51,428 nucleotides of DNA. Origin: Planctomycetota bacterium. Lineage in GTDB: Bacteria > Planctomycetota > Phycisphaerae > Sedimentisphaerales > Anaerobacaceae. Each line of letters opens with the position of its first letter. The stretch's first letter is position 1. Shown one piece after another: positions 1 to 51,428 of the stretch. The stretch spans positions 1 to 51,428 of the forward strand of contig JALORE010000006.1 of assembly GCA_025459125.1 (NCBI GenBank). Reading direction: 5' to 3'. Position numbers and translations under genes: made by a program. The notes beneath the pieces were generated by a model. It had not been told where the DNA came from and did not search any database. It saw nothing but the letters and a program-made list of their open reading frames with translations.

Positions 1-257
1 GGGCCGTGCCGACGCACCCACAGGCTGCCCCAGCGCCACTCCTGGGCGCGTTCCGCCAGCTGGGCCCGCAGGGCATTGGCCTCCACATAACGCAGGGCCG
101 GCAGCAGCGGGGCGTCCGACCGCCGCAGGCCTTGGGCCATAATCCGCTGGAACGCTTCGTAGTCGCCGGGCTCCTGGAACAGCGGCAGTCGCATCACGCG
201 TCGGTTTAGCACGTGATAGGCCATTCCTTCCACGGTTATTCGAGGAGGTCACGCCAT
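1..257 (-). pseudogene. REP-associated tyrosine transposase (RAYT) remnant
   Basis: Read on the minus strand, the segment gives PPRITVEGMAYHVLNRRV near the start and YVEANALRAQLAERAQEWRW further on, both typical of the Transposase_17/IS200-like RAYT family. Two lesions are visible. An ATG at 257 is followed by GCG and then TGA, where relatives usually have Arg, so the start is cut by a nonsense codon. The frame also jumps from the N-terminal block (about residue 40) straight to the C-terminal block, so most of the catalytic middle is deleted. The remainder runs off the window edge. RAYTs are known to mobilise REP-like palindromes, and this window is full of such repeats, but a link is inference. 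Confidence 0.75.
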
Positions 258-566
258 ACCGCAAGGGTACAATAGGCCGCTGCTATTGGGCAACAGAAAT
301 CATCCTGACACCTTTTCTCCCACTGACACCTTTTCTCCAGAGGGTGGGGCCCTGCCGGGCTGTCAGGACGCTTGACCCGGATGAGCCCCTTTCCCCTGCC
401 TGACAGTCAGGACCGCCATGTACTTTGGTTGGCGGCTTTGGCGGTCTTCGGGTTTTTGGGCCATTACAGGCGGTATGTGCTGCGCGGGAGGGCTAAAGTA
501 AGTTAGCGGGCTCGTCGATATTGGTGGTCTGAGGAGTTCAAGGGTGTCAAAGGAAAAGGGCCTATA
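258..566. other. Intergenic region with two direct repeats
   Basis: This stretch holds no convincing gene. Positions 306-320 and 324-338 carry two direct copies of TGACACCTTTTCTCC. This motif lies just upstream of the RAYT remnant and could be its cognate repeat (inference). The rest shows nothing recognisable apart from the leader of the following gene. Confidence 0.5.
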
Positions 567-2756
567 ATGTCCGCATCTGCAAATAGCCCGCACCAGATCG
601 TCCAGATCGGCTGCCACGCCAGCGTCCAGGACGCGGCGGCCCGGATGTTCTCGCATAACGTCGGCTGCCTGATCGTCGTCGACGATCAAAACCGCTTCGT
701 GGGTCTGGTGACCGAGCGCGATATCGCCCGGCATGTGGCCGTGGCGCTGGATGGGGGGGCCGGCTTGGGTCCTCAAACGCGACAAGATGCGTTTGGGGTC
801 CCCGTCTGCGTGGCCCAGATCATGACCGAGCACGTGGTCTCCTGCCCGCCGGGGACGACCAGCAGCGAGGCCCGCCGGATCATGACCGAACATCGCATCC
901 GGCACCTGCCCATCGTCGACCAGGGAATCGTCGTGGGCATCCTTTCGGCTCGCGATATTATGGGACAACAGCTCCTGGAAGACCGCGCGGCCGCCGAGGA
1001 GGTGGCCATGCTCTCGAAGTGTCTCAAGAGCATCGATCTGGGCGAAGCCGCCGAGATCGTCGCGACGGAAGCGCCGAAGCTGTTCGAAGCCCAGAATTGC
1101 GTCCTGTGCCTCTATCCGCAGGGCGACTACAGTAGAGAGCCGGAGCTGGTGAGCTCGAACCGCTGCCCGTGTGTGGCCGGCCACCTGAAGAGCCCGGAAG
1201 CCATCGGAGAGATCCCCGCCGAGGAGGGCTACTTCGAAGCCCAAGTCCCCGCGGAATGCCGGGACCCGGGCGGACAGCCGCCGCGGCTGATCCTGCCGCT
1301 TCAGATCGTGGGCCTGCCGGAGGCGGTCTCGGGCAGGGAAAAGCGCCTGGGCGGCTACCTGTGCATGTGCGGCCTGGCCCCCTCGAGCATCTCCAACCGG
1401 GAGTTGACCTTGTACAAGGCCAAGCTCACCCGGGAGATCGTCGTCGCCCACCTGACGAACGCCACGCGTTACCAGCAGGCGCGGCTGACCTCCCTGACCG
1501 ACCCCCTGACCGGCGTCGGCTCGCGCCGCCTGTACGAAGACAAGCTCCAGGAGGAATACGACCGCGCCAAGCGGTACAGCCGGCCGTTCTCTGTGGCGAT
1601 CATCGACCTGGACCACTTCAAGATGATCAACGATGTCCTGGGACACGCCGTCGGCGACGACACCATTCGCAAGCTGGCGGACTGCGTCCGGCAGGAGAAA
1701 CGGAACCCCGACATCCTGGCCCGCTACGGCGGGGATGAGTTCGTCCTGCTGCTGCCGGAGACGCGGGCGGTGGATGCCGCCGTGCTGCTGGAACGCATCC
1801 GGACCAAAGCGCAGCTCGTCTGCCTGGAACAGGGCATGGCCCTGTCGGTGAGCTGCGGGATTGCCGAGAGCCGGACCGAGACAGACGAGGCCCCCGGCGA
1901 CGTGATGCGCCGGGCCGACCTGGCGCTCTACGAGGCCAAAAACGCCGGCCGCAACTGCGTCAAGATTTGGAACGAGGGGATGTCGCGGCTCATCAACACC
2001 GGCGACCTCGAAATCGACCGTATCAAGCGCCTCCAACGGCGGATCATGGGACTGTCCGAGAAGGCGGAGAAGGTGTTCATGGAGAGCATCTGGAGCCTGG
2101 TACAGGCCCTGGAGGCCAAGGATACCTACGCCCGCAAGCACTCCGAGAACGTCGTGGCCTACGCGGTCGGCATTGCCCGGACGATGGAGCTGGGACCGAA
2201 GTACGTGGACCTCATTCACCGCTCGGCCATGATCCACGATATCGGCAAGATCGGTATCCCCGACGCCATTCTGTTCAAGCCGGACCACCTCACGCCGCAC
2301 GAGCGGCGGATCGTCGAACAGCACCCGATGATCGCGGTGCGCATCCTCGAGAAGATGAGCTTTCTCGAAAACGAGATCGCGATTGTCCGCCACCACCATG
2401 AGAAATGGAACGGCCAGGGCTATCCGGATGGACTGGCCCGGACCGCCATCCCCCTGGGAGCGCGGATCGTCGCGGTGGCCGACACGTTCGATGCGCTGAC
2501 GTCCAGCCGGGCCTATCACACGTCGCGCCCGGTGGCGGAAGTGCTGCGCCTGCTCAAGGACGCCTGCGGTTACGATTTTGACCTGACCGTCGTGGTCGCC
2601 ATGGCGGCCTGGGTCGAGGATGTCGCCCAACGGCTCGAGACCACCGTGGAAGGCGTCACCGCCGACGATCTGCTCGCGGCGGCCGAGACCGGGGACATGA
2701 TGCCCCACCCGGAAGCCGCCGACATCGCCATCGGCGAGTCCGTCACATCCTCGTAG
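567..2756 (+). CDS. CBS-GGDEF-HD-GYP cyclic-di-GMP turnover protein
   Basis: A 729-residue cytoplasmic signalling protein. Residues about 8-150 form a CBS-domain pair, which usually binds adenine nucleotides. A central region of about 150-300 may be a GAF-like sensor. The GGDEF diguanylate cyclase domain has the intact motif at residues 388-392, preceded by an RNPD inhibitory-site motif at about 378-381. The HD-GYP phosphodiesterase domain has H557-D558, a downstream HHHEKWNGQGYP block and GYP at about 618-620. Both catalytic signatures look intact, so synthesis and hydrolysis of c-di-GMP are both possible; which dominates cannot be told. The ATG at 567 is chosen because the CBS fold begins almost at once. 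The ribosome site (AAAGGAAAAGG) is modest, and TATAAT overlaps the start. It stands alone, with the next gene about 260 bp downstream. Confidence 0.9.
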   Translation: MSASANSPHQIVQIGCHASVQDAAARMFSHNVGCLIVVDDQNRFVGLVTERDIARHVAVALDGGAGLGPQTRQDAFGVPVCVAQIMTEHVVSCPPGTTSSEARRIMTEHRIRHLPIVDQGIVVGILSARDIMGQQLLEDRAAAEEVAMLSKCLKSIDLGEAAEIVATEAPKLFEAQNCVLCLYPQGDYSREPELVSSNRCPCVAGHLKSPEAIGEIPAEEGYFEAQVPAECRDPGGQPPRLILPLQIVGLPEAVSGREKRLGGYLCMCGLAPSSISNRELTLYKAKLTREIVVAHLTNATRYQQARLTSLTDPLTGVGSRRLYEDKLQEEYDRAKRYSRPFSVAIIDLDHFKMINDVLGHAVGDDTIRKLADCVRQEKRNPDILARYGGDEFVLLLPETRAVDAAVLLERIRTKAQLVCLEQGMALSVSCGIAESRTETDEAPGDVMRRADLALYEAKNAGRNCVKIWNEGMSRLINTGDLEIDRIKRLQRRIMGLSEKAEKVFMESIWSLVQALEAKDTYARKHSENVVAYAVGIARTMELGPKYVDLIHRSAMIHDIGKIGIPDAILFKPDHLTPHERRIVEQHPMIAVRILEKMSFLENEIAIVRHHHEKWNGQGYPDGLARTAIPLGARIVAVADTFDALTSSRAYHTSRPVAEVLRLLKDACGYDFDLTVVVAMAAWVEDVAQRLETTVEGVTADDLLAAAETGDMMPHPEAADIAIGESVTSS

Positions 2757-2769
2757 GATGGGCAAGAAC

Positions 2770-2811
2770 GCCATCGGCAAGCTCCGCAGACCGCGCTTGC
2801 CGCTGCCACCC
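2770..2811. repeat. Partial copy of the GGGTGGCA...TGCCACCC palindromic repeat
   Basis: CATCGGCAAGCTCCGCAG...CGCTTGCCGCTGCCACCC is the right half of an element whose fuller copies lie at 13550-13646, 19140-19236, 22365-22449, 33753-33841 and 37012-37105. It is followed by the GTGTCTCTCACTCTGAAAGG flank also seen in variant form at the other copies. Confidence 0.7.
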
Positions 2812-3013
2812 TCGTGTCTCTCACTCTGAAAGGGGTAGCCCAGGCCCATCCAACCGCAACCGTTACGCCCGGGCGTCGGGTAGGGTACAAGCCTGCGCCG
2901 TGGCTTGAGAGTTGCCGCCGCCTCGGGTACACTGACGGGACGCGGGCGAACGTCGTGGGTATCAGGGCCGGCCGCCCGCGCAGCGGATTCGTGGTTCCGT
3001 GCAGGAGATTGCC

Positions 3014-4549
3014 ATGTCCTCATCTCACGTCAACCGCAGGGAGTTCCTGGGCCTGACCGCGGCGGGTCTCGCCGGCGGGGTACTGAGCTTCGATCCCTCG
3101 TCCTCGGCCGGCGCCGGCGGGGCGGACTGGGACGCACGCCGTCCCCCGGTCCGCACCGGCAAGGCCCTGGTTGTTCAGCCCCTCTTGATGTACCGCGTCG
3201 CTGAGAAGCGGCCGGCGACCTCCTGGAAATCCTGGGGCGGTGTCCAGACCGACGCCGCGGCCAACACCGAGGCGCAGACGATCACGGAAGAACTGAGCAC
3301 GCTTGCCGCCCGCGCGGACGTGCCGCTGGAGATCCTGCCGATCGTCAAGGTCAAATCCGCCGCCGAGGCGGCCCGGGTGCAGGAGAAGCCGTACGATGCG
3401 GTCCTGGTCTACGCCGCATCGGGCTCGGGCGACCTGCTCAAGACATGCTTCACGCCGCACAAGGACCGCGATACCCTGATCTTCGTCCGGCACCGCTCCG
3501 GTACGGCCTACTACTGGTACGAAGCCCTGAGCACCCGCTACCTCCAGACCGGCCGGCCGGAGCCAGGCCGGAATTCTCACCTGGATCACGGCCCGGTCCA
3601 TGTCGAGGACGTGGTCGTGGACGATTATGATGAGCTCCTCTGGCGGCTCCGCGGCCTCTACGGCCTCAAGAATTTCCTCGGCACTCGGATCGTTGCCCTG
3701 GGCGGACCGTGGGGCAAGTACGCGCCCGAGGCCCCGCAGGTCGCACGCGAGAAATACCGGTTTCATATCATCGACGTTCCGTACGACGACATCGCCCCGC
3801 GCATCAAAGCCGCGCGGGAAGACCGCGACCGGATGGCGGCCGCCCGGCGCTGGGCCGAGGCATACCTGGCCCTGCCGGGCACGACGCTGGCGACCACGAA
3901 GGACTTCGTGACGAACGCCTTTGTTCTGTACGGCCTGTTCCGGGACCTGCTGGGCGAGCACGAAGCCTCGGCCTTCACGATCCGCAACTGCATGAGCACG
4001 ATCATGCCCATGGCGCAGACGACGCCGTGCCTGACCCTGGGCCTGCTCAACGACGAAGGCCTGATGGCCTTCTGCGAGTCCGATTTCGTGATCATTCCCG
4101 CGGGAGTCCTGCTGCATCACATCTGCGGCACGCCGGTCTTTCTGCACAATTCGACGTTCCCGCACGACGGTCTCGTGACCTGCGCCCATTGCAGCAGCCC
4201 GCGCCGGCTCAATGGCCGCCGGTACGAGCCGGCGACGATCGTGACGCATTTCGAATCCGAGTACGGGGCCGCGCCCAAGGTCGAGATGCGCCTCGGCCAA
4301 CGGGTGACATTCGTCGATCCCGAATACAGCACCGGCCGCTGGCTCGGTTTCACCGGCGTCGTGAAGAGCAACCCCGCCTACGAAATCTGCCGCTCCCAGC
4401 AGGACGTGGAGATCCGGGGCGACTGGAAGAAGCTGATCAATGAGGTCCGTGATTCGCACTGGATGATGGCCTACGGCGACCACTTGAAGGAACTCGCCTA
4501 CGCTGCCCGCAAACTCGGCATCCAATGGTTCGATTTGTCGGGATCATAG
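3014..4549 (+). CDS. Tat-exported protein, possibly sugar-isomerase-like
   Basis: A 511-residue protein with a twin-arginine leader (NRREFLGLTAAGLAGG, residues 7-22), so probably exported folded. The start at 3014 is preferred over the in-frame GTG at 2999 because AGGAG lies seven bases upstream. The mature part alternates alpha and beta elements and has conserved-looking stretches rich in Cys and His (NCMSTIMPMAQTTPC, CAHCSSPRR). Overall it recalls proteins with an L-fucose/L-arabinose isomerase-like fold, but I see no decisive catalytic motif, so the function is left open. It appears monocistronic. The next open frame is a short convergent fragment overlapping its 3' end by six bases. Confidence 0.75.
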   Translation: MSSSHVNRREFLGLTAAGLAGGVLSFDPSSSAGAGGADWDARRPPVRTGKALVVQPLLMYRVAEKRPATSWKSWGGVQTDAAANTEAQTITEELSTLAARADVPLEILPIVKVKSAAEAARVQEKPYDAVLVYAASGSGDLLKTCFTPHKDRDTLIFVRHRSGTAYYWYEALSTRYLQTGRPEPGRNSHLDHGPVHVEDVVVDDYDELLWRLRGLYGLKNFLGTRIVALGGPWGKYAPEAPQVAREKYRFHIIDVPYDDIAPRIKAAREDRDRMAAARRWAEAYLALPGTTLATTKDFVTNAFVLYGLFRDLLGEHEASAFTIRNCMSTIMPMAQTTPCLTLGLLNDEGLMAFCESDFVIIPAGVLLHHICGTPVFLHNSTFPHDGLVTCAHCSSPRRLNGRRYEPATIVTHFESEYGAAPKVEMRLGQRVTFVDPEYSTGRWLGFTGVVKSNPAYEICRSQQDVEIRGDWKKLINEVRDSHWMMAYGDHLKELAYAARKLGIQWFDLSGS

Positions 4550-4825
4550 CCTGCCTCGCGGCTGGGCGCCCGACGGCTCCGGGAGGTAGAAGCAGCGCAC
4601 CTCACTCAAACCCGTCCGCGGCGCGATGCCCCAGTTCTTGGTGACAGTCAGCTTGACCGGCCGGGCCGGCACGCCGCCGGCGTGCGACGCGGTGTTGACG
4701 AGCGGTCCCAGGTTCTCCGCCGGGCCGAGGGTGGAATCCGCTTTCGCGCCGCAGGCCGCGATGAACATCGGAGCCAGGACGCCGATACGAATGCCGCAAC
4801 GATCTTTCTCTCTCCGCATGTTCAT
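4544..4825 (-). pseudogene. Short fragment resembling a LamG/discoidin-type surface protein
   Basis: A 93-codon frame starting at an ATG with GGGAG upstream. It begins with a hydrophobic segment ending APMFIAACG, then a piece reading PAENLGPLVN, reminiscent of the start of planctomycete beta-propeller proteins. It ends with NWGIAPRTGLSEVRCFYLPE, which resembles a block in planctomycete LamG or F5/8-C domain proteins that normally continues for hundreds of residues. The two halves look like scraps of longer genes joined together. It could be expressed as a small exported protein, but remnant status is more likely. Confidence 0.4.
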
Positions 4826-5349
4826 CTTCTCCCTTCCTTTCTTCCTCTGTTGGTCACATGAGGACAGACGCACACGGCTGGAGAGACGGGATGGGGGCCG
4901 AAGGCTGGAGCGCGAGCCGGATCCAGACAGGGAAAGAAAGGACTGGCGATGGTGGCCTTCCTGGGCGCAGGACCATGGCCAAGACCGTCGGCCTTGACGA
5001 TGCCACCCTGCCTGAGGGGGCGCGGTGTTACCCTGATGCGAGCCAGGTTGAACCAGGCCAACGTCGGTGCGTATAGCTTGTGCCGCCCGGATGACTCTAT
5101 GGCCACCGCGACCGGCAGATCACGAGGGGACGAGGCGCCCGGCGCCTCCGCCTCAACAGGACGCCGGGAAAAAATGCGCCGAAATGCATTTTGGGCGTCG
5201 TAATAAGGACCCGCGGAAACCCGCCGGGACAGGATGCCCGTCTGATAATTTCGGGTCGAGTGGTATCCCCAGCGGGCTCCGGCGTTTCCAGGGGGGCTCG
5301 CGGACGTTGCCTCCGGGGTTCGCGCGCCGCCGCGCGGCCGCGAATTCTC
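4826..5349. other. Intergenic region with a partial palindromic repeat
   Basis: No gene is supported here. Positions 4972-5008 carry the half-element ending CCTTGACGATGCCACCC of the dispersed repeat family. The remainder is GC-rich with no clear reading frame and leads into the promoter at 5350. Confidence 0.5.
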
Positions 5350-5378
5350 TTGACTTTTGGCTCGATTCTGGATTTAAT
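5350..5378 (+). promoter_or_regulatory. Sigma70-like promoter for the PEP-CTERM-like gene
   Basis: TTGACT at 5350-5355 and TTTAAT at 5373-5378 are separated by 17 bases in an unusually AT-rich patch. The predicted leader is about 170 nt and includes the small hairpin GATCTC-TTGTG-GAGATC. Confidence 0.6.
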
Positions 5379-5557
5379 ATGGAGAATTAGCATCCAACAC
5401 CTGGAGGCAAGGGTTCATCAAGGTTGGTCAGTGCAGCCACAGGTCACAGGTATCGGTCGGACTCGTGGTCTGCGCCGCGGAAGCGATCTCTTGTGGAGAT
5501 CCCCGCTGGGGGCGAAGAACCGATAGTCCAGCATCAGAGCAGAAAGGAAAAGAAGTC

Positions 5558-6304
5558 ATGGTGAAAGTGCGATGGTTGATTCTCAGTCTTGTGGCTTGTT
5601 GCGGAACCGCGGCGCCGGCCCTGGCCCATCTGGCCGTGGTCGTCGATGCCAGTCAGACGAAGATGACCATTCAGAACAAGGCCTCGGCGTACAATCTGGA
5701 GGGCTTGGTGGAAGCCCTGAACGTCAATAGTGACTTGACCGTTCAGATCCAGGACACGGATACGCACGCCGCTCTCGATGGCGTCAAGCTCGACAACTAC
5801 GACATGGACCTGCTGTTCCATTACGTCGGCTCCGGCAACAATTACACGGCCAACGGCACGTTCGAGCTGGAAGACAACTCCGGGTCCAGCAAGATGAAGG
5901 CGAACTTCACGTCGACCAGTGTGTCGTTGACGACCCTCGGTGGTCAACTGCAACTGATGATGGACGGCGTTCTCAGCACCTTCTCGGGCGATTCGATCCT
6001 GCTGGGGGGCGCTCCGTGGGTGTTCACGGGCGACAGCAACTTCAGCGGCGCCGATGCCGATGGCAACGCGCAGACCGTCACGATCGACGATCCCTCGGAT
6101 CATGATGTTGGCGGGTTGGTCGCCATCCATTACCCGGTGTACGGAAAATACTCGACGCTGGAGCAACTGTTCACGGCTCTCGCGAATGGCAGCACGCTGG
6201 GCAACGGTAGCGTGCATGCCCAGGTGGTTCCCGTCCCGGCCGCCCTGCTCCTGGGCGTGCTCGGTGTCGGCGTCACCGGCCTGAAGCTCCGCAAGTACGC
6301 CTGA
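5558..6304 (+). CDS. PEP-CTERM-like exported protein
   Basis: A 248-residue protein with a signal peptide (residues 1-24, ending APALA) and a C-terminal sorting signal: the short motif VPVP, a hydrophobic helix and a basic end (LKLRKYA). This tripartite tail is the hallmark of PEP-CTERM-type proteins processed by exosortases, so the protein is probably delivered to the cell surface or matrix. The mature part is rich in Asp, Asn, Ser and Thr, with repeated NYTANGTFE-like beta segments and no enzyme motif. The start at 5558 has AAAGGAAAAG upstream. It is flanked by its own promoter (5350) and a hairpin terminator (6352), so it is likely a single-gene unit. Confidence 0.8.
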   Translation: MVKVRWLILSLVACCGTAAPALAHLAVVVDASQTKMTIQNKASAYNLEGLVEALNVNSDLTVQIQDTDTHAALDGVKLDNYDMDLLFHYVGSGNNYTANGTFELEDNSGSSKMKANFTSTSVSLTTLGGQLQLMMDGVLSTFSGDSILLGGAPWVFTGDSNFSGADADGNAQTVTIDDPSDHDVGGLVAIHYPVYGKYSTLEQLFTALANGSTLGNGSVHAQVVPVPAALLLGVLGVGVTGLKLRKYA

Positions 6305-6351
6305 CCGTCCGGCAACCGACGCTCGGCTCTCTCTGAAGAAGACATAACGCG

Positions 6352-6393
6352 CCGCCGGTGGAGCCCCTCGACCGAAAGAGGCTTCACCGGCGG
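6352..6393 (+). terminator. Hairpin terminator after the PEP-CTERM-like gene
   Basis: A 14-bp stem (CCGCCGGTGGAGCC pairing with GGCTTCACCGGCGG, one wobble) encloses a 14-base loop, about 48 bases after the stop codon. The T-tract is weak (CTGTTT). Confidence 0.6.
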
Positions 6394-6526
6394 TCGCCTG
6401 TTTCTGGACCTCGTCGACACCCACCCCGTTCGCCTTGGGCGCATTGCATCCGTCCTCTTCCCGCGGGAATTCTCCGGCAATGCTCTGTCTCGACCCCCGA
6501 CTATCGTGTATAGTTGGACGGGTATT

Positions 6527-7561
6527 ATGCTCGAACTCCAGGAGAACATAGCGAAGGCCCAAGCCGCGACCGTCGGTTTACGCCGCGACCTCGTCGACCG
6601 GGCGGTCGGCGAGTACTTCGTGGCGCTGGATTCCCTAGCCCGTCCACGGGCGGGGGATTTCCAGGCGGCCGAAGCGCGGGCCCGCGCCGCCGTGCGACGG
6701 GACCTGCTGTCGGCCAGCGCCATCGGTCTGATGGATGGCGGAGCCGACGCGCACCGGTGCGGGAAGACTGCCGTGTCGGCACAGGCGGGAATCGAGGAAA
6801 GCGCCGTCGCGGGAATCGCACTGAGCTTCGAGGCGATCGCGCGGCCGCTGCGCATTCCCGAGCCCGCCGGCCTGCGCGAGACGAAGACCGTCACCCTGGC
6901 CCTGGCGGCGGCGGCCGGGGCGGTGGGAGGCATGTTGGGCCTGGCGCCGCTGCTGCGCCTGGCGCTGGACAAGGCCGATCTCGGATTGCTGCTGGGCGCT
7001 CCCCTGGGCGCGTGGCTGGCGGTGCTGATCGCCCAGCGGCTGGCACGCTTCCGCTGGCTGACGCGGATTCTGCCCTGGATCTTCACCCGGCCCAAGGCCC
7101 TGCGGGGCGCGGTACGGGCGGAACATGAACGCGCGGTGCGGATCTGCGTCGAGCAGTGGGTGGACTGGGCCGTGCCGATGCTGGCGGTTCTGTGCGTTTA
7201 CCGGTTGGGTGTACCCCAGGCCGGGGGCGACCGGGACAAGGCCCTGCGGCGGATCGGCAAGCTGGTGTATGCCCTCCAGCACGCCTCGGCCGAGTCCCTG
7301 CCGGTCGTGGCCCACGAGCTCATCCAGGAGGCGAAGAACACCGGCTTCGAAGGGTTGGAAGGGCTGCCGGAATTCCTGGAAGCCGGCCGGACCGGGCCGG
7401 AGACCCTGGTCTGGAAACCGGACCTGGCGAGCCAGTATGAGACCTTCGGGCATATTGTCGAGGGCGATCCGGTCGTGGTCGAGCGCCCGGCCGTCGTCTT
7501 CGGTGGCCAGGTCGTGCAACGCGGACTCGTCCGGAAGGTCCGCGAGAGGACGACAGGATAG
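6527..7561 (+). CDS. Membrane protein paired with an Hsp70-like ATPase
   Basis: A 344-residue protein I do not recognise. The N-terminal 110 residues are charged and helical (ARARAAVRRDLL). Residues about 120-165 form a hydrophobic hairpin (TLALAAAAGAVGGMLGLAPL then LLLGAPLGAWLAVLI), and a further hydrophobic stretch lies near residue 218. The C-terminal third is soluble. The ATG at 6527 was chosen over the GTG at 6506; neither has a strong ribosome site. It lies 156 bp upstream of the co-oriented Hsp70-like gene, which carries its own membrane hairpin, so the two may act together. That pairing is inference. Confidence 0.7.
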   Translation: MLELQENIAKAQAATVGLRRDLVDRAVGEYFVALDSLARPRAGDFQAAEARARAAVRRDLLSASAIGLMDGGADAHRCGKTAVSAQAGIEESAVAGIALSFEAIARPLRIPEPAGLRETKTVTLALAAAAGAVGGMLGLAPLLRLALDKADLGLLLGAPLGAWLAVLIAQRLARFRWLTRILPWIFTRPKALRGAVRAEHERAVRICVEQWVDWAVPMLAVLCVYRLGVPQAGGDRDKALRRIGKLVYALQHASAESLPVVAHELIQEAKNTGFEGLEGLPEFLEAGRTGPETLVWKPDLASQYETFGHIVEGDPVVVERPAVVFGGQVVQRGLVRKVRERTTG

Positions 7562-7587
7562 GTGGTGTATTCGGGAATCGCGGCGCT

Positions 7588-7676
7588 GAGATTGCCGCGC
7601 TCGGCTGTGCCTCGCTCGCCATGACATGCTGGGGCGGTAGAGGTCATGGCGAGGAACGCAGCGACGAAGCAATCTC
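7588..7676. repeat. Inverted-repeat element between two genes
   Basis: The element starts GAGATTGCCGCGCTCGG and ends ACGAAGCAATCTC, with inner arms CTCGCCATGACA and GGTCATGGCGAG. It is a MITE-like palindrome of about 89 bp that fills the gap before the Hsp70-like gene and shows no coding content. Confidence 0.65.
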
Positions 7677-7717
7677 CAGGCCAGGCAATCACGGAATGAG
7701 CGATACGCGAAGGTAAC

Positions 7718-9751
7718 ATGGCGTCTCGGAACATACTGGCGATCGACTTCGGCACGACGAACACGTACTTCTGTAAGTGTCCGGCGGACCAGATTTCGCC
7801 GGTCGGGATCGACTTCGGCTCGGGGCGGGACGGTCTGCCCACGGCCATCCTCTATCGTGAGGGCCGGGAGCCGCTGGTCGGCGAGCCGGCGCTGCACGAG
7901 TACGGCGAGGCGTCCCCCGAGGAGCGTCGGGGTTACCAGCTCCGCACCCAGTTCAAACCCGACATTGTTGACAGTGACGAGGCGGCCCGGGCGGCGACCG
8001 ACTTCCTGCGGACGGTGGTCCAGCAGGCCCAGCGGCAGCACATCACGCTGGACCCGACCAAACACGACGTCATCTGCGGCGTGCCCAGCGAGGCGGATGT
8101 CCGCTTCCGGTCCCGGCTGGAGCAGATCGCCGCGACCGCCGGCTACGGCGAGATCCGGCTCCTCGACGAGCCCAAGGGGGCGCTGCTCCACCACCTCTGG
8201 CACAAGGATTTCTCGCCGGAAGAGGCCCGGCGGGGCATCCTCGTCATCGACTTCGGCGGCGGCACCTGCGATTTCGCCTTTCTCCAGAGCCTCCAGGTCA
8301 CCCATTCCTGGGGTGACATGGAACTGGGCGGCCGGCTCTTCGACGACCTGTTCTTCCAGTGGTTCCTCGCGCAGAACCCGCCGGCCCTCGCGGCGATGGA
8401 GCAGGCCGGCGACACCTACTACGTGCACTCATACTTGTGCCGGGAGGTCAAGGAGTTCTTCTCCCTGACCATGGCGCGGGACCGCTTCGAGAGAATCAAC
8501 AAATCCGTCGGCCGCTATGGCAGCCTCCGGGCCATGGACTGGCCGGGCTTTCTCGAACGTGCCCAGCGCTATGTCCCCAGCCCCGCCTTCGTTCGACACA
8601 TGGAGGATATGGGTTTGCGGAGGACCCAGGACCCAGGCCGCAAGACCGAAGACCCAAGTGTCGGGCGTCTGGAAGCCGCCAGCCGCAGTCCGCAAGCGGC
8701 CGTCGATTTGATCGACTGGTTCCGCACGACCCTCTCGCACGGGCTGACGGAGAAGGCCATCGACACCCGCGCGATCAGCCGGGTGATCCTGGCCGGCGGG
8801 AGCAGCCAGTGGCCTTTCGTGGCCGACGTGGTGGCCGAGGCGCTGGGAGTCGAGCGGTCGCGCCTGATGCGCAGCGACCGGCCCTATGCGGTCATTGCCC
8901 AGGGTTTGTCGATCCTGCCCGCCTTACAGGGTCGATTCGACCAGACCCGCGCGCAGCTTCGCAACGATCTGCCGCAGTTCTGCCGGACCCGCGTGCGGCC
9001 GCTGGTCGAGAAAGTGACGGACAGCTACGTGGCCGGGGTGGCCGCGGATGTCACGTCGGAGCTGTTCGACCAGGTCATCCGCCCGACGCTGGAGGACTTC
9101 CGGCTCCGCGGCGGCTCGGTCAAGAGCCTGCGCGACGGGATCTCGGCCCAGGTCCGGGCGAACGAGCCCCGGTTGCGCGAGATCATCGAAGGCCGGATGC
9201 ATACGCTGCGGCTGGGCCTGCCGGGTCAGCTCAACGAGCTGCTGCGCGACTGGTTTGGGTCCTACGGTCTGAGCGTGGGTGACCGACCCATTGAAGAGGC
9301 CCAGCGGACGCCGGCGGGACAGGAATGGGTCCAACCGAGCACCCCGGACCTCTATGGCGGCATCATGGAGGCGGTCGGCTGGTTCGTCGTCGCGATGGCG
9401 GCCACGGTCGGTGCCTCGCTCAGCGGCGGCGGGGGGATCGCGCTGCTGGCCTTCGCCGGACCGGCCGGCTTGATCGTCGGCGCCGTGATCGGCGCGATCG
9501 TTGCCTTTCTGGCCATTCGGCACGGCACCGCTCGCGCCCGCGAGCTCGCGGATTCCTGGAACGCGCCGCCCTGGGTGGTCAAGAACGTCCTGAGGCCCTC
9601 GCGGATCGCCTCCATGCGGAACGAATTCCAGCAGCGTCTCCAGGACACCCTGCGGCGGGAAACCGTCGCCTTGCAGGACCAGTTGGAATCCCGCATCCGC
9701 GAGATTACCGAAAAGCAGATCGAAGGCCTCTCCGAGATCACCCAATTGTAG
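7718..9751 (+). CDS. Hsp70/DnaK-like ATPase with C-terminal membrane hairpin
   Basis: A 677-residue protein whose first 400 residues carry actin/Hsp70 nucleotide-binding signatures: phosphate-1 DFGTTNTYF (residues 10-18), phosphate-2 VIDFGGGTCDF (about 175-185) and adenosine motif ILAGGSSQWPF (about 357-367). The DnaK substrate-binding domain is replaced by a helical region followed by a glycine-rich hydrophobic hairpin (about residues 548-602, including GPAGLIVGAVIGAIVAFLAI) and a coiled C-terminus. Residues about 302-318 (RRTQDPGRKTEDPS) are encoded by a low-complexity repeat (GGACCCAGGACCCAGG) that looks like a later insertion in frame. The start ATG has GAAGG upstream. Function is unknown; it may be a membrane-associated chaperone-like ATPase working with the preceding gene. 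Confidence 0.85.
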   Translation: MASRNILAIDFGTTNTYFCKCPADQISPVGIDFGSGRDGLPTAILYREGREPLVGEPALHEYGEASPEERRGYQLRTQFKPDIVDSDEAARAATDFLRTVVQQAQRQHITLDPTKHDVICGVPSEADVRFRSRLEQIAATAGYGEIRLLDEPKGALLHHLWHKDFSPEEARRGILVIDFGGGTCDFAFLQSLQVTHSWGDMELGGRLFDDLFFQWFLAQNPPALAAMEQAGDTYYVHSYLCREVKEFFSLTMARDRFERINKSVGRYGSLRAMDWPGFLERAQRYVPSPAFVRHMEDMGLRRTQDPGRKTEDPSVGRLEAASRSPQAAVDLIDWFRTTLSHGLTEKAIDTRAISRVILAGGSSQWPFVADVVAEALGVERSRLMRSDRPYAVIAQGLSILPALQGRFDQTRAQLRNDLPQFCRTRVRPLVEKVTDSYVAGVAADVTSELFDQVIRPTLEDFRLRGGSVKSLRDGISAQVRANEPRLREIIEGRMHTLRLGLPGQLNELLRDWFGSYGLSVGDRPIEEAQRTPAGQEWVQPSTPDLYGGIMEAVGWFVVAMAATVGASLSGGGGIALLAFAGPAGLIVGAVIGAIVAFLAIRHGTARARELADSWNAPPWVVKNVLRPSRIASMRNEFQQRLQDTLRRETVALQDQLESRIREITEKQIEGLSEITQL

Positions 9752-9771
9752 CGTTCCGCAATTTCGCCCGG

Positions 9772-9951
9772 CGGAATTGGTGCTGCAAGCACCGCAAGTA
9801 TATCCCGTTGCTCATGCAGATCGTCTCCGCCGCCCCGGTGAAACCGGGGCGGATCATCACCCAGAAGCAGCCGATCGTCTCGGTCCTTGACGCCTATCGG
9901 ATGTTCGCCGACAAGAAAGCCGGCTGGATGAAGGTCGAGCTCCGGCCGTAG
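9772..9951 (+). pseudogene. 3' fragment of a zinc-dependent alcohol dehydrogenase
   Basis: Only the C-terminal piece survives: KHRKYIPLL, then VSVLDAYRMF and a final KAGWMKVELRP. These match the end of medium-chain zinc-dependent alcohol or formaldehyde dehydrogenases, where the family has HRKYIPKLI...DAYKAF...GWIKVEL. There is no start codon context and no catalytic domain upstream; the preceding sequence is the end of the Hsp70-like gene. It is a non-functional scrap. Confidence 0.65.
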
Positions 9952-10041
9952 CGGTCCTAAGTTCGAAGTCGCAAGGTCGGAGTATGAAGCGGGGCGGCCC
10001 AAGCTCTCTGGCTTCACACTTCACACTTGATCGTTCGCTCT

Positions 10042-11253
10042 CTACGCCGCGTCCATCTCCTGAGCGTACGTCTTCAGGCGGGCCAGCCGGGCCTTGAAGG
10101 CCTGGTACAGGCCGTCGGAGTTCTCGCGGAGTGTGCGCCGGGAGTTCGTATGCGGGTTGACGGACGTGGCATGGTCGGCCTGCTTGATGATCCCGGTCGG
10201 AATGGATGCGCCGCCCGAGAGGGCACCGGCGATTCCCCCGGCTACGGCGGCGAGGCAGTCGGTGTCCCGGCCCATGTTGATCCCGGCCTTCATGGCCTCC
10301 CACGTGTTGCCCTTCGTCATCCGCAGGACACAGATCGCCTTGGTGACGATCTCATTGGCGTAACTCTGGGCGTAGACCAGTCCCGTGCCGCTGTAGACCG
10401 AGTCGAACGTGCCGCGCATCTGGCGCACGTCGCGGCAGTCGGCGGTGAGCTTCAAACCCCGCTCGAGCTCGCCGCGAATGCCGGCCGGGCGGAAGAAGCG
10501 CGTGTCCACCTTGTCGCAGTTGTCGAAGATCGCGCCGATGACGCTGTCGACGGTCGCACCGGGCTTCGTGGCCGCGGCGATCGCGACCACCGTCACCTCC
10601 GCCCAGAGGATGCCCCGGCTGTTGGCGGTGTTGTACACCTGGCCGACTTCGCGGATGTCGTCCATGGCGCCGCGGACATCGCCGGCGTTGATCAGGCCGA
10701 TGGGATGACAGGAACGCGCCAGCGAGACGAGGCCCGAGTAGTCGCAGTATTTGCCGATGTCCGAGGCCGGGATATGAGTCCGGGCCATGGTCAGCAAAGC
10801 CCCCTCGAAGGGCTCCGAGACGAGCCCGGCGCCGTTGGGGTTCATGTGGTCCACCCAGGCCCGGCGCAGATCCTCGGCATTGATCCGGTCCTGCTTCTCG
10901 AGGATGGCGGTGATCATCAGCTTCTGCCGCTCGACGCCGTCCTCGGTTGTGCCGGGCGCGCGGACCCAGTCCTTCTTGCCATAGTGGGAATAGGGCAGGG
11001 GCTTGTCCAGCAGCCCATGCTCGCGCTCGATTCTCTCGTAGGACCAGCCCTCGACCGGGGCGCCCATGGCCGAGCCGATGTGACAGCCGGCGATGCAGCC
11101 GAAGAACTTCTCCCGCAGGGTGACGTCAGTGCCTGTTTGACGGGCCGGGGTAGATTCGGCCGCCAGGCTGCGGCCGGTTGAAGCCAGGGCGGCCACCGCC
11201 AGTGAACCGTGGAGAAAGGAACGACGCGCAACGGTGTTTCGGTCTTCGTTCAT
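10042..11253 (-). CDS. Exported ADP-ribosylglycohydrolase-family protein
   Basis: A 403-residue protein with a Tat-type leader (ARRSFLHGSLAVAALAS). The mature part fits the ADP-ribosyl-GH/DraG family: an N-terminal GCIAGCHIGSAMGAP segment, an acidic TTEDGVERQ block and a C-terminal NMGRDTDCLAAVAGGIAGAL, in which the Asp residues would bind metal. Family members remove ADP-ribose from proteins or hydrolyse related N-glycosides. The exported versions common in planctomycetes sit with polysaccharide genes and may act on other substrates (inference). Its start lies four bases after the stop of the beta-helix gene, so it is the last gene of a minus-strand operon. Confidence 0.85.
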   Translation of the reverse strand: MNEDRNTVARRSFLHGSLAVAALASTGRSLAAESTPARQTGTDVTLREKFFGCIAGCHIGSAMGAPVEGWSYERIEREHGLLDKPLPYSHYGKKDWVRAPGTTEDGVERQKLMITAILEKQDRINAEDLRRAWVDHMNPNGAGLVSEPFEGALLTMARTHIPASDIGKYCDYSGLVSLARSCHPIGLINAGDVRGAMDDIREVGQVYNTANSRGILWAEVTVVAIAAATKPGATVDSVIGAIFDNCDKVDTRFFRPAGIRGELERGLKLTADCRDVRQMRGTFDSVYSGTGLVYAQSYANEIVTKAICVLRMTKGNTWEAMKAGINMGRDTDCLAAVAGGIAGALSGGASIPTGIIKQADHATSVNPHTNSRRTLRENSDGLYQAFKARLARLKTYAQEMDAA

Positions 11254-11257
11254 GGTG

Positions 11258-13516
11258 TCACCTCATCTTGAGAGTCGCTGAAGGAGCACTTCCATCTGTC
11301 TGATACCAGGCGAATTGTTCCGTGCCGGCGATTTTGAAGCCATCGTCAATCACCAGGAACGACGTACGCGGATCGTAGTTGACCAGGTGGCCGGTGTAGG
11401 CGCCGATGCGCGGCATCATCGGCTGGATGTTGGCCAGCAGCAGGCTGCGGCTGTCCTCCACCCGGATCAGGGCCCAGCCGGGAGCCGGCAGCAGCATGCC
11501 GTTGAAGCCGAACAGCCGCACATCCCGGCAGCCGCGCAGCCACAGCAGGGTGAAATCGCCTTCGGCCTTCATTGAGTAGATGTCCACGTTCCGGACATCA
11601 CGCATCTCGATCATGGCGTTGCCCCGGGCGAACTGCGGCTGCAGATGGTAGAAGCGCAGCGGCTCGCGCGTGCCGGTGACGAGCAGGTTGCGGAAGTCCG
11701 GGCCCTGGGACCAGCCACCCAGGTAGGTCTGCGTATACCACCGGCCGCCGCCGGCGCCTTCGATGCGGATCATGGGATGATTCATGGCCGGGGCGTTCGG
11801 ATGCCACGGGGGCCGGCTCGGATAGACGTTCTGCACGACCGAATCCCGTCCGGCCCGCCAGCGCAGCGCGAACACGCACGGATTCAGCACCGGCACTTCG
11901 AGCCGTAACAAAGCGAGCAGGGTCCGTGCCTGGGGATCGTCCACCGTCTCGATCAGCGGCTGCGGCTCCGTCGGATTCGCGTACGCCGCCGCTTTGTCCA
12001 CCGGGCAGAGGCACGTGTACAGGTTCGAAACGCCGAACAGCCTTGTGCCACCCTTCAGGCGCAGGGGCCGCGAAACGCGGTACTTGCCCTTGGGCAGGAA
12101 CACCGTCTCGTGCCGGTCCACCGCCGCCTGCAACGCATCGATGTCGTCGGTCTGCCCATCGCCTTTGGCGTTCCACGGCGGCGCCTTGACGTTGACCACT
12201 CCTGGCCCGAAGGGGTCGGGACAGCGGGGCAGCCGATGCAACTGAGCCAAGGCCGCGGGCGGTCCCTGTTCGGAGTGCGTCACCTGTACCAGCGGCTCGG
12301 CTCGCTCGGTGCGCTCGGTCCAGAGCGTGTCGCGCCGGATCTTGCCACCGAGCTCCTTGGGATACTGCACCCGTCCGCCGGCGGCGTAAGACCGTACGTG
12401 GGTCCAGCCCTCGGCACGGCCGGGCAGCCGGGCATGGTCGTCCACCTGCACCACCGTCCCGGCGGTTCTCACCCAGACGTTGCTCAGCACGACGGAACGC
12501 TGCATCAGAATGGCCGGCTCGCTCCCGGGCCGGTCGAGGACCGAGTCCACGACGTTCAGGGCGCCGTCCCAGGCGATCCAGGGTTTCTGGCCGCGGATAC
12601 CGGCTCCTTGGATGCGAGCCCCAACGAGCGTTAGAGGCCCGCGCGTGGAGGCCAGCACCGCGGCCTCCGTCTGGCCCACCAGTTCCAGGTCGCTGACCAG
12701 GGGCGAGGGCTGGCTGCCGGTCAGGTACAGCCCAAAGCGCCCCCCGCGCACCGTGAGGCCGTGCAGGGCGCCGCCCGAGCCGGGCGCATAGCGAAAGCCC
12801 GCGAACGCGCCCTGCGCCTCGATGCGCACATCCTCGACGCTCGCTCCTTCGGCGCCCCGATGATCGATGCCGATCGCGCCGGGATTGCCCCGGCCGAGCT
12901 CGAGGTCCAGGCTGAGGATCTTCTGGTTGAAGTTGATGTTGGCTTGCGGGACGTTCGGGTCCGCCACCGGACGGCCGGGGACCTGCATCGACCGGGCCCA
13001 GAAATAGAGCACCGGTTTCGGCCGATTCGGATCGCCAAAACCGGGCGCGCGGTCGGCCAGCACGAGCGTGGCCCGTCCGCCTTCACGTACGCCCATCAGC
13101 ACGCATGGATACTCGAACGATGCCTCCGCCTCCCAGGGATCGGCCCAACCCTCATAGGGCCAGCGGTCCCAGCGGACGACGCCGATGATCCCCTCGATCG
13201 TGTCCGAGACGAGATACCGGCCCGCGGGCAGGTACGCCACGAGCTGGGCGTCGCGCGCATCGTCGATCGCCTGCTGGAGGGCCTGCGTGGCATCGCTCTT
13301 GCCAGTGGGGTCGGCGTTATATGGCGCCTTCGTGACCTCGAGGAACCCCAGCTCCGCGAGCTGGTGGTCGGCATAGCGCGCGATCACCTCCTTGCCGCGG
13401 GCTTCGACCTGGGATACGCTCCGAATCGCCGGCAGCCGGACCGGCGCCGCCGACACGGTGCAGGCAAAGCCCAGCAGGCACACGGCGCCGAGCCCTCGAC
13501 CAACAGCACGTTGCAT
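11258..13516 (-). CDS. Exported right-handed beta-helix (pectate lyase-like) protein
   Basis: A 752-residue exported protein. The signal peptide (residues 1-24) ends TVSAAP. Two pectate-lyase-3-type openings are visible: NADPTGKSDATQALQQAIDD near residue 65, followed by YLPAGRYLVS, and NAKGDGQTDDIDALQAAVD about 370 residues later, followed by FLPKGKYRVS. These begin parallel beta-helix domains found in polysaccharide lyases and GH28-like enzymes. The catalytic residues cannot be assigned. The ATG at 13516 has GGAAG upstream and directly precedes the signal peptide; the frame stays open further upstream only through a repeat. It lies downstream of the sulfatase and abuts the ADP-ribosylglycohydrolase gene, suggesting a shared role in breaking down a complex polysaccharide. 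Confidence 0.85.
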   Translation of the reverse strand: MQRAVGRGLGAVCLLGFACTVSAAPVRLPAIRSVSQVEARGKEVIARYADHQLAELGFLEVTKAPYNADPTGKSDATQALQQAIDDARDAQLVAYLPAGRYLVSDTIEGIIGVVRWDRWPYEGWADPWEAEASFEYPCVLMGVREGGRATLVLADRAPGFGDPNRPKPVLYFWARSMQVPGRPVADPNVPQANINFNQKILSLDLELGRGNPGAIGIDHRGAEGASVEDVRIEAQGAFAGFRYAPGSGGALHGLTVRGGRFGLYLTGSQPSPLVSDLELVGQTEAAVLASTRGPLTLVGARIQGAGIRGQKPWIAWDGALNVVDSVLDRPGSEPAILMQRSVVLSNVWVRTAGTVVQVDDHARLPGRAEGWTHVRSYAAGGRVQYPKELGGKIRRDTLWTERTERAEPLVQVTHSEQGPPAALAQLHRLPRCPDPFGPGVVNVKAPPWNAKGDGQTDDIDALQAAVDRHETVFLPKGKYRVSRPLRLKGGTRLFGVSNLYTCLCPVDKAAAYANPTEPQPLIETVDDPQARTLLALLRLEVPVLNPCVFALRWRAGRDSVVQNVYPSRPPWHPNAPAMNHPMIRIEGAGGGRWYTQTYLGGWSQGPDFRNLLVTGTREPLRFYHLQPQFARGNAMIEMRDVRNVDIYSMKAEGDFTLLWLRGCRDVRLFGFNGMLLPAPGWALIRVEDSRSLLLANIQPMMPRIGAYTGHLVNYDPRTSFLVIDDGFKIAGTEQFAWYQTDGSAPSATLKMR

Positions 13517-13549
13517 GACACGCTTCCAGCCCTGTGGAGATGAGAAACA

Positions 13550-13646
13550 GGGTGGCAGCGGCAAGCGGAGTCTTCGGAGCTTGCCGATGGCGAATTGCCG
13601 GTGCGCTGGACCATCGCCAAGGCCTGCGGCCTTGACGATGCCACCC
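13550..13646. repeat. Full copy of the GGGTGGCA...TGCCACCC palindromic repeat
   Basis: A 97-bp element beginning GGGTGGCAGCGGCAAGC and ending CCTTGACGATGCCACCC, with internal CGGAGCTTGCCGATGGCG and GGACCATCGCCAAGGCC arms. It occupies the gap between the sulfatase and beta-helix genes. Confidence 0.8.
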
Positions 13647-13714
13647 GACAGAACCGCTTCGCAGGCTTTCTCCATGTCTTGGCTTGGGCGAACCACTACT
13701 TTGTGCCTGTGCAC

Positions 13715-15145
13715 TTACCCCTTGAGCGGCCAGAACTCGGATTCGGTTCGGGCTGCGGTCAGGTACGTCTTGATCTGCGCCGCGACGGCGGACTGATACC
13801 GGGCCACGTTCTTGGTCTCGCCGGGGTCGGTTTGCAGATCGTACAACTCCATATCTTTCCCGTAGCGGCGAACGGCTTTCCACCGGTCCATCCGCAGGGC
13901 CTGGATCGAGCCGCCCTCGTGGAATTCCCAGTACAGGAATTCGTGTTGCGCCTGCTGCGCGGGATGGCCGAGCAGCGTCGGCAGCAGGGAGATGCCGTCC
14001 GTAGCTGCCCCCGGCGCTGCGCCGGCCAATTCGGCACAGGTGGGCAGGAAGTCCCAGAAAGCCGAGACATGCTCGGTCACAGCGCCCGCCGCGATCCGGC
14101 CGGGCCAGCGCGCCAGCAGCGGCACGCGGATCCCGCCTTCATACAGGTCCCGCTTGATGCCGCGCAGCGGGCCGTTGCTGTCGAAGAAATCGGGGTCGGC
14201 GCCGCCTTCGCTGTGCGGGCCGTTATCGCTGGCGAAAAAGACGATCGTGTTCTCGTCGAGGCCGAGGTCCTTGAGCTTCTGCAGGAGCCGGCCGACGGCG
14301 CTGTCCAACCGCGTGATCATGGCGGCGTGGCCCTTTTGGGCGTCAGGCCAGGTCTCGCCGGCATAGATCCCGTAGTCGGGCACCTCCATGCCGCTTTTGC
14401 CGCCTTCGTTGTTGGCGTGCGGGAGCGTCGGCGCGAAGTACAGGAAGAAGGGGCCGCCCTGGTTCTCTTCCACGAACTTGAGGGCCTCCTGCTCGATCAG
14501 ATCGGCGGAGTATTCGACCTTCTTCGTGGCGACGCCCGCCCCATCCGGCCGGCCGTCGGGGACTTCGTTCTGCAGCGGGAACCGCTCGTCGTTGCGGAAG
14601 AGAAACTCGGGATAGTAGTTGTGCGCGTGCCGCTGGCAGAGGTAGCCGAAGAAGTAGTCGAAGCCCTGCCGGTTCGGGGTTCCCGTACTGTCGGGCCCGC
14701 CCAGGCCCCATTTGCCGACCAGGGCCGTCCGGTAGCCCGTCTGCTGGAGGATCCGCGGCAGGGTCACGGTGCCCTCGGGCAGCGGCAGTTGCCCCATCGG
14801 CTGGATCTCCCGGTTGCCGCGGACGTGCGTATGGCCGGTGTGCAGTCCGGTCATCAGGGAGCACCGCGACGGCGCACAGACCGTGGTGCCGGCGTAGTGG
14901 TCCGTGAAGCGCATCCCCTCGGCGGCCATACGGTCGAGATGTGGCGTCTGAATCTGTTTCTGGCCGTAGCAGCCCACGTCGCCGCGACCCAGATCGTCCG
15001 CCAGAATGAAGACGATATTGGGCTTGCGTGCCGTTTCGGCCGCACCGAGCCGGTTGCGGAAGGTGTCACAGCTCGTGAGGGCCAGCGTGGCGGCCCCCAG
15101 GCCGGTCGATTGGAGAAAGCGCCGTCGGCTGATGGTCGGATGCAT
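13715..15145 (-). CDS. Exported type I sulfatase
   Basis: A 476-residue arylsulfatase-family enzyme. It has a Tat leader (SRRRFLQSTGLG) ending in LTSC, which could be a lipobox. The mature protein begins NIVFILADDLG with the metal-binding Asp pair (D50, D51). C90-A-P-S-R94 is the formylglycine signature, followed by CSLMTG. Further conserved blocks include GKWGLGG and FFASDNGPH. It would hydrolyse sulfate esters, most likely on a polysaccharide, outside the cytoplasm after conversion of C90 by a formylglycine-generating enzyme; no such gene lies in this window. The ATG at 15145 has AAGGAG six bases upstream and starts two bases after the stop of the FG-GAP gene. Confidence 0.93.
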   Translation of the reverse strand: MHPTISRRRFLQSTGLGAATLALTSCDTFRNRLGAAETARKPNIVFILADDLGRGDVGCYGQKQIQTPHLDRMAAEGMRFTDHYAGTTVCAPSRCSLMTGLHTGHTHVRGNREIQPMGQLPLPEGTVTLPRILQQTGYRTALVGKWGLGGPDSTGTPNRQGFDYFFGYLCQRHAHNYYPEFLFRNDERFPLQNEVPDGRPDGAGVATKKVEYSADLIEQEALKFVEENQGGPFFLYFAPTLPHANNEGGKSGMEVPDYGIYAGETWPDAQKGHAAMITRLDSAVGRLLQKLKDLGLDENTIVFFASDNGPHSEGGADPDFFDSNGPLRGIKRDLYEGGIRVPLLARWPGRIAAGAVTEHVSAFWDFLPTCAELAGAAPGAATDGISLLPTLLGHPAQQAQHEFLYWEFHEGGSIQALRMDRWKAVRRYGKDMELYDLQTDPGETKNVARYQSAVAAQIKTYLTAARTESEFWPLKG

Positions 15146-15147
15146 GA

Positions 15148-17499
<2,352 letters not shown>

Positions 17500-17643
17500 G
17501 GAATACCTCCTGCCCAGAAGGAGCTCTCATCTACCGACGACGCCCCATCATCCCTGCGCCGCACGCGCCGGTCAAGCCGAATTCCCCGGACCGGGCGCAC
17601 GAAGATGCGCAACCATCCCTCAGGCGGCGGTCGCGCCCGCGGC

Positions 17644-19029
17644 TCAAGGAATCGCTGGGGCCGGGGTGGATGCGTCCGGGGCGATCGTTAGTCCCAGGCA
17701 GGCAAAGAAACGCGGCCGCAGCAGGGGACGGCGCAGGCCGACCAGGATGAACAGGAGCGAGACCAGGAAGACGCACGCGCCCATGAGCGCGCCACCGGCC
17801 ACGGTGGCTCCGAGCACAAGGGGGATATTCGTGGGCCAGTGGCCGGTCGCAGCGGAACTGAGCAGGAACCACAAAGGCATGCCCAGCGCCGAGAAGGCCA
17901 CGGTCCCTGCTCCCAGCAGGAGGAGGAACTTCACCGGACGGTATACGCCGCGGGACAGATGTACGGCCGGGGCGTACCCGAGAACCATGGTCAGCATCAG
18001 AACGACCAGCAGGGAGGCGAATCCGAGCGTCTGCTCGGTGAAATCCTGCGTCCAGGACGCGCCCACCAGGGCAATACCTAACGCCAGACCCAGAGCCAGG
18101 ACCAGTGCTCGGTCTCGGCCGCGCTGCGCGAGCACGTGGCCGAGGAGCCAGAGTACGGCCGAGCCTACGGCCAGGGACAGTGCCATCGCGCCGAACATCA
18201 CCCGGTCCGAGGTGACGGGTTTGGAGATCCACGCGATGGCCAGCCAGAGCAGGGCCACCAGCAGCACCGGCGCCAGGATCCACACGACTCCCGGGGTGCG
18301 GTTGGCCTTCGGCGCCACCAGGGCGAGCGCGAGCACGACCCATAGGCCCAATCCCGGGACGCTGTAGTACCAGTGCCAATCGTAGGGGACCGGTTCTCCC
18401 GTGCCGGGACCGAGGGCGCCGAGGTCGTAGGAGGGGATGATACGCAAAGGGCCGGAGGTTCCAAAGGGTACTCGCCACGAGTACGAGCCCGTGCTGCTTC
18501 AGCCTGGCTCGAAAACGCCCGCGGCCAGCTCGTTCTCGCCCTGGTAGATGGCAAAGGCCGGCGGTCGTGCGGCTTGGCGCTGGGTGATACTGTACGATTC
18601 GCCGCCGCGTCCGAGTACGTGATAGTTTAGGACCAGCGAGGCGCCCCAGCGTTCGACCCGGATCGTCTGCCGCAGGGGGGCCCCCAGCGTGATGTTCACG
18701 AGCCCGTCCGGCTCGATCTTCACCACCCGCATCGCGGCCTCCTGCCAGGGCCACCGGCCGGAATACTCGCCCTGCAGGATCACTTCCTCCAGGCGATAGG
18801 TGCCCGCGGGCAGGACTAGGTTCGGCTCGCGATAGCAGAAGACAATCCGCCGCCCCGCGCTGTTTTGCAGGACCAGCCGCTCGAGGCCCGCGCCGTCCAG
18901 GCGAAGCGTGCCGACGCGCGGCGTCTGCTCGCCCAGCACGACGGTCGAAAGTACGCAAAGTACGCCCGGCAGAACGGCGCCGTAGCACGCCGCCCGCCCG
19001 GGCCACCGGTGTTTCGCATTTGGTCGCAT
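17644..19029 (-). CDS. Membrane selenoprotein, YGUGG family (divergent copy), in-frame TGA
   Basis: Read with TGA at 18501-18499 as selenocysteine (residue 177), the frame spans 461 residues. It has a signal-like N-terminus (MRPNAKHRWPG then a hydrophobic stretch), an exported beta-rich domain, then AIYQGENELAAGVFEPGU followed by SSTGSYSWRVP, and at least six hydrophobic helices from about residue 215 (LGLWVVLALALVAP onward). The block matches the neighbouring copy at 19316-20530, but the usual Cys of UGGxC is Gly here (USSTG) and YG is PG. GGAGGG lies six bases before the ATG. The hairpin after TGA (18467-18485) is preserved. Without readthrough the N-terminal part ends at FEPG and the helices have only a TTG start, which argues for one protein. 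The role is probably redox (inference). Confidence 0.8.
18467..18485 (-). promoter_or_regulatory. Bacterial SECIS-like hairpin
   Basis: On the minus strand, GTACTCG-TGG-CGAGTAC forms a 7-bp stem with a 3-base loop starting 22 nt after the TGA at 18501-18499. The loop has G at its second position. Confidence 0.75.
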
Positions 19030-19139
19030 GCAAGCCCTCCGAGTTCACTGGCTCACTTCCATGATAGCCTGCCCGGCCGCGGGGTGCCAGCAGGAAACCG
19101 GTGTTGCCCCAGAACGAGCGCAAAGTCGCAGGACGTTCC

Positions 19140-19236
19140 GGGTGGCATCGTCCGGCGGAGCCTGCGGAGCCTGGCGACGGCGAATTGCCTGTGCGATGGA
19201 CCATCGCCGAGGCCTGCGGCCTTGACGATGCCACCC
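19140..19236. repeat. Full copy of the GGGTGGCA...TGCCACCC palindromic repeat
   Basis: A 97-bp element beginning GGGTGGCATCGTCCGGC and ending GCGGCCTTGACGATGCCACCC, with the internal arm GGACCATCGCCGAGGCC. It lies in the 286-bp gap between two selenoprotein genes, which shows nothing else. Confidence 0.8.
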
Positions 19237-19315
19237 GGTGGACGCATTCTCCACCTCCATCTTCAGGGCTTTGCGTTTATCCTGCGATGTTGCCGTCGCG
19301 CGAAAGGGAAACAAT

Positions 19316-20530
19316 CTATCCTGGCTCCGCTATTCCTCGCACCGTGTCGGGCTGTGTTGTCCCGGGTTCCGCGCCGAGCCATGCGCAAAACCGTCGGCGG
19401 AAGAAGGGACTCGTGAACATCAGCAGCAGGTAGGGTAGGTGCACCGCGTACAGGCATATGCCCAGCGCCAGGCCGGGGACGACCACCCGCTGGAACGCCG
19501 ACCGCAGGTCGTCGACAGCCGGGGAACCGGCAACGATCGAGATTCCCGCGGGGACCGCCACGAGGCTCAGGGCGAGCAATACGCTCCAGGCCGCCAGCCA
19601 CAGCGCGAAGCGCAGAGGATCGTAGCGCCGGCGGGCCCGGCGGCGCGCCAGTCCCAGCGAGACCAGCACGACCACGCCGATGAGGATCGTGACGATCAAG
19701 AGCTCTCGGACGCTGCCGGGGAACGTGCGGCTCCAGGCCACGAGGGCCGCCGCATCCGCCAGGAGCACCAATCCCAGACTCGCGGCGCAGCGCACGAGGC
19801 CGCGATACCGGGCGAGCCGGTCGGCGTTGAGCCACAGCAGGCCGGCGCCGACCGCCAGGAACTCGGTCAGAAAACTGAACACGATCTGGTTGGCGGACGT
19901 GATTCCCATCCATCCGGCGACTCGCTGCCAGAGGAAGGCCAGGACCAGCATGGGAATGAAGATCAGCAAGGCCCGAGGATCGCGGTTGGTTCGGGGCAGG
20001 GCGACTCCCAGCGCCAGAAGCAGCCATGGTCCCAGGCCGACCAGATTCCAGGACCAGTGCCAGGGAAACACGGCCGGCGCGCCCTCGAAGGGGCCGGCCC
20101 CGTCGACCCGGGCCGAGGCGACGACGCGCAAGTCACCAAATGTTCGCAACGGTACTCGCCACGAGTACGAGCAGGCGCCGCCTCAGCCATACTCAAATTG
20201 CCCGGAAGCGAGCTGGCGTTGCCCCTGGTAGATGGCGAATCGGGGCGGTTCCTCACGCGGGCCGCCCACGACGGGCAGGCTGTCCCGCCGTGCGGCGGGG
20301 CAGTTCAAGATCAGCCGACGGCCCTGACGCTCGAGCGTGACGGCCGGTCCCGGGGATCCGATCGTCTCGGGGACAGCCACCTCCGGCAGACCCTCGATTT
20401 CCGGACGGACTTGGACCCCAGCCGGGGGTGGCTGGGCGGCGTTCTGGCCCGATGCGCACACGAGGGGCGCGCCTGCCAGCGTCAACCAGACCATCGCTCC
20501 CGACAGGAGCCTTGCGCGTGTGTGTCTCAT
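19316..20530 (-). CDS. Membrane selenoprotein of the YGUGGxC family, in-frame TGA
   Basis: Read through TGA at 20185-20183 (Sec116), the frame gives 404 residues. A signal peptide (about 1-26) is followed by a short exported domain, then AIYQGQRQLASGQFEYGU and GGACSYSWRVP, and then about seven hydrophobic helices (LGPWLLLALGVALP, ALLIFIPMLVLAFLW and others). U116 and C120 form a UxxxC pair that could act as a selenenylsulfide redox centre on the outer face of the membrane (inference). The frame after TGA is open for 277 codons beyond the motif, and its only separate start would be a TTG. The gene begins 21 bases after the stop of the upstream selenoprotein gene and is probably co-transcribed with it. 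I know of no named family. Confidence 0.87.
20151..20169 (-). promoter_or_regulatory. Bacterial SECIS-like hairpin
   Basis: On the minus strand, GTACTCG-TGG-CGAGTAC forms a 7-bp stem whose loop starts 22 nt after the TGA at 20185-20183. The spacing is identical to the sister copies. Confidence 0.8.
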
Positions 20531-20551
20531 GATCCATCATCCTGGCATTGG

Positions 20552-22168
20552 TCACGGCCGGCAGACGGTTACCTCCCGTTTTCCAACCACCGTGCCATAG
20601 AGCTCCCGCGTGTCGTACGTCACTTTGATCGTCAGAGTTTCTTCTGCGCCGTTGATCTCGAAGTCCAATGGTACCCGCCACGAGTACCCGCAGGTGCCGC
20701 CTCAGCCAAACGGCATGATGCCCTGCGCGACGACTTCGCCGTCGGCCCGCGCGATGGTCACCCGGGGAGGGAGCGCGGGGGCCTGCTCGTAGGCCCCTTC
20801 CTTCCCCTCCGGCGTGGTGTAGAGCTTCGTCTCGCGGCGGGTCAGGTCCGCAAGAGCACGCATCACGGTATTGTGCACCGGCTCCACCAGGATGGCTTCG
20901 ATCCGGACCGCGCTTCCCCGGGCGACCGGGTCATTCCCGGCGGGACGGTTGAACATCACGATCGGCCGGTGGGAGAAATCGAGTACGAACGGCTGGTCGG
21001 CGCGGACGGCGATGCCGCGAATCAGGTCTTTGCCGATATGGGTTCGCCCGGATGCATCCGGATAGGGGTTGGTGGAGATGGAGAACCGGACCTGGTCCAT
21101 CTCGACGGTCAGGTAACCCGCGCAGTAGTCGCCGACCGGAATCTCGCAGCGCCGGACACCCTGGAACACGCTCCTCCCATCGAACGGCGCGCCGGTGGTC
21201 ACGATGAAATCCGGCGCACACAGCGCTCCGGCCATCTGGAGCTTCTGCGTGTCCCGTCCGCCGGCGCCGAGCTCGAGGGTGCCCAGCGGGCCATCGTAGG
21301 GGCGGACGATGAGCCGGTCGACCGCCGGCGTGCAGGAGAAGCGGTAATACCTGCCGCCGAGCAGGGTCATGACGTTCAACTGCTCGGCATTCGGAGAACT
21401 GACCCGCCGGCCGTCCTGCGCGACCAGGCACAGCGGCGAAGTCGGATCATGGAGGGGGTCTCGGAGCGTATACCGATAGCCGAGGACCGCGTCGTAGAAA
21501 CTGCCCCCGGCCTCGAACCGGCCGGTATACGCCCGGGCGGGGAGGAAACGGACAAAAATGATCCGGTCCCCATGCTTCCAGATGCAGGGAAGCAGTTCGA
21601 TCGTCCGCCGGCCGGCCTGCGGTGCATCGAGCGTCACGTTCACGGATTCGAACCATGTCCACGTGATCATGGGGTTTTGCGAGGTGGGAAGCCCCGCGGG
21701 TGCCTTCGGCAGAGGTTTACGGGGTGTGTCATTCCTGAGGTCGCCATCGGCGTTCTCGTCGACGTAGAGCAGATCGCCGCCCGAGGGGCCGGCCGACGGG
21801 TCGACCACGCAGGCCAGGCCGCCGGCGCGGGTCCCGGCATTGGCGAGGCGCGTGGCGCTCAGATACGACGAGCGGATCTCTCCATACACGGGTCTACCCG
21901 ACTTGAGAGCGGGATAACGCACGCCCGGGTCCGCCTGCGGACTGACCGCAGAGGGCAGGCCGTCCAGAAAAGAGTCCCGCACGCATTCATGGATCTCCCA
22001 GACCGGGATCTCCCGCAGCGTCACGACCTGCTGGGGCGGGGACGCCGATGCCGCACTCGGACTGGCCTTCTCCCCGGCGGGCAGCCCGAGGGCAGCCGGA
22101 AATAGCAGCAAGCAGGACGACAGGACCCGCGTGCACGTGCGTTTGCGATCGCTTTTCCCGTTCTGCAT
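20552..22168 (-). CDS. Exported selenoprotein of the YGUGGTC family, in-frame TGA
   Basis: Read through TGA at 20704-20702 (Sec489), the product has 538 residues. The ATG at 22168 is chosen for GGAGGGA upstream; the frame stays open to 22213. Residues about 12-32 form a signal peptide. The long exported domain contains LLYVDENADGDLRND and LPARAYTGRFEAGG, suggesting a beta-rich fold with an acidic calcium-type loop. The end reads VVAQGIMPFGU, GGTCGYSWRVP, then about 38 residues of beta-like sequence (EETLTIKVTYDTREL) ending VTVCRP. U489 and C493 form the UxxxC pair. Its overall layout, a large soluble domain, a Sec motif and a short tail, matches the plus-strand copy at 29074-30462. It is first in a run of three minus-strand selenoprotein genes. 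Confidence 0.87.
20670..20688 (-). promoter_or_regulatory. Bacterial SECIS-like hairpin
   Basis: GGTACTCG-TGG-CGGGTACC is an 8-bp stem in which an A-to-G change relative to sister copies keeps pairing as a T-G wobble. The loop begins 22 nt after the TGA at 20704-20702. Confidence 0.82.
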
Positions 22169-22364
22169 GACATTCCCTCCCGCATCTGGCGGCCACCTAT
22201 TGAGTGCCATCATGCTTGGCCCACCTTACCACAACGCGCTTCGAGAAGCAAATGCTGTACCCCCGCCATCCCGGCCGCGCCCGGCTGGGGAACCGAAAGA
22301 CACCGCCGGGGGTGGTTGTGCTACCAGCCCGCAGTACTCCGTCCCTCTGCAGACGGTGAGTTTC

Positions 22365-22449
22365 GGGTGGCAGCGGCCAGCGCAGCTTGCCGATGGCTCG
22401 TCGGGCAGACGCAAACCCCATCGGCAAGCTGCGCTTGCCGCTGCCACCC
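22365..22449. repeat. Full copy of the GGGTGGCA...TGCCACCC palindromic repeat
   Basis: An 85-bp element with arms GGGTGGCAGCGGCCAGCGC and GCGCTTGCCGCTGCCACCC around CTTGCCGATGGCTC. It is followed by CTGTCTCTCATC, the same kind of flank as at 2811. It lies in the divergent gap 22169-22561. Confidence 0.8.
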
Positions 22450-22499
22450 TGTCTCTCATCTTCATAGGAAGGGGTGCGTCGCACGCACCGTCCAACGTA

Positions 22500-22529
22500 T
22501 TGACGCTGTTCCGGGTGGGATGTTACAGT
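22500..22529 (+). promoter_or_regulatory. Candidate sigma70-like promoter for the ThuA-like selenoprotein
   Basis: TTGACG at 22500-22505 and TACAGT at 22524-22529 are separated by 18 bases, 33 bases before the ATG at 22562. Confidence 0.5.
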
Positions 22530-22561
22530 TCACTTGGACAGGTAATTGGGAGGGACTACCG

Positions 22562-23974
22562 ATGTGGGCCGTACAACGTGCAGATCTCCGCGGATGGGCG
22601 GCAGGGGTGGCCGGCCTGATGCTACTCGCGGGGGCCGAACAGGGCAGCGCCCGCGAGCCGGCGCCGGTGAATCGCAGCCTGAAGATTCTCTATGCCGGGC
22701 GCCCCGGCTCCGACCGCGAAGCGGACTTCGTCGCCTTTCTCCAGCAGCAATTCGACGTAGTCCGGACGGGCAACCTGGAAACGCTCCGGGAGGCGGACCT
22801 GCAGGGCTTCGACGTGACGCTGCTCGATTGGGACGGCAATGTCTTCGCGGGGCCTTGCCCGCAGTTTTCCGAGAGCTTCTCCCGGCCGGTCATCACCCTG
22901 GGCGTGCACGGCAGCATGATCTGTTCCCGCCTGCAGCTTAAGATGGCGCCCTGGTGAAGCTGCCTGGAAGAGGCGGCTCATGCTGAGCTGCTCGACCACG
23001 AGGTGTACCACACGCCGCTGGCGGTGGCGCCCGAGTTCGAATTTCGCGCCACGCCGGAGAACTATCGTGAGACCTATCCGGGTCCGGGCCAACTGCCCGA
23101 CCGAATCAAGGTCTGGCGGGTACAGACTTCGCCCAGAGGCAGCGTGGTCGCCTGTTCCTACGGCTTCCAGGACTCGCCCGACGCCGAGATCATCGCGGTT
23201 GGTTTCAACCGGGCCAAGGGTTACGGCGCGATCGGCATCGGCCGGCACGCCAATTTCCTGCAATGGGGCTACGGCGACCCGCCTTCCCGGATGACCGAGG
23301 CGGGCCGGCGGCTCTTCATCAATTGCATTCACTACCTCCACCGGTTCGACGGCCGGACCCCGCTGGTCCGCCGCCGTGCCGGCAGCCGGGTCGAAGCCGT
23401 CGCCGTGGCCTCGGCCCTGGCGCGAGTCGGTCGGTTTGCGGCCGGGCGAGTGATCTACCTCGGCCCTTCTCCGGAACCCAAGGAAACCGCGGGGTGGCCG
23501 AAGGAATCGGCCTTTCGCGCCTGGCTGCACCCGGGTCGGGAGCTGCCCCTCGAGAGCACGCGCCAGACCACCCAGCCCGCGGGCGATATCGTAGCGCCCG
23601 CCATGGACCTGCAGAAGCAGTTCTTCCTCGACAAGTTCGGGCCGGATCTTTGGGACAAGTACCACGCGGACCCGAATGGTCTGGTCGCCTACTACCAAGT
23701 CAACCTGGAGTTGGTCTACCATGATGAAGTCTACCGCGTCGACGAGGACCTCCGGTCGCTTGGCCTTACCTCCAATCGCACGTTCGAAACGCTGGAGCGT
23801 CTGTACGAGTTGTGGCAGGACCCGACTCGTCGCGAGCTCGCACAACGGCTCCTGGATCGCTACACGGACGGTCGGACGACGTTCGATTTCAAGACGGGCC
23901 GGGGCCGCATCTACTTCAGCGACGTGGGCGGGTACAAGTTCTTCGTGATTCCGGAAGGCTATCTGGACCGGTGA
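22562..23974 (+). CDS. Exported ThuA-like selenoprotein with APWUSC motif, in-frame TGA
   Basis: Read with TGA at 22955-22957 as Sec132, the frame is continuous for 470 residues. A signal peptide (about residues 8-28, LRGWAAGVAGLMLLAGAEQG) is followed by a Rossmann-like ThuA/glutamine amidotransferase-like domain: ILYAGRPGSDREADFVAF, FDVTLLDWDG, PVITLGVHGSMICS, then KMAPWUSCLEEAAH, and GIGRHANFLQWGYGDPPSRM. U132 and C134 form a UxC pair in the place where this fold has a nucleophile-like loop. The C-terminal 150 residues form a separate helical region ending FFVIPEGYLDR. GGAGGG precedes the ATG. The frame after TGA has no suitable start before domain-essential sequence, so two separate genes are unlikely. 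The substrate is unknown. Confidence 0.85.
22973..22991 (+). promoter_or_regulatory. Bacterial SECIS-like hairpin
   Basis: GCGGCTCA-TGC-TGAGCTGC is an 8-bp stem with one G-T wobble. The 3-base loop begins 24 nt after the TGA at 22955-22957, and the loop has G in the second position. Confidence 0.72.
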
Positions 23975-24089
23975 CCGGCTCATGGGACCGGGTAGCAGGC
24001 GTGCCTCAGGTGTGGCTGGGCCCATGAGTCCCATAAGTCGTATCAGTCCTGTCGGGTTGATTGGACTGATCCGACCGACAGGTCCAATG

Positions 24090-24207
24090 GCGATCCTGCA
24101 AGGATCGCGGGGCATCAGGCCGCTCACCCCGGCTGCAGCTACGCCAGCCGCAGGATCATCGCGACACTCGCACCCAGCAGAAGGTACTCGATCCTGTCGT
24201 ACCGCAT
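24090..24207 (-). pseudogene. Decayed paralogue of the small membrane selenoprotein
   Basis: An ATG at 24207 with GAGGGG upstream opens MRYDRIEYLLLGASVAMILRLA and then hits TAG at 24141-24139. Four codons later the sequence reads LQPG-TGA, followed by an 8-bp hairpin with a TGC loop (24090-24108), as in the neighbour at 24298-24549 (MQYGRI...LRPG-TGA). The likeness suggests a duplicated gene now cut by a nonsense codon. Alternatively the shared part is a mobile repeat. The rest of 23975-24297 shows no gene. Confidence 0.45.
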
Positions 24208-24297
24208 CGGCATTCCCCTCGAAGAACCCGGCGCTGGAAGGACTGGCCTTACTCTACGGTGGCGGCGGCTCCGTTGCAGATGGGCTTCTTCCCATTG

Positions 24298-24549
24298 TCA
24301 GTGCAGCAAAAGGAGGAAGGCAATGATCAGGGCTCCCGAGCCCAGCAGGGCCACGATGGCGTACTCCCGGCGGTCGTCCCGGGTCGCACCGAGGATGCTG
24401 AACACCAGGGCCAGCGGCGGGCATAACAGCAGCACAGGTCCTGCAAGGACCCGCAGGGGGCTGCTTCACCCCGGCCGCAGGACGATCAGCAGCGCCAGGG
24501 TCACGGCGAAGACAGCGAGGATCTTCAACGCAATTCTGCCGTACTGCAT
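24298..24549 (-). CDS. Small membrane selenoprotein candidate, in-frame TGA
   Basis: From the ATG at 24549 (GGGAGG upstream) the frame reads MQYGRIALKILAVFAVTLAL, LLIVLRPG, then TGA (24468-24466, residue 28), then SSPLRVLAGPVLLLCPPLAL, VFSILGATRDDRREY and a final helix GALIIAFLLLLH. With readthrough this is an 83-residue protein with three hydrophobic helices and a compact RDDRRE loop. The hydrophobic pattern after the TGA supports real coding. A SECIS-like hairpin lies at the same distance as in the other selenoprotein genes. However, the TGA region resembles sequence 340 bp away, so an inserted repeat that broke the gene is a fair alternative. It lies downstream of selB on the same strand. 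Confidence 0.6.
24435..24453 (-). promoter_or_regulatory. Bacterial SECIS-like hairpin
   Basis: CGGGTCCT-TGC-AGGACCTG is an 8-bp stem with one wobble. Its loop begins 21 nt after the TGA at 24468-24466. Confidence 0.6.
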
Positions 24550-24782
24550 GGACAAGCCTCCCGGGAAGTCCACCCATTCACCCACGGTTCTTATCGTACT
24601 TTCAGGCTTCCTTCTGCAAACATTCCGGCAGTATCTCCGGGCTCCTGAGATCGCATGTGCGTCAGTCGTTTGCTGCGGCTTGCCTGTAGCGACGCTGCCA
24701 GAGGTGATCCCGCAGGCTCTTACGCTCGCTGGTCAGGGCGAGGCATGCCTCGCACCTACAGCCCGCGCACCCGCGGTGTTCG

Positions 24783-26765
24783 TCATTTCAGGTGGCGGGT
24801 GTACCCGACCCGGCGAGTGACGCCGATCTTGTCGAAGTAGTCCAGCAGGGGGATGGCGTACTTGCGGCTGGTGTCGAGGAGGTACTTGAATTTGACGCTC
24901 TCCAGGCCGCCGTTTTCCCGGATATAGGAGACCAGGCGCTCCTGCGCGGTAGCCACGGCTTCGGCATGGAAGAACAGGTCCTGGTCCACGCGCACGAGCC
25001 GTTGCTGTTCTCCGAGAATGCGCAGGACTCTCTGCACCTGCGGTGGTGCGACGCGCATCTGCACGGCGATCTCCGACGGGGCCGGCGGATCGAAAGGATG
25101 GCTCTGGAACAGCGCCTCGACGTTCTGCAGCAGTTGCTGCTCGGCATCCTTGAACTGCTCGCGATGCTCCGGCACGGCCAGGAAGCCTTTGCGGTCGGCG
25201 AGCTGGCCGTCTGCCCGCAGTCGCTCCACCACCGCCTCGAAGACGTCCTTTCGTAGGATGGGCTTTAGCCCATGCTGTTGTGGTCCGGCCATGCCAGTGC
25301 CGTCCGCATGGGCTGAAGCCCATCCTACACGGGCGGACTCGGACAGGAGCTGCTCGCGGCCGATACCGGGACTCTCCGGCCGTTGGCGGTGAAACGCGCG
25401 GACGAGGTCGAGCACCTGCTGTTGGACACGCTGGGCGGTGTCCACGTGCAGATACGCCTTGCCGCTGATGGCCAGGATGCGTCCCTCGTTCACCAGCTCC
25501 GCCAGGAGGCCGGCCAGCTCTTTGGGCGGGATCTTGCTCCGCAGTGAGATCTGCCTTTCATCCGCCGCGAACGCCTCGGCGTTCTTCACGCAGTACTCGA
25601 CGAAGTCCTTCGGTCGTGCGACCGCCTTGGCTCGTTCGGTGATGTCCTGCAGAACGTCCGGATGGGTCCGTTTGAGACGCTTTTCGAGCGCTTCGACGAT
25701 GATCCCGCCGCCGAGCGTGTGCGTGGGTGAGAGCGAGCGGATGATGAAGTGGTCGCGCGGCCCGGCGATGACGGGATGGTCCAGAAAGACCTGGATCAGG
25801 CATGGCCGGCCCGGCTTGAGACGGCCTTCCTGGAAGAGGTACACGCTGGCCGGCGACTCCGAGGTGCCGGTGTGGAACTTGACCTGGGCGGCATTCTTGA
25901 GGTCGCCTTTTTCCTGATCTAGCAGCTTCAGCGCGCACAAGTACCACTGGTGCGGTGCGAAGTAATCGCTGACGGTGATCACATTGCCCCGTTCGACGGT
26001 CTTGGGGTCCCACTGGGGGATGTTCAGGGCGGCACACTGGCCCGCCAGCGCCCGCGTGCTGTCGCGGCCGTAGACCTGCACGGACCGCAGCCGTCCCTTC
26101 GTCCCCTGGGGCAGCAGCACGAGCTCGTCGCCGACGTCCACGGCCCCGCACGCGGGAATCCCGGCCACGATCGTTCCGTAGCCTTTGGCGGAGAACGCCC
26201 GCTCCACCGGCACGCGGAAGACGCCGCCGGTGGTCTTGGGGGTGATGGACGCGACCAACGCCTTGAGGGCCTCGTAGAACTCCTCGAAGCCCTGGCCGGT
26301 GATGTTGGAGATCGGCAGGATCGGGGCCTCCTGCAGGAAGGTGCCGGTCAGGAAACGGCGGATCTCCTGGGTCGCGGTCTGCACCCGCTCGGCATTCACC
26401 ACATCCACCTTGGTCAGCGCCACGATCCCGTGCTCGACGCCCAGCAGGGTGAGGATGTCCATGTGCTCGCGGGTCTGCGGCATCACGCCGTCGTCGGCCG
26501 CGACCACGAGGATGCAGCCGTCGATCCCGCTGGCGCCGGCCACCATCGTCTTGATAAAGCCCTCGTGGCCGGGGACATCGACGATGCCCACCTCGATATC
26601 GGAGATGATACACGGCGCGAAGCCCAGCTCGATCGACATGCCGCGTTCCTTCTCGATCTTGAGCCGGTCCGTGTCGCAGCCGGTCAGGAGCTTGACCAAC
26701 GCGGTCTTGCCGTGGTCGATATGCCCGGCGGTGCCGAGTGTGACGTTCTGCTGTTGTACGGTCAT
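24783..26765 (-). CDS. selB: Selenocysteine-specific elongation factor SelB
   Basis: A 660-residue translation GTPase that binds Sec-tRNA and the SECIS hairpin and delivers selenocysteine at UGA. The GTPase domain shows P-loop GHIDHGKT (residues 13-20), DVPGHE and TKVD. EF-Tu-like domains follow, with AFSAKGYGTIVAG. The C-terminal winged-helix repeats that read SECIS end with GVTRRVGYTRHLK. The ATG at 26765 fits the conserved start VTLGTAGHIDHG, although the ribosome site is weak. Within the winged-helix region, about 25 residues (RVGWASAHADG...HGLKPIL) are encoded by a palindromic repeat inserted in frame (25253-25328), between LLSES and KDVFEAVVERL. It follows selA on the same strand after 148 bp that contain a second copy of that repeat. 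Confidence 0.97.
   Translation of the reverse strand: MTVQQQNVTLGTAGHIDHGKTALVKLLTGCDTDRLKIEKERGMSIELGFAPCIISDIEVGIVDVPGHEGFIKTMVAGASGIDGCILVVAADDGVMPQTREHMDILTLLGVEHGIVALTKVDVVNAERVQTATQEIRRFLTGTFLQEAPILPISNITGQGFEEFYEALKALVASITPKTTGGVFRVPVERAFSAKGYGTIVAGIPACGAVDVGDELVLLPQGTKGRLRSVQVYGRDSTRALAGQCAALNIPQWDPKTVERGNVITVSDYFAPHQWYLCALKLLDQEKGDLKNAAQVKFHTGTSESPASVYLFQEGRLKPGRPCLIQVFLDHPVIAGPRDHFIIRSLSPTHTLGGGIIVEALEKRLKRTHPDVLQDITERAKAVARPKDFVEYCVKNAEAFAADERQISLRSKIPPKELAGLLAELVNEGRILAISGKAYLHVDTAQRVQQQVLDLVRAFHRQRPESPGIGREQLLSESARVGWASAHADGTGMAGPQQHGLKPILRKDVFEAVVERLRADGQLADRKGFLAVPEHREQFKDAEQQLLQNVEALFQSHPFDPPAPSEIAVQMRVAPPQVQRVLRILGEQQRLVRVDQDLFFHAEAVATAQERLVSYIRENGGLESVKFKYLLDTSRKYAIPLLDYFDKIGVTRRVGYTRHLK
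25253..25328. repeat. Palindromic repeat inserted in frame within selB
   Basis: A 76-bp element with arms GTAGGATGGGCTTTAGCCCA and GCATGGGCTGAAGCCCATCC around a 30-bp centre. It is nearly identical in its arms to the intergenic copy at 26841-26910, but here it encodes part of SelB. Confidence 0.88.
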
Positions 26766-26840
26766 GAGTTTCGTCCGTCCTGTTGGTTCTGTGGACGCCC
26801 TGGACGCGGTGGACTCATGGACTCCCATTTCGTAGTCTTC

Positions 26841-26910
26841 GTAGGATGGGCTTCAGCCCATGCGGAGAATTCGCCAGGACAGAAGCAGCATGGGCGGAAG
26901 CCCATCCTAC
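26841..26910. repeat. Palindromic repeat between selA and selB
   Basis: A 70-bp element beginning GTAGGATGGGCTTCAGCCCA and ending GCGGAAGCCCATCCTAC. It is the intergenic sister of the copy within selB. Confidence 0.85.
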
Positions 26911-26913
26911 ATG

Positions 26914-28344
26914 CTATTCGGTTGCGGCCAGCGCGGCGGCCACCGCCCGGATCACGATCTCGTCATCGCCGACCCGCAGCGTGCGGGGATCCAGCAGGAC
27001 TTGGTCGTTCTGAATTCGGGCAAAGACCGGGGGTTCGTGGAGCCGCAGCCGCTGCGCCAGCTCATCGACACCGATCCTCTGCGGCGTGACCGCCACCAGG
27101 GTCGTCGCCAGGTTCTGCGCCGGCAGCGAGCCGCTGCCCATCTCCGAGAAACCGCTCGCCGTATCCACCGTCGCGGCGACATTTCTCGCGCGGATCTCGG
27201 AAACCAGACGCTCCGCGTGTTCCCGGATCTCCTCGACACCGCGCCGGAGCATCCGTAGTGTGGGCACTTCGCGCAGCGCGATGCTCTCGTCCAGGAATAG
27301 CTTCAGCGTCGCTTCCAGCACGGCCAGGGTGAGCTTGCCCACCCGGACGATCCGGGCGAACTGGTTCTTCCGCACCGCGTCGATCAGAGTCTTCTTGCCC
27401 AGGATCAGGCCGCCCTGCGCGGCGCCGATCAGCTTGTCGGCACTGCACGTGACGATGTCCGCCCCCAGGCGGATCGAACCCGCCAGCATCGGCTCGGGCT
27501 CGAACCCGAACTGCGCAAAGTCGATCAGGGCGCCGGCGCCCACGTCGTCGATCATCACCAGGTTGTGCTTATGGGCGATCTGCACCATCTCTGCGAGCGG
27601 GACTTCCGCAGAGAACCCCTGGATCTTGTAGTTGCTCGGATGCACGCGGAGCAGCGCGGCGGTGTTCTCGGTGATCGCGTTTTCATAGTCGCGCGGATGG
27701 GTTTTATTGGTCGTGCCGACCTCGACCAGCTTGGCCCCGCTGAAAGCCATCACCTCGGGCAGGCGGAACGAGCCGCCGATCTCGACGAGCTGGCCGCGCG
27801 AGACGATGACCTCTTTATCCCGGGCCACCGTGTTGAGCACGATCGCGGTCGCGGCGGCGTTGTTGTTGACGACCGTGGCCGACTCGGCACCGGTCAGCCG
27901 CCGGAGCAGCGACTCGATTCGCTCATCACGCCGGGACCGCTTGCCCGTTGCCCGGTCCACCTGGAGCAGCGAGTAGCTCTGCAGCGTTTCCTGAATCTGC
28001 GCGAGGGCCCTGGCAGGCAGAACCGCCCGGCCCAGGCCGGTGTGCAGGATGATCCCGGTGGCATTGACCGCCCGGCGATAGAACGGTCGCGCCAGGCCCT
28101 GCAATTGTTCCGTGGCGGCGGCCAGAATACGGCTGCGGACCGCTGCCTCGCTTGTTTCCGAGGCGGACCCGGCCAGGAACTGCCGGCGCATTTCCTCCAC
28201 TGCCGCGCGGACCGCATCCGCCACCGGCTCTCGTCCGCAGTCGGCCACCCAGGCCGCCAACGCCGGCTCGCTCAGGAGCGAATCGACGGAGGGGACCTTC
28301 CGCAATAGTGCCTGGATCTGTGCATCCATCGTGCCTGTTCCCAT
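26914..28344 (-). CDS. selA: L-seryl-tRNA(Sec) selenium transferase SelA
   Basis: A 476-residue PLP enzyme that converts seryl-tRNA(Sec) to selenocysteyl-tRNA(Sec) using selenophosphate. Visible signatures are NATGIILHTGLGRAVL, the VVNNNAAA loop, SRGQLVEIGGSFRLPEVM and the PLP lysine in CSADKLIGAAQGG, all typical of bacterial SelA and of normal length. The ATG at 28344 is given; an in-frame ATG at 28329 (MDAQIQALL) would also fit the family start. It is divergent from the selenoprotein gene at 28489 across a 144-bp gap and is the first gene of the selA-selB pair. Confidence 0.97.
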   Translation of the reverse strand: MGTGTMDAQIQALLRKVPSVDSLLSEPALAAWVADCGREPVADAVRAAVEEMRRQFLAGSASETSEAAVRSRILAAATEQLQGLARPFYRRAVNATGIILHTGLGRAVLPARALAQIQETLQSYSLLQVDRATGKRSRRDERIESLLRRLTGAESATVVNNNAAATAIVLNTVARDKEVIVSRGQLVEIGGSFRLPEVMAFSGAKLVEVGTTNKTHPRDYENAITENTAALLRVHPSNYKIQGFSAEVPLAEMVQIAHKHNLVMIDDVGAGALIDFAQFGFEPEPMLAGSIRLGADIVTCSADKLIGAAQGGLILGKKTLIDAVRKNQFARIVRVGKLTLAVLEATLKLFLDESIALREVPTLRMLRRGVEEIREHAERLVSEIRARNVAATVDTASGFSEMGSGSLPAQNLATTLVAVTPQRIGVDELAQRLRLHEPPVFARIQNDQVLLDPRTLRVGDDEIVIRAVAAALAATE

Positions 28345-28433
28345 CAGCTCGCCTGCAGCGCCTTGTGCAGGCCACCGGCGTTCATTCTACCGGCCGCCGG
28401 CGACCCGACAAGCCGATTTTGTCCATTTGCGTG

Positions 28434-28462
28434 TTGACAGGCGGTCGCCGCCACGATACAAG
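28434..28462 (+). promoter_or_regulatory. Strong sigma70-like promoter for the plus-strand selenoprotein operon
   Basis: TTGACA at 28434-28439 and TACAAG at 28457-28462 are separated by exactly 17 bases, 26 bases before the ATG at 28489. A second AT-rich box, TATATT, lies at 28468. Confidence 0.65.
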
Positions 28463-28488
28463 AAGAGTATATTGCGAGGGATCAAGCT

Positions 28489-29040
28489 ATGAAGAATACT
28501 GATCAACTCCGCCTGGCCGGCATCGTGGTGCTGGTGCTGCTCGTCGCTGTCCTGTTCTTCGTGAGGTCACCTTCCGGATCCGGACCGGTCTCGGTCTCGA
28601 TTCCCGCCGGCGGGGCCTCGACATCCGTGAGCCGGACCGCGGCGGATGGGAGCACTTGGACCCTGGACCAGGCCGGGGGCGGGTTGCTCGTCTCGACCGA
28701 TCCCAACGGTCCCAAAGCAGGGCCGCCGATCCTGGTCAAGACGGATGTCATCCGAGCGGGCCCGGAATACGCCATCGGACTGATTCTGGAAGGCCAGGCC
28801 GGCGAGCACTACCGGCCGGTGGTCAAGAAGGACGGCAGTCCGGTGTCCGCTCCGACGTTACGGATCGTCAATGAAGCGGGCCAGGTGATAACCCAGGGCG
28901 ATTTCCAATATGGCTGAGGTGGCACCTGCCGGTACTCGTGGCGAGTACCAAACGATTTCGCCGGAAAGTTCCAGGTCCAGGTGGGCATCGACCTCGGTCC
29001 GATCGAGGTCAAGCACGACCAACCCTGGCACAGCCTGTAG
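28489..29040 (+). CDS. Anchored selenoprotein of the YGUGGTC family, in-frame TGA
   Basis: Read through TGA at 28915-28917 (Sec143), the product has 183 residues. One hydrophobic helix (about residues 8-27) anchors a small exported domain. A conserved block follows: GEHYRPVVKKDG, TLRIVNEAGQVITQG, then DFQYGU, GGTCRYSWRVP, NDFAGKFQVQV, DLGPIEVKH and WHSL. The next gene has the same tail (SDFQGKFQVQI, DLGPFEVRH, WHSI), so the sequence after TGA is under protein-level conservation. U143 and C147 form a UxxxC pair. GAGGGA lies before the start. It is the first gene of a two-gene operon ending at the terminator at 30488. This is the minimal member of the family and nearly a free-standing Sec domain. 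Confidence 0.92.
28931..28949 (+). promoter_or_regulatory. Bacterial SECIS-like hairpin
   Basis: GGTACTCG-TGG-CGAGTACC is a perfect 8-bp stem with a 3-base loop that begins 22 nt after the TGA at 28915-28917. The same bases encode YSWRVP. Confidence 0.85.
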
Positions 29041-29073
29041 CGGTCTATCCGGCCCTGGCGGAGGGGCCTGGCG

Positions 29074-30462
29074 ATGAGGCTCAAGGCGCACGGGATCATC
29101 CTGTTGATGGTCATCGCCGTCGGTGGCGGGATGCTCTGGTTGCTCCTGGGACGCGCGTCCATCCAGGAGGGTGGATGCCGGCTGGCGCGCCAGAAGGTTG
29201 ATCCGTCCGGTCAATTGGTGACACTCGCGGTTCAGATGCTCCAACCTCAAACGGCCCCGCCGGCGCGGGTGCGCGATCTTCCGGCCGGTTTTGACCGGCC
29301 CTGCTATTATGAGATCAAGAGCGCCGGCCGGCGCATCCCCGTGGTCGTGAATCTGTCCGAAAGACCCCGCCTGTGTGTGGATACCGGTGCCGATGGCGTT
29401 CTCGCGCAGGAACGGTGCTTCACGGCAACGTCGATCCGCGCCACCGAGGTCAACAGCGGTTCGTGGCGGTTCGGGCCGATTTCGCTGACGCCCCGGGACG
29501 GCTCCCGTGCCGCTGAGGGCCAGTTCTACGTGGATTGCTATCGGCTGGAGAAGCCGGAGGCCGTGACCACCCGCCCTGCGTTCTTCCGGACCGGCAGGCT
29601 CACCTTGGACGGCCGGACCTATCGCGTGGCGGTGGTCGATGGCGATTGTGACGGCCGGTTCCATTCGCTCCTGTCGCTGCCTCTCGATCATGCGTGGCGC
29701 ATCCCGGAATCCGACGTGTTCGCCATCGATCTGGATGGCGACGGCAAGTTCGCGATTTCGCTGAACGGACAGTCGGAAATCATGCCGCTGGGACGCCTGG
29801 TGCAGGTGGCAGACACGTATTACGCTCTCGAGATTGCTTCCGATGGGACGAGCCTGGCCCTTTCCCGAACCGAGCCCCGGTTCGGGACGCTTGCGGTCGA
29901 GCCCAACGATGCGATCATGGAAGTGAGACTGTGGTCCGACGCCGCCGATCAGTACCTGCGCGGTCGCCAGTGGCGGTTGCCCGTGGGCCGGTACCAGGGG
30001 ATTTACGCTGCTCTCGAGAAGAAGGACGCGGCGGGGGACGTATGGTCGTTTGCCTCCGACCTCAGTTCTGCCGTCGGTCGCCTCGGACCGCTCGATTTCT
30101 TCACCATTGAGCCGGGGCGGCCGACGCGGATTCGGGTCGGCCCGCCCTTTGTCGTGACGGCGGACGTGCATCAAGCCGGTGGGCAGGTTTCGATCAGCCC
30201 GGTCCTCATCGGTGTCGCGGGCGAGCACTACCAGCCGAACTTCCAACGGAACTACCGGCGTGCGCCGGACCGTACGTTCCGGATCGTGGATGAGAAGGGG
30301 ACCGTGCTCGTGGCGGACAAGTTCCAGTATGGCTGAGGTGGCACCTGCCGGTACTCGTGGCGAGTGCCATCGGACTTCCAGGGCAAGTTCCAGGTGCAGA
30401 TCGAGATGGACTTGGGCCCCTTCGAGGTCAGGCACGAAAGGACGTGGCACTCCATCGAGTAG
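29074..30462 (+). CDS. Large anchored selenoprotein of the YGUGGTC family, in-frame TGA
   Basis: Read through TGA at 30334-30336 (Sec421), the product has 462 residues. It starts with a membrane anchor (residues about 8-26, IILLMVIAVGGGMLWLLLG). A long exported domain contains acidic loops resembling calcium sites (VVDGDCDGRFHS and FAIDLDGDGKFAIS). The C-terminal Sec domain reads GEHYQPNFQRNYRR, TFRIVDEKGTVLVADKFQYGU, GGTCRYSWRVP, SDFQGKFQVQI, DLGPFEVRH and WHSIE. U421 and C425 make the UxxxC pair. GGAGGGG lies seven bases before the ATG, 34 bases after the preceding selenoprotein's stop. The layout parallels the minus-strand copy at 20552-22168. Confidence 0.92.
30350..30368 (+). promoter_or_regulatory. 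Bacterial SECIS-like hairpin
   Basis: GGTACTCG-TGG-CGAGTGCC keeps all 8 pairs through a T-G wobble. Its loop begins 22 nt after the TGA at 30334-30336. Confidence 0.85.
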
Positions 30463-30487
30463 GGATAGCGCAAGATCGGCGTGTACC

Positions 30488-30525
30488 GGCGGGTTCAGAG
30501 GTTGTCTCTGGCCCGCCTTTTTTTT
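30488..30525 (+). terminator. Strong intrinsic terminator
   Basis: GGCGGG-TTCAGAG pairs with CTCTGGCCCGCC around GTTGT and is followed at once by eight T residues. It closes the two-gene selenoprotein operon, 25 bases after the TAG at 30460-30462. The position confirms that transcription extends past the in-frame TGA. Confidence 0.92.
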
Positions 30526-30621
30526 GGCGCAAAACAGCCGGAAAGGAGGCAGCAGCGACGCAACCAACGGTAGTGGAGTCCGAGATAGGGGATCGACCAG
30601 GGATTTGTTGGAGGCATGACC

Positions 30622-31545
30622 ATGTGCAGATCCAGTGAGAGGGAGAAGATCGCGGTGCTCTTGGCAGTCTTGGCGGTCCTGTGTCCGGCGGCCTGCGCCG
30701 ACCCGCCGCTCCCGACGCACCAGGTGGAAGGCAACAGTGGCGTGTTCATCACGCCGGTCGCGTACTTGGCGAACCCGGCCGGACCGAACGAAGTGTTCGG
30801 CGTGCCCAGCGTCTCCGCCACCTACGCCCACCTCGAAAAGAAGGACTTCGAGTCGTTCGCGGTGACGGAGAACCTCTGGGGGCGGGTCGAATTCGGCTAC
30901 GCGCTCGAGCGGGTCGGACTGGGCGACTGGCCTGGCGCGGTGCAGGCGGCCACCGGCGCGCGTGTGCAGGACGAGGCGTTCCTGCACAACTTCAACGCGC
31001 GGCTGATGGCCATCAAGGAAGGGTCGTTGGGTTACGCCTGGACGCCCGCCGTCACCTTGGGTGCTCATCTCAAATGGCACCAGGACCTCGGCGACCTCGA
31101 TGAGCAGCTCGGCGGCACGTGCGCTCTGCTCGGCGCCGATCATGAAACGGGTCTGGAGTTCACGCTCATGGCGACCAAGATGATCAAGGACCTGCTGCCC
31201 AAGCCATTGATCGTTTCGGCCGGCCTGCGGAACGGCGATGCGATTCAGACGGGCTTGCTGGGGTTCGCCGGCGAGCGGAAGTTCAGCTTCGAAGGCAGCC
31301 TCATCTACTTCCTGACCGACAAACTCCTGATCGCCACGGAGTATCGCCAGAAGCCCGATTTGATGGAGCCGTGCTCGGCCAACGGCCGGGAGCTGGTCAA
31401 GTCGGAGAGCGACTGGTGGGATGTCGCGCTGGCCTATATCGTGAACGACCACATTACCGTGGCCGGCGGGTACGCCAACTTCGGGAATATCCTGAACAAC
31501 CGGGAAGACAACGTTTGGGCCGTCCAAGTCAAATATGAGTTCTGA
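30622..31545 (+). CDS. DUF3034-like outer-membrane protein
   Basis: A 307-residue exported protein. The ATG at 30622 is preferred because GGAGG lies seven bases upstream; an ATG at 30616 would leave only one base. The signal peptide ends AACADPP. The mature protein starts VEGNSGVFITPVAYLANPA, typical of the DUF3034 family. It shows alternating beta strands (FSFEGSLIYFLTDKLLIATEY, ITVAGGYANFG) and ends with a C-terminal Phe (VQVKYEF), as outer-membrane barrels do. Function is unknown. It lies 12 bases upstream of the methyltransferase gene and probably heads an operon with it and the HgdB-like genes. Confidence 0.8.
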   Translation: MCRSSEREKIAVLLAVLAVLCPAACADPPLPTHQVEGNSGVFITPVAYLANPAGPNEVFGVPSVSATYAHLEKKDFESFAVTENLWGRVEFGYALERVGLGDWPGAVQAATGARVQDEAFLHNFNARLMAIKEGSLGYAWTPAVTLGAHLKWHQDLGDLDEQLGGTCALLGADHETGLEFTLMATKMIKDLLPKPLIVSAGLRNGDAIQTGLLGFAGERKFSFEGSLIYFLTDKLLIATEYRQKPDLMEPCSANGRELVKSESDWWDVALAYIVNDHITVAGGYANFGNILNNREDNVWAVQVKYEF

Positions 31546-31557
31546 GAGGGCTTCATC

Positions 31558-32364
31558 ATGAAGAGCGTCAATGATATTGGTTTGAAACAGGTGCAAGGGG
31601 TCTACAGCGGGCCGGAAGGTCAACTGTGGGAGCTGATCATGGGCGAGCAGATCCATATCGGCGGGCTCACGTCGTCGCTGGATCTGGCCGAGCAGGCGGG
31701 GATCGGAGCCGGGACCCAAGGCGTCGATCTGTGCTGCTGCACCGGGGCGGGGATGCGTTTTCTCGTGCGCTTTCGCAACGTCGCCGCCATGCACGGCGTG
31801 GACGCCACCGCGACGGTCGTCGAGCAGGGCCGCCAGCGCTGCCGGCAAGCCGGCCTGGCCGACCGCATTCAGTTCACGCTGGCCGACGTCTGCCAGAGTG
31901 GCCTCCCGAACGGCAGCGCCGACTTCGTCTGGGGCGAGGACGCCTGGTGCTACGTGGTGGACAAGGGTAGACTGATCGCCGAGGCCGCCCGGATCGTCCG
32001 GCCGGGCGGGACGATCGCGTTCACGGATTGGATCGAGACGGATCAGGGATTGTCCGCGCCGGAGGCCGAGCGGTACCTGCGCTTCATGAAGTTCCCGAAT
32101 ATCCAGACGATCGCCGGTTACCGCGACCTGCTGCGAGCCAACGGCTGTGACGTGCTCGTGGCCAGGGATACCGGCCGGTTCGCGCCGCATGTGGACCTGT
32201 ACCTGAATATGCTGGGCATGCAATTGACGTACGATGCTTTGCGGATCATCGGTTTTGACCAGGAGCTGATGAAAGCGATGGCCGGAGAGATGGCCTTCAT
32301 GCAGCAATTGGCCCACACGGGCAAGATCGCCCAGGGCGTGTTCGTTGCACGTAAGAGAGGATGA
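31558..32364 (+). CDS. Class I SAM-dependent methyltransferase
   Basis: A 268-residue cytoplasmic enzyme. Motif I is VDLCCCTGAGMRFL, with an unusual three-Cys run before the glycines. The acidic end of the next strand is HGVDAT, the third motif is RIQFTLADVCQSGLP, and IVRPGGTIAFTDW is the usual post-motif segment. The fold resembles glycine/sarcosine and arsenite-type methyltransferases; the acceptor cannot be told. Its TGA at 32362-32364 is one base before the next ATG, so it is translationally linked to the first HgdB-like gene. The neighbourhood suggests a role with the Fe-S dehydratase-like enzymes (inference). Confidence 0.83.
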   Translation: MKSVNDIGLKQVQGVYSGPEGQLWELIMGEQIHIGGLTSSLDLAEQAGIGAGTQGVDLCCCTGAGMRFLVRFRNVAAMHGVDATATVVEQGRQRCRQAGLADRIQFTLADVCQSGLPNGSADFVWGEDAWCYVVDKGRLIAEAARIVRPGGTIAFTDWIETDQGLSAPEAERYLRFMKFPNIQTIAGYRDLLRANGCDVLVARDTGRFAPHVDLYLNMLGMQLTYDALRIIGFDQELMKAMAGEMAFMQQLAHTGKIAQGVFVARKRG

Positions 32365-32365
32365 T

Positions 32366-33700
32366 ATGGGTAAGTGCCACGACAACGGAGACATCAAGGT
32401 CACCGCGACTGATCCGTGTAACCCGCCGCCATGCGGCGCTCCTCGCAGGGCGAGCGTCCCCGCGCGCCTGAAGACGTCGGGCGCGGACGCCCAACCCACG
32501 AAGAACGACCCGCTGGCCTGGTTCGAGCACATGATCCCCAATTGCCTGCAGTACGCCTCGGACGCCAAGGCCCGGGGCCGGCACATCGTCGGTATCATGT
32601 GCGAGTACACGCCGCGGGAGTTGATCCTGGCCGCGGACGCCGTGCCGGTCTGTTTGTGCGGCGGCTCGGCGGAGATGATCCGGCCCGCCGAGGAACACCT
32701 GCCGGCCAATCTCTGCCCGCTCATCAAATCCACCTTCGGCTACCACGTGCAGCAGGCGAATCCCTTTCTCGAAATGGCGGACCTGGTCGTCGCCGAGACA
32801 ACCTGTGACGGCAAGAAGAAGATGTACGAGCTGATGGCCGAAAGCCGCACGATGCACGTGCTGGAGTTGCCGCAGAAGCCCGACGATGCCGATGCGCTGG
32901 CGCACTGGGTCACCGAGCTTCGTAAGCTCCGCGCCCGGCTCGAGGACTTGCTCCATGTCACGATCACCGACGCGAAGATCCGCGCGGCGATCCGGACGAT
33001 GAATCGCGAGCGCCGCCTGCGCCGGCAGTTGGCGGCCTTGATGGAGTCCGAGCATCCCCCGTTGACCGGCCGGCAGTTGCTCCAGCTCAAGAGCAACATC
33101 TCCGGCATCGACGCCGACCTCACCCAGTACACCCGGGTGCTGGAGATGTTCGGCTCGAAGCACGCAGCGTGGGCTGTGCCCGCCAATTCGCCTCGGGCGG
33201 GCCCAGCGGCAAGGGGTGGGCACAGCCCACCCTACCCGGTGCGTGTGCTGCTGACGGGCGTGCCGGTTGTCCACGGCGCCGAGCGGGTGGTCGAGCTCAT
33301 CGAAACCCATGGCGGGCTGATCGTCTGTATGGACAACTGCACCGGCCTCAAGCCGATTCTCGAAGACGTCGAGGAGACGGCGTCCGACCCGATTGTGGCT
33401 CTGGCCGAGAAGTATTTCCGCCTGCCGTGCTCCGTCATGACGAAGAACAACCGGCGCCTGGGCATCCTGCGGGACCTGGCGCGGCAGTACCGTGCTCAGT
33501 GCGTGATTGACCTCATCTGGCAGGCGTGTCTCACGTACGATGTGGAGTCCTATTTCGTCAAGAAGCTGGCGGAAGACGATCTGGGCCTGCCGTACCTGCG
33601 AATCGAGACGGACTACTCGCCCTCCGACTCCGCGCGAATCGCGCTGCGCGTCGAGGCCCTGTTCGAGACCGTGCAGCAGCGAGCAGGTAGACAGGCATGA
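32366..33700 (+). CDS. 2-hydroxyacyl-CoA dehydratase-like (YjiM/double-cubane type) protein, copy 1
   Basis: A 444-residue member of the HgdB/BcrC superfamily, whose members carry Fe-S clusters driven by an ATP-dependent activase. Signatures are GIMCEYTPRELILAADAVPV, LPANLCPLIKSTFGY, VVAETTCDGKKKMYE and the C-terminal RIETDYSPSDSARI. These fit the YjiM/double-cubane branch better than true acyl-CoA dehydratases. Start: ATG 32366 with AGAGAGG upstream. Two stretches look like repeat insertions kept in frame: residues about 20-45 (PPPCGAPRRASVPARLKTSG) and 269-291 (33169-33235, a palindrome with GTGGGCTGTGCCC). It is followed by two more superfamily members and the activase. Confidence 0.88.
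   Translation: MGKCHDNGDIKVTATDPCNPPPCGAPRRASVPARLKTSGADAQPTKNDPLAWFEHMIPNCLQYASDAKARGRHIVGIMCEYTPRELILAADAVPVCLCGGSAEMIRPAEEHLPANLCPLIKSTFGYHVQQANPFLEMADLVVAETTCDGKKKMYELMAESRTMHVLELPQKPDDADALAHWVTELRKLRARLEDLLHVTITDAKIRAAIRTMNRERRLRRQLAALMESEHPPLTGRQLLQLKSNISGIDADLTQYTRVLEMFGSKHAAWAVPANSPRAGPAARGGHSPPYPVRVLLTGVPVVHGAERVVELIETHGGLIVCMDNCTGLKPILEDVEETASDPIVALAEKYFRLPCSVMTKNNRRLGILRDLARQYRAQCVIDLIWQACLTYDVESYFVKKLAEDDLGLPYLRIETDYSPSDSARIALRVEALFETVQQRAGRQA
33169..33235. repeat. Palindromic repeat inserted in frame in an HgdB-like gene
   Basis: A 67-bp element with arms GTGGGCTGTGCCC and GGGTGGGCACAGCCCACCC. It encodes WAVPANSPRAGPAARGGHSP between conserved blocks of the protein and leaves the frame open. 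Confidence 0.8.
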
Positions 33701-33752
33701 AAGGATCGCCCCACGTGTTGGTTGGATGCCGAGTAGTCGGCTGCACTGCGGT

Positions 33753-33841
33753 GGGTGGCATCGTCAAACGCGGCTTGGCGATGGTCTGCCGTGCATGCGC
33801 CAGAGCCATCGCCAAGGCCTTCAGCCTTGACGCTGCCACCC
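33753..33841. repeat. Full copy of the GGGTGGCA...TGCCACCC palindromic repeat
   Basis: An 89-bp element starting GGGTGGCATCGTCAAACGC and ending CAGCCTTGACGCTGCCACCC, with inner arms TTGGCGATGGTCTG and CAGAGCCATCGCCAA. It separates the first and second HgdB-like genes. Confidence 0.8.
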
Positions 33842-33887
33842 GATCCGAGAGGACATTGTTCCATCCATGACAGAGTCAGGAACCATC

Positions 33888-34784
33888 ATGTACACGTGTC
33901 CCTACGTGCCGGCCCAATGGATCGCCGCGCACGGCCTGCAGCCGCACCGGCTGATTCCTGCGCCGATCGAGGGCGCATCGACGATCCCGCGAATCGAAGG
34001 GCTGTGTCCCTACGCCCGGGCCTTCGCCAACGATGCCGCCGCCGGTGTGGAGGTCACGGGCATTGTCCTTACCACGGCCTGCGATCAGATGCGGCGGGTG
34101 TTCGATCTGCTGGTTCATCGGATCGAGACGCCGGCCTTTCTGCTGAATGTGCCCAGCACGTGGCAGACCGTTGCCGCCCCGCGGCTGTATCTGGACGAGC
34201 TGAAGCGTCTCGGCCGATTCCTGGTCCGCCTCGGCGGGCGGGAACCGAGTAAGGAGGAACTGGCCCGGATCATGCTCGATGCCACGGCTTCCCATCCGCG
34301 CGACGAAGATGGTGTGCACGGCATACCCTGCGGTTGCGGTTCTGGTGCCCCTGTTGCTGTTGTCGGGGGTCCGCTGATGCAGCGGGACCGCGTCCTCTTC
34401 GACATCGTCCATGAATGCGGCGGCCGGATTGTGCTCGATGCGACAGAAACCGGACAACGAAGTCTGCCTGCTCCCTTCGACCGCCGACGACTGACTGACG
34501 ACCCGCTGCTGGAACTGGCGCAGGTTTACTTCCAGATTCCTGATGTGTCCCGGCGGCCGAATGGTGAACTGTATCGCTGGCTCGCCGCCGAGTTGCCGCG
34601 CGCCGGCGCCCGCGGCGTCATTCTGCATCATTACGTCTGGTGCGACAAATGGCATGCGGAGTTCGAGCGCTTGAAGGAATGGGCCCATCTGCCCATGCTC
34701 CGGCTCGACAGCGAAGGCCGGGGCGAGATGGACAGCCCCCGGGTGCGCAACCGGATTCATGCGTTTGTGGAGACCCTGCGGTGA
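33888..34784 (+). CDS. 2-hydroxyacyl-CoA dehydratase-like protein, copy 2 (short)
   Basis: A 298-residue HgdB-superfamily protein. It starts MYTCPYVPAQWIAAHGLQP, the family's opening Cys block, followed by GLCPYARAFANDA and IVLTTACDQMRRVFDLL, each carrying a Cys that could bind an Fe-S cluster. The ATG at 33888 (TCAGGA upstream) is preferred; an in-frame ATG at 33867 would add seven residues. A stretch near residue 145 (GIPCGCGSGAPVAVVGG) looks low-complexity and may be a small insertion. It overlaps the next gene by four bases (GTGA), implying coupled translation and perhaps a heterodimer of copies 2 and 3. Confidence 0.8.
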   Translation: MYTCPYVPAQWIAAHGLQPHRLIPAPIEGASTIPRIEGLCPYARAFANDAAAGVEVTGIVLTTACDQMRRVFDLLVHRIETPAFLLNVPSTWQTVAAPRLYLDELKRLGRFLVRLGGREPSKEELARIMLDATASHPRDEDGVHGIPCGCGSGAPVAVVGGPLMQRDRVLFDIVHECGGRIVLDATETGQRSLPAPFDRRRLTDDPLLELAQVYFQIPDVSRRPNGELYRWLAAELPRAGARGVILHHYVWCDKWHAEFERLKEWAHLPMLRLDSEGRGEMDSPRVRNRIHAFVETLR

Positions 34785-36163
34785 GCGAAACGCCCCGGCA
34801 GATCACGTTGCAGGAGTGGGATCGCCAGGTCGAGTTCTGGCAGGCGGCCGGCGTGCCGCAGCCGGCCTATGGCGGTCCGCTGGGCCGGCACGCGGCCGAC
34901 GGCGACACGCGCCTGCTCCAGTTGCGTTACGACAATTCGCGCGCGGCCCTGCGGCTGTGGAACTTCCTGCTGACGGAAGAAGACCGGCTCCGCGCCGCCC
35001 GGGAGGCGGGGAGAAAACTGGTCGGGACCATGAAAGACCTCGGTACAGTCCCGGTGCTGGCCTACAGCCTCGACAACCTCGTGGCGTTCTATCCCGATGG
35101 CGCCTGGTGGATTCCCTGCGTCATGGAAGTGAACTCGGGACTGCTGCAGATCGCCGATTCGCTCGGGGTGGACGAGTCCTTCTGTCCGGTTCGCGCCATG
35201 CTCGGCGCGTTCGTGACCGGCGCGCACTTCCCGATCCCCGATCTGCTGACGTGCAGCGTCGGGGCGACGTGCGATGACTTCTCCGCCATCGCCCAGCGTC
35301 TGAGCGGCCTGGGCCACCCGATCCTCTGGTGGGAGATCCCCCATCGACGGATCCCCGATCCCGGCGAAGAAGCCACGGAACTGCCCGGCGGCTTCTCGGC
35401 GCCCGCCAGTCTGGTTCGGTTCGTCCGGTCTGAGTTGGAGCGCCTCCGCCGGGCCCTGGAGGAGCTGTCCGGGCAAACGCTCGATGACGATACGCTCCGC
35501 CGGGGAATCGTCCAGGCCAACCACGTCCGCGCCCTGCTCGCCCGGCTGCGGGACCTGGCGTTCACGGCGACCCCGTGTCCCATGCCGGCCCTGGAGATGC
35601 TCATCGCGGAAATGCTGGCGATTCACTTCTGTTCGGATCAGGATGAGACGATCGTGGTCTTGCAGGAACTGCTCGGCGAGGTCACGTTGCGGGTCGCGGC
35701 GGGGACGGGATACTCGCCGGCGGACGCTGCCCGCATCTTCTGGGTCAATCCTGTGGCGGACCTGCAAGTCATGAACCTTCTGGAAGACTGTGGCGGACGG
35801 ATTTGCGGCACAGAGTACCTCTTCGCCCACGCTCTGGACCCGATCCCGGAGACGGTGCCGCCGCTGGAAGCGTTGGCGCAAATGGCCCTGGCCGACCCCA
35901 TGGTCGGCTCGACGACCGATCGCGCCACGCGGATCGTGGCCGAGATCCGGCGCTTCGGGGCCGAAGCGGTGATCGTCTCCCGCATCCCCGGCGCCAGTCA
36001 CTGTGCCCTGGAAGGCGAGATCATCGGCGAACTCGTCCGCGCGGAATGTGGCCTGCCGGTGCTGGAAATCGAGGTGCCGCCGTTGACGGACGCGCTGCGG
36101 CCGACTCTGTCCACCCGGCTGCAGGCGCTGGTGGAGACGGTGAAGAACCGGAGAAACAGATGA
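34781..36163 (+). CDS. 2-hydroxyacyl-CoA dehydratase-like protein, copy 3
   Basis: A 460-residue HgdB-superfamily protein starting with GTG inside the stop codon of copy 2. Recognisable blocks are VPVLAYSLDNLVAFYPDG, IPDLLTCSVGATCDDF, WVNPVADLQVMNLLEDCGGR and the closing LEIEVPPLTDALRPTLSTRL with a C-terminal helix. The Cys in LLTCSVGATCDD and GASHC correspond to positions that bind Fe-S clusters in relatives. Its TGA overlaps the ATG of the activase gene. The strict coupling of copies 2, 3 and activase implies one complex. Confidence 0.82.
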   Translation: MSETPRQITLQEWDRQVEFWQAAGVPQPAYGGPLGRHAADGDTRLLQLRYDNSRAALRLWNFLLTEEDRLRAAREAGRKLVGTMKDLGTVPVLAYSLDNLVAFYPDGAWWIPCVMEVNSGLLQIADSLGVDESFCPVRAMLGAFVTGAHFPIPDLLTCSVGATCDDFSAIAQRLSGLGHPILWWEIPHRRIPDPGEEATELPGGFSAPASLVRFVRSELERLRRALEELSGQTLDDDTLRRGIVQANHVRALLARLRDLAFTATPCPMPALEMLIAEMLAIHFCSDQDETIVVLQELLGEVTLRVAAGTGYSPADAARIFWVNPVADLQVMNLLEDCGGRICGTEYLFAHALDPIPETVPPLEALAQMALADPMVGSTTDRATRIVAEIRRFGAEAVIVSRIPGASHCALEGEIIGELVRAECGLPVLEIEVPPLTDALRPTLSTRLQALVETVKNRRNR

Positions 36164-36936
36164 TGTATGCAGGAATCGATGCCGGCTCGCGGGCGATCAA
36201 GGTCGTGGTGATCGGTACCGACGGCGGGGGAATCGTCGCCCAAGGGCAGACTGACCAGGGGGTCGAGCAGGGCAAGCTCGCCTGTGAGCTTTTCGACAGC
36301 GTTCTCGCGCAAGCCGGCCTCCAACGCTCGCAGGTGCGTCGCATCGTCGCCACGGGCTACGGCCGCAGCGCCGTGCCCGTCGCCGATACGACGATTACCG
36401 AGATCACGTGCCATGCGGTGGGCGTCCGGCACCTTGTTCCCGAGGTCCAGACAATCATTGATATCGGCGGCCAGGACAGTAAGCTGGTGCGCCTGGACGG
36501 CCGGGGCAAGGTCCGTGACTTCGCCATGAACGACCGCTGTGCCGCCGGCACGGGACGGTTCCTGGAGATCGTGGCCGGCCGGTTGGGCCTCTCGTTGAAT
36601 GATCTCGGGGCCATGGCGGCTCGCAGTCAGAACCCGGCCGCCATCAGCAGCATGTGCGTGGTGTTTGCGGAGACGGAGATCATCGGTCTGCTCGCCGGCG
36701 GCCGGGCCCGCGAAGATATCGTCGCGGGTGTCCAGACGGCGATCGCCGCGCGGATCATCGCCATGGCCGGCCGCCACGTGGAGGCGCCCATCGTGTTCAC
36801 CGGCGGCGTGGCCCGCATCTCGGGCATGGAAACCGCGTTGCAGACGGCTCTCGGCCGGCCGGTTGCGGTTTCGCCCGAGCCCCAGATGACCGGGGCGCTC
36901 GGTGCAGCCCTCTTGGCGCGACAACAAGACTCGTGA
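36160..36936 (+). CDS. HgdC/BcrA-type ATP-dependent Fe-S activase
   Basis: A 258-residue ASKHA-fold ATPase of the BadF/BadG/BcrA/BcrD family. YAGIDAGSRAIKVVVI is the phosphate-1 loop and IDIGGQDSK the phosphate-2 loop. NDRCAAGTGRFLE and SMCVVFAETEI carry the two Cys that bind a [4Fe-4S] cluster at the dimer interface, and FTGGVARISGM is the adenosine motif. Relatives use ATP to push electrons into the partner HgdB-type protein. Normal length. Two adjacent ATGs (36160 and 36163) are possible, with GGAG upstream. It overlaps copy 3 and lies 282 bp before selD. Confidence 0.93.
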   Translation: MMYAGIDAGSRAIKVVVIGTDGGGIVAQGQTDQGVEQGKLACELFDSVLAQAGLQRSQVRRIVATGYGRSAVPVADTTITEITCHAVGVRHLVPEVQTIIDIGGQDSKLVRLDGRGKVRDFAMNDRCAAGTGRFLEIVAGRLGLSLNDLGAMAARSQNPAAISSMCVVFAETEIIGLLAGGRAREDIVAGVQTAIAARIIAMAGRHVEAPIVFTGGVARISGMETALQTALGRPVAVSPEPQMTGALGAALLARQQDS

Positions 36937-36942
36937 ATAAAT

Positions 36943-37203
36943 TGGAATACTGGAGTACTGGAATGATGGAATGTTGGGTGGAAGAATCCAGCCCTGTAAA
37001 GGTGAGAGACAGGGTGGCAGCGGCAAGCGGAGTCTTCGGAGCTTGCCGCTGGCGTTTGCGGCTGTCCCACGAGCCATCGGCAAGCGGCGCTTGCCGCTGC
37101 CACCCATCATGGGCCTCGCATGCAAAGAAATCTACACACCACCTTTACAGGGTTGGGTGGAAGAACCGGACTCCCCGACATTCCAGTATTCTATCATTCC
37201 ATC
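36943..37203. repeat. Compound nested inverted-repeat element before selD
   Basis: The gap between activase and selD is built of nested arms. Outer text is TGGAATACTGGAGTACTGG (left) and CATTCCAGTATTCTATC (right). Inside these lie CCCTGTAAAGGTG and CACCTTTACAGGG. At the core is a full GGGTGGCA...TGCCACCC copy (37012-37105). It looks like repeats inserted into one another. Confidence 0.75.
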
Positions 37204-37218
37204 GTCCTTGAGGATTCG

Positions 37219-38853
37219 ATGATGATCAATACCGAACGACGCAAGCGCGTGATGCAACGATCCATCCGGCTGGGACACTGCATCTGCGATCCGAAGCAGC
37301 CGTGCCCATGTCCCTTGTTCCAGGAGAGGAACGTCTGCACCTGTGCCGGCGAGCGGCGGGAGAGTCCGACCGGCAGCGTGCGGCTGACGAAGCTCGTGGA
37401 GAAGGCGGGCTGTGCCTCGAAGATCGATCAGGCTTTTCTCAAGAAGGTGCTGGCGGGCCTGCCGGCGATCGACGATCCCCGCGTCCTGGTGGGCGTCCCG
37501 GCCGGGGACGACGCCGGCATCTACGACCTGGGCAACGGCCAGGCCCTGGTGCAGACGGTAGACGTGTTCACGCCGTCCGTGGACGATCCGTACACGTTCG
37601 GCCAGGTCGCCGCGGCCAACTCGGTCAGCGACGTCTACGCCATGGGCGGCACGCCGCTGACGGCCCTTTCCATTGTGGGTTTTCCCGCGCGGATGATCCC
37701 CGATGATGCCCTGTTCCAGATCCTCGCCGGCGGGATCGACAAGATGAAGGAGGCCGGCTGCGCCATCATCGGCGGCCACAGCATCAACGACGCCGAGATC
37801 AAGGCGGGCTTCGCCGTCACCGGAATGATCGACAAGAATCGCGTGGTCGTCAACGCCGGCGCTCGGCCGGGGGATGTGCTGATCCTCACCAAGCCGCTGG
37901 GCACCGGCATCGTGGCCTTTGCCGCCCAGATCGACCGGGCCCGGCCGGACAGTGTCCAGGCCGCCGCCGCCTCGATGGCCTCCCTGAACAAGACCGCCTC
38001 CGAGCTGATGGTTCAGTTCGGTGCGCACGCCTGCACCGACGTCACCGGCTTTAGTCTCATGGGCCACCTGGCCGAGATGGCCCGGTCCAGCGGTGTGGAT
38101 GTCCGCATTATCTGGGACGACTTGCCGCTTTTCGAAGGAGTGCTGGAGTGCGCCGCGGCCGGCATCCTGCCCGGGGCCGTCGAACGAAACAAGGAATCGT
38201 GCAGCGACCGCGTCGTGGCCCCGGGGCCGCTTCCCCAGGAGATGATCGACATCTGTTATGACGCCCAGACCTCCGGCGGCCTGCTGATCGCCATCGAGTC
38301 GGGCAAGGCGACCGACCTGGTCCAGGCTCTGCACGACCGTGGCGTCCCGGCGGCGACCATCGTCGGCCAAGTCACCGGCCCGGGCTCCGGCCTGATCCAT
38401 CTCGAAACGACCGGTCAACGGAAGATCCCCGCCCCCGCTCCGGTCGAAGCGGCCAAGCCGCCCCAAGTATCAATTATCAATCATCCATCATCAATCGAAG
38501 AGGTTCCCTGCTGCGCTGATGCCCTTGGCGCTACGGCGTCCGCGCCCTCGGGGAGGGTCTCTCCCCAGCGGGGGGCAACTGGGACACAGGACCAAGACCC
38601 GGTCAAGGCTGCTTTCAAGCAGTTCCTCGGTGCAGCCAGCACTCCCCGCGCGCTGGACGCTTACACGAAGCAGGCGATGGCAATTGCCTTGTCGGTCGCT
38701 CTACGTTGCGAGCCTTGTCTGAAGATGCACCTGAAGAACGCTCGGAGCAAGGGATTCACCCAAGAGGAAATCGATGAGGCGGCCTGGATGGGCATCAGCT
38801 TCGCCGGCTCCCCGGCCATGGTCTTTTACGAACAGGCGAAGAGCCAACCGTAA
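37219..38853 (+). CDS. selD: Selenophosphate synthetase SelD with Cys-rich N-terminus and AhpD-like C-terminus
   Basis: A 544-residue fusion; the ATG at 37219 has GAGG five bases upstream. Residues 14-46 carry three CxC motifs (C21/C23, C29/C31, C40/C42), a possible metal or selenium site. Residues 54-400 are SelD, which makes selenophosphate from selenide and ATP: GCASKI holds catalytic C65 and K68 (equivalent to E. coli C17 and K20), followed by GVPAGDDAGIYDL, NSVSDVYAMGG, GGHSIND and DVTGFSLMGHL. The active residue here is Cys, not Sec. After a low-complexity linker (about 415-465), residues 465-544 form a carboxymuconolactone decarboxylase/AhpD-like domain with ALRCEPCLKMHLKNA, a CxxC thiol site. 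The fusion suggests thiol-linked handling of selenium before selenophosphate formation (inference). Confidence 0.95.
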   Translation: MMINTERRKRVMQRSIRLGHCICDPKQPCPCPLFQERNVCTCAGERRESPTGSVRLTKLVEKAGCASKIDQAFLKKVLAGLPAIDDPRVLVGVPAGDDAGIYDLGNGQALVQTVDVFTPSVDDPYTFGQVAAANSVSDVYAMGGTPLTALSIVGFPARMIPDDALFQILAGGIDKMKEAGCAIIGGHSINDAEIKAGFAVTGMIDKNRVVVNAGARPGDVLILTKPLGTGIVAFAAQIDRARPDSVQAAAASMASLNKTASELMVQFGAHACTDVTGFSLMGHLAEMARSSGVDVRIIWDDLPLFEGVLECAAAGILPGAVERNKESCSDRVVAPGPLPQEMIDICYDAQTSGGLLIAIESGKATDLVQALHDRGVPAATIVGQVTGPGSGLIHLETTGQRKIPAPAPVEAAKPPQVSIINHPSSIEEVPCCADALGATASAPSGRVSPQRGATGTQDQDPVKAAFKQFLGAASTPRALDAYTKQAMAIALSVALRCEPCLKMHLKNARSKGFTQEEIDEAAWMGISFAGSPAMVFYEQAKSQP

Positions 38854-38898
38854 ACCCTCGTTGGACCGTTGGACAGGCGACGAGGATTGCAGCGACTC

Positions 38899-38927
38899 TT
38901 GCTATTTGCCGAAGATCCTGTTAGGAT
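38899..38927 (+). promoter_or_regulatory. Candidate promoter for tRNA-Sec
   Basis: TTGCTA at 38899-38904 and TAGGAT at 38922-38927 are separated by 17 bases, about 31 bases before the tRNA 5' end. Confidence 0.45.
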
Positions 38928-38958
38928 AATTGACATTGGGCACGAACAGACCGCACGC

Positions 38959-39053
38959 GGAGGTGACTGGTGCCTGGTGGTGCCCCTGGTCTTCAAAACC
39001 AGTGTAGGGCCGAGAAGGTCCTGGGTGGGTTCGATTCCCATTCGCCTCCGCCA
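38959..39053 (+). tRNA. selC: tRNA-Sec (anticodon TCA)
   Basis: A 95-nt tRNA including an encoded CCA. The acceptor stem has 8 bp (GGAGGTGA with TTCGCCTCC). The D stem is the long 6-bp type (GGTGCC, loop TGGT, GGTGCC). The anticodon loop CTTCAAA carries TCA, which reads UGA. A long variable arm (AGGGCC, GAGA-type loop, GGTCCT) and a T arm with TTCGATT follow, and the discriminator is G. These are the hallmarks of bacterial selenocysteine tRNA. It lies between selD and a candidate selenoprotein gene and proves that UGA can be decoded as Sec here. Confidence 0.97.
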
Positions 39054-39109
39054 TTTTTCTTGGATTTGAGATCTCAGATTTGACATCTTGGCTGAGGTCG
39101 AGGACGACT

Positions 39110-39418
39110 ATGGAAAAGGGAAGAATCGTCGTGGTGCTCGTGCTGGTGGTGGCCGGAGCGGGCCTGCTGGCGTATGGCCTGTTCCGCAACTCGATCGCGG
39201 CGGCGCCCAAGCCGGCCGGGGCCCCGGCGGTCGCAGCGCCCGGCGGCGAGCCGAACGTGGTGCCGGTCTTGGTCTCGACGCAACCGCAGGTCCTCTCGGA
39301 GCCGGCGGCCACGCAGGAAGTGGCCCGGGGCGGACTCACCCGCGATGAGTCAGGCCAGATTCAGAAGACCTACGAAGGCAAAGAGGCTCCCAAAGCCTGT
39401 CCTACCTGAACGAACTGA
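39110..39418 (+). CDS. Small anchored protein ending CPTU, candidate selenoprotein
   Basis: From the ATG at 39110 (GAGG six bases upstream) a 99-residue frame reaches TGA at 39407-39409. An N-terminal helix (about residues 4-24, GRIVVVLVLVVAGAGLLAYG) anchors an Ala/Pro-rich stalk, then GGLTRDESGQIQKTYEGKE and APKACPT. If TGA is Sec100, the product is 102 residues and ends CPTUTN, a CxxU redox motif at the very tip. The TGA is followed by a SECIS-like hairpin of the same type as in the other genes. It sits 57 bp after tRNA-Sec. The alternative is that TGA is a plain stop, giving a protein with a single terminal Cys. Sequence beyond the second TGA shows no protein-like conservation that I can judge. 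Confidence 0.55.
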
Positions 39419-39421
39419 ACC

Positions 39422-39438
39422 GCGGCCGTGCCGGCTGC
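39422..39438 (+). promoter_or_regulatory. Bacterial SECIS-like hairpin
   Basis: GCGGCCG-TGC-CGGCTGC is a 7-bp stem with one wobble. The loop begins 20 nt after the TGA at 39407-39409. Confidence 0.5.
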
Positions 39439-39563
39439 AAGACGTCCCCGAGGCGGGAAGAAGACTCGGATCGCGAAATCCGAAATCCGGAACATAGCCA
39501 AAGCCCAGAGAACGAAACTTCTTCGGGGGCTGCGGTCTGTTTGGGATTTCGAGTCTGTTTCTG

Positions 39564-40418
39564 GTGAACATGGGCAACCGAACCAAGTTGGCAGGCGTCT
39601 TCGCGAAGCTTCAGCCGCACCGTTTGTGGGTCCAGTCCGCGTTTCTGCTCGTCTGGCTGGACGTGTTTGGCCTTCGCTATCACGGCGTCTGTGCCCCGGT
39701 CTTTCACTGCTATGCCTGCCCGCTGGCGACCTTCGCCTGTCCCATTGGCGTCCTGGCCAACTTCAGTGCCCTGCACGTGATTCCCTTCATGACGATCGGC
39801 CTGCTCGTTCTCGTGGGGGCCTTCGTGGGCAGCCTGTTCTGTGGCTGGGCCTGTCCCTTCGGCTGGCTGCAGGACCTCGCCGCGAAGATCCCGACTCCCA
39901 GGTTCGAGCTGCCCCGCTGGATGGGGCATTTCCGCTTCGTCGTGCTGGGTGGCGCGGTCCTGGCGATTCCGTTCCTCTTTGGCGAGCCCCATCCGCTGTT
40001 CATCTGCCGGATCTGTCCCGCCGGCGGCCTCGAAGCGGCGCTGCCGGGCATCGTCCAGCAGGCCTGGACCGGCCAGCCGATCGCCTGGCCCAGCGCGATC
40101 AAGCTCGGCATCATTGTCGCTTTCGTGGGGGCCATCCTGTTCTTCAAGCGGCCCTGGTGCCGGGTCCTGTGCCCGCTCGGCGTGATCTTCTCCTCGTTCA
40201 ATCGTATCTCCGGCTTCTTCCTGCGCGTGGATCGCACTAGCTGCACCGACTGTAAACGCTGCCACAAGCTCTGCCAGTACAACATTGAGCCCGAGAAGAG
40301 CCCGAACGACCTCCGCTGCATCCGCTGCCTCGAATGCACCCGCTGTCCCTTCGGCGCCCTCGCCCCCCACACAGTCCTCCACGGACGACAGAGCGTGCCC
40401 AGCGAGTCTGCGGATTGA
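39564..40418 (+). CDS. NapH/YccM-like membrane Fe-S electron-transfer protein
   Basis: A protein of about 284 residues with four or so membrane helices and many cysteines: HCYACPLATFACPIG, CGWACPFG, ICRICPAGG, CRVLCPLG, then a ferredoxin-like pair CTDCKRCHKLCQYNI and CIRCLECTRCPFGAL, which should bind two [4Fe-4S] clusters. The family passes electrons from quinols across the membrane to periplasmic reductases. The start may be GTG 39564 or ATG 39570; no strong ribosome site is seen. It lies 145 bp after the CPTU gene, and that gap contains a GAAATCCGAAATCC repeat. It could supply electrons to the Sec proteins (inference). Confidence 0.88.
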   Translation: MNMGNRTKLAGVFAKLQPHRLWVQSAFLLVWLDVFGLRYHGVCAPVFHCYACPLATFACPIGVLANFSALHVIPFMTIGLLVLVGAFVGSLFCGWACPFGWLQDLAAKIPTPRFELPRWMGHFRFVVLGGAVLAIPFLFGEPHPLFICRICPAGGLEAALPGIVQQAWTGQPIAWPSAIKLGIIVAFVGAILFFKRPWCRVLCPLGVIFSSFNRISGFFLRVDRTSCTDCKRCHKLCQYNIEPEKSPNDLRCIRCLECTRCPFGALAPHTVLHGRQSVPSESAD

Positions 40419-40618
40419 CGACTGGGGGTACGCCGACTGCGTCAATTTGGTGCACCGATCTCGCCCATCCTACGGATGATTCCCCAAGATCGCTGTGCAT
40501 GCGGAAATGATGATCGCTCGATCCTATTATTGATTCATCGCCGAGCCGTGGTACCAGGCTGACAACAGGTTAGGGGAGAATTCAATGTCAGCAACCGCCT
40601 TGTTCATCAGGAGTAAGC

Positions 40619-41334
40619 ATGTCAGAGCCTGAGCGGGACAGAGTCGACCTCAATTCAGTCGAGCATTTGTTGGGGTACTTCGATCCCCAAGTGCTGGCCA
40701 GTTATCGAAACGAGGCGCACAAGTATGTGATCAAATCCGATTTCTTTGAAGGGCAACTGCGAATCACGGAAGAATACTATCGTGAGTTGGAACAACTTGG
40801 GAAGACGGACGAGGGAGTATATGTCGATTTTGGGTACCGAACCCTGGAAGACGGCAGTCTGGCCGTAGTCGCCTGGCTCCCGGATCTATTCGAGAAGTCA
40901 AAATCCCATGTTCAGAAATGGAATGCATTCCATCTGGAAGACCCCCACTGGACGGTCGACCACGATGAGCGATTTGACAAATGGGTGCGTCGATGTTTCG
41001 GCGAAGACTGGGATGTGGACAGCGGCCCATCGTACTCCCTCGCATCGCTCGCCCGCCACAGGCACATTTTTCAATCGTCCAAGCGTCTCTCGCGAAGGGC
41101 AAGGCCGTCGAGCCAGTCGAACTTGGCTTCCGGGAAGACAGAAAGGGAGTGCATGAAAGCGAGGCCCTGATTATCCACTTCACTGACGCCTCAATGATAA
41201 GCCTCGAAGCTGGCTCGAACGCTGGGGACCTTGTCAATGATGAAAATGGTCTGCACCCAGAAGACTTCCACGTCAGTCTCATAGTACATTGGGTTCCAGA
41301 GCTTCCGAGGGGGATGCAGAAACCCCAGCCATAG
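40619..41334 (+). pseudogene. Unrecognised gene with a frameshift
   Basis: The frame from the ATG at 40619 reads MSEPERDRVDLNSVEHLLGY and DEGVYVDFGYRTLEDGSL and stays protein-like to about 41070, then degrades into an Arg/Ser-rich shadow. The natural continuation lies in another frame: QASLAKGKAVEPVELGF, ESEALIIHFTDASMISLEAG and HVSLIVHWVPELPRG, ending at TAG 41334. Adding one T to the run in CACATTTTTCAATC near 41072 restores a single frame of about 239 residues. Base composition is visibly less GC-rich than the neighbours, suggesting transfer. It is either a real frameshift or a sequencing slip. Function is not recognised. Confidence 0.6.
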
Positions 41335-41545
41335 TTGTCCTCCAGCGCGTAGCGACTGTCCTCACAGTCAAGAGACTGTGAAGTTTCAGGTTGGCTTGTC
41401 GGTGGACAGGTTCTCTGTGGTTGAGAATCATATCTCACCGATTGTATCCAGCCGTTGCAGAGTGTCACGCTGACTTACACCGGTTAGCGGCGGGGCCGAC
41501 GCTCAAGGCGGCGGATCATCTGCGGACTGCATCAGCGGGTGCCGC

Positions 41546-42025
41546 TTACCGGGACGCTTGTCGTTCGAGCAAGTCGGCAAAGGCCAGCAATTCTGCTTGA
41601 ACCTGCGTAAAGCAGTCCGCCGCTTGGACGACGAGGTCTTTTAACTTGGCGGGGTCCAGATTGAAGGTGTAGATGTTCCGCGCGACGTGGCGAAACGATC
41701 GGTACGCATCCAGCCTCACACGAGTTGATTCCGATATCACGGCCGGCCGTACTCCCGGGACCTCTTGGGCCATTTGGTTCAGCAGGGTCTGATGCCAGTC
41801 CGGTCCCGCAGGTCTGGCATCGTCCACCAGGACCGAAATCCTCTCAAAAAGCCGTTCCAAGCCGCCATAGAATCCATGCAGATTCAGCGCCACGCCGTCG
41901 AGGTAGTAGTCATCCGAAGAGCGCCGGGCCCGGTCCCATCCTTCCTCCACGCGCTGCAGGACCTTCGCTATGTCCTTCAACTCACTCCGTATACGCGCGG
42001 CCAACTGGTGGAGGGGCGGGGTCAC
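41546..42025 (-). CDS. HepT-like HEPN-domain protein
   Basis: A 159-residue helical protein. Segments SDDYYLDGVALNLHGFYGG, LERLFERISVLVDD and AYRSFRHVARNIYTFNL match the HepT-like HEPN group usually encoded with an MNT nucleotidyltransferase. The canonical RX4-6H catalytic motif is not clear; FRHVARNIY is in its place, so RNase activity is uncertain. It starts with GTG at 42025, overlapping the stop of the upstream gene by four bases (GTGA). It probably forms a toxin-antitoxin pair with that gene. Confidence 0.8.
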   Translation of the reverse strand: MTPPLHQLAARIRSELKDIAKVLQRVEEGWDRARRSSDDYYLDGVALNLHGFYGGLERLFERISVLVDDARPAGPDWHQTLLNQMAQEVPGVRPAVISESTRVRLDAYRSFRHVARNIYTFNLDPAKLKDLVVQAADCFTQVQAELLAFADLLERQASR

Positions 42026-42411
42026 AGTTCTACACCCTCTTGTGCGATGATCTTCTTGAGGTCCTCACTGCATTGCTCGGCATCCACCAGGTCCACGGGG
42101 ATGTCCACCCGGAAACTCGTCACGGCGGCGACTGCCGCATAGAAACGCTCCGGCGGTATGCCCCAGGCCGCCAGGTCCACATCCGACCACCGGGTGAACG
42201 ACGAGCGCTCTGCGGCGGACCCAAACAGAAGGACGCGCCGGGCACCGAATTGGTCACGCAGACGCTGGGCTGCGTCTCGGGCCAATTGCTGCGCCTGCTG
42301 CCAACGCCTCTCGACTTGCGGGTCGACGGTGGCCTGCCGTCGGCGCACCGCCGCGCCCGGATCATAGGCACGCCACTCATCCTCTGTGAGATCCAAGGCG
42401 GTCTTGGCCAT
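42022..42411 (-). CDS. MntA-like nucleotidyltransferase (antitoxin)
   Basis: A 129-residue minimal nucleotidyltransferase. VLLFGSAAERSSFTRWSDVDLAAWG contains the GSx10DxD motif for metal and NTP binding. In known MNT/HepT systems this protein inactivates HepT by adding AMP to it. The start at 42411 (MAKTALDLTEDEW) has CAGGA upstream. It is coupled to the HepT-like gene by a four-base overlap, in a lower-GC patch beside a frameshifted gene, consistent with an acquired module. Confidence 0.85.
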   Translation of the reverse strand: MAKTALDLTEDEWRAYDPGAAVRRRQATVDPQVERRWQQAQQLARDAAQRLRDQFGARRVLLFGSAAERSSFTRWSDVDLAAWGIPPERFYAAVAAVTSFRVDIPVDLVDAEQCSEDLKKIIAQEGVEL

Positions 42412-42576
42412 TGGGTTATCCTGCACAAAGCCTCTACTGTCGATTGTTGGTTTCAATCCCCATTGTACCGGCTCCCTCTGGCCCGTCAATCGCCACAAGC
42501 TCGTGGTTGCCAGAGATAGCACCCGGCGGTATAGTTGTCCCGATGTTTGCGATGACGCTGTGAGGCGTTTCGAGAG

Positions 42577-42630
42577 CGTGGGTGTCTCGCCCACGAATTC
42601 GGGATCACGGGCATCATGCCCGTGCTACGC
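42577..42630. repeat. Pair of short palindromes upstream of the Gfo/Idh/MocA gene
   Basis: CGTGGGTGTCTCGCCCACG and CACGGGCATCATGCCCGTG are two back-to-back hairpins of the dispersed REP-like kind, just before the ribosome site at 42633. Confidence 0.65.
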
Positions 42631-42643
42631 GTGGAGGACTGCT

Positions 42644-43996
42644 ATGAATCGTCGGGAGTTTCTGCGGACTGCGGCGGCGGGGGCGGCTTTGAGCACGGCG
42701 GTGGGGGGCTTCGTGCCGCTGTATGCGCAGAGCAAGGTCCGACGTACCGGGCTGATCGGGCCGGGGTGGTATGGCAAGAGCGCGCACTTCCGATTGCTGC
42801 AGATCGAGCCGGTCGAGGTGGTCGCGGTGTGCGATGTGGATAAGCGCATGGCCGCCCAGGCCGCCGAGATGATCGCCGCGCGGCAGAAATCCCGCCAGAC
42901 CCCGAAGATCTTCCACGATTACCGCGAGATGCTCCGGCAGGAGCAGTTCGATATCGTACACGTCGCGACGCCGGACCATTGGCATGCCCTGGCGATGATC
43001 GCCGCGGTCAAGGCGGGGGCCGATGTCTACGTTGAGAAACCCATCAGCGTCGATGTCGTCGAGGGGCAGGCGATGCTGGCGGCGGCCCGCAAGTACGGGC
43101 GGGTGGTGCAGGTCAACATGCAGCGGCGCAGCACGCCGCATTTGGTCGAGGCCAAGGAGCGGGTCATCAAACAGGGCCTGCTCGGCAAGGTCGCCTATGC
43201 CGAGGTCTGCTGCTACTATCACATGCGCAATCGCAGCAACCCGGCCGACACGACGCCCCCGGACTACCTGGATTACGAGATGTGGACCGGTCCGGCCCCG
43301 CTGCGGCCGTACACGCCGATCAACCACCCGCGCGGCTGGCGGGCCTTCATGGAGTACGGCAACGGCATCGTCGGCGACATGTGTGTACACATGCTCGACA
43401 TGGTCCGCTGGATGCTCGACCTGGGCTGGCCCAGGCAGGTCAGCTCTTCCGGCGGCATCCTCATGGACAAGAACAGCAAAGCCAACATTACCGACACGCA
43501 GACCGCCACCTTCGACTTCCCCGACCTGCCCATCGTGTGGACTCATCGCACCTGGGGCACGGCTCCCGATCCGGAGTATCCCTGGGCGGCCTTCATCTAC
43601 GGCGAGAAGGGCACCCTCAAGGCCGATGTCCACAGATATGAGTTCATCCCACAGGGCAAGGGCGAGAAGCTCCAGGGCAAGGCCCTCTACGAATACGACA
43701 AGTACCCGGAGGACGAGACGGAGAAGGACCTGGAGCGGCACGTCGCCTCGGCCATGCGCCGGCACTGGCGGAACTTCCTCGACATGGTGGACACCCGCGG
43801 CCGGCCGGTCTCGGACATCGAGCAGGGCTACATCACCGCCGCCGCGTGCATCCTGGCGAACCTCTCCTGCCAACTCGGACGTACGCTGGTCTGGGACCCG
43901 GACAAGGGTCAGGTTGTCGGCGACGAGCAGGCCAACCGGTTGCTCGCCCGGCCCTACCGCAGCCCCTGGGTTCATCCCGACCCGAAGAAGGTCTGA
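42644..43996 (+). CDS. Exported Gfo/Idh/MocA-family oxidoreductase
   Basis: A 450-residue NAD(P)-dependent sugar or inositol dehydrogenase-like protein. It has a Tat leader (NRREFLRTAAAGAALSTAVG), so it is probably exported with its cofactor. The dinucleotide fold follows, with TGLIGPGWYGKSAHF, then VVAVCDVDKR, VATPDHWHALAMIAA and the family lysine in DVYVEKPIS. GDMCVHMLDMVRWMLDLGWP supplies the catalytic-region His. GGAGGA lies before the ATG. Such exported family members are numerous in planctomycetes. It is likely a single-gene unit and the substrate is unknown. Confidence 0.92.
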   Translation: MNRREFLRTAAAGAALSTAVGGFVPLYAQSKVRRTGLIGPGWYGKSAHFRLLQIEPVEVVAVCDVDKRMAAQAAEMIAARQKSRQTPKIFHDYREMLRQEQFDIVHVATPDHWHALAMIAAVKAGADVYVEKPISVDVVEGQAMLAAARKYGRVVQVNMQRRSTPHLVEAKERVIKQGLLGKVAYAEVCCYYHMRNRSNPADTTPPDYLDYEMWTGPAPLRPYTPINHPRGWRAFMEYGNGIVGDMCVHMLDMVRWMLDLGWPRQVSSSGGILMDKNSKANITDTQTATFDFPDLPIVWTHRTWGTAPDPEYPWAAFIYGEKGTLKADVHRYEFIPQGKGEKLQGKALYEYDKYPEDETEKDLERHVASAMRRHWRNFLDMVDTRGRPVSDIEQGYITAAACILANLSCQLGRTLVWDPDKGQVVGDEQANRLLARPYRSPWVHPDPKKV

Positions 43997-44367
43997 GACG
44001 ATCGTCCGGCGGCCGCCGGTCGCGAAGCTTGTTACGGTTCCGTTCCGCGTCGCGCGGCGCCACCGCCTGAGGGGCATCATCAACGCGTCGCTGCCAACGA
44101 GCTTCGCTTGACGATGCCACCCGGCGATTCCTGCCGCCGAGCGCCTGGTCCCATAAGTCAACTGTCGGTAATACTGATATTTTTGCCGCGCTCGCGCGAA
44201 AAGGACTTCCCAGGTCGGGCACAATCGGGTAAGCTGGCCGCGTGCTCGGTGCATCGGACCAGGGGTATGAGATTCGCACAGCATCCTATGGATTAGGTAA
44301 CAGCCGTAGTTTGACGCCATTGCCTGTGTTCTGCGCAGGGATAGGATGAGGCCGGAGAGTTGCTGCG
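43997..44367. other. Intergenic region with a short repeat copy
   Basis: This 371-bp gap holds a short version of the dispersed repeat at 44071-44122, ending TTGACGATGCCACCC. The remainder, including an AT-rich stretch GTAATACTGATATTTTTGCC near 44170, shows no gene and only a weak promoter-like composition. Confidence 0.5.
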
Positions 44368-47154
44368 ATGCCGCTGCTAACGCTGTACTTTCAACTTCAT
44401 CAGCCATATCGTCTGCACCCCGACGGGGTCACACTTCTCTGGGATGAGAAGAACCGGGAGATCTTCACCGCGCGGGCTCAGAAGGGCTATCTGCCGACCT
44501 TGCGATTATTCTCGGACCTCGTGCAGGCCCATTACGATTTCAAGATCAGCCTCGGCGTGTCCGGAACGTTCCTGGAGCAGGCCGAAGCGTACCAGCCGGA
44601 AGTGGTCGATGCCCTGAAAGGGTTGCTCCACGTCGGCCAGAACACCCGGCAGGTCGAGTTCCTGGAGCAGCCGTACTACTACTCCGCCGCCTCCTTCTTT
44701 GCCGATCCGCGCAAGACCGAGTTCAAGGAACAGGTCTCCCTCCACCGCCAACGGATGCACGACGTCTTCGGCGTCAAGCCCTGTGCATTCGTGAATACCG
44801 CCTTGTCCTACAGCAACGAGGTGGCGAATATCGTTGCGGACATGGGGTTCAAGGCCATCCTGTGCGAGCCCGACGTGAAGACGCTCAACGTCCGGGATCA
44901 GCAGCCCATTGCGGCCAACCGCGTCTACCGTGCCGTGGGTAGAAAAGGCCGGCCTCGCAAGCTGGCCGTCCTGCCCCGGCACAGGAGTCTCAGTCGGCAG
45001 ATCGCCTCCTTGTGCAGTCCGTTGTTCGGAAGCGCGGCGGCCACGCCCGAGGCGAATCCGCCCTCCGGCGCCGCCGCCGCCCGGCAGTGCGCCCAGCGGA
45101 TCCACGAAGCCGGGGGCGAAGTGATCGTGCTCGTTTGCGATTTCCCTTTGTATGAAAGCGATACGCCCACCTACGGACTGATGGTCGAGTTCTGGAAAGC
45201 GCTGGTCGAGGAGATCACCGGACACGACGACATCGTGCCGACGAACCCGACCGAGGTCGCGGAATGGTTCCAGATCACCGAGTGCCCGATGGTCGACTGC
45301 CCGCACCCGACGAATTCGTTTCTGTCGAAGATCGCCTCGGAGGCTCCGGCGTCGCGCGCGCAGCAAGTGCTCCTGCGCCACATCGAGAGCCTGGAGGCGG
45401 AGGCCAAGCAGGCCGGCGGTGAGCTGGTGCGCAGCTTCCGCTACCTGACCGCCTCGGATCACCTGCGCTACCTCCAGACCGACGGCCACGACGAGGATCT
45501 GGTCGGCGACCCCGTCAATCCGTATGACTCGGCGGCGACCGCCGCGTACGCGCTGACGCATGCGACCGACGAATTGTCCCACGCCGTCAAGAGCTTCAAC
45601 ATCCGCAAGACAACCGCCCGGACGCCGGTGATCGTGGTGACGCCGGAGACCGGCCGGCTACCCTCCGAGGGGATGGGGCAGTTCGCCAAGTACGTCTCCG
45701 GCAAGAGCGGGGGGCTCGGCGAGGTCATCTCCGCCCTGTGCAAAGGCCTCTCGCACCGCAATATCCCCGTGCACCTGGTGACGCTGAACCTGAGTCGCCG
45801 CTTCCGCGAGGAGGCCGGGTTGAGCGAGGCCGAGTGGATCCAGACGCGGCACCGGCTGAACCCGGAGAACGTCCACCTGGTCAGCTCGGCGATTTTCGAA
45901 GGCTACCGCAGTGCCTATGACGGCTCGCCGCCGGCCAACGCCGCCGAGTTCCAGCGGCAGATCGTCAACACCTACGTCAAGGAGATCCGCAGCGCCTACG
46001 AGGGCCGGGCCATCCTGCACACCAACGACTGGATGGCCGGTGGGGTCATCATGCCCTATGCGCGGCTCCGCGGCGTACCCGCGCTGCACACCGTTCACAA
46101 TACCCACACCGGCCATGTGCCGCTGGACATGTTTTACGGCGTCAATCTGCGGTCCCTCTGGGACATGCTGTACCTCTCGGACACCGGTGGCAAGGCCCTG
46201 GACTGCCAGGCCACGGCCATCCGCAACGCCGCGAAGGTCAGCTACGTCGGCGCGAAGTTCCTCAAGGAGATCGTCGGCGACTACTTCCTCCACGAGATGG
46301 TGATCCCCTGGAGCGTGCGGGCCGAGACCAAGGCCCGCTACTACGGCCACGACACGCTGGTGATCCCCAACGGCATCTCGCCGGACATGTTCCCGGAAAA
46401 CCAGGAGGCGAACCCCGAGGTCGACAAGCCGGGCCTGGCCAAGCGCTATGGTCCCTACGACAGCCTCATCGAAGCCAGGAAGGCCAATCTGGTCAAGTTC
46501 CAGAAGAAGACCGGCCTGCAGGTCGATCCCGAGGCGATTCTGCTGTACTGGCCCTCCCGCTTGGACCCGGTGCAGAAGGGTGTGGACCTGCTCGAGCCGG
46601 TGGCGCAGAAGTTCGTGGACGCCAATCCCGGCGTGCAGATCGCCGTCATCGGTGACCCGGTCGGCGGGGACAACTGGCATGCCGACGTCATGGGCCGGAT
46701 CGCGTACGCTTCCGCCGGCCGGATCTGCTACCACCGCTTCAGCCAGGACCTCAGCACGCTCGGTTACGCCGCCGCCGGCGATGTCTTCGGCGCGTCCCTG
46801 TACGAGCCGTTCGGACAGATCGACGTCGTCGGCAACATCTACGGCGCGACCGCCACCAACCGTGATACCGGCGGCTACAGCGACAAGATCGTGCCGCTGA
46901 ACCTGCGGGCCTGGGGCGCCCCGATCGACCAGGGCAACGGCGTACTGTTTCGCGACTACAATGCCGACGGGCTCTGGTGGGGGCTCACCACGGCGGTCCA
47001 GAACCATCGGTATTTCCGCGAGCACCCGCGCGAGTGGGAGAAACAGATGCGCCGGATCATGAAAGAAGCTCGCAGCACCTGGAGCATGGACAACATGGTC
47101 GCCAAGTACATCACCGCCTACGAAGACCTCAACGGCGGCAAACCCCTGGTCTAG
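44368..47154 (+). CDS. GH57-like / glycogen synthase fusion protein
   Basis: A 928-residue cytoplasmic fusion. Residues 1-390 match glycoside hydrolase family 57: LTLYFQLHQPYRLHP at the start, LGVSGTFLEQ, VEFLEQPYYYS and FKAILCEPDV. Residues 410-928 form a GT5 glycogen/starch synthase: PVIVVTPETGRLPSEGMGQF, the ADP-glucose motif KSGGLGE at about 446, HTNDWMAGGVIMPY, LYWPSRLDPVQKGVDL and ALYEPFGQIDVVGN near the catalytic end. The protein would elongate an alpha-1,4-glucan and could also trim or branch it through the GH57 part. GGAGAG lies nine bases before the ATG. It stands alone. Confidence 0.9.
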   Translation: MPLLTLYFQLHQPYRLHPDGVTLLWDEKNREIFTARAQKGYLPTLRLFSDLVQAHYDFKISLGVSGTFLEQAEAYQPEVVDALKGLLHVGQNTRQVEFLEQPYYYSAASFFADPRKTEFKEQVSLHRQRMHDVFGVKPCAFVNTALSYSNEVANIVADMGFKAILCEPDVKTLNVRDQQPIAANRVYRAVGRKGRPRKLAVLPRHRSLSRQIASLCSPLFGSAAATPEANPPSGAAAARQCAQRIHEAGGEVIVLVCDFPLYESDTPTYGLMVEFWKALVEEITGHDDIVPTNPTEVAEWFQITECPMVDCPHPTNSFLSKIASEAPASRAQQVLLRHIESLEAEAKQAGGELVRSFRYLTASDHLRYLQTDGHDEDLVGDPVNPYDSAATAAYALTHATDELSHAVKSFNIRKTTARTPVIVVTPETGRLPSEGMGQFAKYVSGKSGGLGEVISALCKGLSHRNIPVHLVTLNLSRRFREEAGLSEAEWIQTRHRLNPENVHLVSSAIFEGYRSAYDGSPPANAAEFQRQIVNTYVKEIRSAYEGRAILHTNDWMAGGVIMPYARLRGVPALHTVHNTHTGHVPLDMFYGVNLRSLWDMLYLSDTGGKALDCQATAIRNAAKVSYVGAKFLKEIVGDYFLHEMVIPWSVRAETKARYYGHDTLVIPNGISPDMFPENQEANPEVDKPGLAKRYGPYDSLIEARKANLVKFQKKTGLQVDPEAILLYWPSRLDPVQKGVDLLEPVAQKFVDANPGVQIAVIGDPVGGDNWHADVMGRIAYASAGRICYHRFSQDLSTLGYAAAGDVFGASLYEPFGQIDVVGNIYGATATNRDTGGYSDKIVPLNLRAWGAPIDQGNGVLFRDYNADGLWWGLTTAVQNHRYFREHPREWEKQMRRIMKEARSTWSMDNMVAKYITAYEDLNGGKPLV

Positions 47155-47536
47155 CTTGCCGCCGACGGGGATAGCTACTGCCATGGGCTCTGTTCGCACG
47201 TCCATCCTGCTTCGAGCTTCACACTTCACACTCTCTTCGGATTGGCTTTCTTCGTACGAATCGTCCTTCAACTGGCCACTGACCACTGACGTCAACGCCA
47301 TGGCATTCACTCCTTTGAGATAGCTTCATGGCCGTGGCGGGGGCCACGGCGGACATCCTGCCTGATCGCCGGAGGTGTAGGACCGCCCATGTGCTCCGTA
47401 GCCTCAATGGCGGGACTTGAAATCTCCACCCGGCGTGGGAGAATACGGTACCCGAGGCCGTGGTCAGTTGAGGGTTTTCAGTTGTCTGAGAACTGCCAAC
47501 CGCGAAGGAGCAGCTGGGGACAGGTGGAGAATCGGC
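47155..47536. other. Intergenic region before the sigma factor gene
   Basis: No gene is seen. The stretch includes low-complexity text such as GCTTCACACTTCACACT (about 47217) and AACTGGCCACTGACCACTGA (about 47271), similar in style to repeats near 10010. The promoter of the sigma factor gene is presumably near 47400-47500, but I cannot place it. Confidence 0.45.
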
Positions 47537-48091
47537 ATGAGCGATGTCACACGCATCTTGAACGCCATCGAACGGGGGGAGGCTCAGGCTACCGACGAAC
47601 TGCTGCCGCTGGTCTACGAGGAACTCCGCCTCCTGGCTGCCCAGAAGCTGGCCCAGGAAAAGCCGGGCCAAACGCTGCAGCCGACGGCTCTGGTGCACGA
47701 GGCGTACCTTCGTCTGGTCACGGGCGAAGTCCGGGACTGGAGCGGTCGCGGGCATTTCTTCGCGGCCGCGGCGGAGGCCATGCGGCGCATCCTCGTGGAG
47801 CGGGCCCGCGCCAAGCAGCGGCTCAAACGCGGCGGCGCCCGCCAGCGGGTGGACCTCGAGGAAGAGGCCCTGAGCGGCGAACAGCCGCCGGAAATCCTCC
47901 TGGCCCTGGATGAGGCCCTCAACCGGCTGGCCCGGGAAGACCCGGCCAAGGCCGCGTTGGTCAAGCTGCGTTACTTCGCCGGTCTGACTATTCCTGAAGC
48001 CGCGCAGGCCCTGAACATCTCCAAAGCGACCGCGGACCGCTACTGGTCCTATGCTCGTGCATGGCTCTTCCACGAGATCAACAAGGTCTGA
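47537..48091 (+). CDS. ECF-family RNA polymerase sigma factor
   Basis: A 184-residue sigma factor of the planctomycete-type ECF group (the TIGR02999-like branch). Region 2 covers LLPLVYEELRLLAAQKLAQE and LVHEAYLRLV, followed by GHFFAAAAEAMRRILVERAR. Region 4 reads LVKLRYFAGLTIPEAAQALN, ISKATADRYWSYARAWL, a helix-turn-helix for -35 recognition. GGTGGAGA lies before the ATG at 47537. It precedes a receptor-like kinase gene by 95 bp. In planctomycetes such pairs form one signalling unit in which the kinase may control the sigma factor (inference). Confidence 0.92.
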   Translation: MSDVTRILNAIERGEAQATDELLPLVYEELRLLAAQKLAQEKPGQTLQPTALVHEAYLRLVTGEVRDWSGRGHFFAAAAEAMRRILVERARAKQRLKRGGARQRVDLEEEALSGEQPPEILLALDEALNRLAREDPAKAALVKLRYFAGLTIPEAAQALNISKATADRYWSYARAWLFHEINKV

Positions 48092-48186
48092 GCCGTCCTT
48101 TTTCGCTTTTTCGGGACGGGCGTGAGGCGATTAGTGCGGCAACGGCGCACTGTAGGGTAGAGCCGACAGGCTCGGAGGTCGATTTC

Positions 48187-51100
48187 ATGGCCGACAGTCC
48201 CAACCGAATCGAAGAAATCTACCACGCCGCGACGCAGAAGGCGTCCCAGGCCGAGCGTCTGGCCTACCTGGAAGCGGCTTGCGGCGCTGATGCGGCCCTC
48301 CGGGGGCGGGTCGAAGAGCTTCTCACGGCCAACGACGCGGTGGGCGATTTCCTGGAGTCTCCCGCCTTCGATGTGCACGTGACCCTGGATACCTCTCCGC
48401 TCGTCGAAGGCCCCGGTACTGTGATCGGCCCCTACAAACTCCTGGAGAAGATCGGCGAAGGCGGCATGGCGGTGGTCTATATGGCCGAGCAAGAGAGACC
48501 TCTGCACCGTCGGGTCGCTTTGAAGATCATCAAGCTGGGCATGGATACCCGGAGCGTGATTGCCCGCTTCGAGATCGAGCGCGAGGCCCTGGCCCTGATG
48601 GACCACCCGAATATCGCCAAGGTCTTCGACGCCGGGGCCACGGAGACGGGGCGGCCCTATTTCGTCATGGAGCTGGTGCGCGGCGTCTCCATCACCGAGT
48701 ACTGCGATACCAACAAGCTGGACACGACGGAGCGGCTGGAGCTGTTCATTCCCGTCTGCCATGCCGTGCAGCATGCCCATCAGAAAGGCATCATCCATCG
48801 GGACATCAAGCCCTCGAACATCATGGTGACGCTGCACGATGGCGTCCCGGTGCCCAAAGTCATCGATTTCGGCATCGCCAAGGCCACCAATCAGCGTCTG
48901 ACGGAGCGCACGATCTTCACCCGGTACGCCGAGCTGATCGGCACGCCGGAATACATGAGTCCCGAACAGGCGGAGATGAGCGGCCTGGACATCGACACCC
49001 GGACGGACATCTATTCCCTGGGTGTCGTGCTCTATGAACTGCTCACGGGGGCGTTGCCGTTCGATTCGGATACCTTGCGTGCCGCCGCCTTGGGGGAGAT
49101 CCAGAGGATCATTCGGGAAGTAGAGCCGCCCCGCCCCAGCACGCGCCTGTCGGCCCTGGGCGAGCGGGCCAGGAAGATCGCCGAAAGCCGCCGGACAGAT
49201 ACCGCCGCTCTGGCCCGGCGCTTGCGCAGCGAGTTGGAGTGGATTCCGCTCAAGGCCCTGCGCAAAGACCGCACCCGCCGCTATCGCTTCGTCTCCGAGT
49301 TGGCGGACGATGTTCAGAACTACCTGCACGGCCGTCCCCTGCTCGCGGGCCCGGAATCCACTGCGTACCGGCTCCGCAAGTTCCTGGGCCGGCACCGGAC
49401 ACCGGCGGTGGTGACGAGTGCGATTGTTATGACGCTGGTCGTCGGCCTCTCCGTCATTGTGAACCAGCACGTCCGGGTCAGGCAGGCGCAGAGTCAGGTG
49501 ACCGATCTGGCAGAGCAGGTCGAAGCCGATCGCCAGTTGTCCATGGCACAATGGCTCTACGCGGAAGGCAGCTATCAGGCCGCCCTGGCTCAAATCGAAA
49601 GCAGTCTCCTGAAAGAGGACCCGCAGCCCAAGACGCGCTTGCTCTATGCTCAAATCCTGTCGGATGTGGGACGAGGTGAAGACGCCGAGAAGCAGTTGCA
49701 GCCGCTGCTGAATCAGGAAGCGGGGCTTGTGGGCGCCGCCCACTGCCTGCTGGCCCGAATCTATCTCGGAACAGACCTGGAGGAGTCCCGCCGGCACCAG
49801 GAGCAGGCGGATGCCCTGACGCCGCAGACCGCCGATGCCTTCATGCTTCGGGCGATGACTTCCGGCAGTCCGGATGTGGCCCTCGACTGGCTGTCCAAGG
49901 CGGTTGGGCTGGATCCCAGCCATCATCCCACCCGCCGGGCGCGGGCCTTGGCCTACTATGCCAGCAAAGACTATGCGAGCATGGAGCAGGAGAGTGAAGT
50001 CCTCATTGCCATGCGCCCGCGGGATTCGTTGGGCTATGCCCTCCGCGCGATCGCGCGCCGGCATCGGCGGAAGTACCAGGAGGCCATCGCGGACCACGCG
50101 CGCGCGATCGAGCTCTGTGCCAGGAGCCAGGAGCTGCCCATGCAATACGCTCAGCGAGGTGAAACATACGAATGCATGGGCGATTTCCGCGCTGCGCTAC
50201 AAGATGCGCAACGATGCATTGAGTTGGACCCGAACGACCGCGGTGCCTTTTGTCGCCAGTTCGCATGCCTCGTGGCTTCAGGGGATTGGGACGGTGCCAA
50301 GCGGATCTACGAAAGCACGCGCGGTTGGACGGCATGGCACCGCACGCTGTTTGGCCAATGGATTCACAAGCATGTCTTCGATGTCTTGGCCGGCGGACGC
50401 GTACTCGACCTGCCCGCGGCGCTCGCTGGACAGCCGCCCTTTTCCACCCTGCAGAATGCTGTCGACATGTACCGGCGCATGGAACCGAAGGCGCGGCGGC
50501 TACTACCATCTGTTCTCGGCACCTCCACGTGGTCGCCCGATGGGAAGAGACTGGCCTACGGCCGGTCGGATCGGGATGTATGGATGCAAACACGACTGCC
50601 GTTGCAGCCGGACACCATTTCGATTTCCACGGGCATCGAAATCCTTGATCTCGCTTCGGGGGAAAGCCGCCTGCTTGTCTACTCTGGCCGAGATCCGGCC
50701 TGGTCGCCGGATGGCCGGTACATCGCTTTCTTGCGGTGGCCTGGTCGCTATCTTGTTCTCCGCGAGGAGTTGTGGATTGTTCCGGCGGTGGGGGGAGAGC
50801 CGCGCCGACTGGCGTCGGGTGGCTGCCCCTTCTGGTCCCCGGATTCCAAGACGCTGTTCTTCCGCCAGATGAAAGACAATCATGTTTACTCTATTCGTAT
50901 CGACGATCCCAGGGCACAGCCGCAACGCGTTGTCGCCTTTGCATCATCGGAGCCAGCGATCTCTCCGGACGCCAAGTACGTTGGGTTTGGCTGTGGCTCC
51001 GACTTCAGGATCGTTGAGATTGCCTCCGGAGCTACGGTTGGTGGCTGGTTTTCGCCCGTGCCGGAGGCGTGGGGTGGGCTGCACGGCCGCTGGTCTGCCG

Positions 51101-51428
51101 ATGGCAAGGAAATGGTACTGTGTTCCACGTGGGGAGTCTGGGTTCTCGATATGCGAACGGGAGAGGCGCGACACGTCTTCCCGGAGTACGTGGACGGGGC
51201 GGAATTGTCGCCCGACCGAACGCGCTTGACGTTCCGCATCGCCATCCCGAAGGAGGAACTCTGGCTGGCTCACATCGACCCCAACCGCCCCCTCTATGAA
51301 TCTCTGCAACCCGCTCTGACGCGTGATGACTTCCTGCGCCGCTACGTGTTGGAAGAGGCTGGCCGGCGTCTCGTGCGGGATCCCAACGATGCCGATGCCC
51401 ATCTCGCCGTCGCCTTCGGGCAGGTTCT
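48187..51428 (+). CDS. Membrane Ser/Thr protein kinase with TPR-like and beta-propeller regions (partial)
   Basis: The frame is open from the ATG at 48187 to the window end (at least 1080 residues), so the stop is missing. An N-terminal helical region (MADSPNRIEEIYHAATQKAS) precedes a Hanks-type kinase domain: GEGGMAVVY (about residue 90), VALKIIK, HRDIKPSN (about 203), IDFGIAKA, GTPEYMSPEQ and DIYSLGVVLYELLTG. All catalytic residues are present. A single membrane helix lies at about 407-425 (VVTSAIVMTLVVGLSVIV). TPR-like repeats follow (SMAQWLYAEGSYQAALAQIE), then WD40/PD40-type blades such as STWSPDGKRLAYGRSD and PAWSPDGRYIAFLRW. It probably senses an outside signal and phosphorylates cytoplasmic targets, perhaps the adjacent sigma factor. 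Confidence 0.92.
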   Translation, partial: MADSPNRIEEIYHAATQKASQAERLAYLEAACGADAALRGRVEELLTANDAVGDFLESPAFDVHVTLDTSPLVEGPGTVIGPYKLLEKIGEGGMAVVYMAEQERPLHRRVALKIIKLGMDTRSVIARFEIEREALALMDHPNIAKVFDAGATETGRPYFVMELVRGVSITEYCDTNKLDTTERLELFIPVCHAVQHAHQKGIIHRDIKPSNIMVTLHDGVPVPKVIDFGIAKATNQRLTERTIFTRYAELIGTPEYMSPEQAEMSGLDIDTRTDIYSLGVVLYELLTGALPFDSDTLRAAALGEIQRIIREVEPPRPSTRLSALGERARKIAESRRTDTAALARRLRSELEWIPLKALRKDRTRRYRFVSELADDVQNYLHGRPLLAGPESTAYRLRKFLGRHRTPAVVTSAIVMTLVVGLSVIVNQHVRVRQAQSQVTDLAEQVEADRQLSMAQWLYAEGSYQAALAQIESSLLKEDPQPKTRLLYAQILSDVGRGEDAEKQLQPLLNQEAGLVGAAHCLLARIYLGTDLEESRRHQEQADALTPQTADAFMLRAMTSGSPDVALDWLSKAVGLDPSHHPTRRARALAYYASKDYASMEQESEVLIAMRPRDSLGYALRAIARRHRRKYQEAIADHARAIELCARSQELPMQYAQRGETYECMGDFRAALQDAQRCIELDPNDRGAFCRQFACLVASGDWDGAKRIYESTRGWTAWHRTLFGQWIHKHVFDVLAGGRVLDLPAALAGQPPFSTLQNAVDMYRRMEPKARRLLPSVLGTSTWSPDGKRLAYGRSDRDVWMQTRLPLQPDTISISTGIEILDLASGESRLLVYSGRDPAWSPDGRYIAFLRWPGRYLVLREELWIVPAVGGEPRRLASGGCPFWSPDSKTLFFRQMKDNHVYSIRIDDPRAQPQRVVAFASSEPAISPDAKYVGFGCGSDFRIVEIASGATVGGWFSPVPEAWGGLHGRWSADGKEMVLCSTWGVWVLDMRTGEARHVFPEYVDGAELSPDRTRLTFRIAIPKEELWLAHIDPNRPLYESLQPALTRDDFLRRYVLEEAGRRLVRDPNDADAHLAVAFGQV

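Follow-up and report, generated by a model that had tools for sequence, protein, structure and literature searches.

A predicted selenocysteine-containing family with a modelled macroglobulin/Ig-like domain, encoded among selenocysteine decoding genes in a Planctomycetota bacterium

The window, by which we mean the whole 51,428-nt stretch of DNA analysed here (Planctomycetota bacterium GCA_025459125.1, contig JALORE010000006.1; forward-strand numbering throughout), contains five reading frames with an in-frame TGA. These had been reported in a first-pass annotation, and we reproduced all of them at the same positions, on the same strands and with the same quoted peptides. Three lie on the minus strand. 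Member A (17644..19029, TGA 18501-18499, 461 aa) has a hydrophobic N-terminus and an MG2-like domain, and member B (19316..20530, TGA 20185-20183, UGGAC at the site, 404 aa) shares this architecture. Both continue, as claimed (270-280 residues), into a C-terminal part of mostly predicted membrane helices, which spans 284 residues in A, for which a structure model was made, and 288 in B. Member C (20552..22213, TGA 20704-20702, MPFGUGGTCGYSWRVP, 553 aa) is a long protein whose N-terminus carries a hydrophobic segment. On the plus strand, member D (28489..29040, TGA 28915-28917, 183 aa) is short and consists of a hydrophobic N-terminal anchor and the putative selenocysteine (Sec) domain, and member E (29074..30462, TGA 30334-30336, 462 aa) of an N-terminal helix, a beta-rich region, and a C-terminal Sec domain. 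Pairing analysis and a covariance model placed a SECIS-like hairpin in members A (18467..18485), B (20151..20169), and C (20670..20688), all on the minus strand, and in members D (28931..28949) and E (30350..30368) on the plus strand.

The four Sec decoding genes said to share the window were all located: selB (24783..26828, minus strand), selA (26914..28344, minus strand), selD, which is fused to a C-terminal AhpD/CMD domain (37120..38853, plus strand), and the tRNA-Sec gene (38959..39053, plus strand). A gene for a NapH/MauN-like membrane ferredoxin, a candidate electron donor, lies at 39564..40418 on the plus strand. In a comparison of contigs, sel genes and family members stood in an order shared by relatives, and a NapH-like gene was close to family members in six of the seven relative contigs examined.

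Although the five members of the family as first described all exist, the genome encodes eight in total, the other three on contigs C164, C429, and C95. Our Planctomycetota searches returned 87 distinct domains, spread over 46 genomes, with an in-frame TGA at one shared alignment column (88 alignment rows, from which a duplicate of member B was removed). Three other domains lacked the TGA, as did one Cys form from the relative G439, which fell below the domain-search threshold and is not counted among the three. Among the matches listed for member E, 117 of 120 database homologues stop at residues just before the TGA. Such proteins are mostly truncated at the UGA in databases, and in this one organism Sec decoding would place selenium on eight likely envelope proteins. 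When a covariance model of the UGA plus hairpin, built partly from the five window members, was run over the whole window with filters off, these members scored 49.8-67.9 bits and the next match 10.4, a gap indicating that the five loci exceed chance. Additional matches to the hairpin model in the genome, on C161 (26 bits) and C76 (19.5 bits), fell in short, apparently non-coding frames and were rejected.

At least one of tRNA-Sec, SelA, and SelB was present in 44 of the 46 family-bearing genomes; clear Sec machinery was not found in family-positive G019 and G110, the latter in a search without SelB. In a set of 61 relatives, all 17 genomes with a tRNA-Sec of at least 68 bits carried the family, and SelB exceeded the cut-off in 19 of 24 family-positive vs. 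0 of 37 family-negative genomes. Because the large genome searches scored 12 candidates per genome for the domain and 10 for tRNA-Sec, absences in them are soft.

The hairpin begins 13 nt past the UGA and comprises 8 bp and a UGG loop, the loop lying 21 nt downstream. Across 74 alignment windows (14 of the 88 rows, which lacked Trp at U+8 or had a truncated window, were omitted), a mean of 7.18 of the 8 pairs formed, compared to 4.86 (sd 0.15) when synonymous codons were shuffled. We counted 45 double-change cells vs. 9.6 in shuffled sequences, a number reached by none of 500 shuffles, and the covariation was strong even across peptides as different as YSWRVP, LSWREP, HLWQMP, and QCVWNAL. Two distant windows barely paired (L058, 0/8; L062, 2/8), and single-sequence folds were unexceptional (z −0.08 to −2.43). 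Synonymous divergence was lowered in the hairpin (pS 0.218 vs. 0.655 and 0.580). Loop, stem, and spacing all agree with the bSECIS model as set out in PMC13188914 (loop of 3-9 nt with G in the first two loop positions, stem of 4-16 bp, spacing of 16-37 nt, MFE ≤ −7.5); the MFE limit is satisfied by 87 of 87 windows, a weak criterion given that control windows average −12.0. The first-pass annotation had emphasized a conserved peptide after the TGA, and protein conservation does continue there, but given this fit much of that peptide is a translated SECIS stem. YSWRVP is constrained at the RNA as well as the protein level, with the protein motif largely dictated by the RNA element and amino acid covariation tracking base pairing. 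The formate dehydrogenase selenoproteins of E. coli likewise have an in-frame UGA with an immediate 3′ SECIS hairpin read by SelB. The family resembles them in its in-frame UGA, adjacent downstream hairpin, and presumptive reading by SelB, but differs from them in its unrelated protein, its UGG loop, and a stem that codes for YSWRVP or one of its variants.

Downstream similarity, which the annotation had made a test of its proposal, was present, and coding conservation runs past the TGA. The frame stays open beyond it in 46 genomes, and dN/dS was 0.216 upstream vs. 0.215 downstream (164 pairs, 27 members). As a control, we aligned four ordinary TGA-ended neighbours, SelB and a methyltransferase among them. 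Five of the 17 alignments had a stop at the projected place and shared 0-3 of 40 residues beyond it; the remaining 12 were off register and shared 0-12 residues. The ordinary neighbours HGD2 and HGD3 kept more similarity past their TGA (10, 18, and 20 of 40 residues in HGD2; 1, 9, and 23 of 40 in HGD3); HGD2 overlaps HGD3 in a different frame, and a like overlap is assumed for HGD3.

In G439, a relative in which neither tRNA-Sec nor SelA was found, the membrane form carries Cys in place of U, within a CC pair, whereas G501 of the same genus keeps U. In all 16 U frames covering the site, that of G501 included, U fell opposite the first Cys of the Cys form. The Cys-form group also has CC in the membrane part (21 of 22). 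Taken together, the covarying hairpin, the co-occurring Sec machinery, the coding conservation past the TGA with its control, and the Cys at the U position make it very probable that the UGA is decoded as Sec, a prediction from sequence that agrees with the annotation's proposal.

The annotation did not recognize the family, and neither did our profile searches: the five proteins had no Pfam or NCBIfam match above cut-off, and the sole NCBIfam match listed was a spurious exosortase (E 0.71). No entry in a 2026 list of 119 selenoprotein families fits. Structure models with mean pLDDT of 91.5 (member E) and 82.6 gave an Ig/MG-like Sec domain, which in E is all-beta without a helix. The Sec domain is modelled as macroglobulin/Ig-like, not thioredoxin. 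Sequence searches of solved structures gave one weak adhesin match (6fwv, E 0.0034) and otherwise chance matches, and whole-model Foldseek matches had query-normalised TM-scores of ≤0.18 and were not used. The five full proteins did not match the MG2 domain of alpha-2-macroglobulins (PF01835, gathering cut-off 32.8 bits). Among 26 members, four reached E ≤ 0.1 for this domain, and the best E value, 0.0086, implies a score far lower than those of true MG2 domains (58.6 and 80.2 bits). The family differs from MG2 in falling below the Pfam cut-off and in its single Sec.

The DUF1573 domain (PF07610) has an Ig-like fold, as modelled for the Sec domain. A DUF1573 selenoprotein with a UGC motif appears in PMC13188914 (Table 1), and in both cases Sec is close to Gly and Cys, as UGC in DUF1573 vs. 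UGGxC in the family. DUF1573 gave no Pfam match for the five proteins or among the matches listed for alignment A1, and an hhalign probability of 0.6%, from a test set that was small (4 rows) and mixed. Thioredoxin-fold proteins make up the majority of characterised selenoproteins (PMC13188914). They resemble the family in that Sec is often near a Cys, but they have UxxC whereas the family has UxxxC and a domain that is all-beta in the model of E; none of the five proteins had a Pfam thioredoxin match. We also looked for redoxin fused to the N-terminal region that the C164 member carries, and the final protein search gave none at E ≤ 0.001 among 7997 scored candidates.

DsbD combines an Ig-like redox domain with a membrane domain, and in members A and B an Ig-like domain with a chalcogen site is likewise joined to membrane helices. 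The family differs in that no invariant or nearly invariant Cys was present in the membrane parts of the 10 Sec forms compared, which led us to reject an electron conduit of the DsbD type in the helices of A and B.

Our best explanation of the whole, to which we assign a probability of roughly 0.6, is a Sec-decoded family with an exported Ig/MG-like domain and a redox role for the selenol. The conserved in-frame UGA would be decoded as Sec under the direction of the 8-bp hairpin by the SelA, SelB, SelD, and tRNA-Sec encoded among the family genes. In the structure models, Sec sits in a turn between strands of the domain, and YSWRVP would largely be the SECIS stem translation laid over a domain strand. 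The domain is predicted to be exported, and in several architectures an N-terminal helix or the membrane domain that follows would serve as its anchor. Sec would act as a redox-active selenol on the external face of the cytoplasmic membrane, probably often in partnership with the Cys at U+4 (UGGxC), and may receive electrons from the NapH-like ferredoxin of the same cluster. Chemistry and gene neighbourhood are the grounds for this putative redox role and NapH link.

The pairing with Cys bears directly on an unlikely but still substantial alternative, in which the UGA encodes Sec without redox turnover and the selenolate binds a metal, traps surface electrophiles, or forms an Se-S bond to a partner. 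The UxxxC site attributed to four of the five members was found in those four (A has USSTG), but it is not universal in the family: Cys is present at U+4 in 73 of 87 distinct domains and missing from 14, indicating that a Sec-Cys pair cannot by itself account for the mechanism, and 10 domains (one of them cut short) have no Cys from −6 to +12, indicating that a local pair is not general. This retention of U where the second Cys is lost would suit a non-redox Sec, as would a fold that is common in binding domains and is not an oxidoreductase fold, and the varied partner domains of the paralogues, ankyrin and lectin-like ones included. The prevalence of the U+4 Cys and the CC at the Cys-form site argue the other way. 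A metal site finds little encouragement in alignment A1, whose invariant columns (G, U, Y, W, R, V, and P) include no His, Asp, or Glu to point to one.

A selenium-dependent switch would yield a truncated, probably unfolded product ending at the UGA when selenium is lacking and the full protein, membrane-anchored in A and B, when it is available. The whole membrane domain of A and B does lie downstream of the UGA; however, 51 of 88 rows have 45 codons or fewer from the UGA on, and the structure model of E places its UGA within the domain. The residue looks instead like an active one, and we regard a switch as improbable. The Gly at this position in two database relatives could indicate that a different amino acid is inserted at the UGA or that readthrough there is non-specific, which we consider very improbable in view of the SECIS-fitting hairpin, the tRNA-Sec co-occurrence, the Cys at the homologous position, and the 0-3 of 40 residues shared past ordinary TGA stops in register. 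Real stops or decayed genes with leftover downstream similarity can be dismissed almost entirely, even though most database proteins finish at the TGA, given the equal purifying selection on either side of it and the open frames beyond.

Returning to the Sec-decoded family with a redox selenol, we lean toward regarding its domain as a mobile selenium module: a Sec-bearing macroglobulin/Ig-like unit, rarely found with Cys, that occurs fused to partners as different as membrane domains, ankyrin repeats, and lectin-like domains, or to an anchor alone. Such a module would be the chief user of Sec decoding in these Planctomycetota, with sel genes maintained among its copies and its motif written by the SECIS hairpin. 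Planctomycete selenoproteins have already been studied (PMC4807772). Among the papers listed in our literature search, which covered article text, we recognized none as describing the family. Many selenoprotein finders depend on Cys homologues, and the authors of deep-Sep state (PMC12013277) that it may not identify selenoproteins lacking them. The family illustrates what such finders can miss, with eight genes in one genome, database relatives of E that mostly stop short of the UGA residue, and a domain carrying Sec in most cases. If this reading is true, it would represent a large superfamily of selenoproteins built on a fold atypical of them, offering a likely extracytoplasmic, Ig-like selenium site beyond the usual thioredoxin fold.

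Reading TGA as selenocysteine (Sec, U) in a translation of the window reproduced, position for position, the five TGA-interrupted frames claimed in the first-pass annotation, and all five look like full-length genes: A, B and C on the minus strand, D and E on the plus strand. D (183 aa) comprises a hydrophobic N-terminal anchor and the Sec domain, a U-bearing domain modelled as macroglobulin/Ig-like; C (553 aa) and E (462 aa) are longer and have the Sec domain at their C-terminal end. A (461 aa) and B (404 aa) are the two minus-strand copies described as running on into membrane helices, and 284 and 288 residues, respectively, mostly predicted helices, do follow U. The selA, selB, selD and tRNA-Sec genes are also present in the window as claimed, interspersed with the family genes. 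Three further members, on contigs C164, C429 and C95, bring the total found in this genome to eight.

With E as query, matches were found in 24 of 61 genomes of relatives; a 26-row domain profile matched 27 of 392 genomes drawn from across the phylum, three of which (G439, G236 and G393) had profile matches without TGA. A profile search of fetched loci gave 91 distinct domains before removal of a double count of B. Once this was removed, U was present in 87 domains from 46 genomes and absent in three: a paralogue from G110, which has a U copy as well, and two MG2 (PF01835) domains of macroglobulin-like proteins. Further U-bearing genomes from a later order-level search are outside the 46. Domain context varies: ankyrin repeats lie C-terminal to the Sec domain in G338 (L047:274-2280), and lectin-like domains follow it in G058 (L083:7392-10250). 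The protein database held 157 relatives of E; among the 120 matches listed, 117 stop at residues preceding the TGA, so they were probably shortened there by annotation. Two of the three exceptions, P0076 and P0088, carry Gly at the U position when read by eye; these are natural variants, one of which retains Cys at +4, the fourth residue after U. The listed relatives are mostly nameless, and the named ones are Sedimentisphaerales, Phycisphaerae or Phycisphaerales, plus two Solirubrobacterales entries that may be misbinned sequences.

The downstream peptides had been described as conserved, and U genes indeed mostly have 12 to 38 of 40 residues in common past the TGA, with just 4 to 6 in four weak alignments. 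The control compared four ordinary neighbouring genes ending in TGA (methyltransferase, DCC, NapH-like and SelB) with relatives: of 17 alignments, the 5 in register had 0-3 of 40 residues in common beyond the stop, and the remainder 0-12. The neighbours HGD2 and HGD3 reached up to 20 and 23 of 40; HGD2 overlaps HGD3 in a different frame. Among 27 short-tail members (164 pairs with at least 60% identity), dN/dS was 0.216 over the 20 codons before the TGA and 0.215 over the 29 codons 3' of a hairpin; synonymous divergence in the same pairs was 0.655 before, 0.580 after and 0.218 within the 11 hairpin codons.

This hairpin was analyzed in windows with Trp eight residues past U (74, 73 distinct, of 88). 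An 8-bp stem pairs columns 17-24 with 28-35 (UGA = 1-3) around a UGG loop, with a mean of 7.18 of 8 pairs formed vs. 4.86 (sd 0.15) in synonymous shuffles. Across the 73 aligned rows, pairing holds in 89.7% of cells (79.7% shuffled), and 45 cells carry double-sided changes (9.6 shuffled); none of 500 shuffles equaled the observed pairing fraction or double-change count, and sliding the stem position lowered pairing to 25-55%. The peptide after U follows the hairpin stem: YSWRVP is encoded by UACUCG-UGG-CGAGUACC and LSWREP by CUCUCG-UGG-CGAGAGCC, and 7 or 8 pairs are retained with YSWRVP, LSWREP, FSWREP, HLWQMP, LRWPEP and QCVWNAL. Some distant members form few pairs (L058, 0; L062, 2; L063, 3; L075, 3; L057, 4). 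The case for the hairpin rests on covariation, not on single folds, which were not exceptional; folding energy was -15.9 kcal/mol for UGA windows vs. -12.0 kcal/mol for other windows of the same genes. Loop length, G at loop position 2, stem length and the 21-nt spacing are within the limits of the bacterial SECIS model given in PMC13188914. No Rfam entry was found at the hairpin sites at gathering scores. A covariance model recovered only the five members in the window and, in the whole genome, all eight members and two weaker, apparently non-coding matches.

The first-pass annotation proposed looking for Sec or Cys at the TGA position in homologues, and besides the U domains we found a Cys form in G439, which scored under the threshold of the 91-domain search. 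This genome, in which no clear tRNA-Sec or SelA was found on search, encodes a 585-aa protein with the A/B architecture and CC at the U site. The CC is invariant in the 23 database relatives, out of 30, that were aligned, and its first Cys aligns with U in all 16 site-covering U frames, including that of G501, from the same genus; in a multiple alignment, U of A and B also falls on this Cys. The U and Cys forms make a Sec/Cys pair of the classical kind. Within the set of searched genomes, only members of genus g48 (G439, G498, G500 and G503) showed the Cys form here. The window's own genome also encodes the Cys form's membrane part as a separate protein with no Sec domain match (L113, G000:C9:18040-18738), and this part stands alone in other genomes too.

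A tRNA-Sec of at least 68 bits was found in 17 of the 61 relatives, every one family-bearing (Fisher p 6e-10); a match of 48.2 bits in G017, where the family was not found, was barely above cut-off and was treated as not real. SelB exceeded the cut-off in 19 of 61, all family-bearing, and in 0 of 37 family-negative genomes (Fisher p 1e-11). Across the phylum set, tRNA-Sec was present in 20 of 24 U-bearing vs. 211 of 368 other genomes (p 0.017), indicating that many Sec-decoding planctomycetes have no member findable by this domain search. SelA or SelB was found in nine of the eleven family-bearing genomes without clear tRNA-Sec, and one or more of tRNA-Sec, SelA and SelB in 44 of 46, the exceptions being G019 and G110 (the latter by tRNA-Sec and SelA searches only). 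G019, a single-contig genome with a U-bearing member (L036, L076) and without clear tRNA-Sec, SelA or SelB, has either lost the machinery or is incompletely assembled.

The first-pass annotation did not recognize the family. The five proteins gave no Pfam or NCBIfam matches above cut-off, and no entry in a 2026 inventory of 119 families or subfamilies (PMC13188914) fits by motif and name. We recognized no description in the literature searched, although preprints, subscription papers or a supplement may contain one.

Both G005 and G008 largely retain the order SelB-SelA, D-E-methyltransferase-double-cubane protein-two HGD-D proteins-SelD-(tRNA-Sec)-NapH-like, and G037 has it in rearranged form. 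Genes for the methyltransferase, the double-cubane-cluster reductase (NF040772, 404.7 bits) and the two HGD-D proteins (31558-36163), located between the selenoprotein genes and selD, accompany both in all three genomes. The selD gene (37120-38853) is a fusion with a C-terminal AhpD-like (AhpD/CMD) domain containing a CEPC motif. DUF3034 was observed in G005 alone. A sulfatase gene (13715-16165) lies near the family cluster, as sulfatases do in G005 and G058, and 44368-47154 encodes a GH57 domain fused to a glycogen-synthase-like glycosyltransferase.

The family proteins are likely extracytoplasmic, because N-terminal hydrophobic segments or membrane helices can be read from their sequences. 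The presence of Cys at +4 in 73 of 87 U domains, together with the CC of the Cys form, suggests that the Sec site does redox chemistry; 10 of the 87 have no Cys between -6 and +12. A NapH/MauN-like membrane ferredoxin gene (39564-40418) adjoins tRNA-Sec, and a NapH-like gene is near family members in six of seven relative contigs (G005, G037, G058, G008, G031 and G025) and absent from the examined stretch of G035. Given this proximity, we propose the NapH-like membrane ferredoxin as a possible electron donor, which may feed electrons to the family proteins.
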